DNA of 43,509 nucleotides from an uncultured Bacteroidales bacterium (GTDB taxonomy: Bacteria; Bacteroidota; Bacteroidia; Bacteroidales; WCHB1-69). Below the pieces are notes generated by a model. The model was not told where the DNA came from, made no database searches, and saw only the letters and a program-made list of their open reading frames with translations. Position 1 is the first letter of the stretch. Each line of letters starts with the position of its first letter. Where the stretch lies: contig CAJOKR010000002.1 of NCBI GenBank assembly GCA_905235135.1, positions 1 through 43,509 of the forward strand, written 5' to 3'. Shown in pieces: positions 1 to 43,509 of this stretch. Made by a program: the position numbers and the translations under genes.

Positions 1-363
1 GTCTTTGAAATCCCCCACATCGAAATTGATGAGCAACCCCGTCGATTTGCCCAGCAGCTTCATGTAGGTTCTCGCTTGTTTGAAATGCACAGGCATCAAT
101 CGCTCAACGGCCTTCAGTTCAACCAGAATGGAATCTTCCACCAATAAATCAACCCGAAGGTCATCGGAAACGCAACATCCTTTGTACATCACTGGCACTG
201 GCACTTGTGTCTTTACCAACAATCCCCTCAACCTCAGCTCGTGAATCAGGGCTTTTTCATATACACTCTCCAGAAGGCCTGGACCGAGATGGTTGTACAC
301 TTCCATGGAACCACCGATAATTTCGTAAATCACTTCGTCTTCAAAAATCTTTTTGTTTGTCAT
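1..363 (-). CDS. GxxExxY family protein, 3' part missing
   Basis: Reading right to left from the ATG at 361-363, the frame is open to the window edge (121 codons). The translation contains GPGLLESVYEKAL near residue 28, the signature of the GxxExxY family, followed by a DLLVEDSILVELKAV segment resembling the E-x-K core of a PD-(D/E)xK nuclease fold. Family members are about 125-135 residues, so only a few C-terminal codons lie outside the window. The biochemical role of the family is not established; the nuclease-like fold is family knowledge, not proof of activity. The gene is separated from its neighbour by hairpin repeats. Confidence 0.85.
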   Translation of the reverse strand, partial: MTNKKIFEDEVIYEIIGGSMEVYNHLGPGLLESVYEKALIHELRLRGLLVKTQVPVPVMYKGCCVSDDLRVDLLVEDSILVELKAVERLMPVHFKQARTYMKLLGKSTGLLINFDVGDFKD

Positions 364-470
364 AATTCATTATTTTGTTCAAAGAACAACACAACGAAGC
401 AATATGTCGTTTATTGTGTATTCTGAAAAAAATCTGTGCGATGCCACGCAATCTGCGGAAGCATTATCTT

Positions 471-597
471 CGCGTATCGCGCGGATCACGAGGAAAACTT
501 TCCGTGAGTTCCTCGCGATACGCGGAGACAGTTATTCCTTGTATCTCGCGAATCGCGGGGAAAACTTTCCGTGAGATCCGCGTGATCCGCGGAGACA
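471..597. repeat. Two tandem 67-bp hairpin units
   Basis: The segment GGAAAACTTTCCGTGAG occurs at 492-508 and 559-575, and CGCGGAGACA at 521-530 and 588-597, an offset of 67 bp in both cases. The first unit is a strong hairpin, with arms CGCGTATCGCG (471-481) and CGCGATACGCG (514-524). The second is a less perfect version. It lies between two genes that both read leftward and could act as a terminator or be a REP-type element. Confidence 0.7.
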
Positions 598-612
598 AAT
601 CCGTGGCGAACA

Positions 613-2841
613 CTACCTCCTCTCCCCCTGCCCCTGTCCGGCCTGCGAACCTTCCAGTTCCATCTTCCCGAACTTGAACGACAGCCCGAACCGCACCGTC
701 CGCGCCCGATAGCTCACACGCGTGGAGTCGCTGTAACTGTAATAGGGATTGGCGTTTACGGTCGCGCTGCGGTTCCAGTCGAAGAGGTCGTCCACATTCA
801 CCCACACCGCGATGCGCCGCTTCCAGAACTCCGCCCGCAACCCGAGGTCGATGCTGTAGCTCGGCCGAACCGTGGTGAACAGAAACACGTTCTGCGACTG
901 ATAGTTGGCGGCGGCGTTCACCTCCAAGACCTTCCACAACTTCGCCCAAAAGTTCAGCCGGAAACTATACCCCAAATTCTCCGTCTCGTAGGGCTGTTCC
1001 TCGTCGCGGAACTGGAACGCCGACTTCGTGTAATAGACATTGCCGTAAAAACGGATGTTCATGAAGCTCTTGAGCTGGTACGCAACATTCACCTCCGCAC
1101 CCGTATTCAGGGTCTTGCCCGCGTTGATGGGCCGCGAGAAATAGACAATCCTTCCGAAAAAAGGATCGTAACAGACATCCGCAAGGCTGGAAAACTCGTC
1201 TTTCGTGTTCTTGAACCACGCATTGACGCCCACGTTGCCGAACTTGTTGATATACTTCGTCCAGCCCGCCTCCACGGAGTTGGTGAACGCCTGCCGCAGG
1301 TCGGGGTGGCCCGTACTGAAGCTGTCCTCCCCGTATCTGCGGTAGGTGGTCAGGTCGGAGGCCTGCGGATTGCTCACCCGCCGCGTGTAACTCAGCTTGA
1401 AGTTGTGCATGTTCTTCGTGCGATAGCTCAGGTGTATCGACGGGAAAAGTCCCCAATAGAGCTTCCGCACGTTATCGGCAGGGGAATCGGGATAGTCTAA
1501 ATTCAGCGACAGCAGCTCGGAACGCAGTCCGCCCTTCAGCGAGAAGCCGCCGAAACGGTGCTGCAGGGTGACGTATGCGTCGAAATCCCCGTCCTGATTG
1601 CGCGCGTTCATCGAACGCACCGCGTCATTCACATAGTAACGCCCCAAATCGGCTGCCACCAACGTGTCCGTAGTCAAAAGCTGCTTGTTGTAAGAATAGC
1701 TTCCCGACACCCCCGTCTCCACCTCGCCGTTCTGATGATAGGGGATTGTGTAATCAACCGAAACATTTCCTCTATGATACTGGTAATCATTTGTTTGCAA
1801 CCAGTTACGGTCAGTAAGCCCCGACCAAAGATAATCTCGATGAAGATCCCCTTTTGATCGATATCCCTGTCCCGAGTATATGGCTGAGGTGCTCAATTTA
1901 TGCCCTTGGTTGTTGAATTTATGCTCGTACCAAAGCCCCGCGTAGCCCGACAGAATCCCGGATTTTTGGAGTACAGTCTCGTAATAAGAGTAATCCCCTG
2001 GGCTGTAGATATATTCGCGCCACGAAGTACTGTCCTGGGAGTTGTAACGCGTGAGTTGCGGATAAAAACCGCCGTAAAAATAGACCGTGTTCGTGGTATC
2101 CGGTGTCCAAGAAGCGTTGAGGAACAGCCCGGTCTGGTCTTCTCGAAACCGTCTGATAGAATGCGAGGAATCTGTGGAAGAAAGCCTTCCCGAATCGTCG
2201 TAAATGGCTGATTCTGAAAGTCTGTCGTGCAGGGAAGTGCTATACCAATATTGCAGATAGGTGCTGATGGTGAACTTTTTGTTGGCATAAACGTAGGAGA
2301 GGAAGGGAATGGCCTCGGGCGCGGAGGATCCCTTCGCCCCGAAGCTCAGGAAGCTGTTTTTCCTGATGTCGGAAACGGTGACGATGTTGATGATGCCGCC
2401 CGCACCCTGCGCACTGTACCGCGCCGAGGGGTTAGTGATGACCTCAATCTTCTCGATGTCACTGGCCGGCATCTGCTGCAGAAGGATTTTGAGGGCTTCG
2501 GCGTTCATGTTGGCAGGTCGATTGTTAAGCCATATCTGTACCGATGAGACTCCGCGCAGGGTGATATTGCCCTCCACATCGACCTCCACGCCCGGCGCGT
2601 TCTGCAGCGCGTCCGCCGCCGTACCCGACTGAACCGCAGGGTCTTCCGAAACGTTGTACATCGTCTTTTCCCCATCGGTCATATAGACGGGCTTCTTCGC
2701 GGTGATGCCCACCTCGGGCAGTTCCGTTGTCTTCTTCGGGGCGATGGTGTCGGCCTTCGCCACCGCCGTCGTGTCCGTGTTCTGCGCGAAAACGGTTACG
2801 CAAAACAGAAGCAGGAACATAACATTGATAATCTTTTTCAT
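613..2841 (-). CDS. TonB-dependent-receptor-like outer-membrane beta-barrel protein (OMP_b-brl_3 type)
   Basis: The protein has 742 residues. A signal peptide (MKKIINVMFLLLFCVTVFAQ) is followed by a plug domain at about residues 45-155, with LPEVGITAKKP, DALQNAPGVEVD, GNITLRG and IEVITNPSARYSAQGAGGIINI. The rest is a long beta-barrel rich in aromatic, Ser and Asn strands. The usual N-terminal CarboxypepD_reg domain of this family is missing. The likely last strand (VRFGLSFKF) is followed by a polar tail of about a dozen residues, so the protein does not end on the aromatic residue typical of barrel beta-signals. It is the last gene of the BlaI/M56 group, 124 bp beyond the M56 stop, which suggests regulated uptake or sensing at the outer membrane. 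The ligand cannot be deduced. Confidence 0.88.
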   Translation of the reverse strand: MKKIINVMFLLLFCVTVFAQNTDTTAVAKADTIAPKKTTELPEVGITAKKPVYMTDGEKTMYNVSEDPAVQSGTAADALQNAPGVEVDVEGNITLRGVSSVQIWLNNRPANMNAEALKILLQQMPASDIEKIEVITNPSARYSAQGAGGIINIVTVSDIRKNSFLSFGAKGSSAPEAIPFLSYVYANKKFTISTYLQYWYSTSLHDRLSESAIYDDSGRLSSTDSSHSIRRFREDQTGLFLNASWTPDTTNTVYFYGGFYPQLTRYNSQDSTSWREYIYSPGDYSYYETVLQKSGILSGYAGLWYEHKFNNQGHKLSTSAIYSGQGYRSKGDLHRDYLWSGLTDRNWLQTNDYQYHRGNVSVDYTIPYHQNGEVETGVSGSYSYNKQLLTTDTLVAADLGRYYVNDAVRSMNARNQDGDFDAYVTLQHRFGGFSLKGGLRSELLSLNLDYPDSPADNVRKLYWGLFPSIHLSYRTKNMHNFKLSYTRRVSNPQASDLTTYRRYGEDSFSTGHPDLRQAFTNSVEAGWTKYINKFGNVGVNAWFKNTKDEFSSLADVCYDPFFGRIVYFSRPINAGKTLNTGAEVNVAYQLKSFMNIRFYGNVYYTKSAFQFRDEEQPYETENLGYSFRLNFWAKLWKVLEVNAAANYQSQNVFLFTTVRPSYSIDLGLRAEFWKRRIAVWVNVDDLFDWNRSATVNANPYYSYSDSTRVSYRARTVRFGLSFKFGKMELEGSQAGQGQGERR

Positions 2842-2933
2842 TTTTTGTAATTTTTTAAGTCACAATGTTTTACATTTTTTCATATTCGAATTTTTCGGCA
2901 TATAATACCCCCAGACGGCCCATTCGAGCCATC

Positions 2934-2968
2934 TTAACTACTAACTACTAACTACTAACTGCTAACTA
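2934..2968. repeat. Heptanucleotide array (CTAACTA), 5 units
   Basis: Five successive 7-bp units (TTAACTA, CTAACTA twice, CTAACTG, CTAACTA). The last unit contains the TAG stop codon (2966-2968, minus) of the M56 gene. Read on the minus strand, the unit places TAG in all three frames. Confidence 0.9.
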
Positions 2969-4621
2969 TTCTGCGGAGGTGTAGCCGACCCACGGAATGT
3001 CTATAAAATCAGGCCCAAGCTGCTCATCGAGTGCGACTATGCCAGTAACGTAACGATCTTTTGACGGCTTTGCAGTTGGAGAAACGGCGATGTCTTGAAA
3101 CATTACTAGTTTGTTAACGACATGCTCCTCCGTGGTGAATCCCACCGGCAGATGCAATTTGCAACGCACAGGTTCTCCATCCTTCATGGCTGGCTTGCAG
3201 GCGGGTGCGGCACGGAAAGCCCGATTTATTTCCGCCATATTGTCATCCATCACTTTCCGCAAAATCTCTTTCCGAGATTCTTTATCTTCGGGGGCATCCT
3301 CTCCGAGATCAAGATGAGCGACAGCCAAACCGTCATTGCTGTCCTTACGACCTTCGAAAGGAGCCGTAAGCACCATCTCCCCTTTCTTGCCACAAACATC
3401 ACCCCATTTGACATGAGCCGTATCCAACTCCGTGAAAAGAACACGTCCATCCTTCTCCACAATAAAACATACCGAAAGAACTCCTGACAATTTGTACTTC
3501 TTGGCCAATTCAGGATACTTCATGCTACCGATGAGGTTATTGACATACTGCTGGATGCCACCCGGGAACTGCGGCATCGTATCGGGATCCATGCAAACGG
3601 GCTCGTCTATAATTTCCTCAACCTCCTCTGCCACAGCCACATCCTCCGTTTTCGGATGACAGTTCACCAACAAGAGTCCGGCGGTGATGGGGATAAGCGC
3701 GAGCATCCACCAAGCTGACACCCTGCGTTTTACCGGCTGATTCATCATCTGAATCCGCTTCTTGGTCAGCAAATGACGGAAACTGTTGCCTACGGGCACG
3801 AACTTGCCCACGCACAGTTGTTTGTACAGCAGTTCTAAGTAGTCGCGGCGAGAGAATCCGCACGAGAGCACCGCCTCATCGGCCAAATACTCGTGGACGC
3901 TACTCAACTCCCTGGCGTACAAGTAAATGAACGGATTGAACCATTGCAGCACCCGCATCGCTTCCATGAAGAGCAGATCCCATGTGTGACGCTGGCGGAT
4001 GTGCGTCCTCTCGTGACGCAACACCTGCTGCAACTCGCTCTCTGTGAACACTTCCGGATTCACGAACACCGAACGCAGGAACGAGAACGGAAGGTTGCCG
4101 TCGGGTTCGCCCAGCACCCGCACACACATGTCGCCCGTCGAAAGCTCATCCGACAGCACACTGCGCCGATAGTACCTGAAAGTCTTAAAGAGCTTGATAA
4201 CCAGCAGGATAAAAGCCACCCCGCAACCGAGAAGATACCCATAACATACCATATCTTTAAAAGACAACTTTTTTGTCGCCCCTGTTGTCAAAGTTGTCCC
4301 TGTTGTCGTTGATTCATCCGCTCCTGTTGTCAAAGTTGTCCCATTTGTCGTTGACTCAACCGCTCCTGTTGTCAAAGTTGTCCCAGTTGTCGTTGACTCA
4401 ACCGCTCCCGTTGTCAGAGTTGTCCCAGTTGTCGTTGTTTTAACTACGGCGGCCACGCGGCTCGGCATCTCGAGCGAGACAAACGGCAGCACCAACGAAA
4501 GTGCCAATGTGCCAACAAGATAGAAACGGCGCAAGCGGAACAGGTTGCTCCTGCGCAAGGTGGCGGCATACAGCCCGAAAAAGAGGGCGATGGCGACGGC
4601 GGAAAAGAGAATCGTTTTCAT
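2966..4621 (-). CDS. BlaR1-like M56 membrane metallopeptidase with TonB-C-like tail
   Basis: The protein has 551 residues. Membrane segments lie at about 3-22, 34-51, 124-145 and, after the protease domain, at WWMLALIPITAGLLLV. The zinc motif HERTH is at 203-207, with a downstream EYLADE glutamate motif. In BlaR1 the loop between TM3 and TM4 is the cytoplasmic protease and the C-terminus is the external sensor. Here the C-terminal part carries PQFPGGIQQYV and a segment resembling the TonB C-terminal fold (KLSGVLSVCFIVEKDGRV). The TM2-TM3 loop, external in BlaR1, holds four 14-residue Thr/Gly repeats (see 4268-4438). It starts 2 bp after the BlaI stop, so the pair is translationally coupled. 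The expected role is signal-induced cleavage of the BlaI repressor; the signal is unknown. Confidence 0.88.
   Translation of the reverse strand: MKTILFSAVAIALFFGLYAATLRRSNLFRLRRFYLVGTLALSLVLPFVSLEMPSRVAAVVKTTTTGTTLTTGAVESTTTGTTLTTGAVESTTNGTTLTTGADESTTTGTTLTTGATKKLSFKDMVCYGYLLGCGVAFILLVIKLFKTFRYYRRSVLSDELSTGDMCVRVLGEPDGNLPFSFLRSVFVNPEVFTESELQQVLRHERTHIRQRHTWDLLFMEAMRVLQWFNPFIYLYARELSSVHEYLADEAVLSCGFSRRDYLELLYKQLCVGKFVPVGNSFRHLLTKKRIQMMNQPVKRRVSAWWMLALIPITAGLLLVNCHPKTEDVAVAEEVEEIIDEPVCMDPDTMPQFPGGIQQYVNNLIGSMKYPELAKKYKLSGVLSVCFIVEKDGRVLFTELDTAHVKWGDVCGKKGEMVLTAPFEGRKDSNDGLAVAHLDLGEDAPEDKESRKEILRKVMDDNMAEINRAFRAAPACKPAMKDGEPVRCKLHLPVGFTTEEHVVNKLVMFQDIAVSPTAKPSKDRYVTGIVALDEQLGPDFIDIPWVGYTSAE
4268..4438 (-). 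repeat. In-frame 42-bp minisatellite, about four units
   Basis: The unit of 14 codons reads TTTGTTLTTGAVES with small changes (AVES, AVES, ADES, ATKK endings) at residues about 62-118 of the M56 protein. The DNA copies are nearly identical, so copy number could change by slippage without breaking the frame. The loop is predicted to face the periplasm by analogy with BlaR1. Confidence 0.9.
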
Positions 4622-4623
4622 GA

Positions 4624-5010
4624 CTATTCGGTTTTTGTGGGTGAATCATCTTGCGGAACGGCATCGATCATGCGACGGATATCGTCCAGCTCTTCCAACG
4701 TAATATCTTGATTGTTAGCAAAAAAGGAGACCATCGACTTGAAGGAGTTGTCGAAGTAGTTGCGCACGAACTGCTGCATGAACGACTCCGAGTACTGTTC
4801 CTTGCTCACCAACGGGTAGTAGCGGTTCGACTTCCCGAAGGTCTCGTGCGACACAAACCCCTTCTTTTCGAGAATGCGCACCACGGTCAGCATGGTGTTA
4901 TAGGCCGGCTTCGGCTCCGGGAAATTGTCGATGATGTCGGCGGCGAATCCCTGTTTGATCTGCCACAGCACCTGCATCACCTGTTCTTCTGCTTTGGTTA
5001 ATTCTTTCAT
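4624..5010 (-). CDS. BlaI/MecI/CopY family repressor
   Basis: The protein has 128 residues, the normal length for this family. The N-terminal winged helix (about residues 1-75) has the hallmark features: LTKAEEQVMQVLW, then PAYNTMLTVVRILEKKGFV. The C-terminal part (about 80-125) is the dimerisation region that the partner protease cleaves in BlaI/MecI systems. It is first in the minus-strand group and its stop lies 2 bp before the M56 start. Such repressors usually control their own operon. An AT-rich partial dyad lies at about 5017-5039, just upstream of the start, and could be the operator, but it is imperfect and I rate it weak. Confidence 0.93.
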   Translation of the reverse strand: MKELTKAEEQVMQVLWQIKQGFAADIIDNFPEPKPAYNTMLTVVRILEKKGFVSHETFGKSNRYYPLVSKEQYSESFMQQFVRNYFDNSFKSMVSFFANNQDITLEELDDIRRMIDAVPQDDSPTKTE

Positions 5011-5049
5011 TGTTCTTATATTTTATACGTTAGTAATATGTTCTTAAGT

Positions 5050-5136
5050 CGCTTTTTCGCCCCATACTGCGGCTATTGCCTTGTGTGGGGTTACTTGCAC
5101 TTCGTGCGTTTTGCCTCTTCGAGGCTGCTCAAGGAA
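5050..5136 (-). repeat. Three-hairpin repeat element in the blaI-like leader (copy 1)
   Basis: Read on the minus strand, the element has three short hairpins in a row: GCCTC/GAGGC, GCAC/GTGC and a CCCCACA stem. It matches 9364-9447 on the plus strand closely, with only a few differences in the first 60 bp. It lies between the promoter (5145-5175) and the repressor start (5010), so it should be transcribed as part of a leader of about 130 nt. Confidence 0.8.
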
Positions 5137-5144
5137 CGGCGCGG

Positions 5145-5175
5145 CAAAGATATAATTTATTTTTTAATCATACAA
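5145..5175 (-). promoter_or_regulatory. Bacteroidota promoter of the blaI-like operon
   Basis: On the minus strand, TTG (5173-5175) is separated by 20 bp from TATCTTTG (5145-5152), a perfect match to the TAnnTTTG -7 box. Transcription would begin near 5138. Confidence 0.8.
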
Positions 5176-5203
5176 CGAAAAAATTAGTTTTATATTGCAT
5201 TCG

Positions 5204-5232
5204 TTGAGAAAAAAATATTTTTCGTAACTTTG
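5204..5232 (+). promoter_or_regulatory. Promoter of the YARHG-domain gene
   Basis: TTG (5204-5206) is separated by 18 bp from TAACTTTG (5225-5232). It is divergent from the blaI-like promoter, about 30 bp away. The box covers a TTG at 5230 that could be mistaken for a start codon; the real ATG is at 5254. Confidence 0.78.
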
Positions 5233-5253
5233 CCCCATCAAATAAACCCCACT

Positions 5254-6450
5254 ATGAGGAAACTCATCATTGTCATATTCTACTGTCTATCAGCCATTTT
5301 TGCCTCTGCCAACGATGGCGTGTTCTACGCTTCCGGCAACCAGCTGATCCCGATCACGGAAACCGACATCAGCGTGAAGAAGGAGGTGCTGACCTTAAGC
5401 CGCGTGGGCGACCACATCGAGGTGACCGTCTATTACGAGTTCTTCAACCCCGTGGGCGAGAAGGAGCTGCTGGTCGGGTTCGAGGCCCAGTCGCCCTACA
5501 ACAGTGGCCGCGACCCCATAGCGCTGTTCCCCGACCACCCACACATGCGGAACTTCAAAGTGGTGGTGAACGGACAGCCACTCCACTATGAAATTGCGCA
5601 CGTGACGAGAGGATCCTACGACGAGAACGACAAGTACACTATACCTCCCTATTACACCAATGGACAGTTCAAGGACTGGTCGAAGAAGCAGTGCGGAGAC
5701 TCCCTGAAATCGTGGGATTACATGGCTTACCCCTTCGACTATGTCTATCACTTCAAAGCGAAATTCCGTCCCGGACTGAACATCATCCAACACACCTACG
5801 AATACGATCTTTCCTTCTCCGTAGGCGAGGAATTTCATTTCCCGTACGTCCTGACGGCGGCCAACCGCTGGGCCAACCACCAAATCGACGATTTCACGTT
5901 GAACATCAACATGGGCGACCGTGAGTCGTTCCGCATCAAACAGACTTTTTTCGAAAAATCCACCGACTGGACCATCAACGGGCTCGGCATGGCCATGAAA
6001 TGTGACTGGCCGACATGGGATACCGTGAAAAACGGGGTGATTTTCCACATCCAGAAGGGCAGCGTCAGCTTCCACAAGCAGAACTTCCATCCTGACGGGG
6101 AATTGCACGTGGCGAAGGACGCCCTCATTATCTGTATGTGGAGCGACTGGAATAACGAGCAGACCACCTCCGAAGAGGAGAAATTCATCAAAGGGTTCAA
6201 GACTCAGTATTTCTCCCTCGACACCGCCTTCATATCTGGATACTTCGAAAAGGTCCCGCAATTCACCCCCGAACAGCGCCGAATCCTGAAGAACCTGCCT
6301 TTCGCCTACCGAGGTTACAAATTCAAAAACAAGGCATTACGGGAATATTTTGAATCCACCGAATGGTACATCCGCAACCCGAAGTACAAGGGCGACATGG
6401 AAGGGTTCACCGAGGAGGAGAGGAAATGGGTGGAGTTCTGGAGCAATTAG
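5254..6450 (+). CDS. Exported YARHG-domain protein
   Basis: The protein has 398 residues from the ATG at 5254, chosen because it gives a clean signal peptide (MRKLIIVIFYCLSAIFASA) and because the upstream TTG lies inside the promoter. The mature part begins with a beta-rich region of the kind annotated DUF4424-like (VEVTVYYEFFNPV-type strands). The last 55 residues form a YARHG domain: AYRGYKFKNKALREYFES, then W-Y-x-x-N-P-x-Y and FTEEERK. YARHG is an extracellular domain of unknown function. The protein probably sits in the periplasm or envelope. It is transcribed divergently from the BlaI/M56 group, so a shared regulatory region is possible but not shown. Confidence 0.8.
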   Translation: MRKLIIVIFYCLSAIFASANDGVFYASGNQLIPITETDISVKKEVLTLSRVGDHIEVTVYYEFFNPVGEKELLVGFEAQSPYNSGRDPIALFPDHPHMRNFKVVVNGQPLHYEIAHVTRGSYDENDKYTIPPYYTNGQFKDWSKKQCGDSLKSWDYMAYPFDYVYHFKAKFRPGLNIIQHTYEYDLSFSVGEEFHFPYVLTAANRWANHQIDDFTLNINMGDRESFRIKQTFFEKSTDWTINGLGMAMKCDWPTWDTVKNGVIFHIQKGSVSFHKQNFHPDGELHVAKDALIICMWSDWNNEQTTSEEEKFIKGFKTQYFSLDTAFISGYFEKVPQFTPEQRRILKNLPFAYRGYKFKNKALREYFESTEWYIRNPKYKGDMEGFTEEERKWVEFWSN

Positions 6451-6500
6451 CTATTGGCTATTACTTAGACCATGTCCTTATTCTAATCACTATTCCCTTT

Positions 6501-6528
6501 TTAACCCTTAAACCTTAAACCCTAAACT
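6501..6528. repeat. Heptanucleotide array (TTAAACC), 4 units
   Basis: Units TTAACCC, TTAAACC, TTAAACC and CTAAACT end 6 bp before the sdaA ATG. TAA occurs in all three plus frames within the array. Confidence 0.85.
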
Positions 6529-6534
6529 AATAAA

Positions 6535-7719
6535 ATGGAATCCATCAAGAAAATCTTCAAAATCGGCTACGGGCCGTCGAGCAGCCATACTATGGGACCG
6601 CACCGTGCGGCCGAAATGTTCAAAGAACGCGCCGGGGACGCCTCCGGCTACCGTGTCACTCTCTACGGCAGCCTCGCCGCCACCGGCAAGGGCCACTTTA
6701 CTGACAAGACCATCATCGACGCACTCGCGCCCAAGCCCGTCGAAATCCTTTGGAGACCCGATGTCCAGCACACCTTCCACACCAACGCCATGCTCTTCGA
6801 GGCACTGCGCGGCGAGGAGGTCACCGACCAATGGAAAATCTACAGCATCGGCGGCGGCGAACTAGCCGACGAAAACTCCGTGATGGACCACGAGGAACGC
6901 TACGAAGAGAACAGCATGACGGAAATCGTGGAGCACGTGGAGAAATACGGCCTCAATTTCTGGGAGTACGTGGAGCAGCACGAGGACCCCGACATCTGGG
7001 ACTTCCTCGCGGAACGCTGGGAGGTGATGCAAAAGACCATCGTGAACGGGCTGCAGAACAACGGTGTGCTGCCGGGCGGACTCTACGTGCGGCGGAAGGC
7101 CACCCAATACTACGTGAAGGCCATGAGCTACAAGCCTTCGCTTCAGGGTCGCTGCCTCGTGTCGGCCTACGCATTAGCGACTTCCGAGGAGAACGCAGCG
7201 GGCGGACTGATCGTCACCGCACCTACCTGTGGCTCTTCGGGTGTGCTGCCGGCCGTGCTCTACCACCTCAAGCAGAACCATGACTACAACGACAAATACA
7301 TCCTCCGCGGTCTGGCCACCGCCGGACTTTTCGGCAACATCATCCGCACAAACGCCTCTTTGTCAGGGGCAGAAGTGGGCTGTCAGGGCGAGATCGGCTC
7401 CGCGTGCGCCATGGCCGCCGCCGCTGCCAACCAACTCTTCGGCGGCTCCCCGCAACAGATCGAATACGCCGCCGAGATGGGTTTGGAACATCACCTCGGG
7501 CTCACCTGCGACCCCATCTGCGGCCTCGTGCAGATTCCCTGCATCGAACGCAACGCCTTCGCCGCCCTCCGCGCCCTCGATGCCAACCTCTTCGCCATGA
7601 TGTCCGACGGCAAACACCTCATCAGCTTCGACAAGGTGGTGAAAACGATGAAACTGACCGGCAAAGACCTGCCCAGTTTGTATAAAGAGACGGCGCAAGG
7701 AGGCCTCGCGGTCGATTAA
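6535..7719 (+). CDS. sdaA: L-serine ammonia-lyase (iron-sulfur L-serine dehydratase), single chain
   Basis: The protein has 394 residues and combines the beta domain ([10 protein letters not shown] at 13-22) and the alpha domain in one chain. The [4Fe-4S] cysteines can be placed as Cys283 (GCQGE), Cys325 (CDPICG) and Cys336 (QIPCIERNA). Their spacings of 42 and 11 residues match those of characterised bacterial enzymes. [10 protein letters not shown] (Cys232) is also conserved in the family. It deaminates L-serine to pyruvate and ammonia in the cytoplasm with an oxygen-sensitive cluster. The protein is shorter than the roughly 455-residue E. coli enzyme; much of the difference lies in a compact N-terminal domain, as in other Bacteroidota. 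It appears to be an independent housekeeping gene. Confidence 0.95.
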
Positions 7720-7739
7720 TCACTGAAAACCGTATTGTA

Positions 7740-8234
7740 ATGAAGAAAAGTTTACTTTTTGCGCTGCTATTGTGCACAGTTTTCGTATCGAAGGCACAAA
7801 ACGGATGGTTTTTCGGAGGTTCAGCCGGCCTCGGGTATCGCGGTTATTTCATTGCTTCCGGAGAGGCTTGGGTCGGCTATGAATTTAACGACCGGGTTGC
7901 TTTGGGCTCAGGATTAGGAGCCGTCATTTGTGCGGGCCGGGACAATTATTTTGACGTAACCGGTATTGCGGAACCCTTCGTCCGCGTCTGTGTATGGCAT
8001 AACGAGAGTATCTTCGTAGATCTTTACGCATTGGGCGGGTTCGAATTCACAAACGAACTCAAACTATGCCAGGTGGGATTGCGCCCGAGCCTCCGCTTCC
8101 GTGTCAGCGAAAATGTTGACATGGCCGTCGATCTGATTGTGTTAGGAGCGCAATACAGCCCTGAATACGGGTGGAGTCCCTCCTTCAGCTTCTCCTCTTT
8201 GAACGGAGGTTTTCGGTTGGCCTACCACTTCTGA
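7740..8234 (+). CDS. Small outer-membrane beta-barrel protein
   Basis: The protein has 164 residues. A signal peptide (MKKSLLFALLLCTVFVSKAQ) precedes alternating hydrophobic/polar strands with many Gly and aromatic residues, ending in GGFRLAYHF with a C-terminal Phe, as expected for a barrel inserted by the BAM machinery. It resembles the generic porin-like/OmpA-barrel fold, but I do not recognise a specific family. It starts 20 bp after sdaA and could share its transcript. Confidence 0.7.
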   Translation: MKKSLLFALLLCTVFVSKAQNGWFFGGSAGLGYRGYFIASGEAWVGYEFNDRVALGSGLGAVICAGRDNYFDVTGIAEPFVRVCVWHNESIFVDLYALGGFEFTNELKLCQVGLRPSLRFRVSENVDMAVDLIVLGAQYSPEYGWSPSFSFSSLNGGFRLAYHF

Positions 8235-8267
8235 CAACCTACCGAAAAAAAAAATGTAACCTTTTTG

Positions 8268-8275
8268 TATTTTTG
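8268..8275 (+). promoter_or_regulatory. Candidate -7 box for the sigma-factor operon
   Basis: TATTTTTG matches TAnnTTTG, 27 bp before the ATG at 8303. No TTG lies at the usual distance upstream, so the -33 element is weak or absent, as would suit a promoter used by an alternative sigma factor. Confidence 0.45.
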
Positions 8276-8302
8276 CATCTTCATTTCAGAGGTAAGATTC
8301 GG

Positions 8303-8824
8303 ATGAAGAAAGCAGCTTTCTGGGCGGAACAGTATCGGCGACACATCGGGAAGATGGTGGGCGTTTGCTACCGCTATGTGGCCGACTGGACGCTTGCCGA
8401 GGACCTGGCGCAGGACGCGTTCCTCACCGCCATGGAGAAATCCTCCACCTTCCACGCCTTCGGAAGCTTCGAAGGCTGGCTGATGAAGATTGCGGTGAAC
8501 CAAGCACTCATGCACCTCCGAAACAGTCCGGAGATGGTGGAGTGGGACGAGAACCTCCACAGTCTGGAAGTGGAGGAGATGGCCGACGACCCGGATCTTT
8601 CGCGAACGGAGTTCACGCAGGAGGAGCTGTTGGAGGCTGTCGGAAAGCTGCCCATGAAGCAGCGCACCGTCTTCAACCTCTACGCGGTGGAGCACTACCC
8701 GCACGCGAAGATTGCCGAAGCACTCGGCATCTCCGTCGCCAACTCCAAAGTGTTGCTCACCCGCGCAAGGGCGGAATTGCAGCAGCGGTTGAAGGTGGTG
8801 GCAAAGAGAAAGAATCAAATGTAG
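8303..8824 (+). CDS. ECF-type RNA polymerase sigma factor
   Basis: The protein has 173 residues. Region 2 includes LAEDLAQDAFLTAM (31-44) and SFEGWLMKIAVNQAL (55-69). Region 4 includes LPMKQRTVFNLYAVEHYPHAKIAEALGISVANSKVLLTRAR (about 116-156) with its helix-turn-helix. I chose the ATG at 8303 because the upstream frame runs into the preceding gene and shows no sigma homology. It is the first gene of a plus-strand group with short gaps to 11379. The TAG stop lies in a heptamer array. The fourth gene, a single-pass membrane protein, is the likely anti-sigma partner (inference). Confidence 0.92.
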   Translation: MKKAAFWAEQYRRHIGKMVGVCYRYVADWTLAEDLAQDAFLTAMEKSSTFHAFGSFEGWLMKIAVNQALMHLRNSPEMVEWDENLHSLEVEEMADDPDLSRTEFTQEELLEAVGKLPMKQRTVFNLYAVEHYPHAKIAEALGISVANSKVLLTRARAELQQRLKVVAKRKNQM

Positions 8825-8849
8825 AATGAAGAATGCTGAATTATTAATT
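8822..8849. repeat. Heptanucleotide array (NNGAATN type), 4 units
   Basis: Units TAGAATG, AAGAATG, CTGAATT and ATTAATT follow one another. The first three bases are the sigma-factor stop codon. Confidence 0.75.
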
Positions 8850-8858
8850 AATACGGAT

Positions 8859-9347
8859 ATGGAAAAGATTATCAGAATTGCAATTATTACTGCATTGGCA
8901 GTATTGGCCACCGCCTGCAGCAAACCCGAAAAAAAAGAGCTCTCCGGTACCTGGCAGTGGTACAGTACCTCAGGCGGCCTCGCGGGCGTCTTTTACACTC
9001 CTGAGAGCGAAGGCTTCGAAGCCGAACTTGTATTCAAAGGCAGTCACTTCACCTTCTACAAAGACGGGAAAAAGATTACATCTGGCACATATCGAATTGA
9101 TTACAAAATGGACCATAGCCTCTATATTAACAAAGGTGACACCGACGAACCTTTCTACTCCTGGCTCAACCTGAATATTCCGGAGGCGCAGTGCAAAAAA
9201 ATTGCAGAAGCCACAAACGGCAAAGTAGCCCCTTTCCCGAAGAGTTTCTCCGTCATCAGCTACGATGACCGATACGATGCGCAAGTACTTTCCATGAGCG
9301 ACAACTGCTATGACGGATTTTCCTACACATTTGTAAAAAAGCAATAA
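8859..9347 (+). CDS. Putative lipoprotein
   Basis: The protein has 162 residues from the ATG at 8859. I preferred this to the ATG at 8826, which lies in a repeat, because it gives a standard lipoprotein signal: MEKIIRIAI, a hydrophobic core and lipobox LATAC with Cys20. The mature part includes LSGTWQWYSTSGG and FKGSHFTFYKDGKKITSGTY, resembling the beta-barrel 'lipocalin-like' small lipoproteins of Bacteroidota, though I assign no family. It lies 34 bp after the sigma factor and probably belongs to the same transcript. Confidence 0.72.
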   Translation: MEKIIRIAIITALAVLATACSKPEKKELSGTWQWYSTSGGLAGVFYTPESEGFEAELVFKGSHFTFYKDGKKITSGTYRIDYKMDHSLYINKGDTDEPFYSWLNLNIPEAQCKKIAEATNGKVAPFPKSFSVISYDDRYDAQVLSMSDNCYDGFSYTFVKKQ

Positions 9348-9348
9348 C

Positions 9349-9927
9349 ATGATAAAGATTTTTTTCCTTGAGCAGCCTCGAAGAGGCAACACGCACGAAG
9401 TGCAATTAACCCCACATAAGGCCGCAGGCCGCAGTGTGGGGGCAGTCGCTGCCATACTCATCCTTGCCGTATTCGCAGCCGCTTGCGACCCCGGCTACAC
9501 CGAGGACGTGGTCATCCGTAACGCATCTTCGCATTATGTTACCATCATTCCTCTGCATCCTGAAAACGATGCCTCCACCGCAACCATCGGAGATGGAACC
9601 TACACACTTGCTCCAAATGAAGAGGTCGTTATTGAGCAACTGGGCGGCATCGGCAGCGCCAGTTTCGAAGAGGGCGTGAACTATTTCAAGGCGTTTTACG
9701 GCGATTCCGTGAAGTTCGGCTTCGGAGGTTTCGCAGAAGAAATTCTCGTGCGCGAGAAGACGTATTATGCTTGGGAAACAGAGGGTATCAGCCCCTACAA
9801 TTTCCAATCCTTGAACTACACCTACGAAGAGAAGCGGAACACGGGGCGCGTCTTTCACGATCTGCCCTATTACGGAAAGCTCACGTTCACCATCACGAAC
9901 GAGCACTACGAGGAGGCGGAAAGATAA
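9349..9927 (+). CDS. Putative lipoprotein whose N-terminus is encoded by a repeat element
   Basis: The protein has 192 residues. A hydrophobic stretch (VGAVAAILILAVFAAA) ends at the lipobox Cys46, followed by DPGYTEDVVIRNASSH and a beta-rich domain that may be an Ig-like or C2-like fold. The first 30 or so residues (including FLEQPRRGNTHEVQ) are the translation of the three-hairpin repeat at 9364-9447. All the positive charges before the hydrophobic core therefore come from the repeat. No ATG follows the repeat; a GTG at 9436 would start at the hydrophobic core without any positive charge. It begins 1 bp after the previous stop. Confidence 0.68.
   Translation: MIKIFFLEQPRRGNTHEVQLTPHKAAGRSVGAVAAILILAVFAAACDPGYTEDVVIRNASSHYVTIIPLHPENDASTATIGDGTYTLAPNEEVVIEQLGGIGSASFEEGVNYFKAFYGDSVKFGFGGFAEEILVREKTYYAWETEGISPYNFQSLNYTYEEKRNTGRVFHDLPYYGKLTFTITNEHYEEAER
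9364..9447 (+). repeat. Three-hairpin repeat element (copy 2), inside a coding sequence
   Basis: It is nearly the reverse complement of 5050-5136: the same GCCTC/GAGGC and GCAC/GTGC hairpins, then CCCCACA pairing with TGTGGGG around a GGCC stem. It has the same orientation relative to transcription as copy 1, but here it is translated. Confidence 0.8.
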
Positions 9928-9929
9928 CG

Positions 9930-9957
9930 ATGAATTATGAATGCTGAATTATGAATC
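9930..9957. repeat. Heptanucleotide array (ATGAATT), 4 units
   Basis: Units ATGAATT, ATGAATG, CTGAATT and ATGAATC. The last unit supplies the ATG at 9951 of the next gene. TGA occurs in all three plus frames, just after the preceding gene's TAA. Confidence 0.85.
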
Positions 9958-10439
9958 CGGAATTGGACCGTATTTTTGAGCAGGGTTTGTCCGAGGTGAC
10001 ACGCACACCGAGAGTCCCGCTGTCGGACGAGCAGATTGCGGCGGCAGCGAGGAAGTCCAGATCGGGAGCGGGCGTGTGGCTGCTGGTGCATGCACGGGAG
10101 ATTCTGCTGTGCGCCATTTCCGTAGCGGTCGGCATCGGGGGAACCTTGCTGGTCACACACCTCATCGGCAACCGCGAAACGTCTCCGACACCTACCGAAA
10201 CCGCCGCGACGATTACAAACGACACGGCCAACACGGCGATGGTTGCGGAGGATACCGCGACATTTTCGGGTGAGCCGACCGTGGACGATGTAGAGACGTT
10301 GCGCGCAACGTCTTTACAGAATAACCATCATACGCCATCCATCACCGCCCCCGTCGTCGTCAAGAAAACCGTGGTCCAGCGCGACACGGTGGTCATCAAC
10401 GAAACGGTCACCCTCAAAGACACCGTGTATGTACCGTAA
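9951..10439 (+). CDS. Single-pass membrane protein, candidate anti-sigma factor
   Basis: The protein has 162 residues. A cytoplasmic helical part (about 1-48, MNPELDRIFEQGLSEV) is followed by one membrane helix (about 51-71) and a low-complexity Thr/Ala/Val tail presumably in the periplasm. This topology, and its place in an ECF sigma operon, suggest an anti-sigma factor, though I see no recognisable anti-sigma motif such as HxxxCxxC. Residues encoded at 10290-10317 (VETLRATSL) are the translation of a 28-bp palindromic repeat. The end of the tail (KTVVQRDTVVINETVTLKD in part) resembles the N-terminus of the next protein. The last 11 bp overlap the following gene. Confidence 0.65.
   Translation: MNPELDRIFEQGLSEVTRTPRVPLSDEQIAAAARKSRSGAGVWLLVHAREILLCAISVAVGIGGTLLVTHLIGNRETSPTPTETAATITNDTANTAMVAEDTATFSGEPTVDDVETLRATSLQNNHHTPSITAPVVVKKTVVQRDTVVINETVTLKDTVYVP
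10290..10317. repeat. 28-bp palindromic repeat, coding copy
   Basis: An almost perfect palindrome with arms GTAGAGACGTTGCG and CGCAACGTCTTTAC. It belongs to the same family as 42302-42329 and 42348-42375. It is in frame within the anti-sigma-like gene. Confidence 0.85.
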
Positions 10440-11379
10440 ATTCCTTTTCTTAATCGTTTTGATGACGGCGGCGAACCTTTTCGCGCAGCATCCCGACACG
10501 CTCTACATTTACGAGACTGTGGTCGAGCACGACACGCTGATTTCCCGCGATACGACCTGGGTGCACGACACCATTTTCTTGCATAAACCAGTTGTTCCTA
10601 ACGACGCTCCAAAAAACACGACTCCTTCTTATTATCCAGAATATCAAGAAGAGGAGGGAAATATCGAGGAAGAGGAGCTGGAGCAACCGAACAAATCACC
10701 TAAACATCCCAAAAAGGAGAAATCCCGGCCGCAGTGGCAGTATGAAAATCTCTACAGTCACGAAATCAAGCTGGAAGTTTGCGACCCCTACATGCTTGCG
10801 CTCTTCGACCGCTATTTTGTCTATGTCTATCCGCGAGGGATGAGTCCGGCATCATATCGGGACAAGAACTTGTTAGGATTTTCTTACCACATTTCGCCAT
10901 TATACTCCCTGTCAACCCACTTCCGCGCCAACAAATGGTTTTGGGTCGGGGTGATGGTGGGTTATGCGCACATCGACGATGTTGAATCGCGGGAACCATT
11001 GTTGTACAACACCCACGGCATGAATCCACCGGAAACAAACACGGGGCCAATTTGCTTACGACGCTACAATGTTTTCACTTTGATGCCAGAACTGAGGTTC
11101 TCTTTCCTAAACCGCGAACATATAACACTCTATTCAGGGATATCCATCGGAATTACAAAGTTCTATGGTAAATTCACCATCCTTAACATTGAGGAAGAGG
11201 GTCCCATCCACCCTTATTTTACGACTGGCGATAAGGTCAACAGCGCCCCCACGCTCTTTGCATCAGCACACGTCACGTTAATCGGAATGAAACTGGGCTG
11301 GAAACATTGGTTCGCCAGTGTGGAATTAGGCGCGGGATTCAAGGGTATTGGCGCAGTCGGCATCGGATATGAATTTTGA
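10429..11379 (+). CDS. Outer-membrane beta-barrel protein with periplasmic N-terminal tail
   Basis: The protein has 316 residues. A signal peptide (MYRKFLFLIVLMTAANLFAQ) is followed by a Thr/Asp/Val-rich stretch with repeated DT pairs (PDTLYIYETVVEHDTL, RDTTWVHDTIF) and an acidic-then-basic linker (EEEGNIEEEELEQP, KHPKKEK). From about residue 105 there are amphipathic strands of an eight- to ten-stranded barrel. Translation is coupled to the preceding gene by an 11-bp overlap. I infer that it senses or is controlled by the sigma/anti-sigma pair. No family is assigned. Confidence 0.7.
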   Translation: MYRKFLFLIVLMTAANLFAQHPDTLYIYETVVEHDTLISRDTTWVHDTIFLHKPVVPNDAPKNTTPSYYPEYQEEEGNIEEEELEQPNKSPKHPKKEKSRPQWQYENLYSHEIKLEVCDPYMLALFDRYFVYVYPRGMSPASYRDKNLLGFSYHISPLYSLSTHFRANKWFWVGVMVGYAHIDDVESREPLLYNTHGMNPPETNTGPICLRRYNVFTLMPELRFSFLNREHITLYSGISIGITKFYGKFTILNIEEEGPIHPYFTTGDKVNSAPTLFASAHVTLIGMKLGWKHWFASVELGAGFKGIGAVGIGYEF

Positions 11380-11429
11380 TTTCAAAAGCCTAAATATTTT
11401 AATATCAGAAATTTACAAAATCAAACAAT

Positions 11430-11891
11430 ATGAATATAATCAAAACACATTTCGCGTTCGTATTATTAGGCTTGTGCGTACTGTGCATGTCGTGCTCGCG
11501 CGAACCGCAATATTCCTCCAACATCAGATTCTTCATTGACGGCAACGAAATCAGGACGGACACTATCACCGTTACCCTCAATTCCTATCAGGAAATACGG
11601 ATTGAATCATACGCACCACAGTTTATAGATGGAATTCTTTATTATTGGCAAGCTCCCACCGGGTATCCTCAGGAACTATCTCATAACAGCACACCCGAGA
11701 TGTTCCAATTACTCACCCAATCCTTTGACGATAACCTCATAGTGGACGAGATGAACGGATACACTGAGACGGCCCTGTTCTATACACTCTTCAGCGATGA
11801 AATCTACCATTCCGGCGACCTTTGCAAACTGAGAGTGAAATTCACACCTTCCGGATACTGTGAGAGGGTGCTGAACATTCGGATAGAATGA
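11430..11891 (+). CDS. Putative lipoprotein of unknown function
   Basis: The protein has 153 residues. The lipoprotein signal MNIIKTHFAFVLLGLCVLCMSC has the lipobox Cys at 22. The mature domain is rich in beta and polar residues (NIRFFIDGNEIRTDTITVTLN, KLRVKFTPSGYC). I recognise no family. It follows the OM protein by 50 bp and may end the sigma-factor transcript. A degenerate group II intron starts about 20 bp downstream. Confidence 0.68.
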   Translation: MNIIKTHFAFVLLGLCVLCMSCSREPQYSSNIRFFIDGNEIRTDTITVTLNSYQEIRIESYAPQFIDGILYYWQAPTGYPQELSHNSTPEMFQLLTQSFDDNLIVDEMNGYTETALFYTLFSDEIYHSGDLCKLRVKFTPSGYCERVLNIRIE

Positions 11892-11913
11892 TTTTATTAG
11901 GGGAACATGCAAC

Positions 11914-12824
11914 AATCGAGTAGGAGGTGAACACTAATCGGAGGTGTTCACCTCTTTTCGTGTTCACTTGTCCTCTCACACCACCGTACAAGCGGTTCCG
12001 CATACGGCGGTTCCTCAACTCGGCAGCGCGGATGCGCTGTAGTAACAACCTATCCAGCTATAGCCTGCCCTGCGGAGTGCCTCGTCGCCGATTGCTCGCG
12101 AGAGTATCCAGCTGTCGGCTATGCGCCAGTATCCCTTGCTCGTGTTGCCCCATTGGTAAGCCCGCCATCTGTTTATCCCACATCGGACGAGGTTCTCCAC
12201 TCTCGTTCGTGGCTTCTTCCACGCTTTCCAAATGCACATGCGCAGACGGCGGCGAAGCTTGGCTTCGCTCTTCTCATGCAAACGCAGTCGGCATTTGCCA
12301 TTGCACATGTAGAAGCCGTAACCAAGGAACTTCCACCCGCTGATGCGGTCGCATTCGGTCTTCTCGCGGTTGACCTTTAACTTCAATTCCTTTTCTATGT
12401 ACTTGGTGATGCTCCCCCTCACTCGCTCCGCAGCTCGGCGGCTCTTACAGAAGATAAGGCCGTCGTCCGCTGCATGGCGTATGTTCTCCATTAGTGCGGC
12501 CTTGTGCTCCAATAGAGAGCCGAGCAGCCGGTCGCCGCCGTGTCCGTGAGACCTCCCCGATTAAGGACACAATCTTTCACACTTATACCTGCTTGATTTA
12601 CGCTGCCCGTTCCGTATAGCTATGGGGCTTCGACTTCTTATGCAGTCTCACCCACGGGCTTGCGCCTTGGTATCAAGTTTCTGTCCGTCAGGCCAGTGCT
12701 TTGCCGCCGACTTCCTTCAGACCCAATGTCGCCATTGGCACCTTGTCTTTGGCTGTGCGCTTGCCGCTATAGGGCCGCGCTCGGGACTTTCACCCGTTAG
12801 ATTATGCCCATGTCGGACGAACAC
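11914..12824 (-). mobile_element. Internally deleted group II intron
   Basis: On the minus strand the 5' end is GTGTTCGTCC at 12824, followed by domain I hallmarks (GGGTGAAAGTCCCG, CCAAAGACAAGG, TCTGAAGGAAG, CTGACGGACAGAAAC). At the other end are a domain V-like hairpin (11980-12013), a domain VI-like hairpin with 11-bp arms (11924-11934 and 11944-11954) and a CTCGAT-type 3' end near 11914. The total of about 0.9 kb compares with about 1.8-2.5 kb for an intact element. Nearly all of the reverse-transcriptase fingers and palm are gone, so it cannot move by itself. It sits 5 bp past the terminator hairpin of the giant gene. Exact ends are by motif only. Confidence 0.8.
12015..12512 (-). pseudogene. 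Group II intron reverse transcriptase/maturase, C-terminal remnant
   Basis: About 165 codons remain of a protein normally of 400-600. The segment begins at the degraded active site (AADDGLIFCKS, where YADD is expected) and keeps the thumb and X/maturase region: WKFLGYGFYMCNGKCRLR, WKKPRTRVENLVRCGI, NTSKGYWRIADSWILSRA. The frame continues upstream of 12512 (about ten codons such as GDRLLGSLLEHK) with no resemblance to RT, so a deletion joined intron leader to the late ORF. There is no proper start codon. The RT is inactive; residual maturase-like function is possible but speculative. Confidence 0.85.
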
Positions 12825-12829
12825 CTAAG

Positions 12830-12859
12830 AAGGGCTTCCCGAATCTTCGAGAAGCCCTT
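12830..12859 (-). terminator. Terminator hairpin of the giant surface-protein gene
   Basis: Arms AAGGGCTTC and GAAGCCCTT enclose a 12-nt loop, followed on the minus strand by CTT and then directly by the intron. It lies 14 bp after the stop codon at 12873. Confidence 0.75.
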
Positions 12860-12872
12860 AATTATAGCACGA

Positions 12873-15800
12873 CTATTCACAATCTTTGACGCAACGCACA
12901 CTGTAACCGTTGCCCGGAGACTCGTGTTCGGGAATCATGAGCTTGCAGCAGTGGTAGGTGATGCCGAACTCCTCGCCGTATTCGTCACCGTGGAAGTAGG
13001 TGATGGTGTGAAGTCCCTCAAACCTGCTGAGAGTGCTGTTGTAGAAGCCGGCGGGCAGCGCGTTGAATCCCGTGGTGTTGAATCCCGGTGCCACCCAGTC
13101 GCCGGTGCTCTTCAGAAATTCTGCACTGTTGGTTCTCAGCACGTTGATTTCTTTCGTGGTGGGCAAATGCCAGCCTGAGGGGCAGATGCCACGCACATAT
13201 CCGTTCACATGCACAGGATTGTCGGTGCCGCCGGCGGCCTCGTTCCACGTGTAGAGGTATCCGTAATGGGCCACGTTGGCACTTGCATCGCTGCTAATTG
13301 CCGACTGGTAAGAGAGAGCCCCTGGCGTCTGCTTGCGGAGGTTCTCGGCCATCCAGCAGTAACCGTCGATTTTCACCACATCGTAGGTGATGCCGTCCTC
13401 GTCGGTGACCGGGTTACAGGTGATGTCGGGACAGCTGCTCAGCTGGTCGCTGCTGACAATGATGCCGCAGTCCTCATCAATGCCGTAGTCGGACAGCGTG
13501 TTGGTGATGGTGAATCCCACGGTCATATCGCCGTCGTAGTCTGATTCGTAATGGTTTACGCTCACTTCTTGGACGGTATATACGATTTCGTTGCCATCAG
13601 CCGTTGAGGGCAGGTTCGTGAACGTATATTGCCAACCGTTGCCGCTGTTGAGTGTAGCCACGGTTTCCGTCTCCACACCGTTGGCGAGGAGAACCACGGT
13701 AATCTCGTCGGGCCGTGTGCCGAGCTCGTTGTCCCAGTCGTCCCAAACCTTCCGCACTTCGACGGACGTGCGGGCCGTGCGGGTGTTTTGGAAGACGGGC
13801 ACTCCGCCCGTGCCGTGGCGCTGGGCGTGCATCTCGGAGCCAGTCAAAATGAAGACGGTGTCGCCGGTGCTTTTAACGTAGTACTCGCCGTGATGGTCAT
13901 CTGAAGTGCCCGATACTACTAACAGGGAGTTGTGGGCGGCATCCTCGGTCAATTTGACGATGATCTTGCGGAGGTGGACGAGAGCGTCGTACGTCTCGTC
14001 CTCCATCAGCCCGCCGCTGATGGTGACTGTACGGCTCCAAGTGCAGTCGTCGTTGTTGACCGCGTCATCGGGAATCACCTCGGAGAGCACGTATTCGAAT
14101 TCCACACCGACGGCAAGTTGCGCGTCTGTGATGCCGGCTAAGAGCAGGGATTCGTGGTCGAACACAAGACCATCGTCGGGGATGCTCTCGTCATAGAAGC
14201 GGATGGCGTTGCCCTCGTTGCTGACGGTAAGCGTGCGGTTCAATCCGTAACCTGTGGTGTTCGACGGCATCGGCGCGATGGCCGCCAGTGCGCCGACAGG
14301 ACGGAGTTTGAAGTGGAACTCGCCGCTCTGTAGAGGCGTGCCGCCATGAACGGTGAGCTGTTTGTCAGCCACGAGGTGGTAGATGGTTTTCGCCGAATTG
14401 AAGGTGTTGGTGATGCTGGGAATCTCCGCTGCGACCCGATGGTCTTCAACTCCTTCGTGCATGAAAATTTCGAAATAGGCCACATTGGCGATTTCCAAGT
14501 TATTATCCGTTCCAACCCTCACCGTAATCTGCACCTCGTAGCGTTCGGTTCCGTAGGTGACGCCAGGCACACGGGTCACGCCCGATTCGCTGAATGTGAG
14601 CTCGCGGATGTTGTAGAGGAAGGTCTTCTCGGTGGCTCCTCCCATATCGTCGGTGGTGAACGTGAGGGGCAGGAAGTGATCAATGCGGGAAGTCGGGTCG
14701 GTCGCGGGAAGGTCGCTGGCGGTCACCAGCACTGGCGCGTAAGGGATGCCTCCGCCCGTAGTGGCGTTAGCTGGCATCGGGTCAGTGACCACCTTCGGAA
14801 TGAGCGCCATCTCGAAGGTGTCAGTTTCCAACCAGTCACGCCCTTGCAGCACCTTCTGCACGGGAATTGCGGCGGTCACCGAAGCGTAATGGTGGTTGGT
14901 GATGGTGTCGGTATAAGCCTTCTCAGCAGTTAGTAAGCCGCCGTTGGAATAAGCCACGACATATTGTTCGGGAACGTTCGTCTCACGTACGGCATAGCGG
15001 TACTTTTGACCGTCCTTGTAGAACGGCATATCGTTCCACACTGTGGAGACATGGGCGGGGGCGGTGCTTACCGTTTTCGGCGTACCCACTGGCTCCCAAT
15101 GACCGCTCACCACCGACGGGTTGAAGTCGGCCGTGGCATGAAGAGTGCGGTAGAGCTGCACGGTCACAGGCTGGCGCAGACCTTCAGCATTGTTGTTGTC
15201 CTCCCAGAACTTCCAGGCGGTGAGATCCGCGGTCGCGGGAGTGTGCGTGTTGGTAACGGTGAAACCGCCTGACGCGCTACCCGTGACGGAGGAGAGATAC
15301 CCCGCCACATCCTCCTCGGTAAGCGTATAGACAATATTCTGACCGTCAACGGCGTATTTCGGGAGGTTGGTGAAAGTCCAGCTCCAAACATTGTTGCCGC
15401 CGGAAAGGGTCGCTTCATGGCTGCTGCCGTCACTGCCGGAAAGCGTCAGCTTGACGCTGCCGGGACGAATGCCGTCCTGATTGCTGTTGTCCGACCAAAC
15501 CTTGGAGACAGGAATGTTGAGGTATTCTTGATTGATGGTGTTGGTGATGACGTTACCGCTGATGACACTTGTGTAGCCTTCGGGCTGCACCTCCTCAACG
15601 GAATACGCATACTCGTGGCCGTCGGTGAGATCGTACTTGTCAAGATTGGGGAACGCCCAGGAGGTAGCGCCTTGGCCGAAACTCTCAGTCGTTATCAAAG
15701 CACCGTCGCGGTGGAGGGAGAGTCTGAGGTCGGGACGTGACATGTTGTCCGTTCCGAACGGGTCAACCCAAACCTTCGTGCCGGCAATTTCGACCTTGGC

Positions 15801-18800
15801 CTGCTTGATGGTATTGGTGATATGACCGTCCACAATAGTGGTACCGTAGCCAGCCACCGGATATTCGTCAATAGTATAATGGAAACGTTCCGCGTCGTTA
15901 TGTTCAATCGGGATTCCGCCAATGGCGAGGTCGAAGACGGGCAGGTTGGAGAAAGTGTGGGTGAGTTGACCGTTGGTGAGCACCACACTGTCAACTTTCA
16001 AGCCGTCCCTTCTCAAGTAGATTTTGATGTCGGGATGGACGGTGCCTGCGGGATCAATCCAAGTCTTCGTCACCGTGATGGCCGTGTCCTTCTGCATCTC
16101 CTCGGGGATGATGGCATTGTGGATATTGAAGCCGCCACTCATCGGGTTGACGTGTGAGACATAGTGGCTGACCGCTGTCTCTTCGACGGTGTAGGTAATC
16201 GGGTCGAGACCGAAGGTGGCATTCATGGAGGCCGACGGAAGATCGCTGAAAGTGTGCCGCCAGTCGTTGCTTTCCTCCAATACGGCAGTTCCGACGGGTG
16301 AGCTGCCGTTGGCAATCAGATTTACGGTCACGGATGCAGATCTGGTGTTGAAGACGTTGTCGTAGTCCTCCCACGTCTTGTGAACAGTGATGGTGGTGTC
16401 GCCGACCCGTGCGTTGAGGAAGATGGGCACGCCGCCGAAGCCGTGACGCAGCTTATAGGCGGGAGAACTGGAAGTCAGGAACACTTTTTGGTTGTCATCC
16501 TTGACATAGTAGTCGTTGTGGATCGTGTCGGAGCCGATAATCACGTTGAGGCGCGCACGTCCGCCCGCCGTGTCGAGCTTGACATTGAAATTGCGGTGAT
16601 GGACCACAGCGTCGTAGAAGGTCTCCACCCCGCCGACTTTGAGACTTCGGATGCCGTTGTTGTGGTTGTAGGCCTCGTCCGGAATCATTTCGTACATCTG
16701 GTACTCAAACATAACTCCTTCAATGAGAGCGGCATCAGTGAAGCCGGCCAAGCGCAGTTCGGTGTGGTCGAAGCGCAGACCATCGTCGGCACCGTCGTAG
16801 AAGAGAATGTCGTTGCCTTGGTTGTAGGCCTCATAGTAGCGGTTTGCGCCAATCCCGAGGGCATTCGCGGGCATAGGTGCCACAGCCGCGTTCTCTCCGA
16901 CAGGTTTCAGGATGAAGGAGAACTCGCCGTTCTGTAACGCTTCGGCGTTAGAATGCGCGAGGTTCTTGTTGGCCCGGATCGGATAGACGGTGGCCGAGTC
17001 GCTGTAGCGGTTGGTGAAGCTCGGAACATCCATCAGCTGGCGTCCTCCATCAACAATCTTGTAGTATTCGACGGAGGCGGTCAGGGAATCCGTGCGGTTG
17101 TCGCGGATGGTGACCACAGCCTCGAAACGGCTGTTGGAATAGGTCATGCCAGGCGTTTGCGGCAGACCTGACTCGGAGGGGAGTAACTCGCGGATAGAGT
17201 AAGTAAAGGTCTTTTCGGCGGCTCCCGCCAGATCGGCGGTGGTAAAAGTGATGCTTTGTAAAGCGTCGTCTCTGAGTTCGTTGGAGAGGAAGTCGTCGTT
17301 GGAGGTCAGCTGGATCATGGAGAACGGGAGTCCGCTTATGATGCCGTGGCTCTCGGGCAGCGGGGCATTCTCAGGACTCTTGGGCTGTAACACGATGGCG
17401 AAGGTGTCGGTGGTGAACCAGTCGCGGCCCTGCAGACGCTTCCGTGCGTCGAGGCTCACGCTCACGGGTGCGCGGTGGCGGTTCGTGATAGTCTCCTGAC
17501 CGTCGGTGAGCACACCCCCGTTCGCGTAGGTGGTGATGTAGTCAGCCGGTGCAGAAACCTCTCTAACGGCGTAGCGGATGACTTTCGTGGAGGCGTACTT
17601 GGGCAGCTTCCACGTGACGTTTGCGTAATCCTCAAGGCTGCCGATGGTCACGGGCGTGCCGACAGCGGTCCAGCCCTCGCTCACGGTCTCCGTGGAGAAA
17701 GCGTTCTCGCCGGTCGTGCTGTAGAGCTGCATCGTCACCGGTGTGCGCAGATGTCCGGCGTTGAAGTCGTCGTCCCAGTGTTTATAGACCGTCAGCGTGA
17801 CGGAGTCGGGCACATGTGTGTTGGTAATGAGCAGGTTTTGCTCGCCCTCGGCGGAGGTGGTCTCCTCGACGGCGTAGCTGTAGCCGGCCACATTGTCGCG
17901 GAGGCTGTAGTTCACCGTCGCGCCGTTGAGGTTGACCGGCCGTTTGCCGAAGTCGGCGATCCAGCCGGTTGCAGCGCTAACCGTGCGAGTGTCAACAGCG
18001 ACATCGTTGGCCAGCAGCGTCACCACTGCCGATTCGGGTCTCATGCCGTCGTTGTTGTGATGGTCGTTCCACACCTTGGTGATGTTGACGGTTACGGAAT
18101 CGGGAACATGACGGTTGGTGAGCCCCAGCGTATAGGTGCTGTGCGTATCGGTCTTGAGAGTGTCCGCAACGGCCAACACATAGCCTTCGGCGGGCGTCTC
18201 AGCGAGGGTATAGACGATGACCTGTCCGTGATTCCTGTATTTGGGCAGATTGCCGAAGTCTGCGGTCCATCCCTGAGTCTGGGAGAGGGTGCGCGTGGCC
18301 ACTGTGGAGCCGTCGGCGGTCAGATGCACAACCACACTGGCCGGACGGATGCCGTCCTGGTTGTTGTTGTCATCCCATTGCTTGGTGACGGCAAGATGCA
18401 CAGAGTCAGGTGTATGTCTGTTGGTGATAATCATGTTATAGACCTTCTCAGAAACCGTAGTTTTCTCAATGGAAGTTTGCGTATATCCACTCGGCTCCGT
18501 TTCAACTACCGTATAGTCGATGGCGTGACCGTTGCTTTTGACCGGCAACCTGCCGAAAGAACTCTTCCAGCTGTTGGCGGTGTTGAGGGTCTCAGTGGCC
18601 ACCGCGACATTGTCGGCACGCAGCTCCACGGTGAGGCTGCCCGGACGGATGCCGTCCACATCGTTGTTGTCGTCCCAAACCTTCTGCACAAACAGGGTGA
18701 GGGAGTCGGGCGTGTGCGAGTTGGTGACGGTCATCGTGCTGTTGTCGATCGCCTTGGTGTAGTGATCGAAGAGGCCGCTGCTCAAGGCATCGGGTTCGTC

Positions 18801-21800
18801 GAGGGCGTATTGGATGCGGCTGCCGTCGGTGTTATAGACGGGCAGATGCTCGAAGGTGTAATCCCAAATGTCGCCGGTTCCGCTCAGCGTGATTTGTCGT
18901 ACCGAGTGGTCGCTGCCGTTGAGGGTGACGATGATAGAGTTCGGGCGTAAACCGTCCTGATTGCTGTTATCGGCCCAGGTCTTGGTCACCGGAATGTTGA
19001 TGAAGTCCTGCTTGATGGTGTTGGTGACGTGGTACCCGTCCACCACCGTATTGTAGCCTTCCAGTGCCTTCTCTTCGATAGTGTAGAGAAACGGTTCTCC
19101 GTCGTTGTGGTCAAGGACTACGCCGTCGGTGACAATGTCATATACGGGCAGATGGTTGAACGTATAGGACAGTTGGCCGTGGGAGAGGGTTGTGCTGTCG
19201 ATTTTCACACCGTCGCGCAGCAGCCGTATGAGGATGTCAGGATGGATGATGTCATCGGGATCGACCCAGCTCTTGCTCACTGTCACGGAAGTGTATTCTT
19301 GGACGGACTCCGGTGTTAACGCATTGGTCACGTCGTAGCCGTAAGGCATTGCGGTGAAGGAAGCCGTGTAGTTTGTCACGGGTCCCTCCGAAACGGTATA
19401 GACGATGGGCGTGAGGCCGAGTGTGTCGTTGAGGAAGGCCATGGGCAGTCCCGTGAAGGTGTGCCGCCAGTTCGTCGCTGGATCGGTGGTCGCGGTCAGC
19501 GTGGCACTGCTGACAGTCTCCGTGCCGTTGGCGATCAGGTGGGCGGTAATGCTTGCGGGTCGTTTGTTGAAAGTGTCGTCGTAATCGTCCCAAATCTTGC
19601 GCACCGTGAGCGTGGTGTCGGCGATGCGGGCATTGCGGAAGATGGGTACCTCGCCATAGCCATGGCGTAATTTGTGGGCGTTGGTTCCCGGTAACAGCTT
19701 GACAGTGTCTGTCACGGTCGCACCAAGATAGTAATCCGGGAAAGTCTCGCTGGTCTCGTTGAAGATGAACATGGTGACATTGCCGCCAGTGGTGTCCATC
19801 TTGACCGTGTATTCGCGGAAGTGTATCGTCGCGTCGTAGAAGGTCTCCACATTGCCGCTCTTCCGGCTCCAGATGCCGTTTCCAAGGTTTCCGGCTCCGG
19901 AGGGAATCACCTCGCTGATTTGGTAGTTGAAGACAACACCGGCAATCAGGGCCGAGTCGGTGAAATGTTCGCGCAGGTCGGTGTAGCTGAAGCGGAATCC
20001 GTCCTCGTCATTCTGGAAGAAACGGATGGAACTGTTGGTGTTGACCACGGTGAGGATGCGGTCGCCGTTGCTCTCGGTGACAGTGCCTGCGGGCATCGGG
20101 GCAATGTCGGCGTAGTCGCCCACAGCCTTGAGCTGGAAGGTGAAGTCGCCGCTTTCCAGACCGCCGGTGCCGATGTATGCCAGACTCTTGTCCGCCCTCG
20201 GATGGTAGTAGGTCACGGTGTTGTTATGGCTGTTGGTGATGGTGGGAACGCTCTCACGGCTGCCTCTCACTTCGCTGCCATCGACAACGGTGACGGGATA
20301 GTAGGCCACATCAGCAATCCGCAGGGAGTCGCCGTCCACGTCCACAACCCGGATATCTACAGCGTACCGCTGTGTAGAGTAGGAAATGCCGGGGATTCTC
20401 TCCATACCGCTTTCGGCGGGCGACAGCTCGCGGATGGTATAGGTGAAGGTGGTGTCGCTCTTGCCTTCCAGATCCTCTATGTGGAACGTGATGGGCGGGA
20501 AACTGTTCTGGCGGAGGTCGGCGGTGCCGGTTATATTGCTGGCATTAATAAGGGTCATGGCAAATGGAATCTCGTTGATGACTCCGGAAACGGCCGGCAT
20601 CGGGTTGGTGGTCGGGTGCGGAATGAGGGCAAGGGCGAAGGTGTCGGTGGTGAACCATTCGCGGCCCTGTAGCTGCTTGCGCACATCCAATGTCACGTCC
20701 ACTGGGGAGCGATGACGGTTGGTGATGGTGTCGATGTAGTTTGTGGCGGCGGTGAGCTGCCCGTTGTGGCCGTAGGTGGTGATGTAGCCTTCGGGGGCAT
20801 CCAACTCACGAACCACATACTGGACGGGCTCCCGGTTGTCAAATTTCGGCATTTTCCAACTTACGGTAGAATACTCTCCACCAATGCCGATCGTGGCCGT
20901 ATCGACGGAAGTCCACGCACCCGCATGGGCGTTGCGGTAGAGAACCACTTTCACGGGTTGGCGCAGGTGGTCGGCATCCTGGTTATCGTCCCAATGCTTG
21001 CAGATAGTCAGAACCACAGAGTCGGGCACGTGGGTGTTGGTGATCTTCAGCGTGGAAGCACTGGTCGTGGTGGAACCCAGCTCGCTGACGAAACTGTAGC
21101 CTTCCACATCGTCGCTCAAGCTGTAGTTGACCGCGCTGCCGTTCTGCTTCACCGGCCATTTGCCGAAAGTGCCGGTCCATTGGTTGTCCGTGCCGCTCAT
21201 GGTGCATGTGCCGACAGGATTTCCGTCGGCCAACAGAGTGACGGTAACTGTGGCGGGACGAACACCGTCGTTGTCGTGATGGTCAACCCAGATCTTCGTT
21301 ACATTGAGGATCAAGGAATCGGGTTCGTGACGGTTGATGATGTTCAGGGTGTAGGTGTCGTAGATGTCTGTGTTGAGAACATCGATGGCCGCAGGCGTGT
21401 AACGGTCCACAGGATCCTCGGTGAGCGAATAGAGGATTACTTCGCCCTGATTCTTGTGTTTGGGCAGATTGCCGAAGTCTGCGCTCCAGCCGTTCAGACT
21501 GGTCAGCGTGCGCGTGGCCACAGTGTTGCCGTCGGCGGTCAGCTGCACGGTGATCTGTTCGGGACGGATGCCGTCCTGGTTGTCGTTGTCGTCCCAGTGT
21601 TTTGCCACGGCGAGGCGAACGGAGTCGGGCGTATGCTTGTTGAAAAGTCTCAGCTTATAGACATTTTCCCGTACAAAGCTGTACTCCACGCCCGTCTCAC
21701 GGTAGCCGGCGGGTTCCTCTTCATAGAGAGAGTAAAAGATTTCGAAGCCGTCACGGTTAACGGGGAATTTGCCCAAAGAATCTGTCCAGCTGTTAGATTC

Positions 21801-24800
21801 GGAGAGCGTGGCGGTGGCCAACGTGATGCCGTCGGCGAGCAACTCGACATCAAGGCTTGCGGGACGGATGCCATCGATGTTGTTGTGGTCGCTCCAGACC
21901 TTCTCCACAAAGAGGATGATGGAGTCAGGCGTATGTGTGTTGGTGACAGTGTAGCCATCAACAATTTTCTCGTAAAGTCCGTTGAGATCAATGTTCAGAT
22001 AGTCAGGCTCGTCCAACGTGTATTGGATGCGGCTGCCGTCGGTGTGAAAAACAGGCAGGTGCTCAAAAGTGTAGCTCCAGCTGTTGCCGGTGCCGGACAA
22101 CACCTGCTCGCGCTCGCTGCCATCGCTGCCGGTGAGGATCAGCGTGACGGACGACGGGCGCACACCATCCTGGTTGTAAAAGTCGGCCCATACCTTCGTC
22201 GCGGGAATATCAATATACTCCTGTTCGATGGTGTTGGTGAAGTTGTTGCCGCTCTGCACGGAGGTGTAGCCCGCCACGGGCAGCTCCTTCACCGTGTAGA
22301 GGAACTGATGGCCGTTGTGGGCGATATCGTACATCGGCAGGTTGTCGAAGATGTAATCAGTGGCAGGACTTGTGATGGTTCGATAATCAACGGAGTCGCC
22401 GTCCATCATCAGCACGATGGTAACCGTAGGACGAGGCATGTCAGCCGGATCAATCCACGTCTTCGTGCCGGAAATGCTCGTGTAGTCCTGCTCGATGATG
22501 TTGGTAAAACGGTTGCCGCTCTGCATGGACGTGTAACCCGGCACCTCTCGCTCCACTATCGCATATTGATAGATATGTCCGTCAGTCAGGTCGTACTTGT
22601 TGAGGTTGTCGAAGCTGAAGTTCGTGGTGCCATGATGCACGGTGATGCTGTCGAACGGCTCCGCATCTCTGAGCAACACGATGTTGATGTCAGGATGAAC
22701 GGTTCTTGCCGGATCAATCCATTCCTTGGTGCCGGCGATGCTCGTGACCTCCTGCTTGATGGTGTTGGTGAAGTTGAAGCTGTTCTGTACAGAGTTGTAG
22801 CCTTCCACTGGCAGTTCTTTCACTGTGTAGGCAAAGCGATGACCGTCGCTGAGGTCGTATTTCGGCAGGTTGTTGAAGGCGTAGGTGAGGATGCCGTTTG
22901 GCAACGTGGCGGTGTCAATGGCCGCATTGTCGCGGTAGAGCACGATTTTGATGGCCGGGTGAGTGGAGCCTGCCGGGTCAATCCAGGTCTTGGTACCGGC
23001 GATGGCCGTGTCGCGCTGTGCGATGGTGTTGGTCACCACATAACCTGCTGCCATGCTGCCGCTGTAAGTGGTGGTGTAATTCTCCACAGTGACTTCCTGC
23101 ACGGAGTAGCTGATGGCATCGACGTTGAATGCGCTGTTCAGCTTGCCGGAAGGAAGGTTGGTGAAAGTGTGCGTCCAGTTGTTGGCCGCGCTGAGTACGG
23201 CGGTGGAGTCTGTGGGAATGCCGTTGGCAAGCAGACGCACGGTCACGCTGGCGGGACGGGTGCCGTAGGCGTTTTGGTTATCGACCCAATTCTTGCTGAC
23301 CGCCACTTCGGTGCGGGCGATGCGGGCGTTGAGGAAGATGGGCGAGCCTCCGAAACCGTGCCGCATGGTGTAGGCATCTGTGCCAGACGTAAGGAAGACG
23401 GTGTCCGTGGAACTGCTGGCCAAATAGTAGTCCTTGTGGATGTTCTCAACCCTCGTGACTCTCAGTTTGGCCTTGTTGCCGATGGTGTCCAAGATGACGG
23501 CAAGCCTGCGATAGTGGACGGTTGCGTCATAGACGGTCTCCACCCCGCCGGAAATCCGGCTCAATGTGCCATCGCCGTTGTTGGTGGCGTCATCAGGAAT
23601 GACTTCCCGCATAGTATATTCGAAGAAGATGCCGGACAGCAGTGCGGAGTCCGTGAAACCTTTCTGCCGCAAATCCATATAATCGAAACGGAGTCCGTCG
23701 TCATTGCCGTCGAAAAAGCGGATGGCATTGCCGACGTTGGTGGTAGTCAGAACGCGGTCGCCATTGGGCTCAGTGACGGTGTTCGCGGGCATCGGCGCCA
23801 CATCGGCATTCTCACCGACGGCTTTGAGTTGGAAAGTGAAATCACCGCTCTGCAAACTACTGGCATTGAACGTAATCAGGCGCTTGTCCGCTCTGGGGTG
23901 ATAAATGGTTACCGAATCATTGTATGTGTTCTCGAAGACGGGCAGCGCCACGCGGTCGCCTCTTTCCGAGATGCCGTTGGTGACGATGACGGGGAAGAAG
24001 GCTATATCGGTGATGGTCAAGGCATCGCTGCCATTGTCGCTGACGGTGATGTCCATGTCATAGCGCTGTCCCGAGTAGGTGATGCCGGGAATTCTGTCTG
24101 CTCCCGATTCTGCGGGGTTGAGCTCGCGAAGGGTGTAGGTGAAAGTCTTTTCGGAAAGTCCATTCAGGTCATCCATGCGGAAGACGATGGGCTCGTAGGT
24201 GTTTTGGCGTATCGCGTCGGAGATGAGGGTGTTGTCTTCGGCTATCTTCACGACGGCAAACGGGATGCCGCTGATGCTGATCGTGCCGGGCATCGGGTTG
24301 GACTCGTCGCGTGGAATCAGCGCGATGTCGAAAGTGTCAGTGGCAAACCAATTGCGGCCAGTCAGCTGCTTCTGGACACCCAGTGTTACCGCCACAGGCG
24401 AGCGGTGACGGTTGTTGACCGTCTCCGTATAGCCGTTGACCGCTGTCAGCAGACCGCCATTAGCGTAAGAGGTCACGTAATCTGCGATGGCCGTGATTTC
24501 CTTTACGGCGTAGCGGATAGTCTTGCCCGACAGGTATTTGGGAAGCTTCCAGTCGGTCGATGCGCCGCCATCGAGGTCGCTGACGGTAACCGTGTCAATG
24601 GCCGTCCAGCCTTCGTTGTCACTGTCGGGGCTGAAGGTGATGTCAGTCTCCGTGGTCTGGTAAAGGACTATTTGCACCGGTGTGCGCAGACCGTCGCTGT
24701 TGTTGTTGTCATCCCAGAACTTGCTGACTGTCAATGTGACAGAATCGGGTGCGTGACTGTTGGTGATGGTGAAGCCCTCCGTGAGGGTGGTGTAGCGGCT

Positions 24801-27800
24801 CTGGTTGGCGAAGCTGCTCTCCGCCACGGTGTAACGGATGCTGTCGCCGTTGTGGAACACCGGCAGGTTGCTGAATGTCCACGACTGCTCATTGTTCTGG
24901 TCGGTATTTCCGATAGTGATGGTACGATAGACGGAATCTGGAGCGGAGACGCGATGGCCAGTGAGGGTCAGCGTCAGCTCCGCAGGTCTGTAATGGTCGT
25001 TGTTGTTCTGGTCATCCCAAACTTTGCGGACAGTGACTTGCGTGAGGGCCGGCACGTGCGTGTTAGTCACCGTGAAACCATTGACCGCCTGCGTGTAACC
25101 TTCGCTAACGGTGGTTTCGCTGAGGCTGTAGTCGAGGATGCTGCCGTCAGCGAGGTCGTATTTGGGCAGATGGAGGTAGGTGGCCGACCAGTTGTTGGCG
25201 GCGTTCAGCGTGGTGTCCTTGGAAATCACCACGGCATTGGTGTTCGAGTCCACGCCTCTGAGATTCAGGGCGACTGCGGCAGGACGCTTGCCGTCTTGGT
25301 TGTTGGCATCATCCCAAACTTTGGAGACGGTGATTACCGTGTCCGCTTGCGCGATGCGGTTTTCAACAGCGAAACCGCTGGCCATGTCGCCGGAAGTGGC
25401 GGCGGTATAATTTGGCACGCTGATTTCTACAATATTATATATAATAGGTGTGGCGTTGAAGTTGGCATCCATTTCGTAGAGCGGCAGATTGCTGAAGGTG
25501 GTCGCCCAACCGTTAGCTTCGTTGAGCTCGGCTTCCTCCTTGACGGTGCCGTTGGCTTTAAGTTGGACGGTCACGGCTGCCGGACGGGTGTTGTAAGCGT
25601 TGTTATTGTCAACCCACGACTTCACGACGGGGATGGAGATGCGCGACAGACGGGCGTTATGGAAAACAGGCGCACCGCCTTCCGTATGGCGCAGAGCGAA
25701 CTGTTCCTGTGTCAGCGACTGCGGGGTGTTGTCGCTGCCAAGGTAGTAATCGTGGTGGATGTCGTTGTAGGTGCTGCGGATGTCCAAGATATGTTGGCCG
25801 CCCGTTTCCACGATCCTCACGGTATATTTGCGGTAATGGACGGTGCCATCGTAGTACAGGTCGGTGATCACGCCGTTGTTGGTTGACTGCTTGTAGTAGA
25901 TGCTGTTGCCGGTATTCACAGCGTCTGAGGGAATCACCTCGCGGATCTCGTACTCGAAATCAACACCGGCGGCCAACGCTTCGTCGCTGAAGTCGTTCTT
26001 CAGATCTAAATAGTCGAAGGAAAGACCGTCGTCGGCGAGTGCGGAGTTGTAGAAGTTTACGACGGAGCCGCTGTTGGTGACGGTCAGCGTGCCACCCATA
26101 GTGCCGGCGGGCATGGGGGCTTTCGCGGCGTTCGTGCCCACGGGCGTGAGTGTGAACGAGTAGGCACCGTCTGTGGGGGTGACGCTGCTGCCATCCACGT
26201 GAAGCACCTTCTCGGCGTGCAGATGATAGTTGGTCTTCATCTCGTTGTAACGGTTGGTGAAGAACGGGGTCTCGTCAGCCATGCCGTTGCTCCGGATGTA
26301 GGAGATCTGATCGACCTTCAAGGCGTCAGTGCCGATCGAGACTTTGACTCTTACCTGATAGACTTCGGTGGAGTAGGTGACACCGGTGATGCGGGCGATG
26401 CCGCTTTCCGCATTGGTAAGTTCGCGGATGGTGTAGATGAATGTGGAATCCTCCTTGCCCTCCAAATCCTTCACACCGATGGTGATGGGGGCGAAGTTGG
26501 CGGTGCGGAGGCTGCCAGTGACGGTCGATGCGGGAGTGATGATGGCGGAGGCGTAGGTTTGTCCGCTCGTCGTGGTGGCGGTGCTGGCCGGCATTGGGGC
26601 TTCGCTGGTCTGCGGGAAAAGGCCCATCTCGAAAGCATCGCCGGTCTGCCAGTCGCGGCCAGTCAGGTTTTTGCCTACGGTTAGCTGGAACTCCGTCCCA
26701 CCCTTGATGGTGTTGGTGATGGTCTCCGTGAGTGCCTCTCCCTCTGCAGTCAACAGTCCGCCGTTTGCGTAGGAGACGATGTAGCCGACGGGCGCTGAGA
26801 GCTCACGTACAGCGTAACGGATTTCCATCCCGTTGTCGTATTTGTCCATCCCGTTCCAGATGGCGGTGCCGCCCGTGATGCCGATGGTCTCGCTGCCCAC
26901 AAGCGTCCAGTCGCTGCTGATGTTCTCGGGGTTGAAGTCTGCCGTGGCGACAGTGGTCTTGTAGAGCTGCACCTGAACCGGCTTGCGGGAAACGGTGGCG
27001 TTGTCGTCGTCCCAGACTTTGGTAGCTGCCAAGTTGACGGTCTCGGGCACGTGCGTGTTGATGACATTACCTACGCTCACCTCCGTGGTGTAGTTCTCAA
27101 CCTCTTTTTCTGTGAAAGAATACACGATTTCCTGTCCGACTTCCCCATATTTGTATTTGGGCATGTCGGAGAATGTCCATGTCCAGTCTGTTCCTGTCAC
27201 GGTCACGGAATCTACCTTCTCACCGTCGGCCATCAGCCGGATGAGGATACTTCCCGGGCGTATGCCGTCCTGGTTGTCGGCATCGTCCCAGATCTTGCTG
27301 CCGGAAATGGACACGGTCGCCGGGGTGTGCGTGTTGGTGATAGTCGCAGTGCCGCCGTCGTATTGGTAGCTCGTGTTGAGGTACTTTCCGCTCACGAAGG
27401 CACCGCCCTCTTCCACGAAGCTGTTCAGCACGGTGCCGTTGGCATCCATCGCGTACTCTTTGACGATGTAACTGATGGGGGTGGTGGTGCCTGCATACTT
27501 CGGCAGGTCGGTGAACTGGTGCTGCCAACTGCCGCCTTTCAGCACGGCGGTCTTGCCGGTCGCTGTGCCGTCGGCGAAAAGCTGCACCATGACGCTGTCG
27601 GGACGGATGCCATCGCGGTTATTGTCGTCGTCCCAGACCTTGGTGACGGTCAGGTCGCGGGTTTCGGGCGTCAGCGCGTTGGTGACGGTGAAGGTGTTCA
27701 GCAACGGGTTGCCGTATGTGACGGTGTAGCTGCGTCCGCCGCCCACGGGGTACTGTCCGCCGCTCTCGCCGACTTCCACCACACGGTACTCGTACTCCAC

Positions 27801-29993
27801 GCCCTGCATACCGGAAGCATACACGTCAAGATCGGAGAAACGGTGGGTCCAGGAGTCGTTGCCCTCCGTGTGAGTCAGGGTGACGGCTGTTCCAACATTC
27901 GCCCATTCGGTGTCGGCGGTTTTGCGCTGGAGTTGCACCTGCACGCTTGCGGGACGCAGAGCGTCCTGGTCGTTCGCGTCATCCCAGACTTTGCTCACGG
28001 TGACCGTGGTCGTGCCCGGCACGTAATGGTTGGTGAAGATATGATCAGCGTTGTTGCCCGTCTTTTCGGTAACAAGGTCTCCGTCCGTGTGCGTGTAGTT
28101 GTTGACGTTGCTCTCGGTCACCTTATACTCAATGAGCTGTCCGTTCTCGTATTTCGGGAGACCGGACCAGGTCCATGTCCATCCCTCGTCGGTGGCGTTG
28201 TTGCCGCTCACCGTTTTGGTCTCAATTTCCGTGTTGTTCTTGTATAACGTATAAGTCAACTCGGCGGGACGCTGACCGTCCTGGTTGCTGTTGTCGTCCC
28301 AGTGCTTGATGGCGCTGATGTTCACAGTCTCGGGCGTGTAGGCGTTCGTGACGGTTACGGTGCCGTTGGGAGTCACCACGCGGTTCGTCGGGGCGTATGA
28401 GACAGAGTATTCGCCTCTAAGGCCGGCAATCTTTCCGCCACTCTCGCCAACTTCATAGACGGTATAGACGATAGGTTCGCCAACTTTGTTTGCACGGCAG
28501 GAGTCAAGGCCTGTCCATGTGTGTCTGTAGTTGTTGCCGCTGTTCAGGACGACGGGCTCGCCGTGTGCGTTGCCGTCAGCGTAGAGTTGCACGGAAATCG
28601 CCGGGCGCGCGCCGTCTTGGTTGTTCGCGTCATCCCACACTTTTTCCACGTTACACTGCACCTTCACAGGGTTGACGGTGTTGGTGATGGTGAAGGCGTT
28701 GCCGCTGTTCGTGATGGTTTTCGTGTAACCTGTGGGAACGTCCACCTCATCCACCCGATAGACCACGGCCTCCCCTACTTCGCCATCCTTGTTGGCGGGG
28801 AGATGACGCCAGGTGTAGGTCCAGCTGCCTTCGCCCAGTCGCTGCAGACCCGGAATCGTCCCGGCCCCGAATGAGTAGCTCTCAACTGGCTCGTCGTCAG
28901 CGTAGAGTTGCACCCAGATGTCGTTGGTTCGCTTGCCGTTGCGGTTCCCCTCGTCGTCCCACACTTTGCTGACGGCAACCTCGGTCTCGTTGCGCGGGTG
29001 GGTGTTGGTGACCACAAAGCCGTCGATCATGTTGCCAGTCACGGTTTTGGTGTAACCGTTGGGGATGATAGTCTCATCCACCTCATACAGGACCTCGTGG
29101 CCGTTGAGCACCTTGTCCAACCCGGACCACTCGTATTCCCATCCATCGTTGGCGGTCACCTGCACGGCATCGCCAACTGGGGTGCGGACGGAGACACCTT
29201 CGACGGTGGAAAGACGGTATAGCTGCATGACGACGCCGGCCGGGCGCATATTATCGACATTGTTCTGATCGTCCCATACTTTGTTCACTTTTACTTTGAC
29301 ATATTCGAGGTCGCGGCGGTTGGTGATCGTGTCAATCAGGACGTTCTGTCCTTCAAAATGTTTGCTGATAATGGGGTTGTCGTAGCTGACGACCTGTTTT
29401 TCCAAAACGGTGTAGCTGATTTCCTCGCCATTACTATATTTGTCGAGTCCGCTCCATTCCGTCTGCCAGTTGTTCCCGGCATTCAAAACGGTGGTGCGGA
29501 TGGTGTCGTTGCCCTTTTTCAGATAAACGGTGACGTTGCCGGGACGCAGGCCTGCGTAGTCGTTTTGGTCATCCCACTTCTTGACCACCTTGATGGCCAT
29601 CTTCTCAGGTGCGTGCGTGTTGGTCACGGTGTAAGTGTAGGTGCCGTCCACCAGTACGGAGGTGGTGTCGGTGGTATAGCCATTAACAGCCACTTCTGAA
29701 ATGGTATAATGGATGGGCGTGCTGCCGTTGAGGACTTCGAGGTTCTGCCACGAATGCTCCCAACTGTTGCCTTCGTTCAGGGTGCAGACATTTACGGAGT
29801 CGCCGTCAGCCAGCAGCTTCACCGTCACGCTTTCCGGGCGGATGCCGTCCTGGTTGTCGCCGTCATCCCACACCTTGGTCACCTTCACGCCAACCTGCGG
29901 CTTGGTGTCGCGAAGCGCGTATGTGGTGCAGCCCACGCCGCTCACCCACGTATAGTTCGCCCCCGTGGCATTCGCCTTCACCGTGAACGACGA
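12873..29993 (-). CDS. Giant Cna-B/FctA-repeat stalk with C-terminal FISUMP domain (continuation of the LRR gene past an amber codon)
   Basis: After the TAG at 29994-29996 the same frame stays open for about 5,700 codons. By eye there are 36 Cna-B-type repeats of about 90-105 residues. Each has an isopeptide-type pattern: Lys in K-x-W-x-D near the start, Glu in Y-T-V-x-E, and Asn in (V/I)-T-N-T-H. Five double modules of about 350 residues resemble streptococcal FctA/Spy0128 pilin domains (LTGRDW or LQGRDW, MALIP, FTYTIREL, SGVTRVPGVTY). The C-terminus (about 13400-12873) is a FISUMP domain (CWMAENLRK, RGICPSGWHLPT, YSVRCVKD). No LPxTG motif, membrane anchor or type IX sorting domain is visible. 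There is no signal peptide and no credible start after the TAG; a GTG at 29981 lies inside a beta domain. The gene therefore depends on readthrough or is a broken remnant of the gene upstream. Confidence 0.85.
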   Translation of the reverse strand, partial: SSFTVKANATGANYTWVSGVGCTTYALRDTKPQVGVKVTKVWDDGDNQDGIRPESVTVKLLADGDSVNVCTLNEGNSWEHSWQNLEVLNGSTPIHYTISEVAVNGYTTDTTSVLVDGTYTYTVTNTHAPEKMAIKVVKKWDDQNDYAGLRPGNVTVYLKKGNDTIRTTVLNAGNNWQTEWSGLDKYSNGEEISYTVLEKQVVSYDNPIISKHFEGQNVLIDTITNRRDLEYVKVKVNKVWDDQNNVDNMRPAGVVMQLYRLSTVEGVSVRTPVGDAVQVTANDGWEYEWSGLDKVLNGHEVLYEVDETIIPNGYTKTVTGNMIDGFVVTNTHPRNETEVAVSKVWDDEGNRNGKRTNDIWVQLYADDEPVESYSFGAGTIPGLQRLGEGSWTYTWRHLPANKDGEVGEAVVYRVDEVDVPTGYTKTITNSGNAFTITNTVNPVKVQCNVEKVWDDANNQDGARPAISVQLYADGNAHGEPVVLNSGNNYRHTWTGLDSCRANKVGEPIVYTVYEVGESGGKIAGLRGEYSVSYAPTNRVVTPNGTVTVTNAYTPETVNISAIKHWDDNSNQDGQRPAELTYTLYKNNTEIETKTVSGNNATDEGWTWTWSGLPKYENGQLIEYKVTESNVNNYTHTDGDLVTEKTGNNADHIFTNHYVPGTTTVTVSKVWDDANDQDALRPASVQVQLQRKTADTEWANVGTAVTLTHTEGNDSWTHRFSDLDVYASGMQGVEYEYRVVEVGESGGQYPVGGGRSYTVTYGNPLLNTFTVTNALTPETRDLTVTKVWDDDNNRDGIRPDSVMVQLFADGTATGKTAVLKGGSWQHQFTDLPKYAGTTTPISYIVKEYAMDANGTVLNSFVEEGGAFVSGKYLNTSYQYDGGTATITNTHTPATVSISGSKIWDDADNQDGIRPGSILIRLMADGEKVDSVTVTGTDWTWTFSDMPKYKYGEVGQEIVYSFTEKEVENYTTEVSVGNVINTHVPETVNLAATKVWDDDNATVSRKPVQVQLYKTTVATADFNPENISSDWTLVGSETIGITGGTAIWNGMDKYDNGMEIRYAVRELSAPVGYIVSYANGGLLTAEGEALTETITNTIKGGTEFQLTVGKNLTGRDWQTGDAFEMGLFPQTSEAPMPASTATTTSGQTYASAIITPASTVTGSLRTANFAPITIGVKDLEGKEDSTFIYTIRELTNAESGIARITGVTYSTEVYQVRVKVSIGTDALKVDQISYIRSNGMADETPFFTNRYNEMKTNYHLHAEKVLHVDGSSVTPTDGAYSFTLTPVGTNAAKAPMPAGTMGGTLTVTNSGSVVNFYNSALADDGLSFDYLDLKNDFSDEALAAGVDFEYEIREVIPSDAVNTGNSIYYKQSTNNGVITDLYYDGTVHYRKYTVRIVETGGQHILDIRSTYNDIHHDYYLGSDNTPQSLTQEQFALRHTEGGAPVFHNARLSRISIPVVKSWVDNNNAYNTRPAAVTVQLKANGTVKEEAELNEANGWATTFSNLPLYEMDANFNATPIIYNIVEISVPNYTAATSGDMASGFAVENRIAQADTVITVSKVWDDANNQDGKRPAAVALNLRGVDSNTNAVVISKDTTLNAANNWSATYLHLPKYDLADGSILDYSLSETTVSEGYTQAVNGFTVTNTHVPALTQVTVRKVWDDQNNNDHYRPAELTLTLTGHRVSAPDSVYRTITIGNTDQNNEQSWTFSNLPVFHNGDSIRYTVAESSFANQSRYTTLTEGFTITNSHAPDSVTLTVSKFWDDNNNSDGLRTPVQIVLYQTTETDITFSPDSDNEGWTAIDTVTVSDLDGGASTDWKLPKYLSGKTIRYAVKEITAIADYVTSYANGGLLTAVNGYTETVNNRHRSPVAVTLGVQKQLTGRNWFATDTFDIALIPRDESNPMPGTISISGIPFAVVKIAEDNTLISDAIRQNTYEPIVFRMDDLNGLSEKTFTYTLRELNPAESGADRIPGITYSGQRYDMDITVSDNGSDALTITDIAFFPVIVTNGISERGDRVALPVFENTYNDSVTIYHPRADKRLITFNASSLQSGDFTFQLKAVGENADVAPMPANTVTEPNGDRVLTTTNVGNAIRFFDGNDDGLRFDYMDLRQKGFTDSALLSGIFFEYTMREVIPDDATNNGDGTLSRISGGVETVYDATVHYRRLAVILDTIGNKAKLRVTRVENIHKDYYLASSSTDTVFLTSGTDAYTMRHGFGGSPIFLNARIARTEVAVSKNWVDNQNAYGTRPASVTVRLLANGIPTDSTAVLSAANNWTHTFTNLPSGKLNSAFNVDAISYSVQEVTVENYTTTYSGSMAAGYVVTNTIAQRDTAIAGTKTWIDPAGSTHPAIKIVLYRDNAAIDTATLPNGILTYAFNNLPKYDLSDGHRFAYTVKELPVEGYNSVQNSFNFTNTIKQEVTSIAGTKEWIDPARTVHPDINIVLLRDAEPFDSITVHHGTTNFSFDNLNKYDLTDGHIYQYAIVEREVPGYTSMQSGNRFTNIIEQDYTSISGTKTWIDPADMPRPTVTIVLMMDGDSVDYRTITSPATDYIFDNLPMYDIAHNGHQFLYTVKELPVAGYTSVQSGNNFTNTIEQEYIDIPATKVWADFYNQDGVRPSSVTLILTGSDGSEREQVLSGTGNSWSYTFEHLPVFHTDGSRIQYTLDEPDYLNIDLNGLYEKIVDGYTVTNTHTPDSIILFVEKVWSDHNNIDGIRPASLDVELLADGITLATATLSESNSWTDSLGKFPVNRDGFEIFYSLYEEEPAGYRETGVEYSFVRENVYKLRLFNKHTPDSVRLAVAKHWDDNDNQDGIRPEQITVQLTADGNTVATRTLTSLNGWSADFGNLPKHKNQGEVILYSLTEDPVDRYTPAAIDVLNTDIYDTYTLNIINRHEPDSLILNVTKIWVDHHDNDGVRPATVTVTLLADGNPVGTCTMSGTDNQWTGTFGKWPVKQNGSAVNYSLSDDVEGYSFVSELGSTTTSASTLKITNTHVPDSVVLTICKHWDDNQDADHLRQPVKVVLYRNAHAGAWTSVDTATIGIGGEYSTVSWKMPKFDNREPVQYVVRELDAPEGYITTYGHNGQLTAATNYIDTITNRHRSPVDVTLDVRKQLQGREWFTTDTFALALIPHPTTNPMPAVSGVINEIPFAMTLINASNITGTADLRQNSFPPITFHIEDLEGKSDTTFTYTIRELSPAESGMERIPGISYSTQRYAVDIRVVDVDGDSLRIADVAYYPVTVVDGSEVRGSRESVPTITNSHNNTVTYYHPRADKSLAYIGTGGLESGDFTFQLKAVGDYADIAPMPAGTVTESNGDRILTVVNTNSSIRFFQNDEDGFRFSYTDLREHFTDSALIAGVVFNYQISEVIPSGAGNLGNGIWSRKSGNVETFYDATIHFREYTVKMDTTGGNVTMFIFNETSETFPDYYLGATVTDTVKLLPGTNAHKLRHGYGEVPIFRNARIADTTLTVRKIWDDYDDTFNKRPASITAHLIANGTETVSSATLTATTDPATNWRHTFTGLPMAFLNDTLGLTPIVYTVSEGPVTNYTASFTAMPYGYDVTNALTPESVQEYTSVTVSKSWVDPDDIIHPDILIRLLRDGVKIDSTTLSHGQLSYTFNHLPVYDIVTDGVVLDHNDGEPFLYTIEEKALEGYNTVVDGYHVTNTIKQDFINIPVTKTWADNSNQDGLRPNSIIVTLNGSDHSVRQITLSGTGDIWDYTFEHLPVYNTDGSRIQYALDEPDALSSGLFDHYTKAIDNSTMTVTNSHTPDSLTLFVQKVWDDNNDVDGIRPGSLTVELRADNVAVATETLNTANSWKSSFGRLPVKSNGHAIDYTVVETEPSGYTQTSIEKTTVSEKVYNMIITNRHTPDSVHLAVTKQWDDNNNQDGIRPASVVVHLTADGSTVATRTLSQTQGWTADFGNLPKYRNHGQVIVYTLAETPAEGYVLAVADTLKTDTHSTYTLGLTNRHVPDSVTVNITKVWNDHHNNDGMRPESAVVTLLANDVAVDTRTVSAATGWIADFGKRPVNLNGATVNYSLRDNVAGYSYAVEETTSAEGEQNLLITNTHVPDSVTLTVYKHWDDDFNAGHLRTPVTMQLYSTTGENAFSTETVSEGWTAVGTPVTIGSLEDYANVTWKLPKYASTKVIRYAVREVSAPADYITTYANGGVLTDGQETITNRHRAPVSVSLDARKRLQGRDWFTTDTFAIVLQPKSPENAPLPESHGIISGLPFSMIQLTSNDDFLSNELRDDALQSITFTTADLAGAAEKTFTYSIRELLPSESGLPQTPGMTYSNSRFEAVVTIRDNRTDSLTASVEYYKIVDGGRQLMDVPSFTNRYSDSATVYPIRANKNLAHSNAEALQNGEFSFILKPVGENAAVAPMPANALGIGANRYYEAYNQGNDILFYDGADDGLRFDHTELRLAGFTDAALIEGVMFEYQMYEMIPDEAYNHNNGIRSLKVGGVETFYDAVVHHRNFNVKLDTAGGRARLNVIIGSDTIHNDYYVKDDNQKVFLTSSSPAYKLRHGFGGVPIFLNARVGDTTITVHKTWEDYDNVFNTRSASVTVNLIANGSSPVGTAVLEESNDWRHTFSDLPSASMNATFGLDPITYTVEETAVSHYVSHVNPMSGGFNIHNAIIPEEMQKDTAITVTKTWIDPAGTVHPDIKIYLRRDGLKVDSVVLTNGQLTHTFSNLPVFDLAIGGIPIEHNDAERFHYTIDEYPVAGYGTTIVDGHITNTIKQAKVEIAGTKVWVDPFGTDNMSRPDLRLSLHRDGALITTESFGQGATSWAFPNLDKYDLTDGHEYAYSVEEVQPEGYTSVISGNVITNTINQEYLNIPVSKVWSDNSNQDGIRPGSVKLTLSGSDGSSHEATLSGGNNVWSWTFTNLPKYAVDGQNIVYTLTEEDVAGYLSSVTGSASGGFTVTNTHTPATADLTAWKFWEDNNNAEGLRQPVTVQLYRTLHATADFNPSVVSGHWEPVGTPKTVSTAPAHVSTVWNDMPFYKDGQKYRYAVRETNVPEQYVVAYSNGGLLTAEKAYTDTITNHHYASVTAAIPVQKVLQGRDWLETDTFEMALIPKVVTDPMPANATTGGGIPYAPVLVTASDLPATDPTSRIDHFLPLTFTTDDMGGATEKTFLYNIRELTFSESGVTRVPGVTYGTERYEVQITVRVGTDNNLEIANVAYFEIFMHEGVEDHRVAAEIPSITNTFNSAKTIYHLVADKQLTVHGGTPLQSGEFHFKLRPVGALAAIAPMPSNTTGYGLNRTLTVSNEGNAIRFYDESIPDDGLVFDHESLLLAGITDAQLAVGVEFEYVLSEVIPDDAVNNDDCTWSRTVTISGGLMEDETYDALVHLRKIIVKLTEDAAHNSLLVVSGTSDDHHGEYYVKSTGDTVFILTGSEMHAQRHGTGGVPVFQNTRTARTSVEVRKVWDDWDNELGTRPDEITVVLLANGVETETVATLNSGNGWQYTFTNLPSTADGNEIVYTVQEVSVNHYESDYDGDMTVGFTITNTLSDYGIDEDCGIIVSSDQLSSCPDITCNPVTDEDGITYDVVKIDGYCWMAENLRKQTPGALSYQSAISSDASANVAHYGYLYTWNEAAGGTDNPVHVNGYVRGICPSGWHLPTTKEINVLRTNSAEFLKSTGDWVAPGFNTTGFNALPAGFYNSTLSRFEGLHTITYFHGDEYGEEFGITYHCCKLMIPEHESPGNGYSVRCVKDCE
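13780..14880 (-). repeat. FctA-like double module 5
   Basis: It opens with IPVQKVLQGRDWLETDTF. The second half begins near YHLVADKQLTVHGG and ends at GGVPVFQNTRTAR. One last Cna-B unit (WDDWDNELG) follows before the FISUMP domain. Confidence 0.78.
14880..16400 (-). repeat. Cna-B block E, 5 repeats
   Basis: Units WEDYDNVFN, WIDPAGTVH, WVDPFGTDN, WSDNSNQDG and WEDNNNAEG: a shortened version of the same order. Confidence 0.78.
16400..17465 (-). repeat. FctA-like double module 4
   Basis: It opens with LDARKRLQGRDWFTTDTF. The second half begins near YPIRANKNLAHSN and ends at GGVPIFLNARVGD. Confidence 0.78.
17465..19620 (-). repeat. Cna-B block D, about 7 repeats
   Basis: Units WDDYDDTFN, WVDPDDIIH, WADNSNQDG, WDDNNDVDG, WDDNNNQDG, WNDHHNNDG and WDDDFNAGH. 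The order mirrors block C, which indicates a segmental duplication. Confidence 0.78.
19620..20705 (-). repeat. FctA-like double module 3
   Basis: It opens with LDVRKQLQGREWFTTDTF. The second half begins near YHPRADKSLAYIG and ends at GEVPIFRNARIAD. Confidence 0.78.
20705..23310 (-). repeat. Cna-B block C, about 9 repeats
   Basis: It includes three shorter 'TWIDPA' units in a row, then units of WADFYNQDG, WSDHNNIDG, WDDNDNQDG, WVDHHDNDG and WDDNQDADH type. The last five appear in the same order in block D. Confidence 0.78.
23310..24400 (-). repeat. FctA-like double module 2
   Basis: It opens with LGVQKQLTGRNWFATDTF. The second half begins near YHPRADKRLITFNA and ends at GGSPIFLNARIAR. Confidence 0.78.
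24400..25650 (-). repeat. Cna-B block B, 4 repeats
   Basis: Units beginning PVVKSWVDNNNAYN, VSKVWDDANNQDGKRP, VRKVWDDQNNNDHYRP and VSKFWDDNNNSDGLR. Confidence 0.78.
25650..26700 (-). repeat. FctA-like double module 1
   Basis: It opens with VGKNLTGRDWQTGDAFEMGL. The second half starts near YHLHAEKVLHVDG and ends at GGAPVFHNARLSR. It is the most divergent of the five copies. Confidence 0.75.
26700..29900 (-). repeat. Cna-B block A, about 10 repeats
   Basis: Ten successive Cna-B-type units, from VGVKVTKVWDDGDNQDG to VNLAATKVWDDDN, about 320 bp each. Boundaries are approximate. Confidence 0.8.
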
Positions 29994-29996
29994 CTA
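29994..29996 (-). other. In-frame amber codon splitting the giant gene
   Basis: The codons read GAC CCG TCA ACG CCG TAG TCG TCG TTC ACG GTG. The TAG and the following 17.1 kb are in the same frame, and there is no stop on either side for thousands of codons. CAG to TAG would be one substitution. Confidence 0.9.
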
Positions 29997-32519
29997 CGGC
30001 GTTGACGGGTCGTAGCCCGTTGAAACCACAATGCTGTCCTCGACAACAGTAAGGCCTGTTTTGGATGCGAATTGTACGGAACCGAGGTCGTTGCCTTCTC
30101 CCAAAACAATACTTTCGCCGCCTTTTCCGTGGGTGACATGAGTGACCGGGAGACTGTCGTAGCAGGCGTCCAACGTGTCGTTATACCAGTCCTGCTCGTA
30201 TGGGACATCCAGGTCGTTGGCGTAGAAAATGAAGTGTTTGTCGGGATCTTCAGCGCCCACAATCTTGACCTCGAAATCAATCTTCACACCGAAACCGCCT
30301 GTGATGATCTGTACTCCATAGTTGTAGGATGGATAGCCAAGGTATGCATAGTTCATAAACTGGATGCCGTCACCTTCCTTGACTTGCAATAGGGTACGAT
30401 AGAATTTTTTGCCTCCACTCCAGTCATCATAATAGTGGTTACTCCATTCGTAATACTCATGGTCTCTATTATGATTTCTGGTAGGGAATTTCTCGAGCTC
30501 CGTATAGGTTATTTTGTTGATGATGACGGCTACGTTGTACCGTGTTCCATTAACATCAACGGCTGCACCCGAATAGGTGAACGTCAGCGGGTCTCCCGAC
30601 AAGTCGATAGTATAATTCCCGGAATCAGGCCATACGATATTGTCCGTGTTTACATACGTCACCCCGCTACTTTCATTCACAATCACCAGATCAGAGTGAT
30701 TCCCGCCGGTCTGCACGTAGGGGCTTTGCTGGAGGAATGCAATGCGATAAAACGTCTCGTCGGCTTCGATCTCTTCCTCCACCCACTCGTCGTCGAGGAT
30801 GGTGTAAACGCCGGGCGGCAGGTGGCCGGCGCCTCTTAGGTTGAGGTCGCCGTGGATGATGTTGATGTTGGTTCCTCTGTCGGCAATGTCAGCCGGTCCA
30901 TTGAGCAACGGGGTGTTCCCAGAAGTTCCGTCCCGGTCGGTGATGAGATCGACATAGTCCCTTTTGGTTTCGATGGTCACGGCAGGCCCGGCATCAGAAA
31001 CGAAGTCCATCTGTTTCTGGGCGAAATAGTAGATGTTCTGGTCGTAAGAGGAGTTGTAGTATTCGTTTCCGGGGGTTCCCGCATTGTTTTTGCACATCCA
31101 CACGTTGGAGTTCCGGGCCGACAGCGTCCGGAGACTGTCACAGGTTCTTAAGCCCAGGTCCCTACTGTAACCACACTTGTAGTCAGAGTAGTTGTAGTAG
31201 TCCCAGCATTCGCGGTCCCACCCCGTGATTCTCGTGACATTGTTGTCGGTAATACTGTTGTCTTCAAGTGGATTATGATCGGAATACTTCGTGGGCCCGA
31301 TATGTGTGTTGTCCAAATTGTCCATGTTGAGATATTTGAGTCTGGTGCAGCCTTCGACAAAATAGCCCATGTTGTAAATCATCCCCAAGGTTCCGAAACT
31401 CGACACGTCCAGGCTTTCAAGACTGGTGCAGTTCTTGAACATAGAAGTCATAAACATCGCTTCGGACACATCAATGCCGTCCATCTCGACCGTCTTAAGG
31501 TTGGCGCATCCCTCAAACATGGAGATAAAGTCGATAACATTGATAAACTTGGTGTTGTTGAGATAGACCTCTTCCAAGGCAGAATGGTTTCTGAACAGTT
31601 CCCGCGCCTGCTTCCAGTCGTTCCAGTCGTCGCCTCCACTGCGCCCGTAGATGGTGATGTTGGACATATCCACTTTCTTGAGTTTGTTGCAGCCGTCAAA
31701 AATATGCTGCATCATCACACCGCCTGCCCTTGCCCCGTTGTTGGTGGAATAGGCATAGGTATCGGGATTAAATTTATTGTTGAAATCTGAACTCGCCCTC
31801 GTTATGAATCCCGGGTTGTTGAGGATGACCTCCTCCAACGCGGTGCAGCCGCTGAACATATACGTCATATTCCACACTGTCCCGTTGCTTGTCATGGCGC
31901 TGAGGTCAATCTCTTTCAGGCTAATGCAGTTTTGGAACATCGCCTGGAGATTTGCATCTTTTACGATGTTAAAACCGCCATTGCCAAACTTCACGGTTGT
32001 CAGTCTGGTGCAGTTTTCGAACATACTTCTGACATTCCCGACATTCACAACGGCATCCCCGAAATCAATTTCCTCGAGGTTCGTGAAATCCTTGAACATG
32101 TAGGCAATGTCCTTCTCGTTAAAGTTGAAATCGGCATTGTTGTTGTTCTTCACAAAAATGACTTCTTTGACTTGCGGACGAATGTCTGAACCGTTGGGGC
32201 CTGTGAGCCACACATTGTTCCAGTCCGTTGTACTATTCAAATTGTAATTTTTAGTCAAACCGCCGGTCGTGGTGTTGTTTTTCAAACGAATCCTCAAGAC
32301 ACCGGCATCGTCTAACCAAAAATACCAACTGTTATCAATTGTCCTTTGTGCAATGAGGGCCTTTGTGCCGTTAACATCTTTCACCCCCGGGTTGGTAGTG
32401 GTGGTTTTCGGGGATTTCTTGCTTACGTCTATTGGGTTTCCAAAGACTGGTTGCAAACCACCGAAAAGGGTGAGTCCTATAATGCTTGTGATGAGTAGTG
32501 CGTAAATCTTTTTGCTCAT
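29994..32519 (-). CDS. BspA/DUF285-type leucine-rich-repeat surface protein, N-terminal part of the giant gene
   Basis: There are 841 codons from the ATG at 32519, chosen because it begins the signal peptide (MSKKIYALLITSIIGLTLFG...QPVFG). The in-frame TTG at 32585 adds 22 unlikely residues and overlaps the promoter region. Leucine-rich repeats of BspA type fill about residues 95-370, with units of the form MF-x-x-C-x-x-L-x-x-(V/I/L)-D/N (MFENCTRLTTVKF, MFSGCTALEEVIL, MFKNCTSLESLDV). Beta-rich domains follow (VYTILDDEWVEEEI, FGVKIDFEVKIVG, FYANDLDVPYEQDWY). The frame ends in TAG in the middle of a probable beta domain, and the next codons (SSFTVKANATGANYTW) look like its next strands. BspA-type LRRs occur in adhesins that bind host matrix. 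Alone it would be a secreted protein with no anchor. Confidence 0.85.
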   Translation of the reverse strand: MSKKIYALLITSIIGLTLFGGLQPVFGNPIDVSKKSPKTTTTNPGVKDVNGTKALIAQRTIDNSWYFWLDDAGVLRIRLKNNTTTGGLTKNYNLNSTTDWNNVWLTGPNGSDIRPQVKEVIFVKNNNNADFNFNEKDIAYMFKDFTNLEEIDFGDAVVNVGNVRSMFENCTRLTTVKFGNGGFNIVKDANLQAMFQNCISLKEIDLSAMTSNGTVWNMTYMFSGCTALEEVILNNPGFITRASSDFNNKFNPDTYAYSTNNGARAGGVMMQHIFDGCNKLKKVDMSNITIYGRSGGDDWNDWKQARELFRNHSALEEVYLNNTKFINVIDFISMFEGCANLKTVEMDGIDVSEAMFMTSMFKNCTSLESLDVSSFGTLGMIYNMGYFVEGCTRLKYLNMDNLDNTHIGPTKYSDHNPLEDNSITDNNVTRITGWDRECWDYYNYSDYKCGYSRDLGLRTCDSLRTLSARNSNVWMCKNNAGTPGNEYYNSSYDQNIYYFAQKQMDFVSDAGPAVTIETKRDYVDLITDRDGTSGNTPLLNGPADIADRGTNINIIHGDLNLRGAGHLPPGVYTILDDEWVEEEIEADETFYRIAFLQQSPYVQTGGNHSDLVIVNESSGVTYVNTDNIVWPDSGNYTIDLSGDPLTFTYSGAAVDVNGTRYNVAVIINKITYTELEKFPTRNHNRDHEYYEWSNHYYDDWSGGKKFYRTLLQVKEGDGIQFMNYAYLGYPSYNYGVQIITGGFGVKIDFEVKIVGAEDPDKHFIFYANDLDVPYEQDWYNDTLDACYDSLPVTHVTHGKGGESIVLGEGNDLGSVQFASKTGLTVVEDSIVVSTGYDPSTP

Positions 32520-32591
32520 ATACGATTGTTTTTTACTTTTTTTTAATAACAAGTCATCAGTGACCAACAGAACGCTATTGATCAAAATTTA

Positions 32592-32622
32592 TAAATATAC
32601 ACTTTTCCCATGAATAATACAA
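32592..32622 (-). promoter_or_regulatory. Candidate promoter of the giant surface-protein gene
   Basis: On the minus strand, TTG (32620-32622) is separated by 20 bp from TATATTTA (32592-32599), one base from TAnnTTTG. It is 73 bp before the ATG. Confidence 0.5.
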
Positions 32623-32930
32623 CAATCCTACGATTACCCCCCCCCCACGCAAACACATTGATTATCAATAAATTACATCATCATCACACTAAATAGGGTT
32701 ATCCCTTCGGCAACTATGGGATTGGGTATTGGTGCCGTTTTGGCGCAATTCGCACGCGAAGTATAAGACCAACATCCATTTCGTTGTTTTTACGTATTGG
32801 GGCGAAATTTAAATATTATAAAAATTTTAAGAAGACAGACAGCACACAAAATCAACATATTATTGTATAGTTATTTCTAAATTGTTGTTAACTTCCGACT
32901 TTCCGTGCTGCTTTGCCGGACGAATTACAC
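32623..32930. other. AT-rich intergenic region with a C10/G10 tract
   Basis: About 300 bp without a supported gene. A run of ten C (32637-32646; ten G on the coding strand of the surface-protein gene) lies about 14 bp upstream of the -33 element. The rest is AT-rich; short open stretches near 32700-32870 match nothing I recognise. Confidence 0.6.
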
Positions 32931-32969
32931 AAAAAGAAACGGCAACCCGATTGGATTGCCGTTTCTTTT
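32931..32969 (-). terminator. Terminator behind tRNA-Val
   Basis: Perfect 11-bp arms AGAAACGGCAA and TTGCCGTTTCT with a 10-nt loop, followed on the minus strand by a T run. It could also act on the other strand. Confidence 0.8.
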
Positions 32970-32970
32970 G

Positions 32971-33045
32971 TGGGACGTACTGGACTCGAACCAGTGACCT
33001 CTGCCGTGTGAAGGCAGCGCTCTGAACCGACTGGGCTAACGTCCC
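32971..33045 (-). tRNA. tRNA-Val, anticodon CAC
   Basis: Read on the minus strand, all four arms fold: acceptor GGGACGT/ACGTCCC, anticodon stem CTGCC/GGCAG with loop TTCACAC (anticodon CAC, decoding GUG), and T arm ACTGG-TTCGAGT-CCAGT. The D stem GCCC/GAGC has one mismatch. There are 75 nt including the discriminator A. CCA is not encoded and must be added after transcription. Confidence 0.93.
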
Positions 33046-33058
33046 TCATTTGCGGCTG

Positions 33059-33087
33059 CAAAAATACACTTTTTTCAATATCGGCAA
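33059..33087 (-). promoter_or_regulatory. Promoter of tRNA-Val
   Basis: TTG (33085-33087) is separated by 18 bp from TATTTTTG (33059-33066), a full match to the Bacteroidota consensus. It ends 13 bp before the tRNA. Confidence 0.8.
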
Positions 33088-33149
33088 GCTTTTTCTCGAA
33101 AATATTTTATCTATCATCAAGCACTTGTATATCAGCGATATAAATTATT

Positions 33150-33177
33150 TTAGACTTAAGACTTAAGACCTAAGACG
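33150..33177. repeat. Heptanucleotide array (TAAGACT), 4 units
   Basis: Units TTAGACT, TAAGACT, TAAGACC and TAAGACG. Stops occur in all three plus frames. It is nearly the reverse complement of the array at 33271-33298, so the two flank about 93 bp as inverted copies. Confidence 0.85.
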
Positions 33178-33270
33178 TCGAGGTTATCCGCAAAAAAATC
33201 TCTGAATGTTCGTATTTATGTTATTTTTGATACCACTCCAACAAAAGAAAAAAATAACTGTCAGCAGAAA

Positions 33271-33298
33271 AGTCTCAAGTCTTAAGTCTCAAGTCTCA
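33271..33298. repeat. Heptanucleotide array (AGTCTCA), 4 units
   Basis: Units AGTCTCA, AGTCTTA, AGTCTCA and AGTCTCA. The array supplies the TGA stop (33289-33291) and the last two or so sense codons of the helicase gene on the minus strand. Confidence 0.85.
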
Positions 33299-34725
33299 CT
33301 TTCCCCAAACATTTCCTCATTAAAATTCAGCAAATACACCCGTTCCGTACTGCGCGTTACCGCCGTGTACATCCACCGGAGATACTCCTTGTCGGTGCTG
33401 TTGTCGGGCAGGTAGCCCTGGTCGATAAGCACGTGCTTCCACTGCCCGCCCTGCGTCTTGTGGCAGGTCAGCGCGTAGGCAAACTTTACCTGCACGGCGT
33501 TCAAGAAAGGGTCCTCCTTAATCTTCATGAAACGGGCGCGGGGATTTACGATATCCATATAATCCTCAGAAACAGCCTGATACAGTTTTTGATTCGCCTC
33601 GTGCGAGAGCGACGGGCCGTCACAATCCAGGCTTTCGAGGATGATTTTCAAATCCACATAAGGATGTTCGGGGTAGTCGCACAGGCGCACGGTGACATCC
33701 GCAAAATGGAAGCCGTAAAGCTCCTGCTGCTTGTGGATGGACATGATCTCCATGATGTCACCGTTGGCCAAAAAGCCCGCCTCGGAGGAAACCTCATCCA
33801 ACCAATAATAGTTGTTCTTCACTGCCATAATGTAATCACCTGTGGCAATGACGTTTTCGCGGAACAGCACGCGGCTGCGCACGGAATTGTTAAACTGGAA
33901 CGCCCGCTTGTTGGAGCGCGTCACGATGACGATTTCGTCGTGGTCGTGGTCGTTGTAGAGCGTGTTGAGCAGTTCCTCCATCTCGCCGCCGGAAATGCGC
34001 CGGAAATCCTCGAAAGCCTTCCCGCTGAATAACGGCGGGGTGTAGTCGCCAGCATTGAGCTTGTCGCGCACCCGCGTGGCATTGTAGAGGATGCCGGAAT
34101 CCAACGACTGTCGCACCACATCGGTGAGCCGAGCCCCGAAAACCTCCACATTGTAGGCACTTTTGAGGTAGTCGGCATCCAACGCGGGACTCTCATCAGC
34201 GTGTACCGGCGGCAGCTGTGCGTCATCGCCCACGAGGAGCATCCTGTTGCTGTCGCCAAGAAAAACGAACTCCATCAGATCATCGAGCAAGCTATTGCCC
34301 ATCAAGTCGTTAACCCCACCCTGTGCCGAAATCATCGAAGCCTCATCCACGATGAAAAGCGTATGGGCATCCTTGTTCTCACGGCGCACGAACCTGCGCA
34401 CCCCCTCCTTGCTATAGACGCGGTAAATCCATTTGTGGATGGTGTAAGCCTTGCGCCCGGCATACTGCGACAGCACCTTCGCAGCCCGGCCCGTGGGCGC
34501 GAGCATCACGATATGCACGCCGATGTCGGCCAAGGTTTTCACCAACGCGCTCACCAAGCTGGTCTTGCCTGTACCCGCATAGCCCGACAGCTGGAAGAGG
34601 AAGTTCTCGCCCTTGCCGTAGATGAAGTCCGCCAGCCGTTCCATGGCCTCCGCCTGACTCCCCGTCGGCTCGAACCCGAAATGCCTTCTCAACCCCTCCT
34701 GAAATGCGCCTCTGCTTCTGTCCAT
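33289..34725 (-). CDS. RecD/Dda-like superfamily 1B DNA helicase
   Basis: The protein has 478 residues. Walker A GYAGTGKT is at 48-55, Walker B LFIVDEASMIS follows (about 120-130), and motif III-like LLVGDDAQLPPV comes next. The C-terminal UvrD_C_2 segment reads ALTCHKTQGGQWKHVLID and then RWMYTAVTRSTERVYLLNF. It is similar in size to phage Dda and the short RecD-like helicases of Bacteroidota and lacks the long N-terminus of RecD2, so it probably unwinds DNA 5' to 3' in repair or replication. The stop codon lies in a heptamer array and its leader contains two more. Confidence 0.9.
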   Translation of the reverse strand: MDRSRGAFQEGLRRHFGFEPTGSQAEAMERLADFIYGKGENFLFQLSGYAGTGKTSLVSALVKTLADIGVHIVMLAPTGRAAKVLSQYAGRKAYTIHKWIYRVYSKEGVRRFVRRENKDAHTLFIVDEASMISAQGGVNDLMGNSLLDDLMEFVFLGDSNRMLLVGDDAQLPPVHADESPALDADYLKSAYNVEVFGARLTDVVRQSLDSGILYNATRVRDKLNAGDYTPPLFSGKAFEDFRRISGGEMEELLNTLYNDHDHDEIVIVTRSNKRAFQFNNSVRSRVLFRENVIATGDYIMAVKNNYYWLDEVSSEAGFLANGDIMEIMSIHKQQELYGFHFADVTVRLCDYPEHPYVDLKIILESLDCDGPSLSHEANQKLYQAVSEDYMDIVNPRARFMKIKEDPFLNAVQVKFAYALTCHKTQGGQWKHVLIDQGYLPDNSTDKEYLRWMYTAVTRSTERVYLLNFNEEMFGESET

Positions 34726-34728
34726 ATT

Positions 34729-34749
34729 GTTAATGGTTATTAGTTATTG
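34729..34749. repeat. Heptanucleotide array (GTTATTA), 3 units
   Basis: Units GTTAATG, GTTATTA and GTTATTG lie just upstream of the helicase start; on the minus strand each holds TAA. Confidence 0.65.
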
Positions 34750-34755
34750 AAGTCT

Positions 34756-34783
34756 GTTCACTGATCACTGATCACTGTTCACT
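34756..34783. repeat. Heptanucleotide array (GATCACT), 4 units
   Basis: Units GTTCACT, GATCACT, GATCACT and GTTCACT. It lies between the helicase -7 box and its start, so it is in the 5' leader. The minus strand has TGA in all three frames. Confidence 0.85.
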
Positions 34784-34793
34784 AAAAAATCTG

Positions 34794-34801
34794 CAAAGAT
34801 A
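34794..34801 (-). promoter_or_regulatory. -7 box of the helicase gene
   Basis: TATCTTTG on the minus strand is a full match to TAnnTTTG; no TTG lies at the normal distance. Transcription would start near 34787. Confidence 0.55.
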
Positions 34802-34814
34802 GACTTTCTTCCTT

Positions 34815-34835
34815 CATCATTCTACATTCTTCATT
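34815..34835. repeat. Heptanucleotide array (CTTCATT), 3 units
   Basis: Units CATCATT, CTACATT and CTTCATT. The reverse complement (AATGAAG, AATGTAG) is of the same NNGAATN family as 8822-8849 and 9930-9957. Confidence 0.65.
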
Positions 34836-34845
34836 AAAAAAATCG

Positions 34846-34853
34846 TATCTTCG
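34846..34853 (+). promoter_or_regulatory. Weak -7 box of parC
   Basis: TATCTTCG has one mismatch to TAnnTTTG, 20 bp before the parC ATG; no -33 element is evident. Confidence 0.35.
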
Positions 34854-34873
34854 CGCCTTAAAACCAAAAACCT

Positions 34874-37639
34874 ATGGCTGAAGAATTTGAGGACGAAGAA
34901 TTGAACGAAGAATTTGACGAGAACTCGGCGGATATCGTTATCCCTCAGGAAGATACAGATGACAACGCGCAGGACGAGTCAGGATTGCACAAAGTGATTT
35001 TCGCGCAGTCCATGTACCGCGAATGGTACTTGGACTACGCCTCCTACGTCATCCTCGACCGCGCATTCCCCGATGTTTACGACGGATTGAAGCCCGTGCA
35101 GCGGCGTATTCTGCACTCCATGGACGAGCTGGAGGACGGTCGTTTCAACAAGGTGGCCAACATCGTGGGTAACACCATGAAGTACCACCCGCACGGCGAC
35201 CAGTCCATCGGCGACGCCCTCGTGCAGTTGGGGCAGAAGCACCTGCTCATCGACACGCAGGGTAACTGGGGTAACATCCTCACCGGCGACGATGCAGCTG
35301 CCCCTCGTTACATCGAAGCACGACTCACCCCGTTCGCCAAAGAGGTGGTCTTCAACCACAAGACCACCGAGTGGCAGGTCTCCTACGACGGCCGTAACCG
35401 CGAGCCCATCGCGCTGCCCGTGAAGTTCCCGCTGCTGCTCGCCCAAGGCGTGAAGGGCATCGGCGTGGGTATGTCCACCCTCATCCTGCCCCACAACTTC
35501 AACGAGCTCATTGACGCTTCCGTGCGCATCCTCAAGGGCGAGGATTTCGAGATTTACCCCGACTTCCCGACCGGCGGCGCCATTGACGTGAGCCGCTACA
35601 ATGACGGGGCACAGGGCGGCAAAATCCGCACCCGCGCCAAAATCAGCATCGTTGACAACAAGACGCTTGTAATCAACGAGATACCTTACGGCACAACCAC
35701 CGAGGACCTCATCACAGAATCCAAGAAGTCCATCACCAAAGCCATCGAGGACGGCAAGCTGAAAATCAAAAAAATCGACGATAATACGGCAGCGCAGGCC
35801 GAGATTTACCTCCACCTGCAACCCGGTGTCTCCCCCGACCAGACCATCGACGCGCTCTACGCCTTCACCGACTGCGAAATCACCTACTCCACCAACGCCT
35901 GCGTGATTTGGAACGGAAAGCCCGTCTTCACCAACGTCAAGGACATCCTGCGCATCAACACTGAGAACACCCTCAACCTGCTGCGCAAAGAGCTGGAAAT
36001 CGAGCTGGATGAACTGAGACAGCAATGGCACAAGGTCTCATTGGAGAAAATCTTCTTCGAAAAACGCATCTATAAGGAGTTGGAGAAGGATGCCGACTCT
36101 TGGGACGTGCAGATCGACCGTATCGAGCGAGCTTTCGACCCCTACCGCCCGCTCTTCCGACAGGAAATCACCCGCGACGACGTGCTCGCACTCTGCGAAA
36201 AGCCTGTCCGCAAAATTTCCAAGTTCGACATCAAAGCCGCAATGGACAAGATTGCCGAAATCGAGCTCAACATGGACGAAGTGCAGAACCACCTCGACCA
36301 TCTTGTGGATTACGCCATCAACTATTTCATGCAGCTGAAGAAGAAATACGGAGCTGACTACAAACGTCTTACGGAAATCAAGAGCTTCGACAACATCAGC
36401 GCGGTGACCGTAGCCGTAGCCAACCAGAAGCTGTTCGTCAACAAGAAGGAAGGCTTCATCGGCACCAACCTGAAAAAGGACGACGACGTGGAATTTGCCT
36501 GCCTCTGCTCCGACCTTGACGACATCATCGTTTTCCACGAAAACGGTGAATGCTCAATCAGCAAGGTAGCTGACAAACACTTCGTGGGCAAGCACATCAT
36601 CCACGCGGAGGTGTTCCGGCGCGGCGACGAGCGGCAAATCTACAACATGATCTACTCCGCCGGCGTGAACGGTCCCGTCTATGCGAAACGGTTCAACGTG
36701 GGCGGTGTCACCCGCGACAAGAAATACGACCTCGTGAAGGGCAACAGCAACGCCAAAGTGCTCTATTTCACGTCGAACCCCAATGGCGAGGCCGAGGTGG
36801 TGCGCGTGAAACTCAAACCGAAACCCAAACTCAAAAAGCGGGAGTTCGACTTCGACTTTGGGCAGTTAGCAGTAAAAAACCGCGCCGCGATGGGCAATAT
36901 CGTCACCCGCTATCCCGTTTCCAGCATCACGCTGGCACAGAAGGGGGTCTCCACGCTCAGCGCCATTGACGTCTATTTCGAATCCGCCGTCATGCGCCTC
37001 AACACCGACGGCCGCGGCGAATTAGTAGGCTCCTTCCACGAGGACGATAAAATCATAACCGTTTATAAATCTGGCAATTACCGAATCACAGGCTATGAGA
37101 CCACGCTCCATTTCGAGGACGACCTCGATGTTATCCGTAAATGGAAACCCACGATGGTCATCACCGCCATCTATCAGCTGAAGAAGGACAAAAAGTTCTT
37201 TATCAAGCGATTCCAACCCGATGTGCTGATGAAGAAGGTCGATTTCTACCCCACCGACGGCACCGCCAAGCTCATTGCCTACTCCATCGACTATCTGCCG
37301 CAAATCAAGGTGGTCTATCACGCAAAGAAATCCGATACGGAGGACACCGTCACGATCATCCCGTGCGCCGAATTTGTGGAGATGACCACCGCCCGCGCAA
37401 AGGGCAAACGCCTCAGCTTCAACGACATCAAGTCGGTGAAATTCATCGAACCGCTGCCCTACGACGAGCCCGAAGAGACTCCCGAGGAGAATGATCTTCC
37501 CGACGATGTGGAACCCGTCACCTCCGTTGATGAGGAGATCGCCAAGGACATCTTCGACACCATCTCCGCCGACAAATCGGACATCCCGAGCGAGAATGAG
37601 GCTGAAGGCACGCAATTGGGGTTGTTCGATGACATGTAA
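34874..37639 (+). CDS. parC: DNA topoisomerase IV subunit A
   Basis: The protein has 921 residues. An acidic N-terminal extension (about 1-36) is followed by the breakage-reunion domain: YLDYASYVILDRAFPDVYDGLKPVQRRIL, HPHGD at 105-109, and APRYIEARL with catalytic Tyr146. A coiled region (about 370-480) and a C-terminal beta-pinwheel (about 530-850, repeats such as FVNKKEGFIG and VNGPVYAKRFNVGG) follow, then an acidic tail. Together with ParE it passes one DNA duplex through another to decatenate chromosomes. At the place of the quinolone-sensitive Ser of E. coli GyrA (Ser83) there is Gln110, while Asp114 corresponds to Asp87. ParE is not in the window. I call it ParC rather than GyrA from the length and the Bacteroidota-type DQSIGDALVQLGQK sequence. 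Confidence 0.9.
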   Translation: MAEEFEDEELNEEFDENSADIVIPQEDTDDNAQDESGLHKVIFAQSMYREWYLDYASYVILDRAFPDVYDGLKPVQRRILHSMDELEDGRFNKVANIVGNTMKYHPHGDQSIGDALVQLGQKHLLIDTQGNWGNILTGDDAAAPRYIEARLTPFAKEVVFNHKTTEWQVSYDGRNREPIALPVKFPLLLAQGVKGIGVGMSTLILPHNFNELIDASVRILKGEDFEIYPDFPTGGAIDVSRYNDGAQGGKIRTRAKISIVDNKTLVINEIPYGTTTEDLITESKKSITKAIEDGKLKIKKIDDNTAAQAEIYLHLQPGVSPDQTIDALYAFTDCEITYSTNACVIWNGKPVFTNVKDILRINTENTLNLLRKELEIELDELRQQWHKVSLEKIFFEKRIYKELEKDADSWDVQIDRIERAFDPYRPLFRQEITRDDVLALCEKPVRKISKFDIKAAMDKIAEIELNMDEVQNHLDHLVDYAINYFMQLKKKYGADYKRLTEIKSFDNISAVTVAVANQKLFVNKKEGFIGTNLKKDDDVEFACLCSDLDDIIVFHENGECSISKVADKHFVGKHIIHAEVFRRGDERQIYNMIYSAGVNGPVYAKRFNVGGVTRDKKYDLVKGNSNAKVLYFTSNPNGEAEVVRVKLKPKPKLKKREFDFDFGQLAVKNRAAMGNIVTRYPVSSITLAQKGVSTLSAIDVYFESAVMRLNTDGRGELVGSFHEDDKIITVYKSGNYRITGYETTLHFEDDLDVIRKWKPTMVITAIYQLKKDKKFFIKRFQPDVLMKKVDFYPTDGTAKLIAYSIDYLPQIKVVYHAKKSDTEDTVTIIPCAEFVEMTTARAKGKRLSFNDIKSVKFIEPLPYDEPEETPEENDLPDDVEPVTSVDEEIAKDIFDTISADKSDIPSENEAEGTQLGLFDDM

Positions 37640-37647
37640 TTTCGATT

Positions 37648-38862
37648 ATGTTACAATTACGTGATATGATGGAGATTCCGCTCGCTCACTGCGGTCGCGG
37701 CGAAATGGTGCATTCAATTCAAGGTAAGCACCATTCCGCATGCGACGATAGGAGCAGGCGGAATCTCAAACATAACCCTTGCAATATCTTATATGCCATT
37801 GTCATCACCTTATCCCTCGCTCTTGTCGCCTGCCGTGAACGCGTGGAACCCCCTACCCCGCTGGAACTTCAGATTCCGAAAGGGTTTCCGACGGTGCTGA
37901 ACATTCCTGCCGACAATCCGCTGACGGTAGAGGGGGTGGAGCTCGGGCAAATGCTCTTCCACGACCCACACCTCTGCGGCTACACCGGCACGGAGCCCGA
38001 TTCGCTGATGTCGTGCGCCACCTGCCACCGACAAGAGTGCAACTACGACCTCGGCACCGACAACCCTCGTTTCCCCGACGGGAAACCACGAGGTCGCACC
38101 ACCGGAAAACCTACCATCCACAACGTCATGCCACTCATGAACCTCGTTTTCAACTACGAGGGCTATCTCTGGAACGGGCTGGTTTCCAACAACAACCCGA
38201 ATGCGGAGCAGCGCACCATCGAGGACATCGTGCGGATGGCCATCATCGCCGACGATGAGCTGTGCAGTACCGAAGCGCGCACAGTGGTCGCCATCAAAGC
38301 CGACAGCAAATACCCGTCGCTGTTCAAGAAAGCTTTTGGCACAGAGGAGATTACGATGGACCGCATCCAGAAGGCCATCGCGCAGTACGTGCGTTCGCTC
38401 ATCGCCGTCAACTCCAAATTCGACCGTTACCTGCAGGGGTTAGAACAGCTCACCCCGCAAGAGTTGCATGGATACGTGCTTTTCACCACCGAGGAGGGCG
38501 CCGACTGTTTCCACTGTCACGGCAGTGCGGGCAGCCCACTGTTCACCACCAACCTCTTCTACAACAACGGTTTGGACGCACAACCCACGGACGCGCACGA
38601 ACGTGCGAGCGTCACGGGCGACCCGCACGACCGCGGAGCCTACCGCGCCCCGTCGCTGCGAAACGTCACCAAATCCGCCCCCTACATGCACGACGGCCGT
38701 TTCCAAACCCTCGACGAGGTGCTGGAATTCTACAATCTCGAAGTTCAGAACTCCCCCTATATCAGCCCGTTGATGCACCACGTCAACGACGGAGGTGTCC
38801 ATCTCACCCCCAACGACATCGCGGATCTGAAGGCGTTCTTGGAAACATTATCGGATGACTAA
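37648..38862 (+). CDS. Di-heme cytochrome c peroxidase (MauG/CcpA family), lipoprotein-like
   Basis: There are 404 codons from 37648. Alternative ATGs at 37666, 37669 and 37705 are equally plausible, the last giving 385 residues. Two heme-c motifs are present: CATCH (38014-38028) and CFHCH (38506-38520). MHDGRF near the end carries a likely heme-ligand Met region, and TDPHDRGAYRAPSLRNV-type sequence is conserved. A hydrophobic segment ends in LALVAC (Cys62, lipobox-like), so the mature enzyme would be tethered to the membrane facing the periplasm. It reduces hydrogen peroxide with electrons from small cytochromes. The long, basic 40-residue N-terminus is encoded by the inverted-repeat element. 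It starts 8 bp after parC and overlaps the thioesterase frame. Confidence 0.9.
   Translation: MLQLRDMMEIPLAHCGRGEMVHSIQGKHHSACDDRSRRNLKHNPCNILYAIVITLSLALVACRERVEPPTPLELQIPKGFPTVLNIPADNPLTVEGVELGQMLFHDPHLCGYTGTEPDSLMSCATCHRQECNYDLGTDNPRFPDGKPRGRTTGKPTIHNVMPLMNLVFNYEGYLWNGLVSNNNPNAEQRTIEDIVRMAIIADDELCSTEARTVVAIKADSKYPSLFKKAFGTEEITMDRIQKAIAQYVRSLIAVNSKFDRYLQGLEQLTPQELHGYVLFTTEEGADCFHCHGSAGSPLFTTNLFYNNGLDAQPTDAHERASVTGDPHDRGAYRAPSLRNVTKSAPYMHDGRFQTLDEVLEFYNLEVQNSPYISPLMHHVNDGGVHLTPNDIADLKAFLETLSDD
37672..37767. repeat. Inverted-repeat element overlapping the peroxidase N-terminus
   Basis: Outer arms are GAGATTCCGC (37672-37681) and GCGGAATCTC (37758-37767). Inner arms are AATGGTGC (37704-37711) and GCACCATT (37728-37735). 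It begins 33 bp after the parC stop and encodes the positively charged N-terminus of the peroxidase. Confidence 0.65.
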
Positions 38863-38872
38863 ATTTAACAAT

Positions 38873-39253
38873 ATGGAATACACCAACCTAATCGGTCGCC
38901 GCCACCACGAACAACTGGTGGTCGAGCACAAAGACACCGCCGCCGTCTATGGTTCCGGCGCATTAGAAGTTTTCGCAACCCCCGCCATGATCGCCCTCAT
39001 GGAGAAAACCTGCCTTATGGCCGTATGCGACAAGATCGGCGAAGGCAACACTACCGTCGGCATCGCCGTCAACATCAAGCATCTGAAAGCCAGTCCCGTG
39101 GGCGCCACCATCCGCTGCGAGTCGGTTCTCACCGAAGTCGATCGCCGCCGTCTGGTCTTCGAAGTGAAATGCTACGAAGGGGAAATCCTCATCGGGGAAG
39201 GCGTGCACGAGCGTTTCGTAGTGGACAGCGAGAAATTCATGGGAAAATTGTAA
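38873..39253 (+). CDS. Hotdog-fold thioesterase (FlK-like)
   Basis: The protein has 126 residues from the ATG at 38873; an upstream ATG at 38855 overlaps the peroxidase stop and would add six residues. Conserved features are the helix ATPAMIALMEKTC, the VGIAVNIKHLKASPVG strand pair and the final EGVHERFVVD. They match the family of fluoroacetyl-CoA thioesterase FlK and its many uncharacterised relatives. It would hydrolyse an acyl-CoA in the cytoplasm; the substrate is unknown. Near-overlap with the peroxidase gene suggests co-transcription but not a shared pathway. Confidence 0.85.
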   Translation: MEYTNLIGRRHHEQLVVEHKDTAAVYGSGALEVFATPAMIALMEKTCLMAVCDKIGEGNTTVGIAVNIKHLKASPVGATIRCESVLTEVDRRRLVFEVKCYEGEILIGEGVHERFVVDSEKFMGKL

Positions 39254-39290
39254 TATTTTCCGCATCCGAACAACCTATCAAAATAATTTT

Positions 39291-39298
39291 TACTTTTG
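39291..39298 (+). promoter_or_regulatory. -7 box of the DUF308 gene
   Basis: TACTTTTG fits TAnnTTTG; no TTG lies at the usual distance. It is 63 bp before the ATG. Confidence 0.5.
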
Positions 39299-39360
39299 CC
39301 GATGCTTTTTGGGAATCAATGGTTTAATTAACAATATTTCAAATTAAAAGTTCAAACATT

Positions 39361-39969
39361 ATGGAAAAAAGCACTAAAATTTGGTTAGTCATTACTGGCA
39401 TCCTGCTCATCGCCACCGGCGTAATGTGTTTCGTGAACCCGCCTACAACCCTCTTCTCCATGGCGGTGCTGCTCGGATGCTTCACTCTCGTCGCAGGTAT
39501 CTCACGCTTCGTGTTTACCCTGCGCACGCAAAAGTTCATGCCCAATAGCGGCACCCGCATGTTGTCCGCCCTGCTGATGATCTTCATCGGTATCTTCTTC
39601 CTCTGCAACCCCGTGGATTTGGCATTCACACTGCCCATCGTCTTCGCCATTTGGGTGACGTTTGAAGGCATCATGCTGATCGTCCAAAGCTTTGACTACA
39701 AGAAGTACGGTTTCCAATACTGGTGGGTTCTCTTGATCCTCGGTATCGCCGGCGCCGTCCTGGGTGTCCTCGGTCTCTACCATCTGGATGCTTCCGGTAT
39801 CACCCTCACCTGGATGTTCGGTCTCGGCCTCGTCCTCATCGGTCTCGGCTACATCTTCGCCGTCATCGGTGTCAACAAATTCGAAAAAGCGCTGAACGAA
39901 AACATCAACGCCGTCAAAGATCAGTTCAACCAAGCAATGAACGCCAACAATCCCCAAGTCAACGAATAA
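39361..39969 (+). CDS. DUF308 (HdeD-like) inner-membrane protein
   Basis: The protein has 202 residues. Six hydrophobic segments fill about residues 8-172 in three pairs, each pair rich in Gly and Ile (LVITGILLIATGVMCFV, MAVLLGCFTLVAGISRFV, LLMIFIGIFFLCNP and so on), the arrangement seen in HdeD, an acid-resistance membrane protein. The end (FEKALNENINAVKDQFNQ) is a short amphipathic cytoplasmic helix. Function in Bacteroidota is unknown. It has its own -7 box and a good terminator. Confidence 0.88.
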   Translation: MEKSTKIWLVITGILLIATGVMCFVNPPTTLFSMAVLLGCFTLVAGISRFVFTLRTQKFMPNSGTRMLSALLMIFIGIFFLCNPVDLAFTLPIVFAIWVTFEGIMLIVQSFDYKKYGFQYWWVLLILGIAGAVLGVLGLYHLDASGITLTWMFGLGLVLIGLGYIFAVIGVNKFEKALNENINAVKDQFNQAMNANNPQVNE

Positions 39970-40002
39970 GACCGCAAGGATTTAACATTCATACCCCATG
40001 TT

Positions 40003-40031
40003 GGGCCGTCATTTTTGGCGGCCCTTTTTTT
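40003..40031 (+). terminator. Rho-independent terminator of the DUF308 gene
   Basis: GGGCCG (40003-40008) pairs with CGGCCC (40019-40024), with a 10-nt loop and seven T. It lies between convergent genes. Confidence 0.88.
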
Positions 40032-40048
40032 ATGGTCGCTCTACTACT

Positions 40049-41320
40049 TTATGGTCGCACGATTTTCACCCCGACAGCGCATTGCAGGCACCGTTTCCTC
40101 GAACAATACTGGTCGAAAAGCTCTATCTGCGCCTGCGAGTCGTAAGCACTGCGGTTCGGGAACGGACTTCCCTCAAAGACACGGGTCGTTTTGTTCCCCT
40201 CATATTCGATATGTTCCAACAACTCAAGGGCATCTTCCTGCATTGGCTCGTCGCCGGAGAAACGGGCATAAGCGAAACGGATCGGCACCACCGCATTGAT
40301 GATGAGCGAGTTAGTGATGGCCATACCCATACCCGAAGCGTGACACGAACTCTCTTTCCCAAACTGGTAATGGTTCTGCCAGTAGTCATCGGGGGTGACG
40401 GAAAGCCAGTTGTAGAGTCCCTGCAATCCCGCCTTCAACACCCTATCCGAAAGGGCATTTCCCGTTTCGAACAGCATCTGGGCGAACTGCGCGATCCGCA
40501 AAGTCGGGAAGTTCTGAGGCCGCAACCGCAACCAGTTCCACTGATGCATCCCAATCGGCTCCAACCGGTACTTGTAGCGCAAATAGTCGTACTCGTAACC
40601 CAACCGCTCGGTATAGTCATCATGGTCGCCAACATCTAACAGCCCCGACTGCCCGAACAGCAACGCATAGAGCTGGAGCCTCGACGACTGGTGCGCCCTG
40701 ACAATCCGGTACGGTAAACTCTGGGCCAACAACTCGAACGCCGCTCCGTTCTTCTTACACCCAAACCCAACAGCCAGCGTCCTATAAATCAGCTCGTTCC
40801 AATCCTGCTGACAGCTTTCGAGCAAGGACAGGAATCCCCGTTGCCGACGCAGTAGCCGTTCCATCAAGGCTTCGGATTGCTGATTCTGCACCACGAGAGA
40901 CGGTACATTCTCCAAATGAGGCCGACATAATAGCATGTCAGGGACACTCATCAGCGACTCGTAACGGTTGAACATCTCCTGGGGAATCAACCCTTTGAGT
41001 TCCAACGTCGGGACAACCTCGTTATCAGCCAGTTGAATCTCCGTATCGTGCTCGTAAACCACGTGCAAGATCACCGAATGGTACTTGTCGTCATACTGGT
41101 GACGGTGGCGCAACCAATCGGAACTGCGACAATGTATCTCCACACTGCCGACCCAGCGCATATCCCCTATGACGATCACAGCCTGCAGGAAATCCGGTCC
41201 CGCATCGTGGTTGTGATAACCGGGGAAGACCACACTAACTGCCAGTCCTTCCGTTGTTTTCGCTTTCAAAAAGTCAAAGTGGCGGTGCTGCCACACATAG
41301 TGCAAAAATTCTTCTTTCAT
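40049..41320 (-). CDS. DUF2851 family protein
   Basis: There are 423 residues from the ATG at 41320 (MKEEFLHYVWQHRHFD). I chose this start because relatives begin with this segment; in-frame upstream starts at 41341, 41350 and a GTG at 41368 also exist, and the promoter allows them. Family signatures are FPGYHNHDAGPDFLQA, VGSVEIHCRSSDW, HRHQYDDKYHSVILHVVYEHD and ANLQP-like C-terminal RPQNFPTLRIAQFAQML. The family is nearly restricted to Bacteroidota and has no known function; the D-x-G-x-D-F and E-x-H core resembles nuclease folds (inference). Confidence 0.9.
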   Translation of the reverse strand: MKEEFLHYVWQHRHFDFLKAKTTEGLAVSVVFPGYHNHDAGPDFLQAVIVIGDMRWVGSVEIHCRSSDWLRHRHQYDDKYHSVILHVVYEHDTEIQLADNEVVPTLELKGLIPQEMFNRYESLMSVPDMLLCRPHLENVPSLVVQNQQSEALMERLLRRQRGFLSLLESCQQDWNELIYRTLAVGFGCKKNGAAFELLAQSLPYRIVRAHQSSRLQLYALLFGQSGLLDVGDHDDYTERLGYEYDYLRYKYRLEPIGMHQWNWLRLRPQNFPTLRIAQFAQMLFETGNALSDRVLKAGLQGLYNWLSVTPDDYWQNHYQFGKESSCHASGMGMAITNSLIINAVVPIRFAYARFSGDEPMQEDALELLEHIEYEGNKTTRVFEGSPFPNRSAYDSQAQIELFDQYCSRKRCLQCAVGVKIVRP

Positions 41321-41407
41321 CGTTTCTACAATTTTGTTCATGATTCTCATTTCCAACGCCACTTTCACCCTCCAAATGCCAAACGCTAAGTACTAATTCC
41401 TACATGG

Positions 41408-41438
41408 CAAATATACAACAACAAAAAGCGTTTGTCAA
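41408..41438 (-). promoter_or_regulatory. Promoter of the DUF2851 gene
   Basis: TTG (41436-41438) is separated by 20 bp from TATATTTG (41408-41415) on the minus strand. Both elements match the consensus. Confidence 0.78.
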
Positions 41439-41486
41439 TAGTTTTGTGTTTTTTTTTAATCGTTGGCTTTCAATAAGATACAAAAT

Positions 41487-41533
41487 AAATTTAACTATTC
41501 AAGGTTGAATAGTTAAATTTCAAAATGAAATTT
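41487..41533. promoter_or_regulatory. Perfect 34-bp dyad plus overlapping second dyad upstream of yraN
   Basis: Arms AAATTTAACTATTCAA (41487-41502) and TTGAATAGTTAAATTT (41505-41520) are perfect inverted copies around GG. The right arm then takes part in a second inverted repeat, AAATTTCA (41515-41522) and TGAAATTT (41526-41533). The pair ends 13 bp before the yraN -7 box. It could be an operator or a cruciform/hairpin element. Confidence 0.75.
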
Positions 41534-41546
41534 CGCAGAAAAATTG

Positions 41547-41554
41547 TATCTTTG
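41547..41554 (+). promoter_or_regulatory. -7 box of yraN
   Basis: TATCTTTG is a perfect match; the -33 region is occupied by the second dyad and contains no TTG. Confidence 0.6.
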
Positions 41555-41587
41555 CCGCAAATATATTCACTAAAACAAAATAGAATA

Positions 41588-41953
41588 ATGAAAACGGAAA
41601 AACAACTGCAGGGGTTTGCGGGCGAAGACATGGCCGCAAATCTCTTACTACAAAAAGGTTACAGGATTCTGGAACGGAATTGGCGGTGTGGGCACTTGGA
41701 GGTGGACATCATCGCCGAGAATGATGACTATCTGGTCATCGTGGAGGTAAAAACGCGTAAAAGCGTCGTTTTCGGCACACCAGAAGTGTTCGTGGACACG
41801 GCAAAGCAACGGCACCTCATTCGGGCCGCCATGTGTTACGCGAAGTTCAAGGAAGTGACCAAAGAAATCCGGTTCGACATCATTTCAGTGGTCAACAGCC
41901 CGGAATGCCAGGAGATTAACCACATCGAGAATGCCTTCAAACCCAAGTGGTAA
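41588..41953 (+). CDS. yraN: YraN family (UPF0102) nuclease-fold protein
   Basis: The protein has 121 residues from the ATG at 41588; an earlier in-frame ATG at 41525 lies upstream of the -7 box and is rejected. The sequence fits the family throughout: GFAGEDMAANLLLQKGYRILERNWR, then GHLEVDIIAEND and LVIVEVKTRK, which form the E-x-D...E-V-K core of a restriction-endonuclease-like fold. The cellular role is not well established. Its 3' end lies 6 bp from the RNase P RNA gene, which converges on it. Confidence 0.9.
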   Translation: MKTEKQLQGFAGEDMAANLLLQKGYRILERNWRCGHLEVDIIAENDDYLVIVEVKTRKSVVFGTPEVFVDTAKQRHLIRAAMCYAKFKEVTKEIRFDIISVVNSPECQEINHIENAFKPKW

Positions 41954-41959
41954 AAAAAA

Positions 41960-42290
41960 GGAAAACCCGTAAGCCGGGTTCTGTTTTATGTTGTCATTTA
42001 TCTCGGACCTGTGTCACCACAAGCCTCTATCAACCTACCCTCCGGGTCGGACGAGCAGCCCTCAAGCCCCGGTTTATTTGGTCTTTCAACCCATAAGGTT
42101 TACCCCCGCCGGCATCACTGACGGCGGCGTGAGCTCTTACCTCACGTTTTCACCCTTACCCGCTGAAGCGGGCGGTATCCTTTCTGTGGCACTGTCTGTC
42201 ACGCTTACGCGCGCCTTCCCGTTAGGAAGTATGGTGCTCTACGTTGCCCGGACTTTCCTCAGCCTTGCAGCCGCGACAACTCGGTTTTCC
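41960..42290 (-). ncRNA. rnpB: RNase P RNA, class A
   Basis: Read on the minus strand it holds the conserved CR-I sequence GAGGAAAGTCCGGGC and the CR-V end ACAGAACCCGGCTTACGG. The first 8 nt (GGAAAACC) pair with the last 8 (GGTTTTCC) to close P1. GGTAAGGGTGAAA and GAGGGCTGCTCGTCCG segments are also present. A T run follows. It is the catalytic RNA that matures tRNA 5' ends. No TAnnTTTG box is seen upstream; the 84 bp to dnaN are mostly palindromic repeats. Confidence 0.95.
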
Positions 42291-42301
42291 TTTTTATAAT
42301 G

Positions 42302-42329
42302 GTAGAGACGTGCCATGACACGTCTCTAT
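42302..42329. repeat. 28-bp palindromic repeat, second copy
   Basis: Arms TAGAGACGTG (42303-42312) and CACGTCTCTA (42319-42328) around CCATGA, 12 bp upstream of the RNase P RNA. Confidence 0.85.
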
Positions 42330-42347
42330 GGTATTCTCTACATTTCT

Positions 42348-42375
42348 GTAGAGACGCTATGCATAACGTCTCTAT
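42348..42375. repeat. 28-bp palindromic repeat, third copy
   Basis: Arms TAGAGACG (42349-42356) and CGTCTCTA (42367-42374) with an inner TATGCATA. It touches the dnaN stop codon (42375-42377). Confidence 0.85.
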
Positions 42376-43505
42376 TAATAATTCAACGTCACCGGCATGA
42401 TGAGCATCAGGACGTCTTCGTTCTCATCGTGCTGGACCGTAGGCGAAACAAGCGCTGCGCGGGAAGGTTTCGAGAAGGACATCTGGATGGTGTCGGCATC
42501 GAGGTTCTCAACCATTTCGCGGAGGAAACGGGAGTTGAAACCGATTTCCAAAGGCTCGCCAGTATATTCGCACTGAATCTTCTCCGCACCCTTGTAGGAG
42601 AAGTCCATATCCTCAGCCGTCATGTTGAGGCCACCCTCGCCAAGCGACAGACGCACCTGGAAGGTGGACTGGCTGGAGTAGATGCCCAAACGGCGGATGG
42701 ACTTGAGGAACTCGTCACGACCGATAATCAGGACGTTAGGATTCTGTTTCGGTATAACTTGCTCATAATTAGGATATTTCCCTTCCTTCAGAGAGGAATA
42801 GAGTTCGAAATTGCCGAAAGCGAAACGGATATGGTGCGTAGTCTGCGAATAATCGATATGAACCGCATCCGTATGGTTAGCCAGCACATTCTTGAGGTGT
42901 GCAAGCGGTTTCTTCGGCAGGATGAAGGAGGTGAACTCGTCGGTTTTAACCTCGGTGTTGCGATAGCGCACGAGCTTGTGCGCATCCGTAGCGACGAACG
43001 TGACACAATCGGAAGAGAGCTCACAAAGCACCCCCATCATATTCGGACGCAACTCGTCGTTGCCGGTAGCGAAAATCGTCTTACTGATAGCGCGTTGCAG
43101 CACCGCAGCACGAATCTCGAAGCTCTGGGGCTCCTGAATCTGCTTTACCGTCGGGTACTCATCGCTCGGGAAGCACGGAGCGCCGTACTCACCGTTGGCA
43201 GAGGTGAACTTCACGATATTGTCCTCGGTGTCAATGGCGAACACGAGCGGCATATCCGGCATGAGCTTCAGCGTCTCAAGCAGAATCTTGGCAGGCACCG
43301 CAACGGAGCCTTCGCCCTCCACATTGTCCAACTCAATTACGGATGTCATCGTGGACTCCAAGTCTGAAGCCGTGAGTTTCAACAGGTTACCTTCGATAGT
43401 CACTAAAAAATTGTCTAAGATGGGCATTGTGCTGTTCGTTCCCATCACGCCGCTGATGGCACTTAAATTGCGATACAACAGGTCGCTTGATACGATGAAT
43501 TTCAT
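42375..43505 (-). CDS. dnaN: DNA polymerase III subunit beta (sliding clamp)
   Basis: The protein has 376 residues, complete, with the ATG at 43505 and 4 bp left to the window edge. Three clamp domains can be followed: MKFIVSSDLLYRNLSAISGVM with NTMPILDNFLV, the middle segment (FATGNDELRPNMMGVLCEL, VATDAHKLVRYR) and the last (GFNSRFLREMVENLDADTIQMSF, ending in LMLIMPVTLNY). Two such subunits form the ring that keeps DNA polymerase III on DNA. PMPL is replaced by the Bacteroidota-type ending. The TAA stop abuts a palindromic repeat. Confidence 0.97.
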   Translation of the reverse strand: MKFIVSSDLLYRNLSAISGVMGTNSTMPILDNFLVTIEGNLLKLTASDLESTMTSVIELDNVEGEGSVAVPAKILLETLKLMPDMPLVFAIDTEDNIVKFTSANGEYGAPCFPSDEYPTVKQIQEPQSFEIRAAVLQRAISKTIFATGNDELRPNMMGVLCELSSDCVTFVATDAHKLVRYRNTEVKTDEFTSFILPKKPLAHLKNVLANHTDAVHIDYSQTTHHIRFAFGNFELYSSLKEGKYPNYEQVIPKQNPNVLIIGRDEFLKSIRRLGIYSSQSTFQVRLSLGEGGLNMTAEDMDFSYKGAEKIQCEYTGEPLEIGFNSRFLREMVENLDADTIQMSFSKPSRAALVSPTVQHDENEDVLMLIMPVTLNY

Positions 43506-43509
43506 ATTC

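What the first reader, a model, noticed from the sequence alone, without database searches (positions are those of the whole stretch)
29979..30010. A single amber codon splits a ~19.6-kb surface-protein gene into an LRR part and a giant stalk part
The LRR frame ends in TAG, and the next 5,700 codons lie in exactly the same frame with no other stop. The sequence around the TAG (GYDPSTP, then SSFTVKANATGANYTW) looks like consecutive strands of one domain, so the ancestral gene was most likely continuous. After the TAG there is no signal peptide and no credible start. Genome-wide reassignment of TAG is excluded, because at least six other genes here end in TAG (stops at 613, 2966, 4624, 6448, 8822 and 12873). 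What remains is programmed or leaky readthrough, an amber suppressor tRNA, a fresh nonsense mutation, or a base-call error. Readthrough would make most product a short soluble LRR protein and a minority a very long stalk.
Basis: partly seen in the sequence, partly recalled or inferred. Interest (0 to 1): 0.9.

Follow-up and report, generated by a model that had tools for sequence, protein, structure and literature searches.

The report
Stop codon inside giant surface-protein gene
A very long bacterial surface-protein gene is cut in two by one stop codon, and the evidence points to an error in this draft genome or a fresh disabling mutation rather than to a special way of reading the gene.

Summary
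TAG at 29994-29996 (minus strand) separates an 841-aa LRR frame from a 5,706-codon stalk in the same frame with no other stop.

Functional readthrough has no support. None of 44 tRNA matches has a CUA anticodon, TAG ends 77 of 296 coding frames sampled, there is no unusual downstream RNA fold, and the one relative with the junction lacks the stop. A tempting lead, RF1 (prfA) frameshifted at its GGQ motif, ended when valS, dnaG, gcvP and fucP proved broken in the same assembly; cells do not live without the first two. A second genus member, G011, has in-frame stops of two kinds in prfA (TAG) and hisS (TAA). These drafts therefore carry base-level errors. I judge the amber most likely such an error (about 0.52) or a recent nonsense mutation (about 0.40). 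Reads would settle it. In passing: different heads on related Cna_B stalks within one genus, and a head shared across phyla.

The parts
29994..29996 (-). in-frame amber codon (TAG) that splits the gene
   Evidence: the clearest coding-to-coding in-frame stop of the 13 listed (next ATG 131 codons on)
29997..32519 (-). 841-aa head: signal-like N-terminus (by eye), BspA-type/DUF285 leucine-rich repeats, linker, first part of a C-terminal head region
   Evidence: PF13306 1.1e-11, PF03382 1.7e-10; blastp to L125 32.9% over 761 aa, E 2e-85
29880..30560 (-). head C-terminal region that the amber interrupts; continuous in L125
   Evidence: 46% identity to L125; no Pfam match to the 188 aa before or the 38 aa after the stop; structure job uninformative
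12873..29993 (-). 5,706-codon stalk frame: 36 Cna_B and 5 FctA/Spy0128-like stretches, FISUMP domain at the C-terminus
   Evidence: 35 Cna_B in the genome search; 36 of 36 K/R-x-W-x-D motifs carry K
12876..13400 (-). C-terminal FISUMP (Fib_succ_major) domain, 62-63% identical to same-genus giant stalk proteins
32970..33045 (-). tRNA-Val (CAC) upstream of the gene; ordinary, not a suppressor

Best explanation
The locus is one gene for a giant, probably secreted surface protein (LRR head, about 36 Cna_B plus FctA-like stalk domains, FISUMP end). The amber is most likely a wrong base in the consensus of a draft assembly, so the split is not a biological feature. Shown: the head region is continuous in a relative; the stalk frame is intact; the same assembly breaks genes that a living cell must have. 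Inferred: that the error source behind those breaks, mostly frameshifts, also produced this substitution.
For: L125 reads through the site with a sense codon in a 4,395-codon frame. Five same-genus giant stalk N-termini are single open frames that start with a signal-like sequence; two are complete genes (G017, G037), three run unbroken to a contig end. In the same assembly prfA is split 4-234|235-343 in two frames, while 34 of 40 genus genomes pass the prfA cut-off and the 12 relatives' loci inspected are in frame there. valS is split 2-565|567-860, gcvP 450-635|635-938, fucP 1-154|153-408, dnaG 2-209|209-300, and a FISUMP gene 1-69|71-187 by an in-frame TGA. Four of these lie in a 400 kb sample not chosen for breaks; 400 kb of relative G014 gave none verified. 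At that rate a 19.6-kb gene would carry 0.2 breaks. Draft G011 of the same genus shows that in-frame stops also turn up in genes a cell needs: hisS is split 2-312|324-405 by TAA and prfA carries a TAG. Contigs C88 and C107 break inside prfA with an exact 87-base overlap, as k-mer assemblers leave (recalled).
Against: Only one of the four verified breaks in the G000 sample is an in-frame stop; at that rate 0.05 such stops are expected in this gene. The reciprocal orthologue test shows only a mild excess over G014: 3 frameshifts in 85 orthologue-like genes against 1 in 85; of the stops (2 against 1), the two in G000 lie within about 12 residues of an alignment end and may be trivial. The 19.6-kb gene has no other in-frame stop. 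No reads were available. The other in-frame stop in G000 also lies in a surface-protein gene, which would fit real, tolerated inactivation.
Confidence: 0.52

Rival explanations
1. A real, recent nonsense mutation in this strain. The cell makes only the LRR head without its stalk; the stalk is not translated and will decay.
For: The stop is a plain TAG with no sign of recoding. Large surface genes tolerate loss (general knowledge). A second FISUMP surface gene carries an in-frame TGA. The untouched stalk fits a young event: 3.1% of single substitutions in it are nonsense, so about 96 neutral substitutions (0.56%) would give a 95% chance of a second stop.
Against: The assembly demonstrably carries base-level errors in genes that cannot be lost. 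No second lesion is present.
Confidence: 0.4
2. Programmed or leaky UAG readthrough that makes mostly short head and a little full-length protein.
For: The frame stays open beyond the stop over 5,706 codons, and the conserved head region continues after it.
Against: The only relative found with the junction has a sense codon. The 114 nt after the stop fold no better than shuffles (z 0.26). The base after TAG is T, recalled as an efficient termination context. The stop falls inside a conserved region, so the short product would probably be misfolded.
Confidence: 0.03
3. RF1 is really inactive in this strain, so UAG codons including this one are read by near-cognate tRNAs.
For: prfA is frameshifted just before GGQ in this genome, and another genus member, G011, has an in-frame TAG inside prfA: 2 of 40 genus genomes with a prfA lesion.
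Against: valS and dnaG are broken in the same way in G000, and hisS is broken by TAA, not TAG, in G011, which no cell survives. TAG ends 77 of 296 coding frames in G000 and 59 of 188 in G011. In the filtered scan of 454 kb of G000, no other gene is interrupted by TAG without an ATG close behind.
Confidence: 0.03
4. An amber suppressor or pyrrolysine tRNA decodes the codon.
For: None positive; the genome is only 88% complete.
Against: 44 tRNA matches, none with CUA; no PylS at E 1e-3.
Confidence: 0.01

Closest known systems
BspA-type LRR / DUF285 surface proteins with Cna_B-like stalks in Bacillota (here L125, JAGAXF010000006.1)
   Same: LRR head, same linker and head C-terminal region; homologous through the amber site
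   Different: L125 is continuous; its later part is only distantly similar to the window stalk (26-29%); the window gene ends in FISUMP
Same-genus giant Cna_B/FISUMP proteins (G017, G037, G003; L104-L109)
   Same: Cna_B stalk domains, stalk similarity 30-47% and, where the end is held (3 records), a FISUMP end 62-63% identical
   Different: single open frame; heads carry Flg_new repeats (3 of 5) or no Pfam match at E 1e-5 (2 of 5), not LRR
Spurious pseudogenes from assembly error (Cooley and Wright 2024, PMC11017572; abstract and one results section read)
   Same: internal stops and frameshifts in otherwise intact genes of an assembly; the paper ties internal-stop counts to assembly error
   Different: the paper reassembled reads; none were available here

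Membership tests
Programmed stop-codon readthrough gene | stop codon conserved among relatives with an open frame behind it | tested here: not met
   the one relative with the junction has a sense codon; no other genome matched among 393 in the order and 395 in the phylum samples, so this rests on one relative
Programmed stop-codon readthrough gene | stimulatory downstream RNA structure or context | tested here: not met
   fold z-score 0.26; TAG followed by T
Amber-recoded genome | tRNA with CUA anticodon | tested here: not met
   0 of 44 tRNA matches; genome 88% complete
Amber-recoded genome | TAG no longer used as stop | tested here: not met
   77 of 296 coding frames end in TAG; relatives G014 40 of 232, G011 59 of 188
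Amber-recoded genome | RF1 lost or altered | tested here: inconclusive
   prfA frameshifted in G000 and with a TAG in G011, but valS and dnaG (G000) and hisS (G011) are broken too
Decaying pseudogene | further stops or frameshifts | tested here: not met
   no other in-frame stop in 19.6 kb; a fresh lesion stays possible
Assembly-error pseudogene | essential genes broken in the same assembly | tested here: met
   prfA, valS, dnaG
Assembly-error pseudogene | reads disagree with the consensus | not testable with these tools
   no reads held
BspA-LRR/Cna_B giant surface protein | LRR (PF13306/PF03382) and Cna_B/FctA domains | tested here: met
BspA-LRR/Cna_B giant surface protein | signal-like start and stalk in one open frame | tested here: not met
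   amber between them in this assembly; one open frame in the 5 same-genus N-termini examined (3 of them cut by a contig end) and in L125

The most novel reading that the evidence does not exclude
RF1 is really failing in this genus (frameshifted prfA in this genome, an in-frame TAG in prfA of G011), and amber codons such as this one are decoded by near-cognate tRNAs: bacteria caught at the start of amber reassignment.
Probability: 0.03. Interest if true: 0.85.

Novelty: not a real feature. Interest (0 to 1): 0.18.

Why it matters
It shows how a draft assembly can imitate recoding twice over: an amber in a giant gene and a frameshifted RF1 in the same genome look like a linked story until other essential genes are checked. 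The gene itself, if continuous, would encode a protein of about 6,550 residues with a head shared across phyla and a stalk shared within a genus, which is useful for study of modular gut adhesins.

Tried and rejected
Suppressor tRNA and pyrrolysine: no CUA among 44 tRNA matches, no PylS. One match (C46:12939-13004) is not called by ARAGORN; its loop, read by eye, is not CUA. RF1 loss as the cause: attractive, set aside when valS (same contig), dnaG, gcvP and fucP proved broken too. While checking this report I noticed that one search lists one TAG inside the prfA match of G011; searches confirm it, and a G011 sample (243 kb) shows hisS split by TAA. This pulls both ways; I raised the RF1 reading from 0.02 to 0.03 and left the other odds. 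Independent stalk gene with its own start: no TAnnTTTG element nearby, next ATG 131 codons in, and relatives carry the signal-like start in the same frame. Downstream RNA structure: none. Chimeric join at the amber: unlikely, since homology to L125 crosses it and ends about 36 aa later.

Led nowhere: LRR frame in genome contigs (no relative), in 40 genus genomes (only LRR-repeat hits in G014), head C-terminal piece in 104 family genomes (none) and 393 order genomes (23 other genomes with weak hits, best E 0.014); stalk start in viral contigs and the junction pattern there, none; phages, none; plasmids, 53 records, the 20 listed matching between residues 105 and 478 only, none covering 80%. Structure of the head region, modelled on L125: mean pLDDT 33.5, uninformative. 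Papers: (no paper with both FISUMP and Bacteroid), 86: listings only, except PMC11017572 (abstract and section 10).

Limits of the error survey: of 6 frameshift-like places in the first 400 kb of G000, 3 were verified by profiles on both sides (gcvP, fucP, dnaG), manA on one side only, and 2 (L154:15409, L161:14934) were not scanned. Of 12 in-frame-stop places, 1 was verified (L155:6830, spotted by eye although an ATG follows), 1 was shown to be an ordinary gene boundary (L144:18339), and 10 have an ATG within 11 codons and were not scanned. The cruder scan also listed TAG at L144:14232 (ATG 23 codons on) and at window 29220 plus strand (antisense to the stalk); neither passed the filter. In G014, 2 frameshift-like places: the downstream ORF of one is a near-complete lolCE, so I read it as an ordinary boundary; the other was not scanned; its 24 in-frame-stop places all have an ATG within 13 codons, look ordinary by eye and were not scanned. 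In G011, of 19 in-frame-stop places (18 in the sample, and prfA in L225), hisS was verified, prfA confirmed, one shown ordinary (L240:940), the rest not scanned. The three G000 frameshifts (L145:841, L197:13829, L199:5251) were not checked by profiles. The first ORF comparison was swamped by antisense frames and replaced. The second 400 kb samples were used only and, as query genes, 109.

Full report
What is there. On the minus strand, ATG 32519 opens an 841-aa frame with a signal-like N-terminus (by eye) and BspA-type/DUF285 leucine-rich repeats. It ends in TAG at 29996..29994. The same frame then runs 5,706 codons to TAG at 12873 with no other stop, where composition would give about 98. This stalk holds 36 Cna_B stretches (35 in the genome search), 5 FctA/Spy0128-like stretches and a C-terminal FISUMP domain. 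All 36 K/R-x-W-x-D motifs carry lysine, as expected for isopeptide-forming domains (the role of that lysine is recalled, not tested). The window is the whole of contig C2 of a 3.26-Mb, 118-contig genome, 88% complete and 4.8% contaminated.

Was the gene continuous? Yes, on direct evidence. A scan of genome contigs with the 130 aa behind the stop found 16 loci, and one of them, L125 (a Bacillota MAG from water deer omasum), aligns with 64% identity to residues 1-36 after the stop. L125 is one frame of 4,395 codons. It matches the window's LRR frame at 32.9% over 761 aa (E 2e-85) and continues through the amber position with a sense codon. The amber therefore lies inside the last conserved region of the head, about 35 codons before the first Cna_B domain. 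In the family, Cna_B domains occur in 4 of 104 genomes, all of this genus. The five N-termini of giant stalk proteins held from G003, G017 and G037 are each a single open frame that starts with a signal-like sequence; two are complete and three run unbroken to a contig end. Their FISUMP ends, where held (three records), are 62-63% identical to the window's. Their heads are different: Flg_new repeats in three, no Pfam match in two. The LRR head region was found in no other genome of 393 in the order and 395 in the phylum samples. A head exchanged across phyla on a genus-level stalk is the simplest reading (inference).

Could the cell read through the stop? The evidence is against it. None of 44 tRNA matches has a CUA anticodon, and no PylS was found; both statements are limited by 88% completeness. 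TAG ends 77 of 296 coding frames of at least 100 codons in the sampled sequence, so it is an ordinary stop. The 114 nt after the stop fold like shuffled sequence (z 0.26). The one relative with the junction does not keep the stop. In the filtered scan of 454 kb, the window's amber is the only TAG with coding signal on both sides and no ATG close behind; a cruder scan listed two more TAG places that failed the filter.

A tempting lead and its end. The genome's prfA (RF1) is split into two frames just before the GGQ motif. Among 40 genus genomes, 34 have prfA over the family cut-off, and the 12 inspected are all in frame at this point; below the cut-off are G000 and five others with a partial prfA or with only an RF2-level match. 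A broken RF1 plus an amber in a giant gene would suggest amber suppression. But valS on the same contig is split the same way, and in a sample not chosen for breaks dnaG, gcvP and fucP are split too, verified by profile matches to both halves; manA is supported on one side only. A FISUMP surface gene is split by an in-frame TGA. Cells do not live without valS and dnaG (established knowledge), so these breaks are most likely errors of the assembly. In 400 kb of relative G014 I verified none. A reciprocal comparison of 85 orthologue-like genes each way gave 3 frameshifts in G000 against 1 in G014, a mild excess only; the stops it listed (2 against 1) lie near alignment ends or between neighbouring genes. 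That errors of this kind create false pseudogenes with internal stops is documented (PMC11017572, abstract and section 10).

A second genus member. On rechecking, G011's prfA, over the cut-off, proved to hold one in-frame TAG, with the rest of the protein intact. So 2 of 40 genus genomes show a prfA lesion, which by itself favours the RF1 reading. But in 243 kb of G011, hisS is split by an in-frame TAA (profile 2-312 and 324-405), TAG ends 59 of 188 coding frames, and no frameshift was seen among 29 and 30 orthologue-like genes. In-frame stops of mixed kinds in genes a cell needs again look like draft errors, and they suggest that substitutions of this kind do occur in such assemblies.

Weighing. 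Four breaks verified on both sides per 400 kb predict 0.2 in a 19.6-kb gene, but only one was an in-frame stop, which predicts 0.05. A real nonsense mutation in a large dispensable surface gene is therefore nearly as likely as an error. If real, it is young: 3.1% of single substitutions in the stalk are nonsense, so beyond roughly 0.56% neutral divergence a second stop would be expected. Either way the split is a lesion, not a device. I put error at 0.52, real mutation at 0.40, readthrough at 0.03, RF1 loss at 0.03 and a suppressor tRNA at 0.01. Reads at one codon would decide. The attempt to show the interrupted region as one fold failed (mean pLDDT 33.5), so its continuity rests on sequence alone.

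Noticed in passing
L142:108-1129 (G000:C88:9807-10828) and L141 start: prfA (RF1) in two frames with the switch just before GGQ; contigs C88 and C107 break inside the gene with an exact 87-base overlap.
   Followed up: yes
L225 (G011:C133, minus strand, near 19849) and L238:2002-3372: Same-genus genome G011: prfA holds one in-frame TAG, and hisS is split by an in-frame TAA.
   Followed up: partly
L143:1011-3645, L156:15989-16992, L145:18540-19998, L155:13263-14653: valS, dnaG, gcvP and fucP of G000 are each split over two frames, which points to base-level errors in this assembly.
   Followed up: yes
L155:6830: A 1,089-codon FN3/FISUMP surface-protein frame ends in TGA inside the FISUMP domain and continues in frame for 127 codons: a second in-frame stop in a large surface gene.
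   Followed up: partly
window 11915-12738, minus strand: Group II intron parts (D1-D4 at 12566-12738 and a 3' match at 11915-12012) directly behind the giant gene's stop; too little space between them for a full reverse transcriptase, so the internal ORF looks truncated.
   Followed up: partly
L104-L109: Same-genus giant stalk proteins carry different heads on related Cna_B stalks with a shared FISUMP end, as if heads were swapped.
   Followed up: partly
L125:6527-10126: A ruminant-gut Bacillota MAG shares the LRR head with this Bacteroidota-like genome, while samples of 393 order and 395 phylum genomes (partly overlapping) showed it only in G000: a likely transfer between phyla.
   Followed up: partly
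G000:C46:12939-13004 (L036:101-166): A tRNA-like sequence scored by Rfam but not called by ARAGORN, beside a tRNA-Leu; possibly a degenerate tRNA.
   Followed up: partly
window 20712-25886, plus strand: A 1,724-aa open frame antisense to the stalk, probably a by-product of its G+C-rich third codon positions.
   Followed up: no
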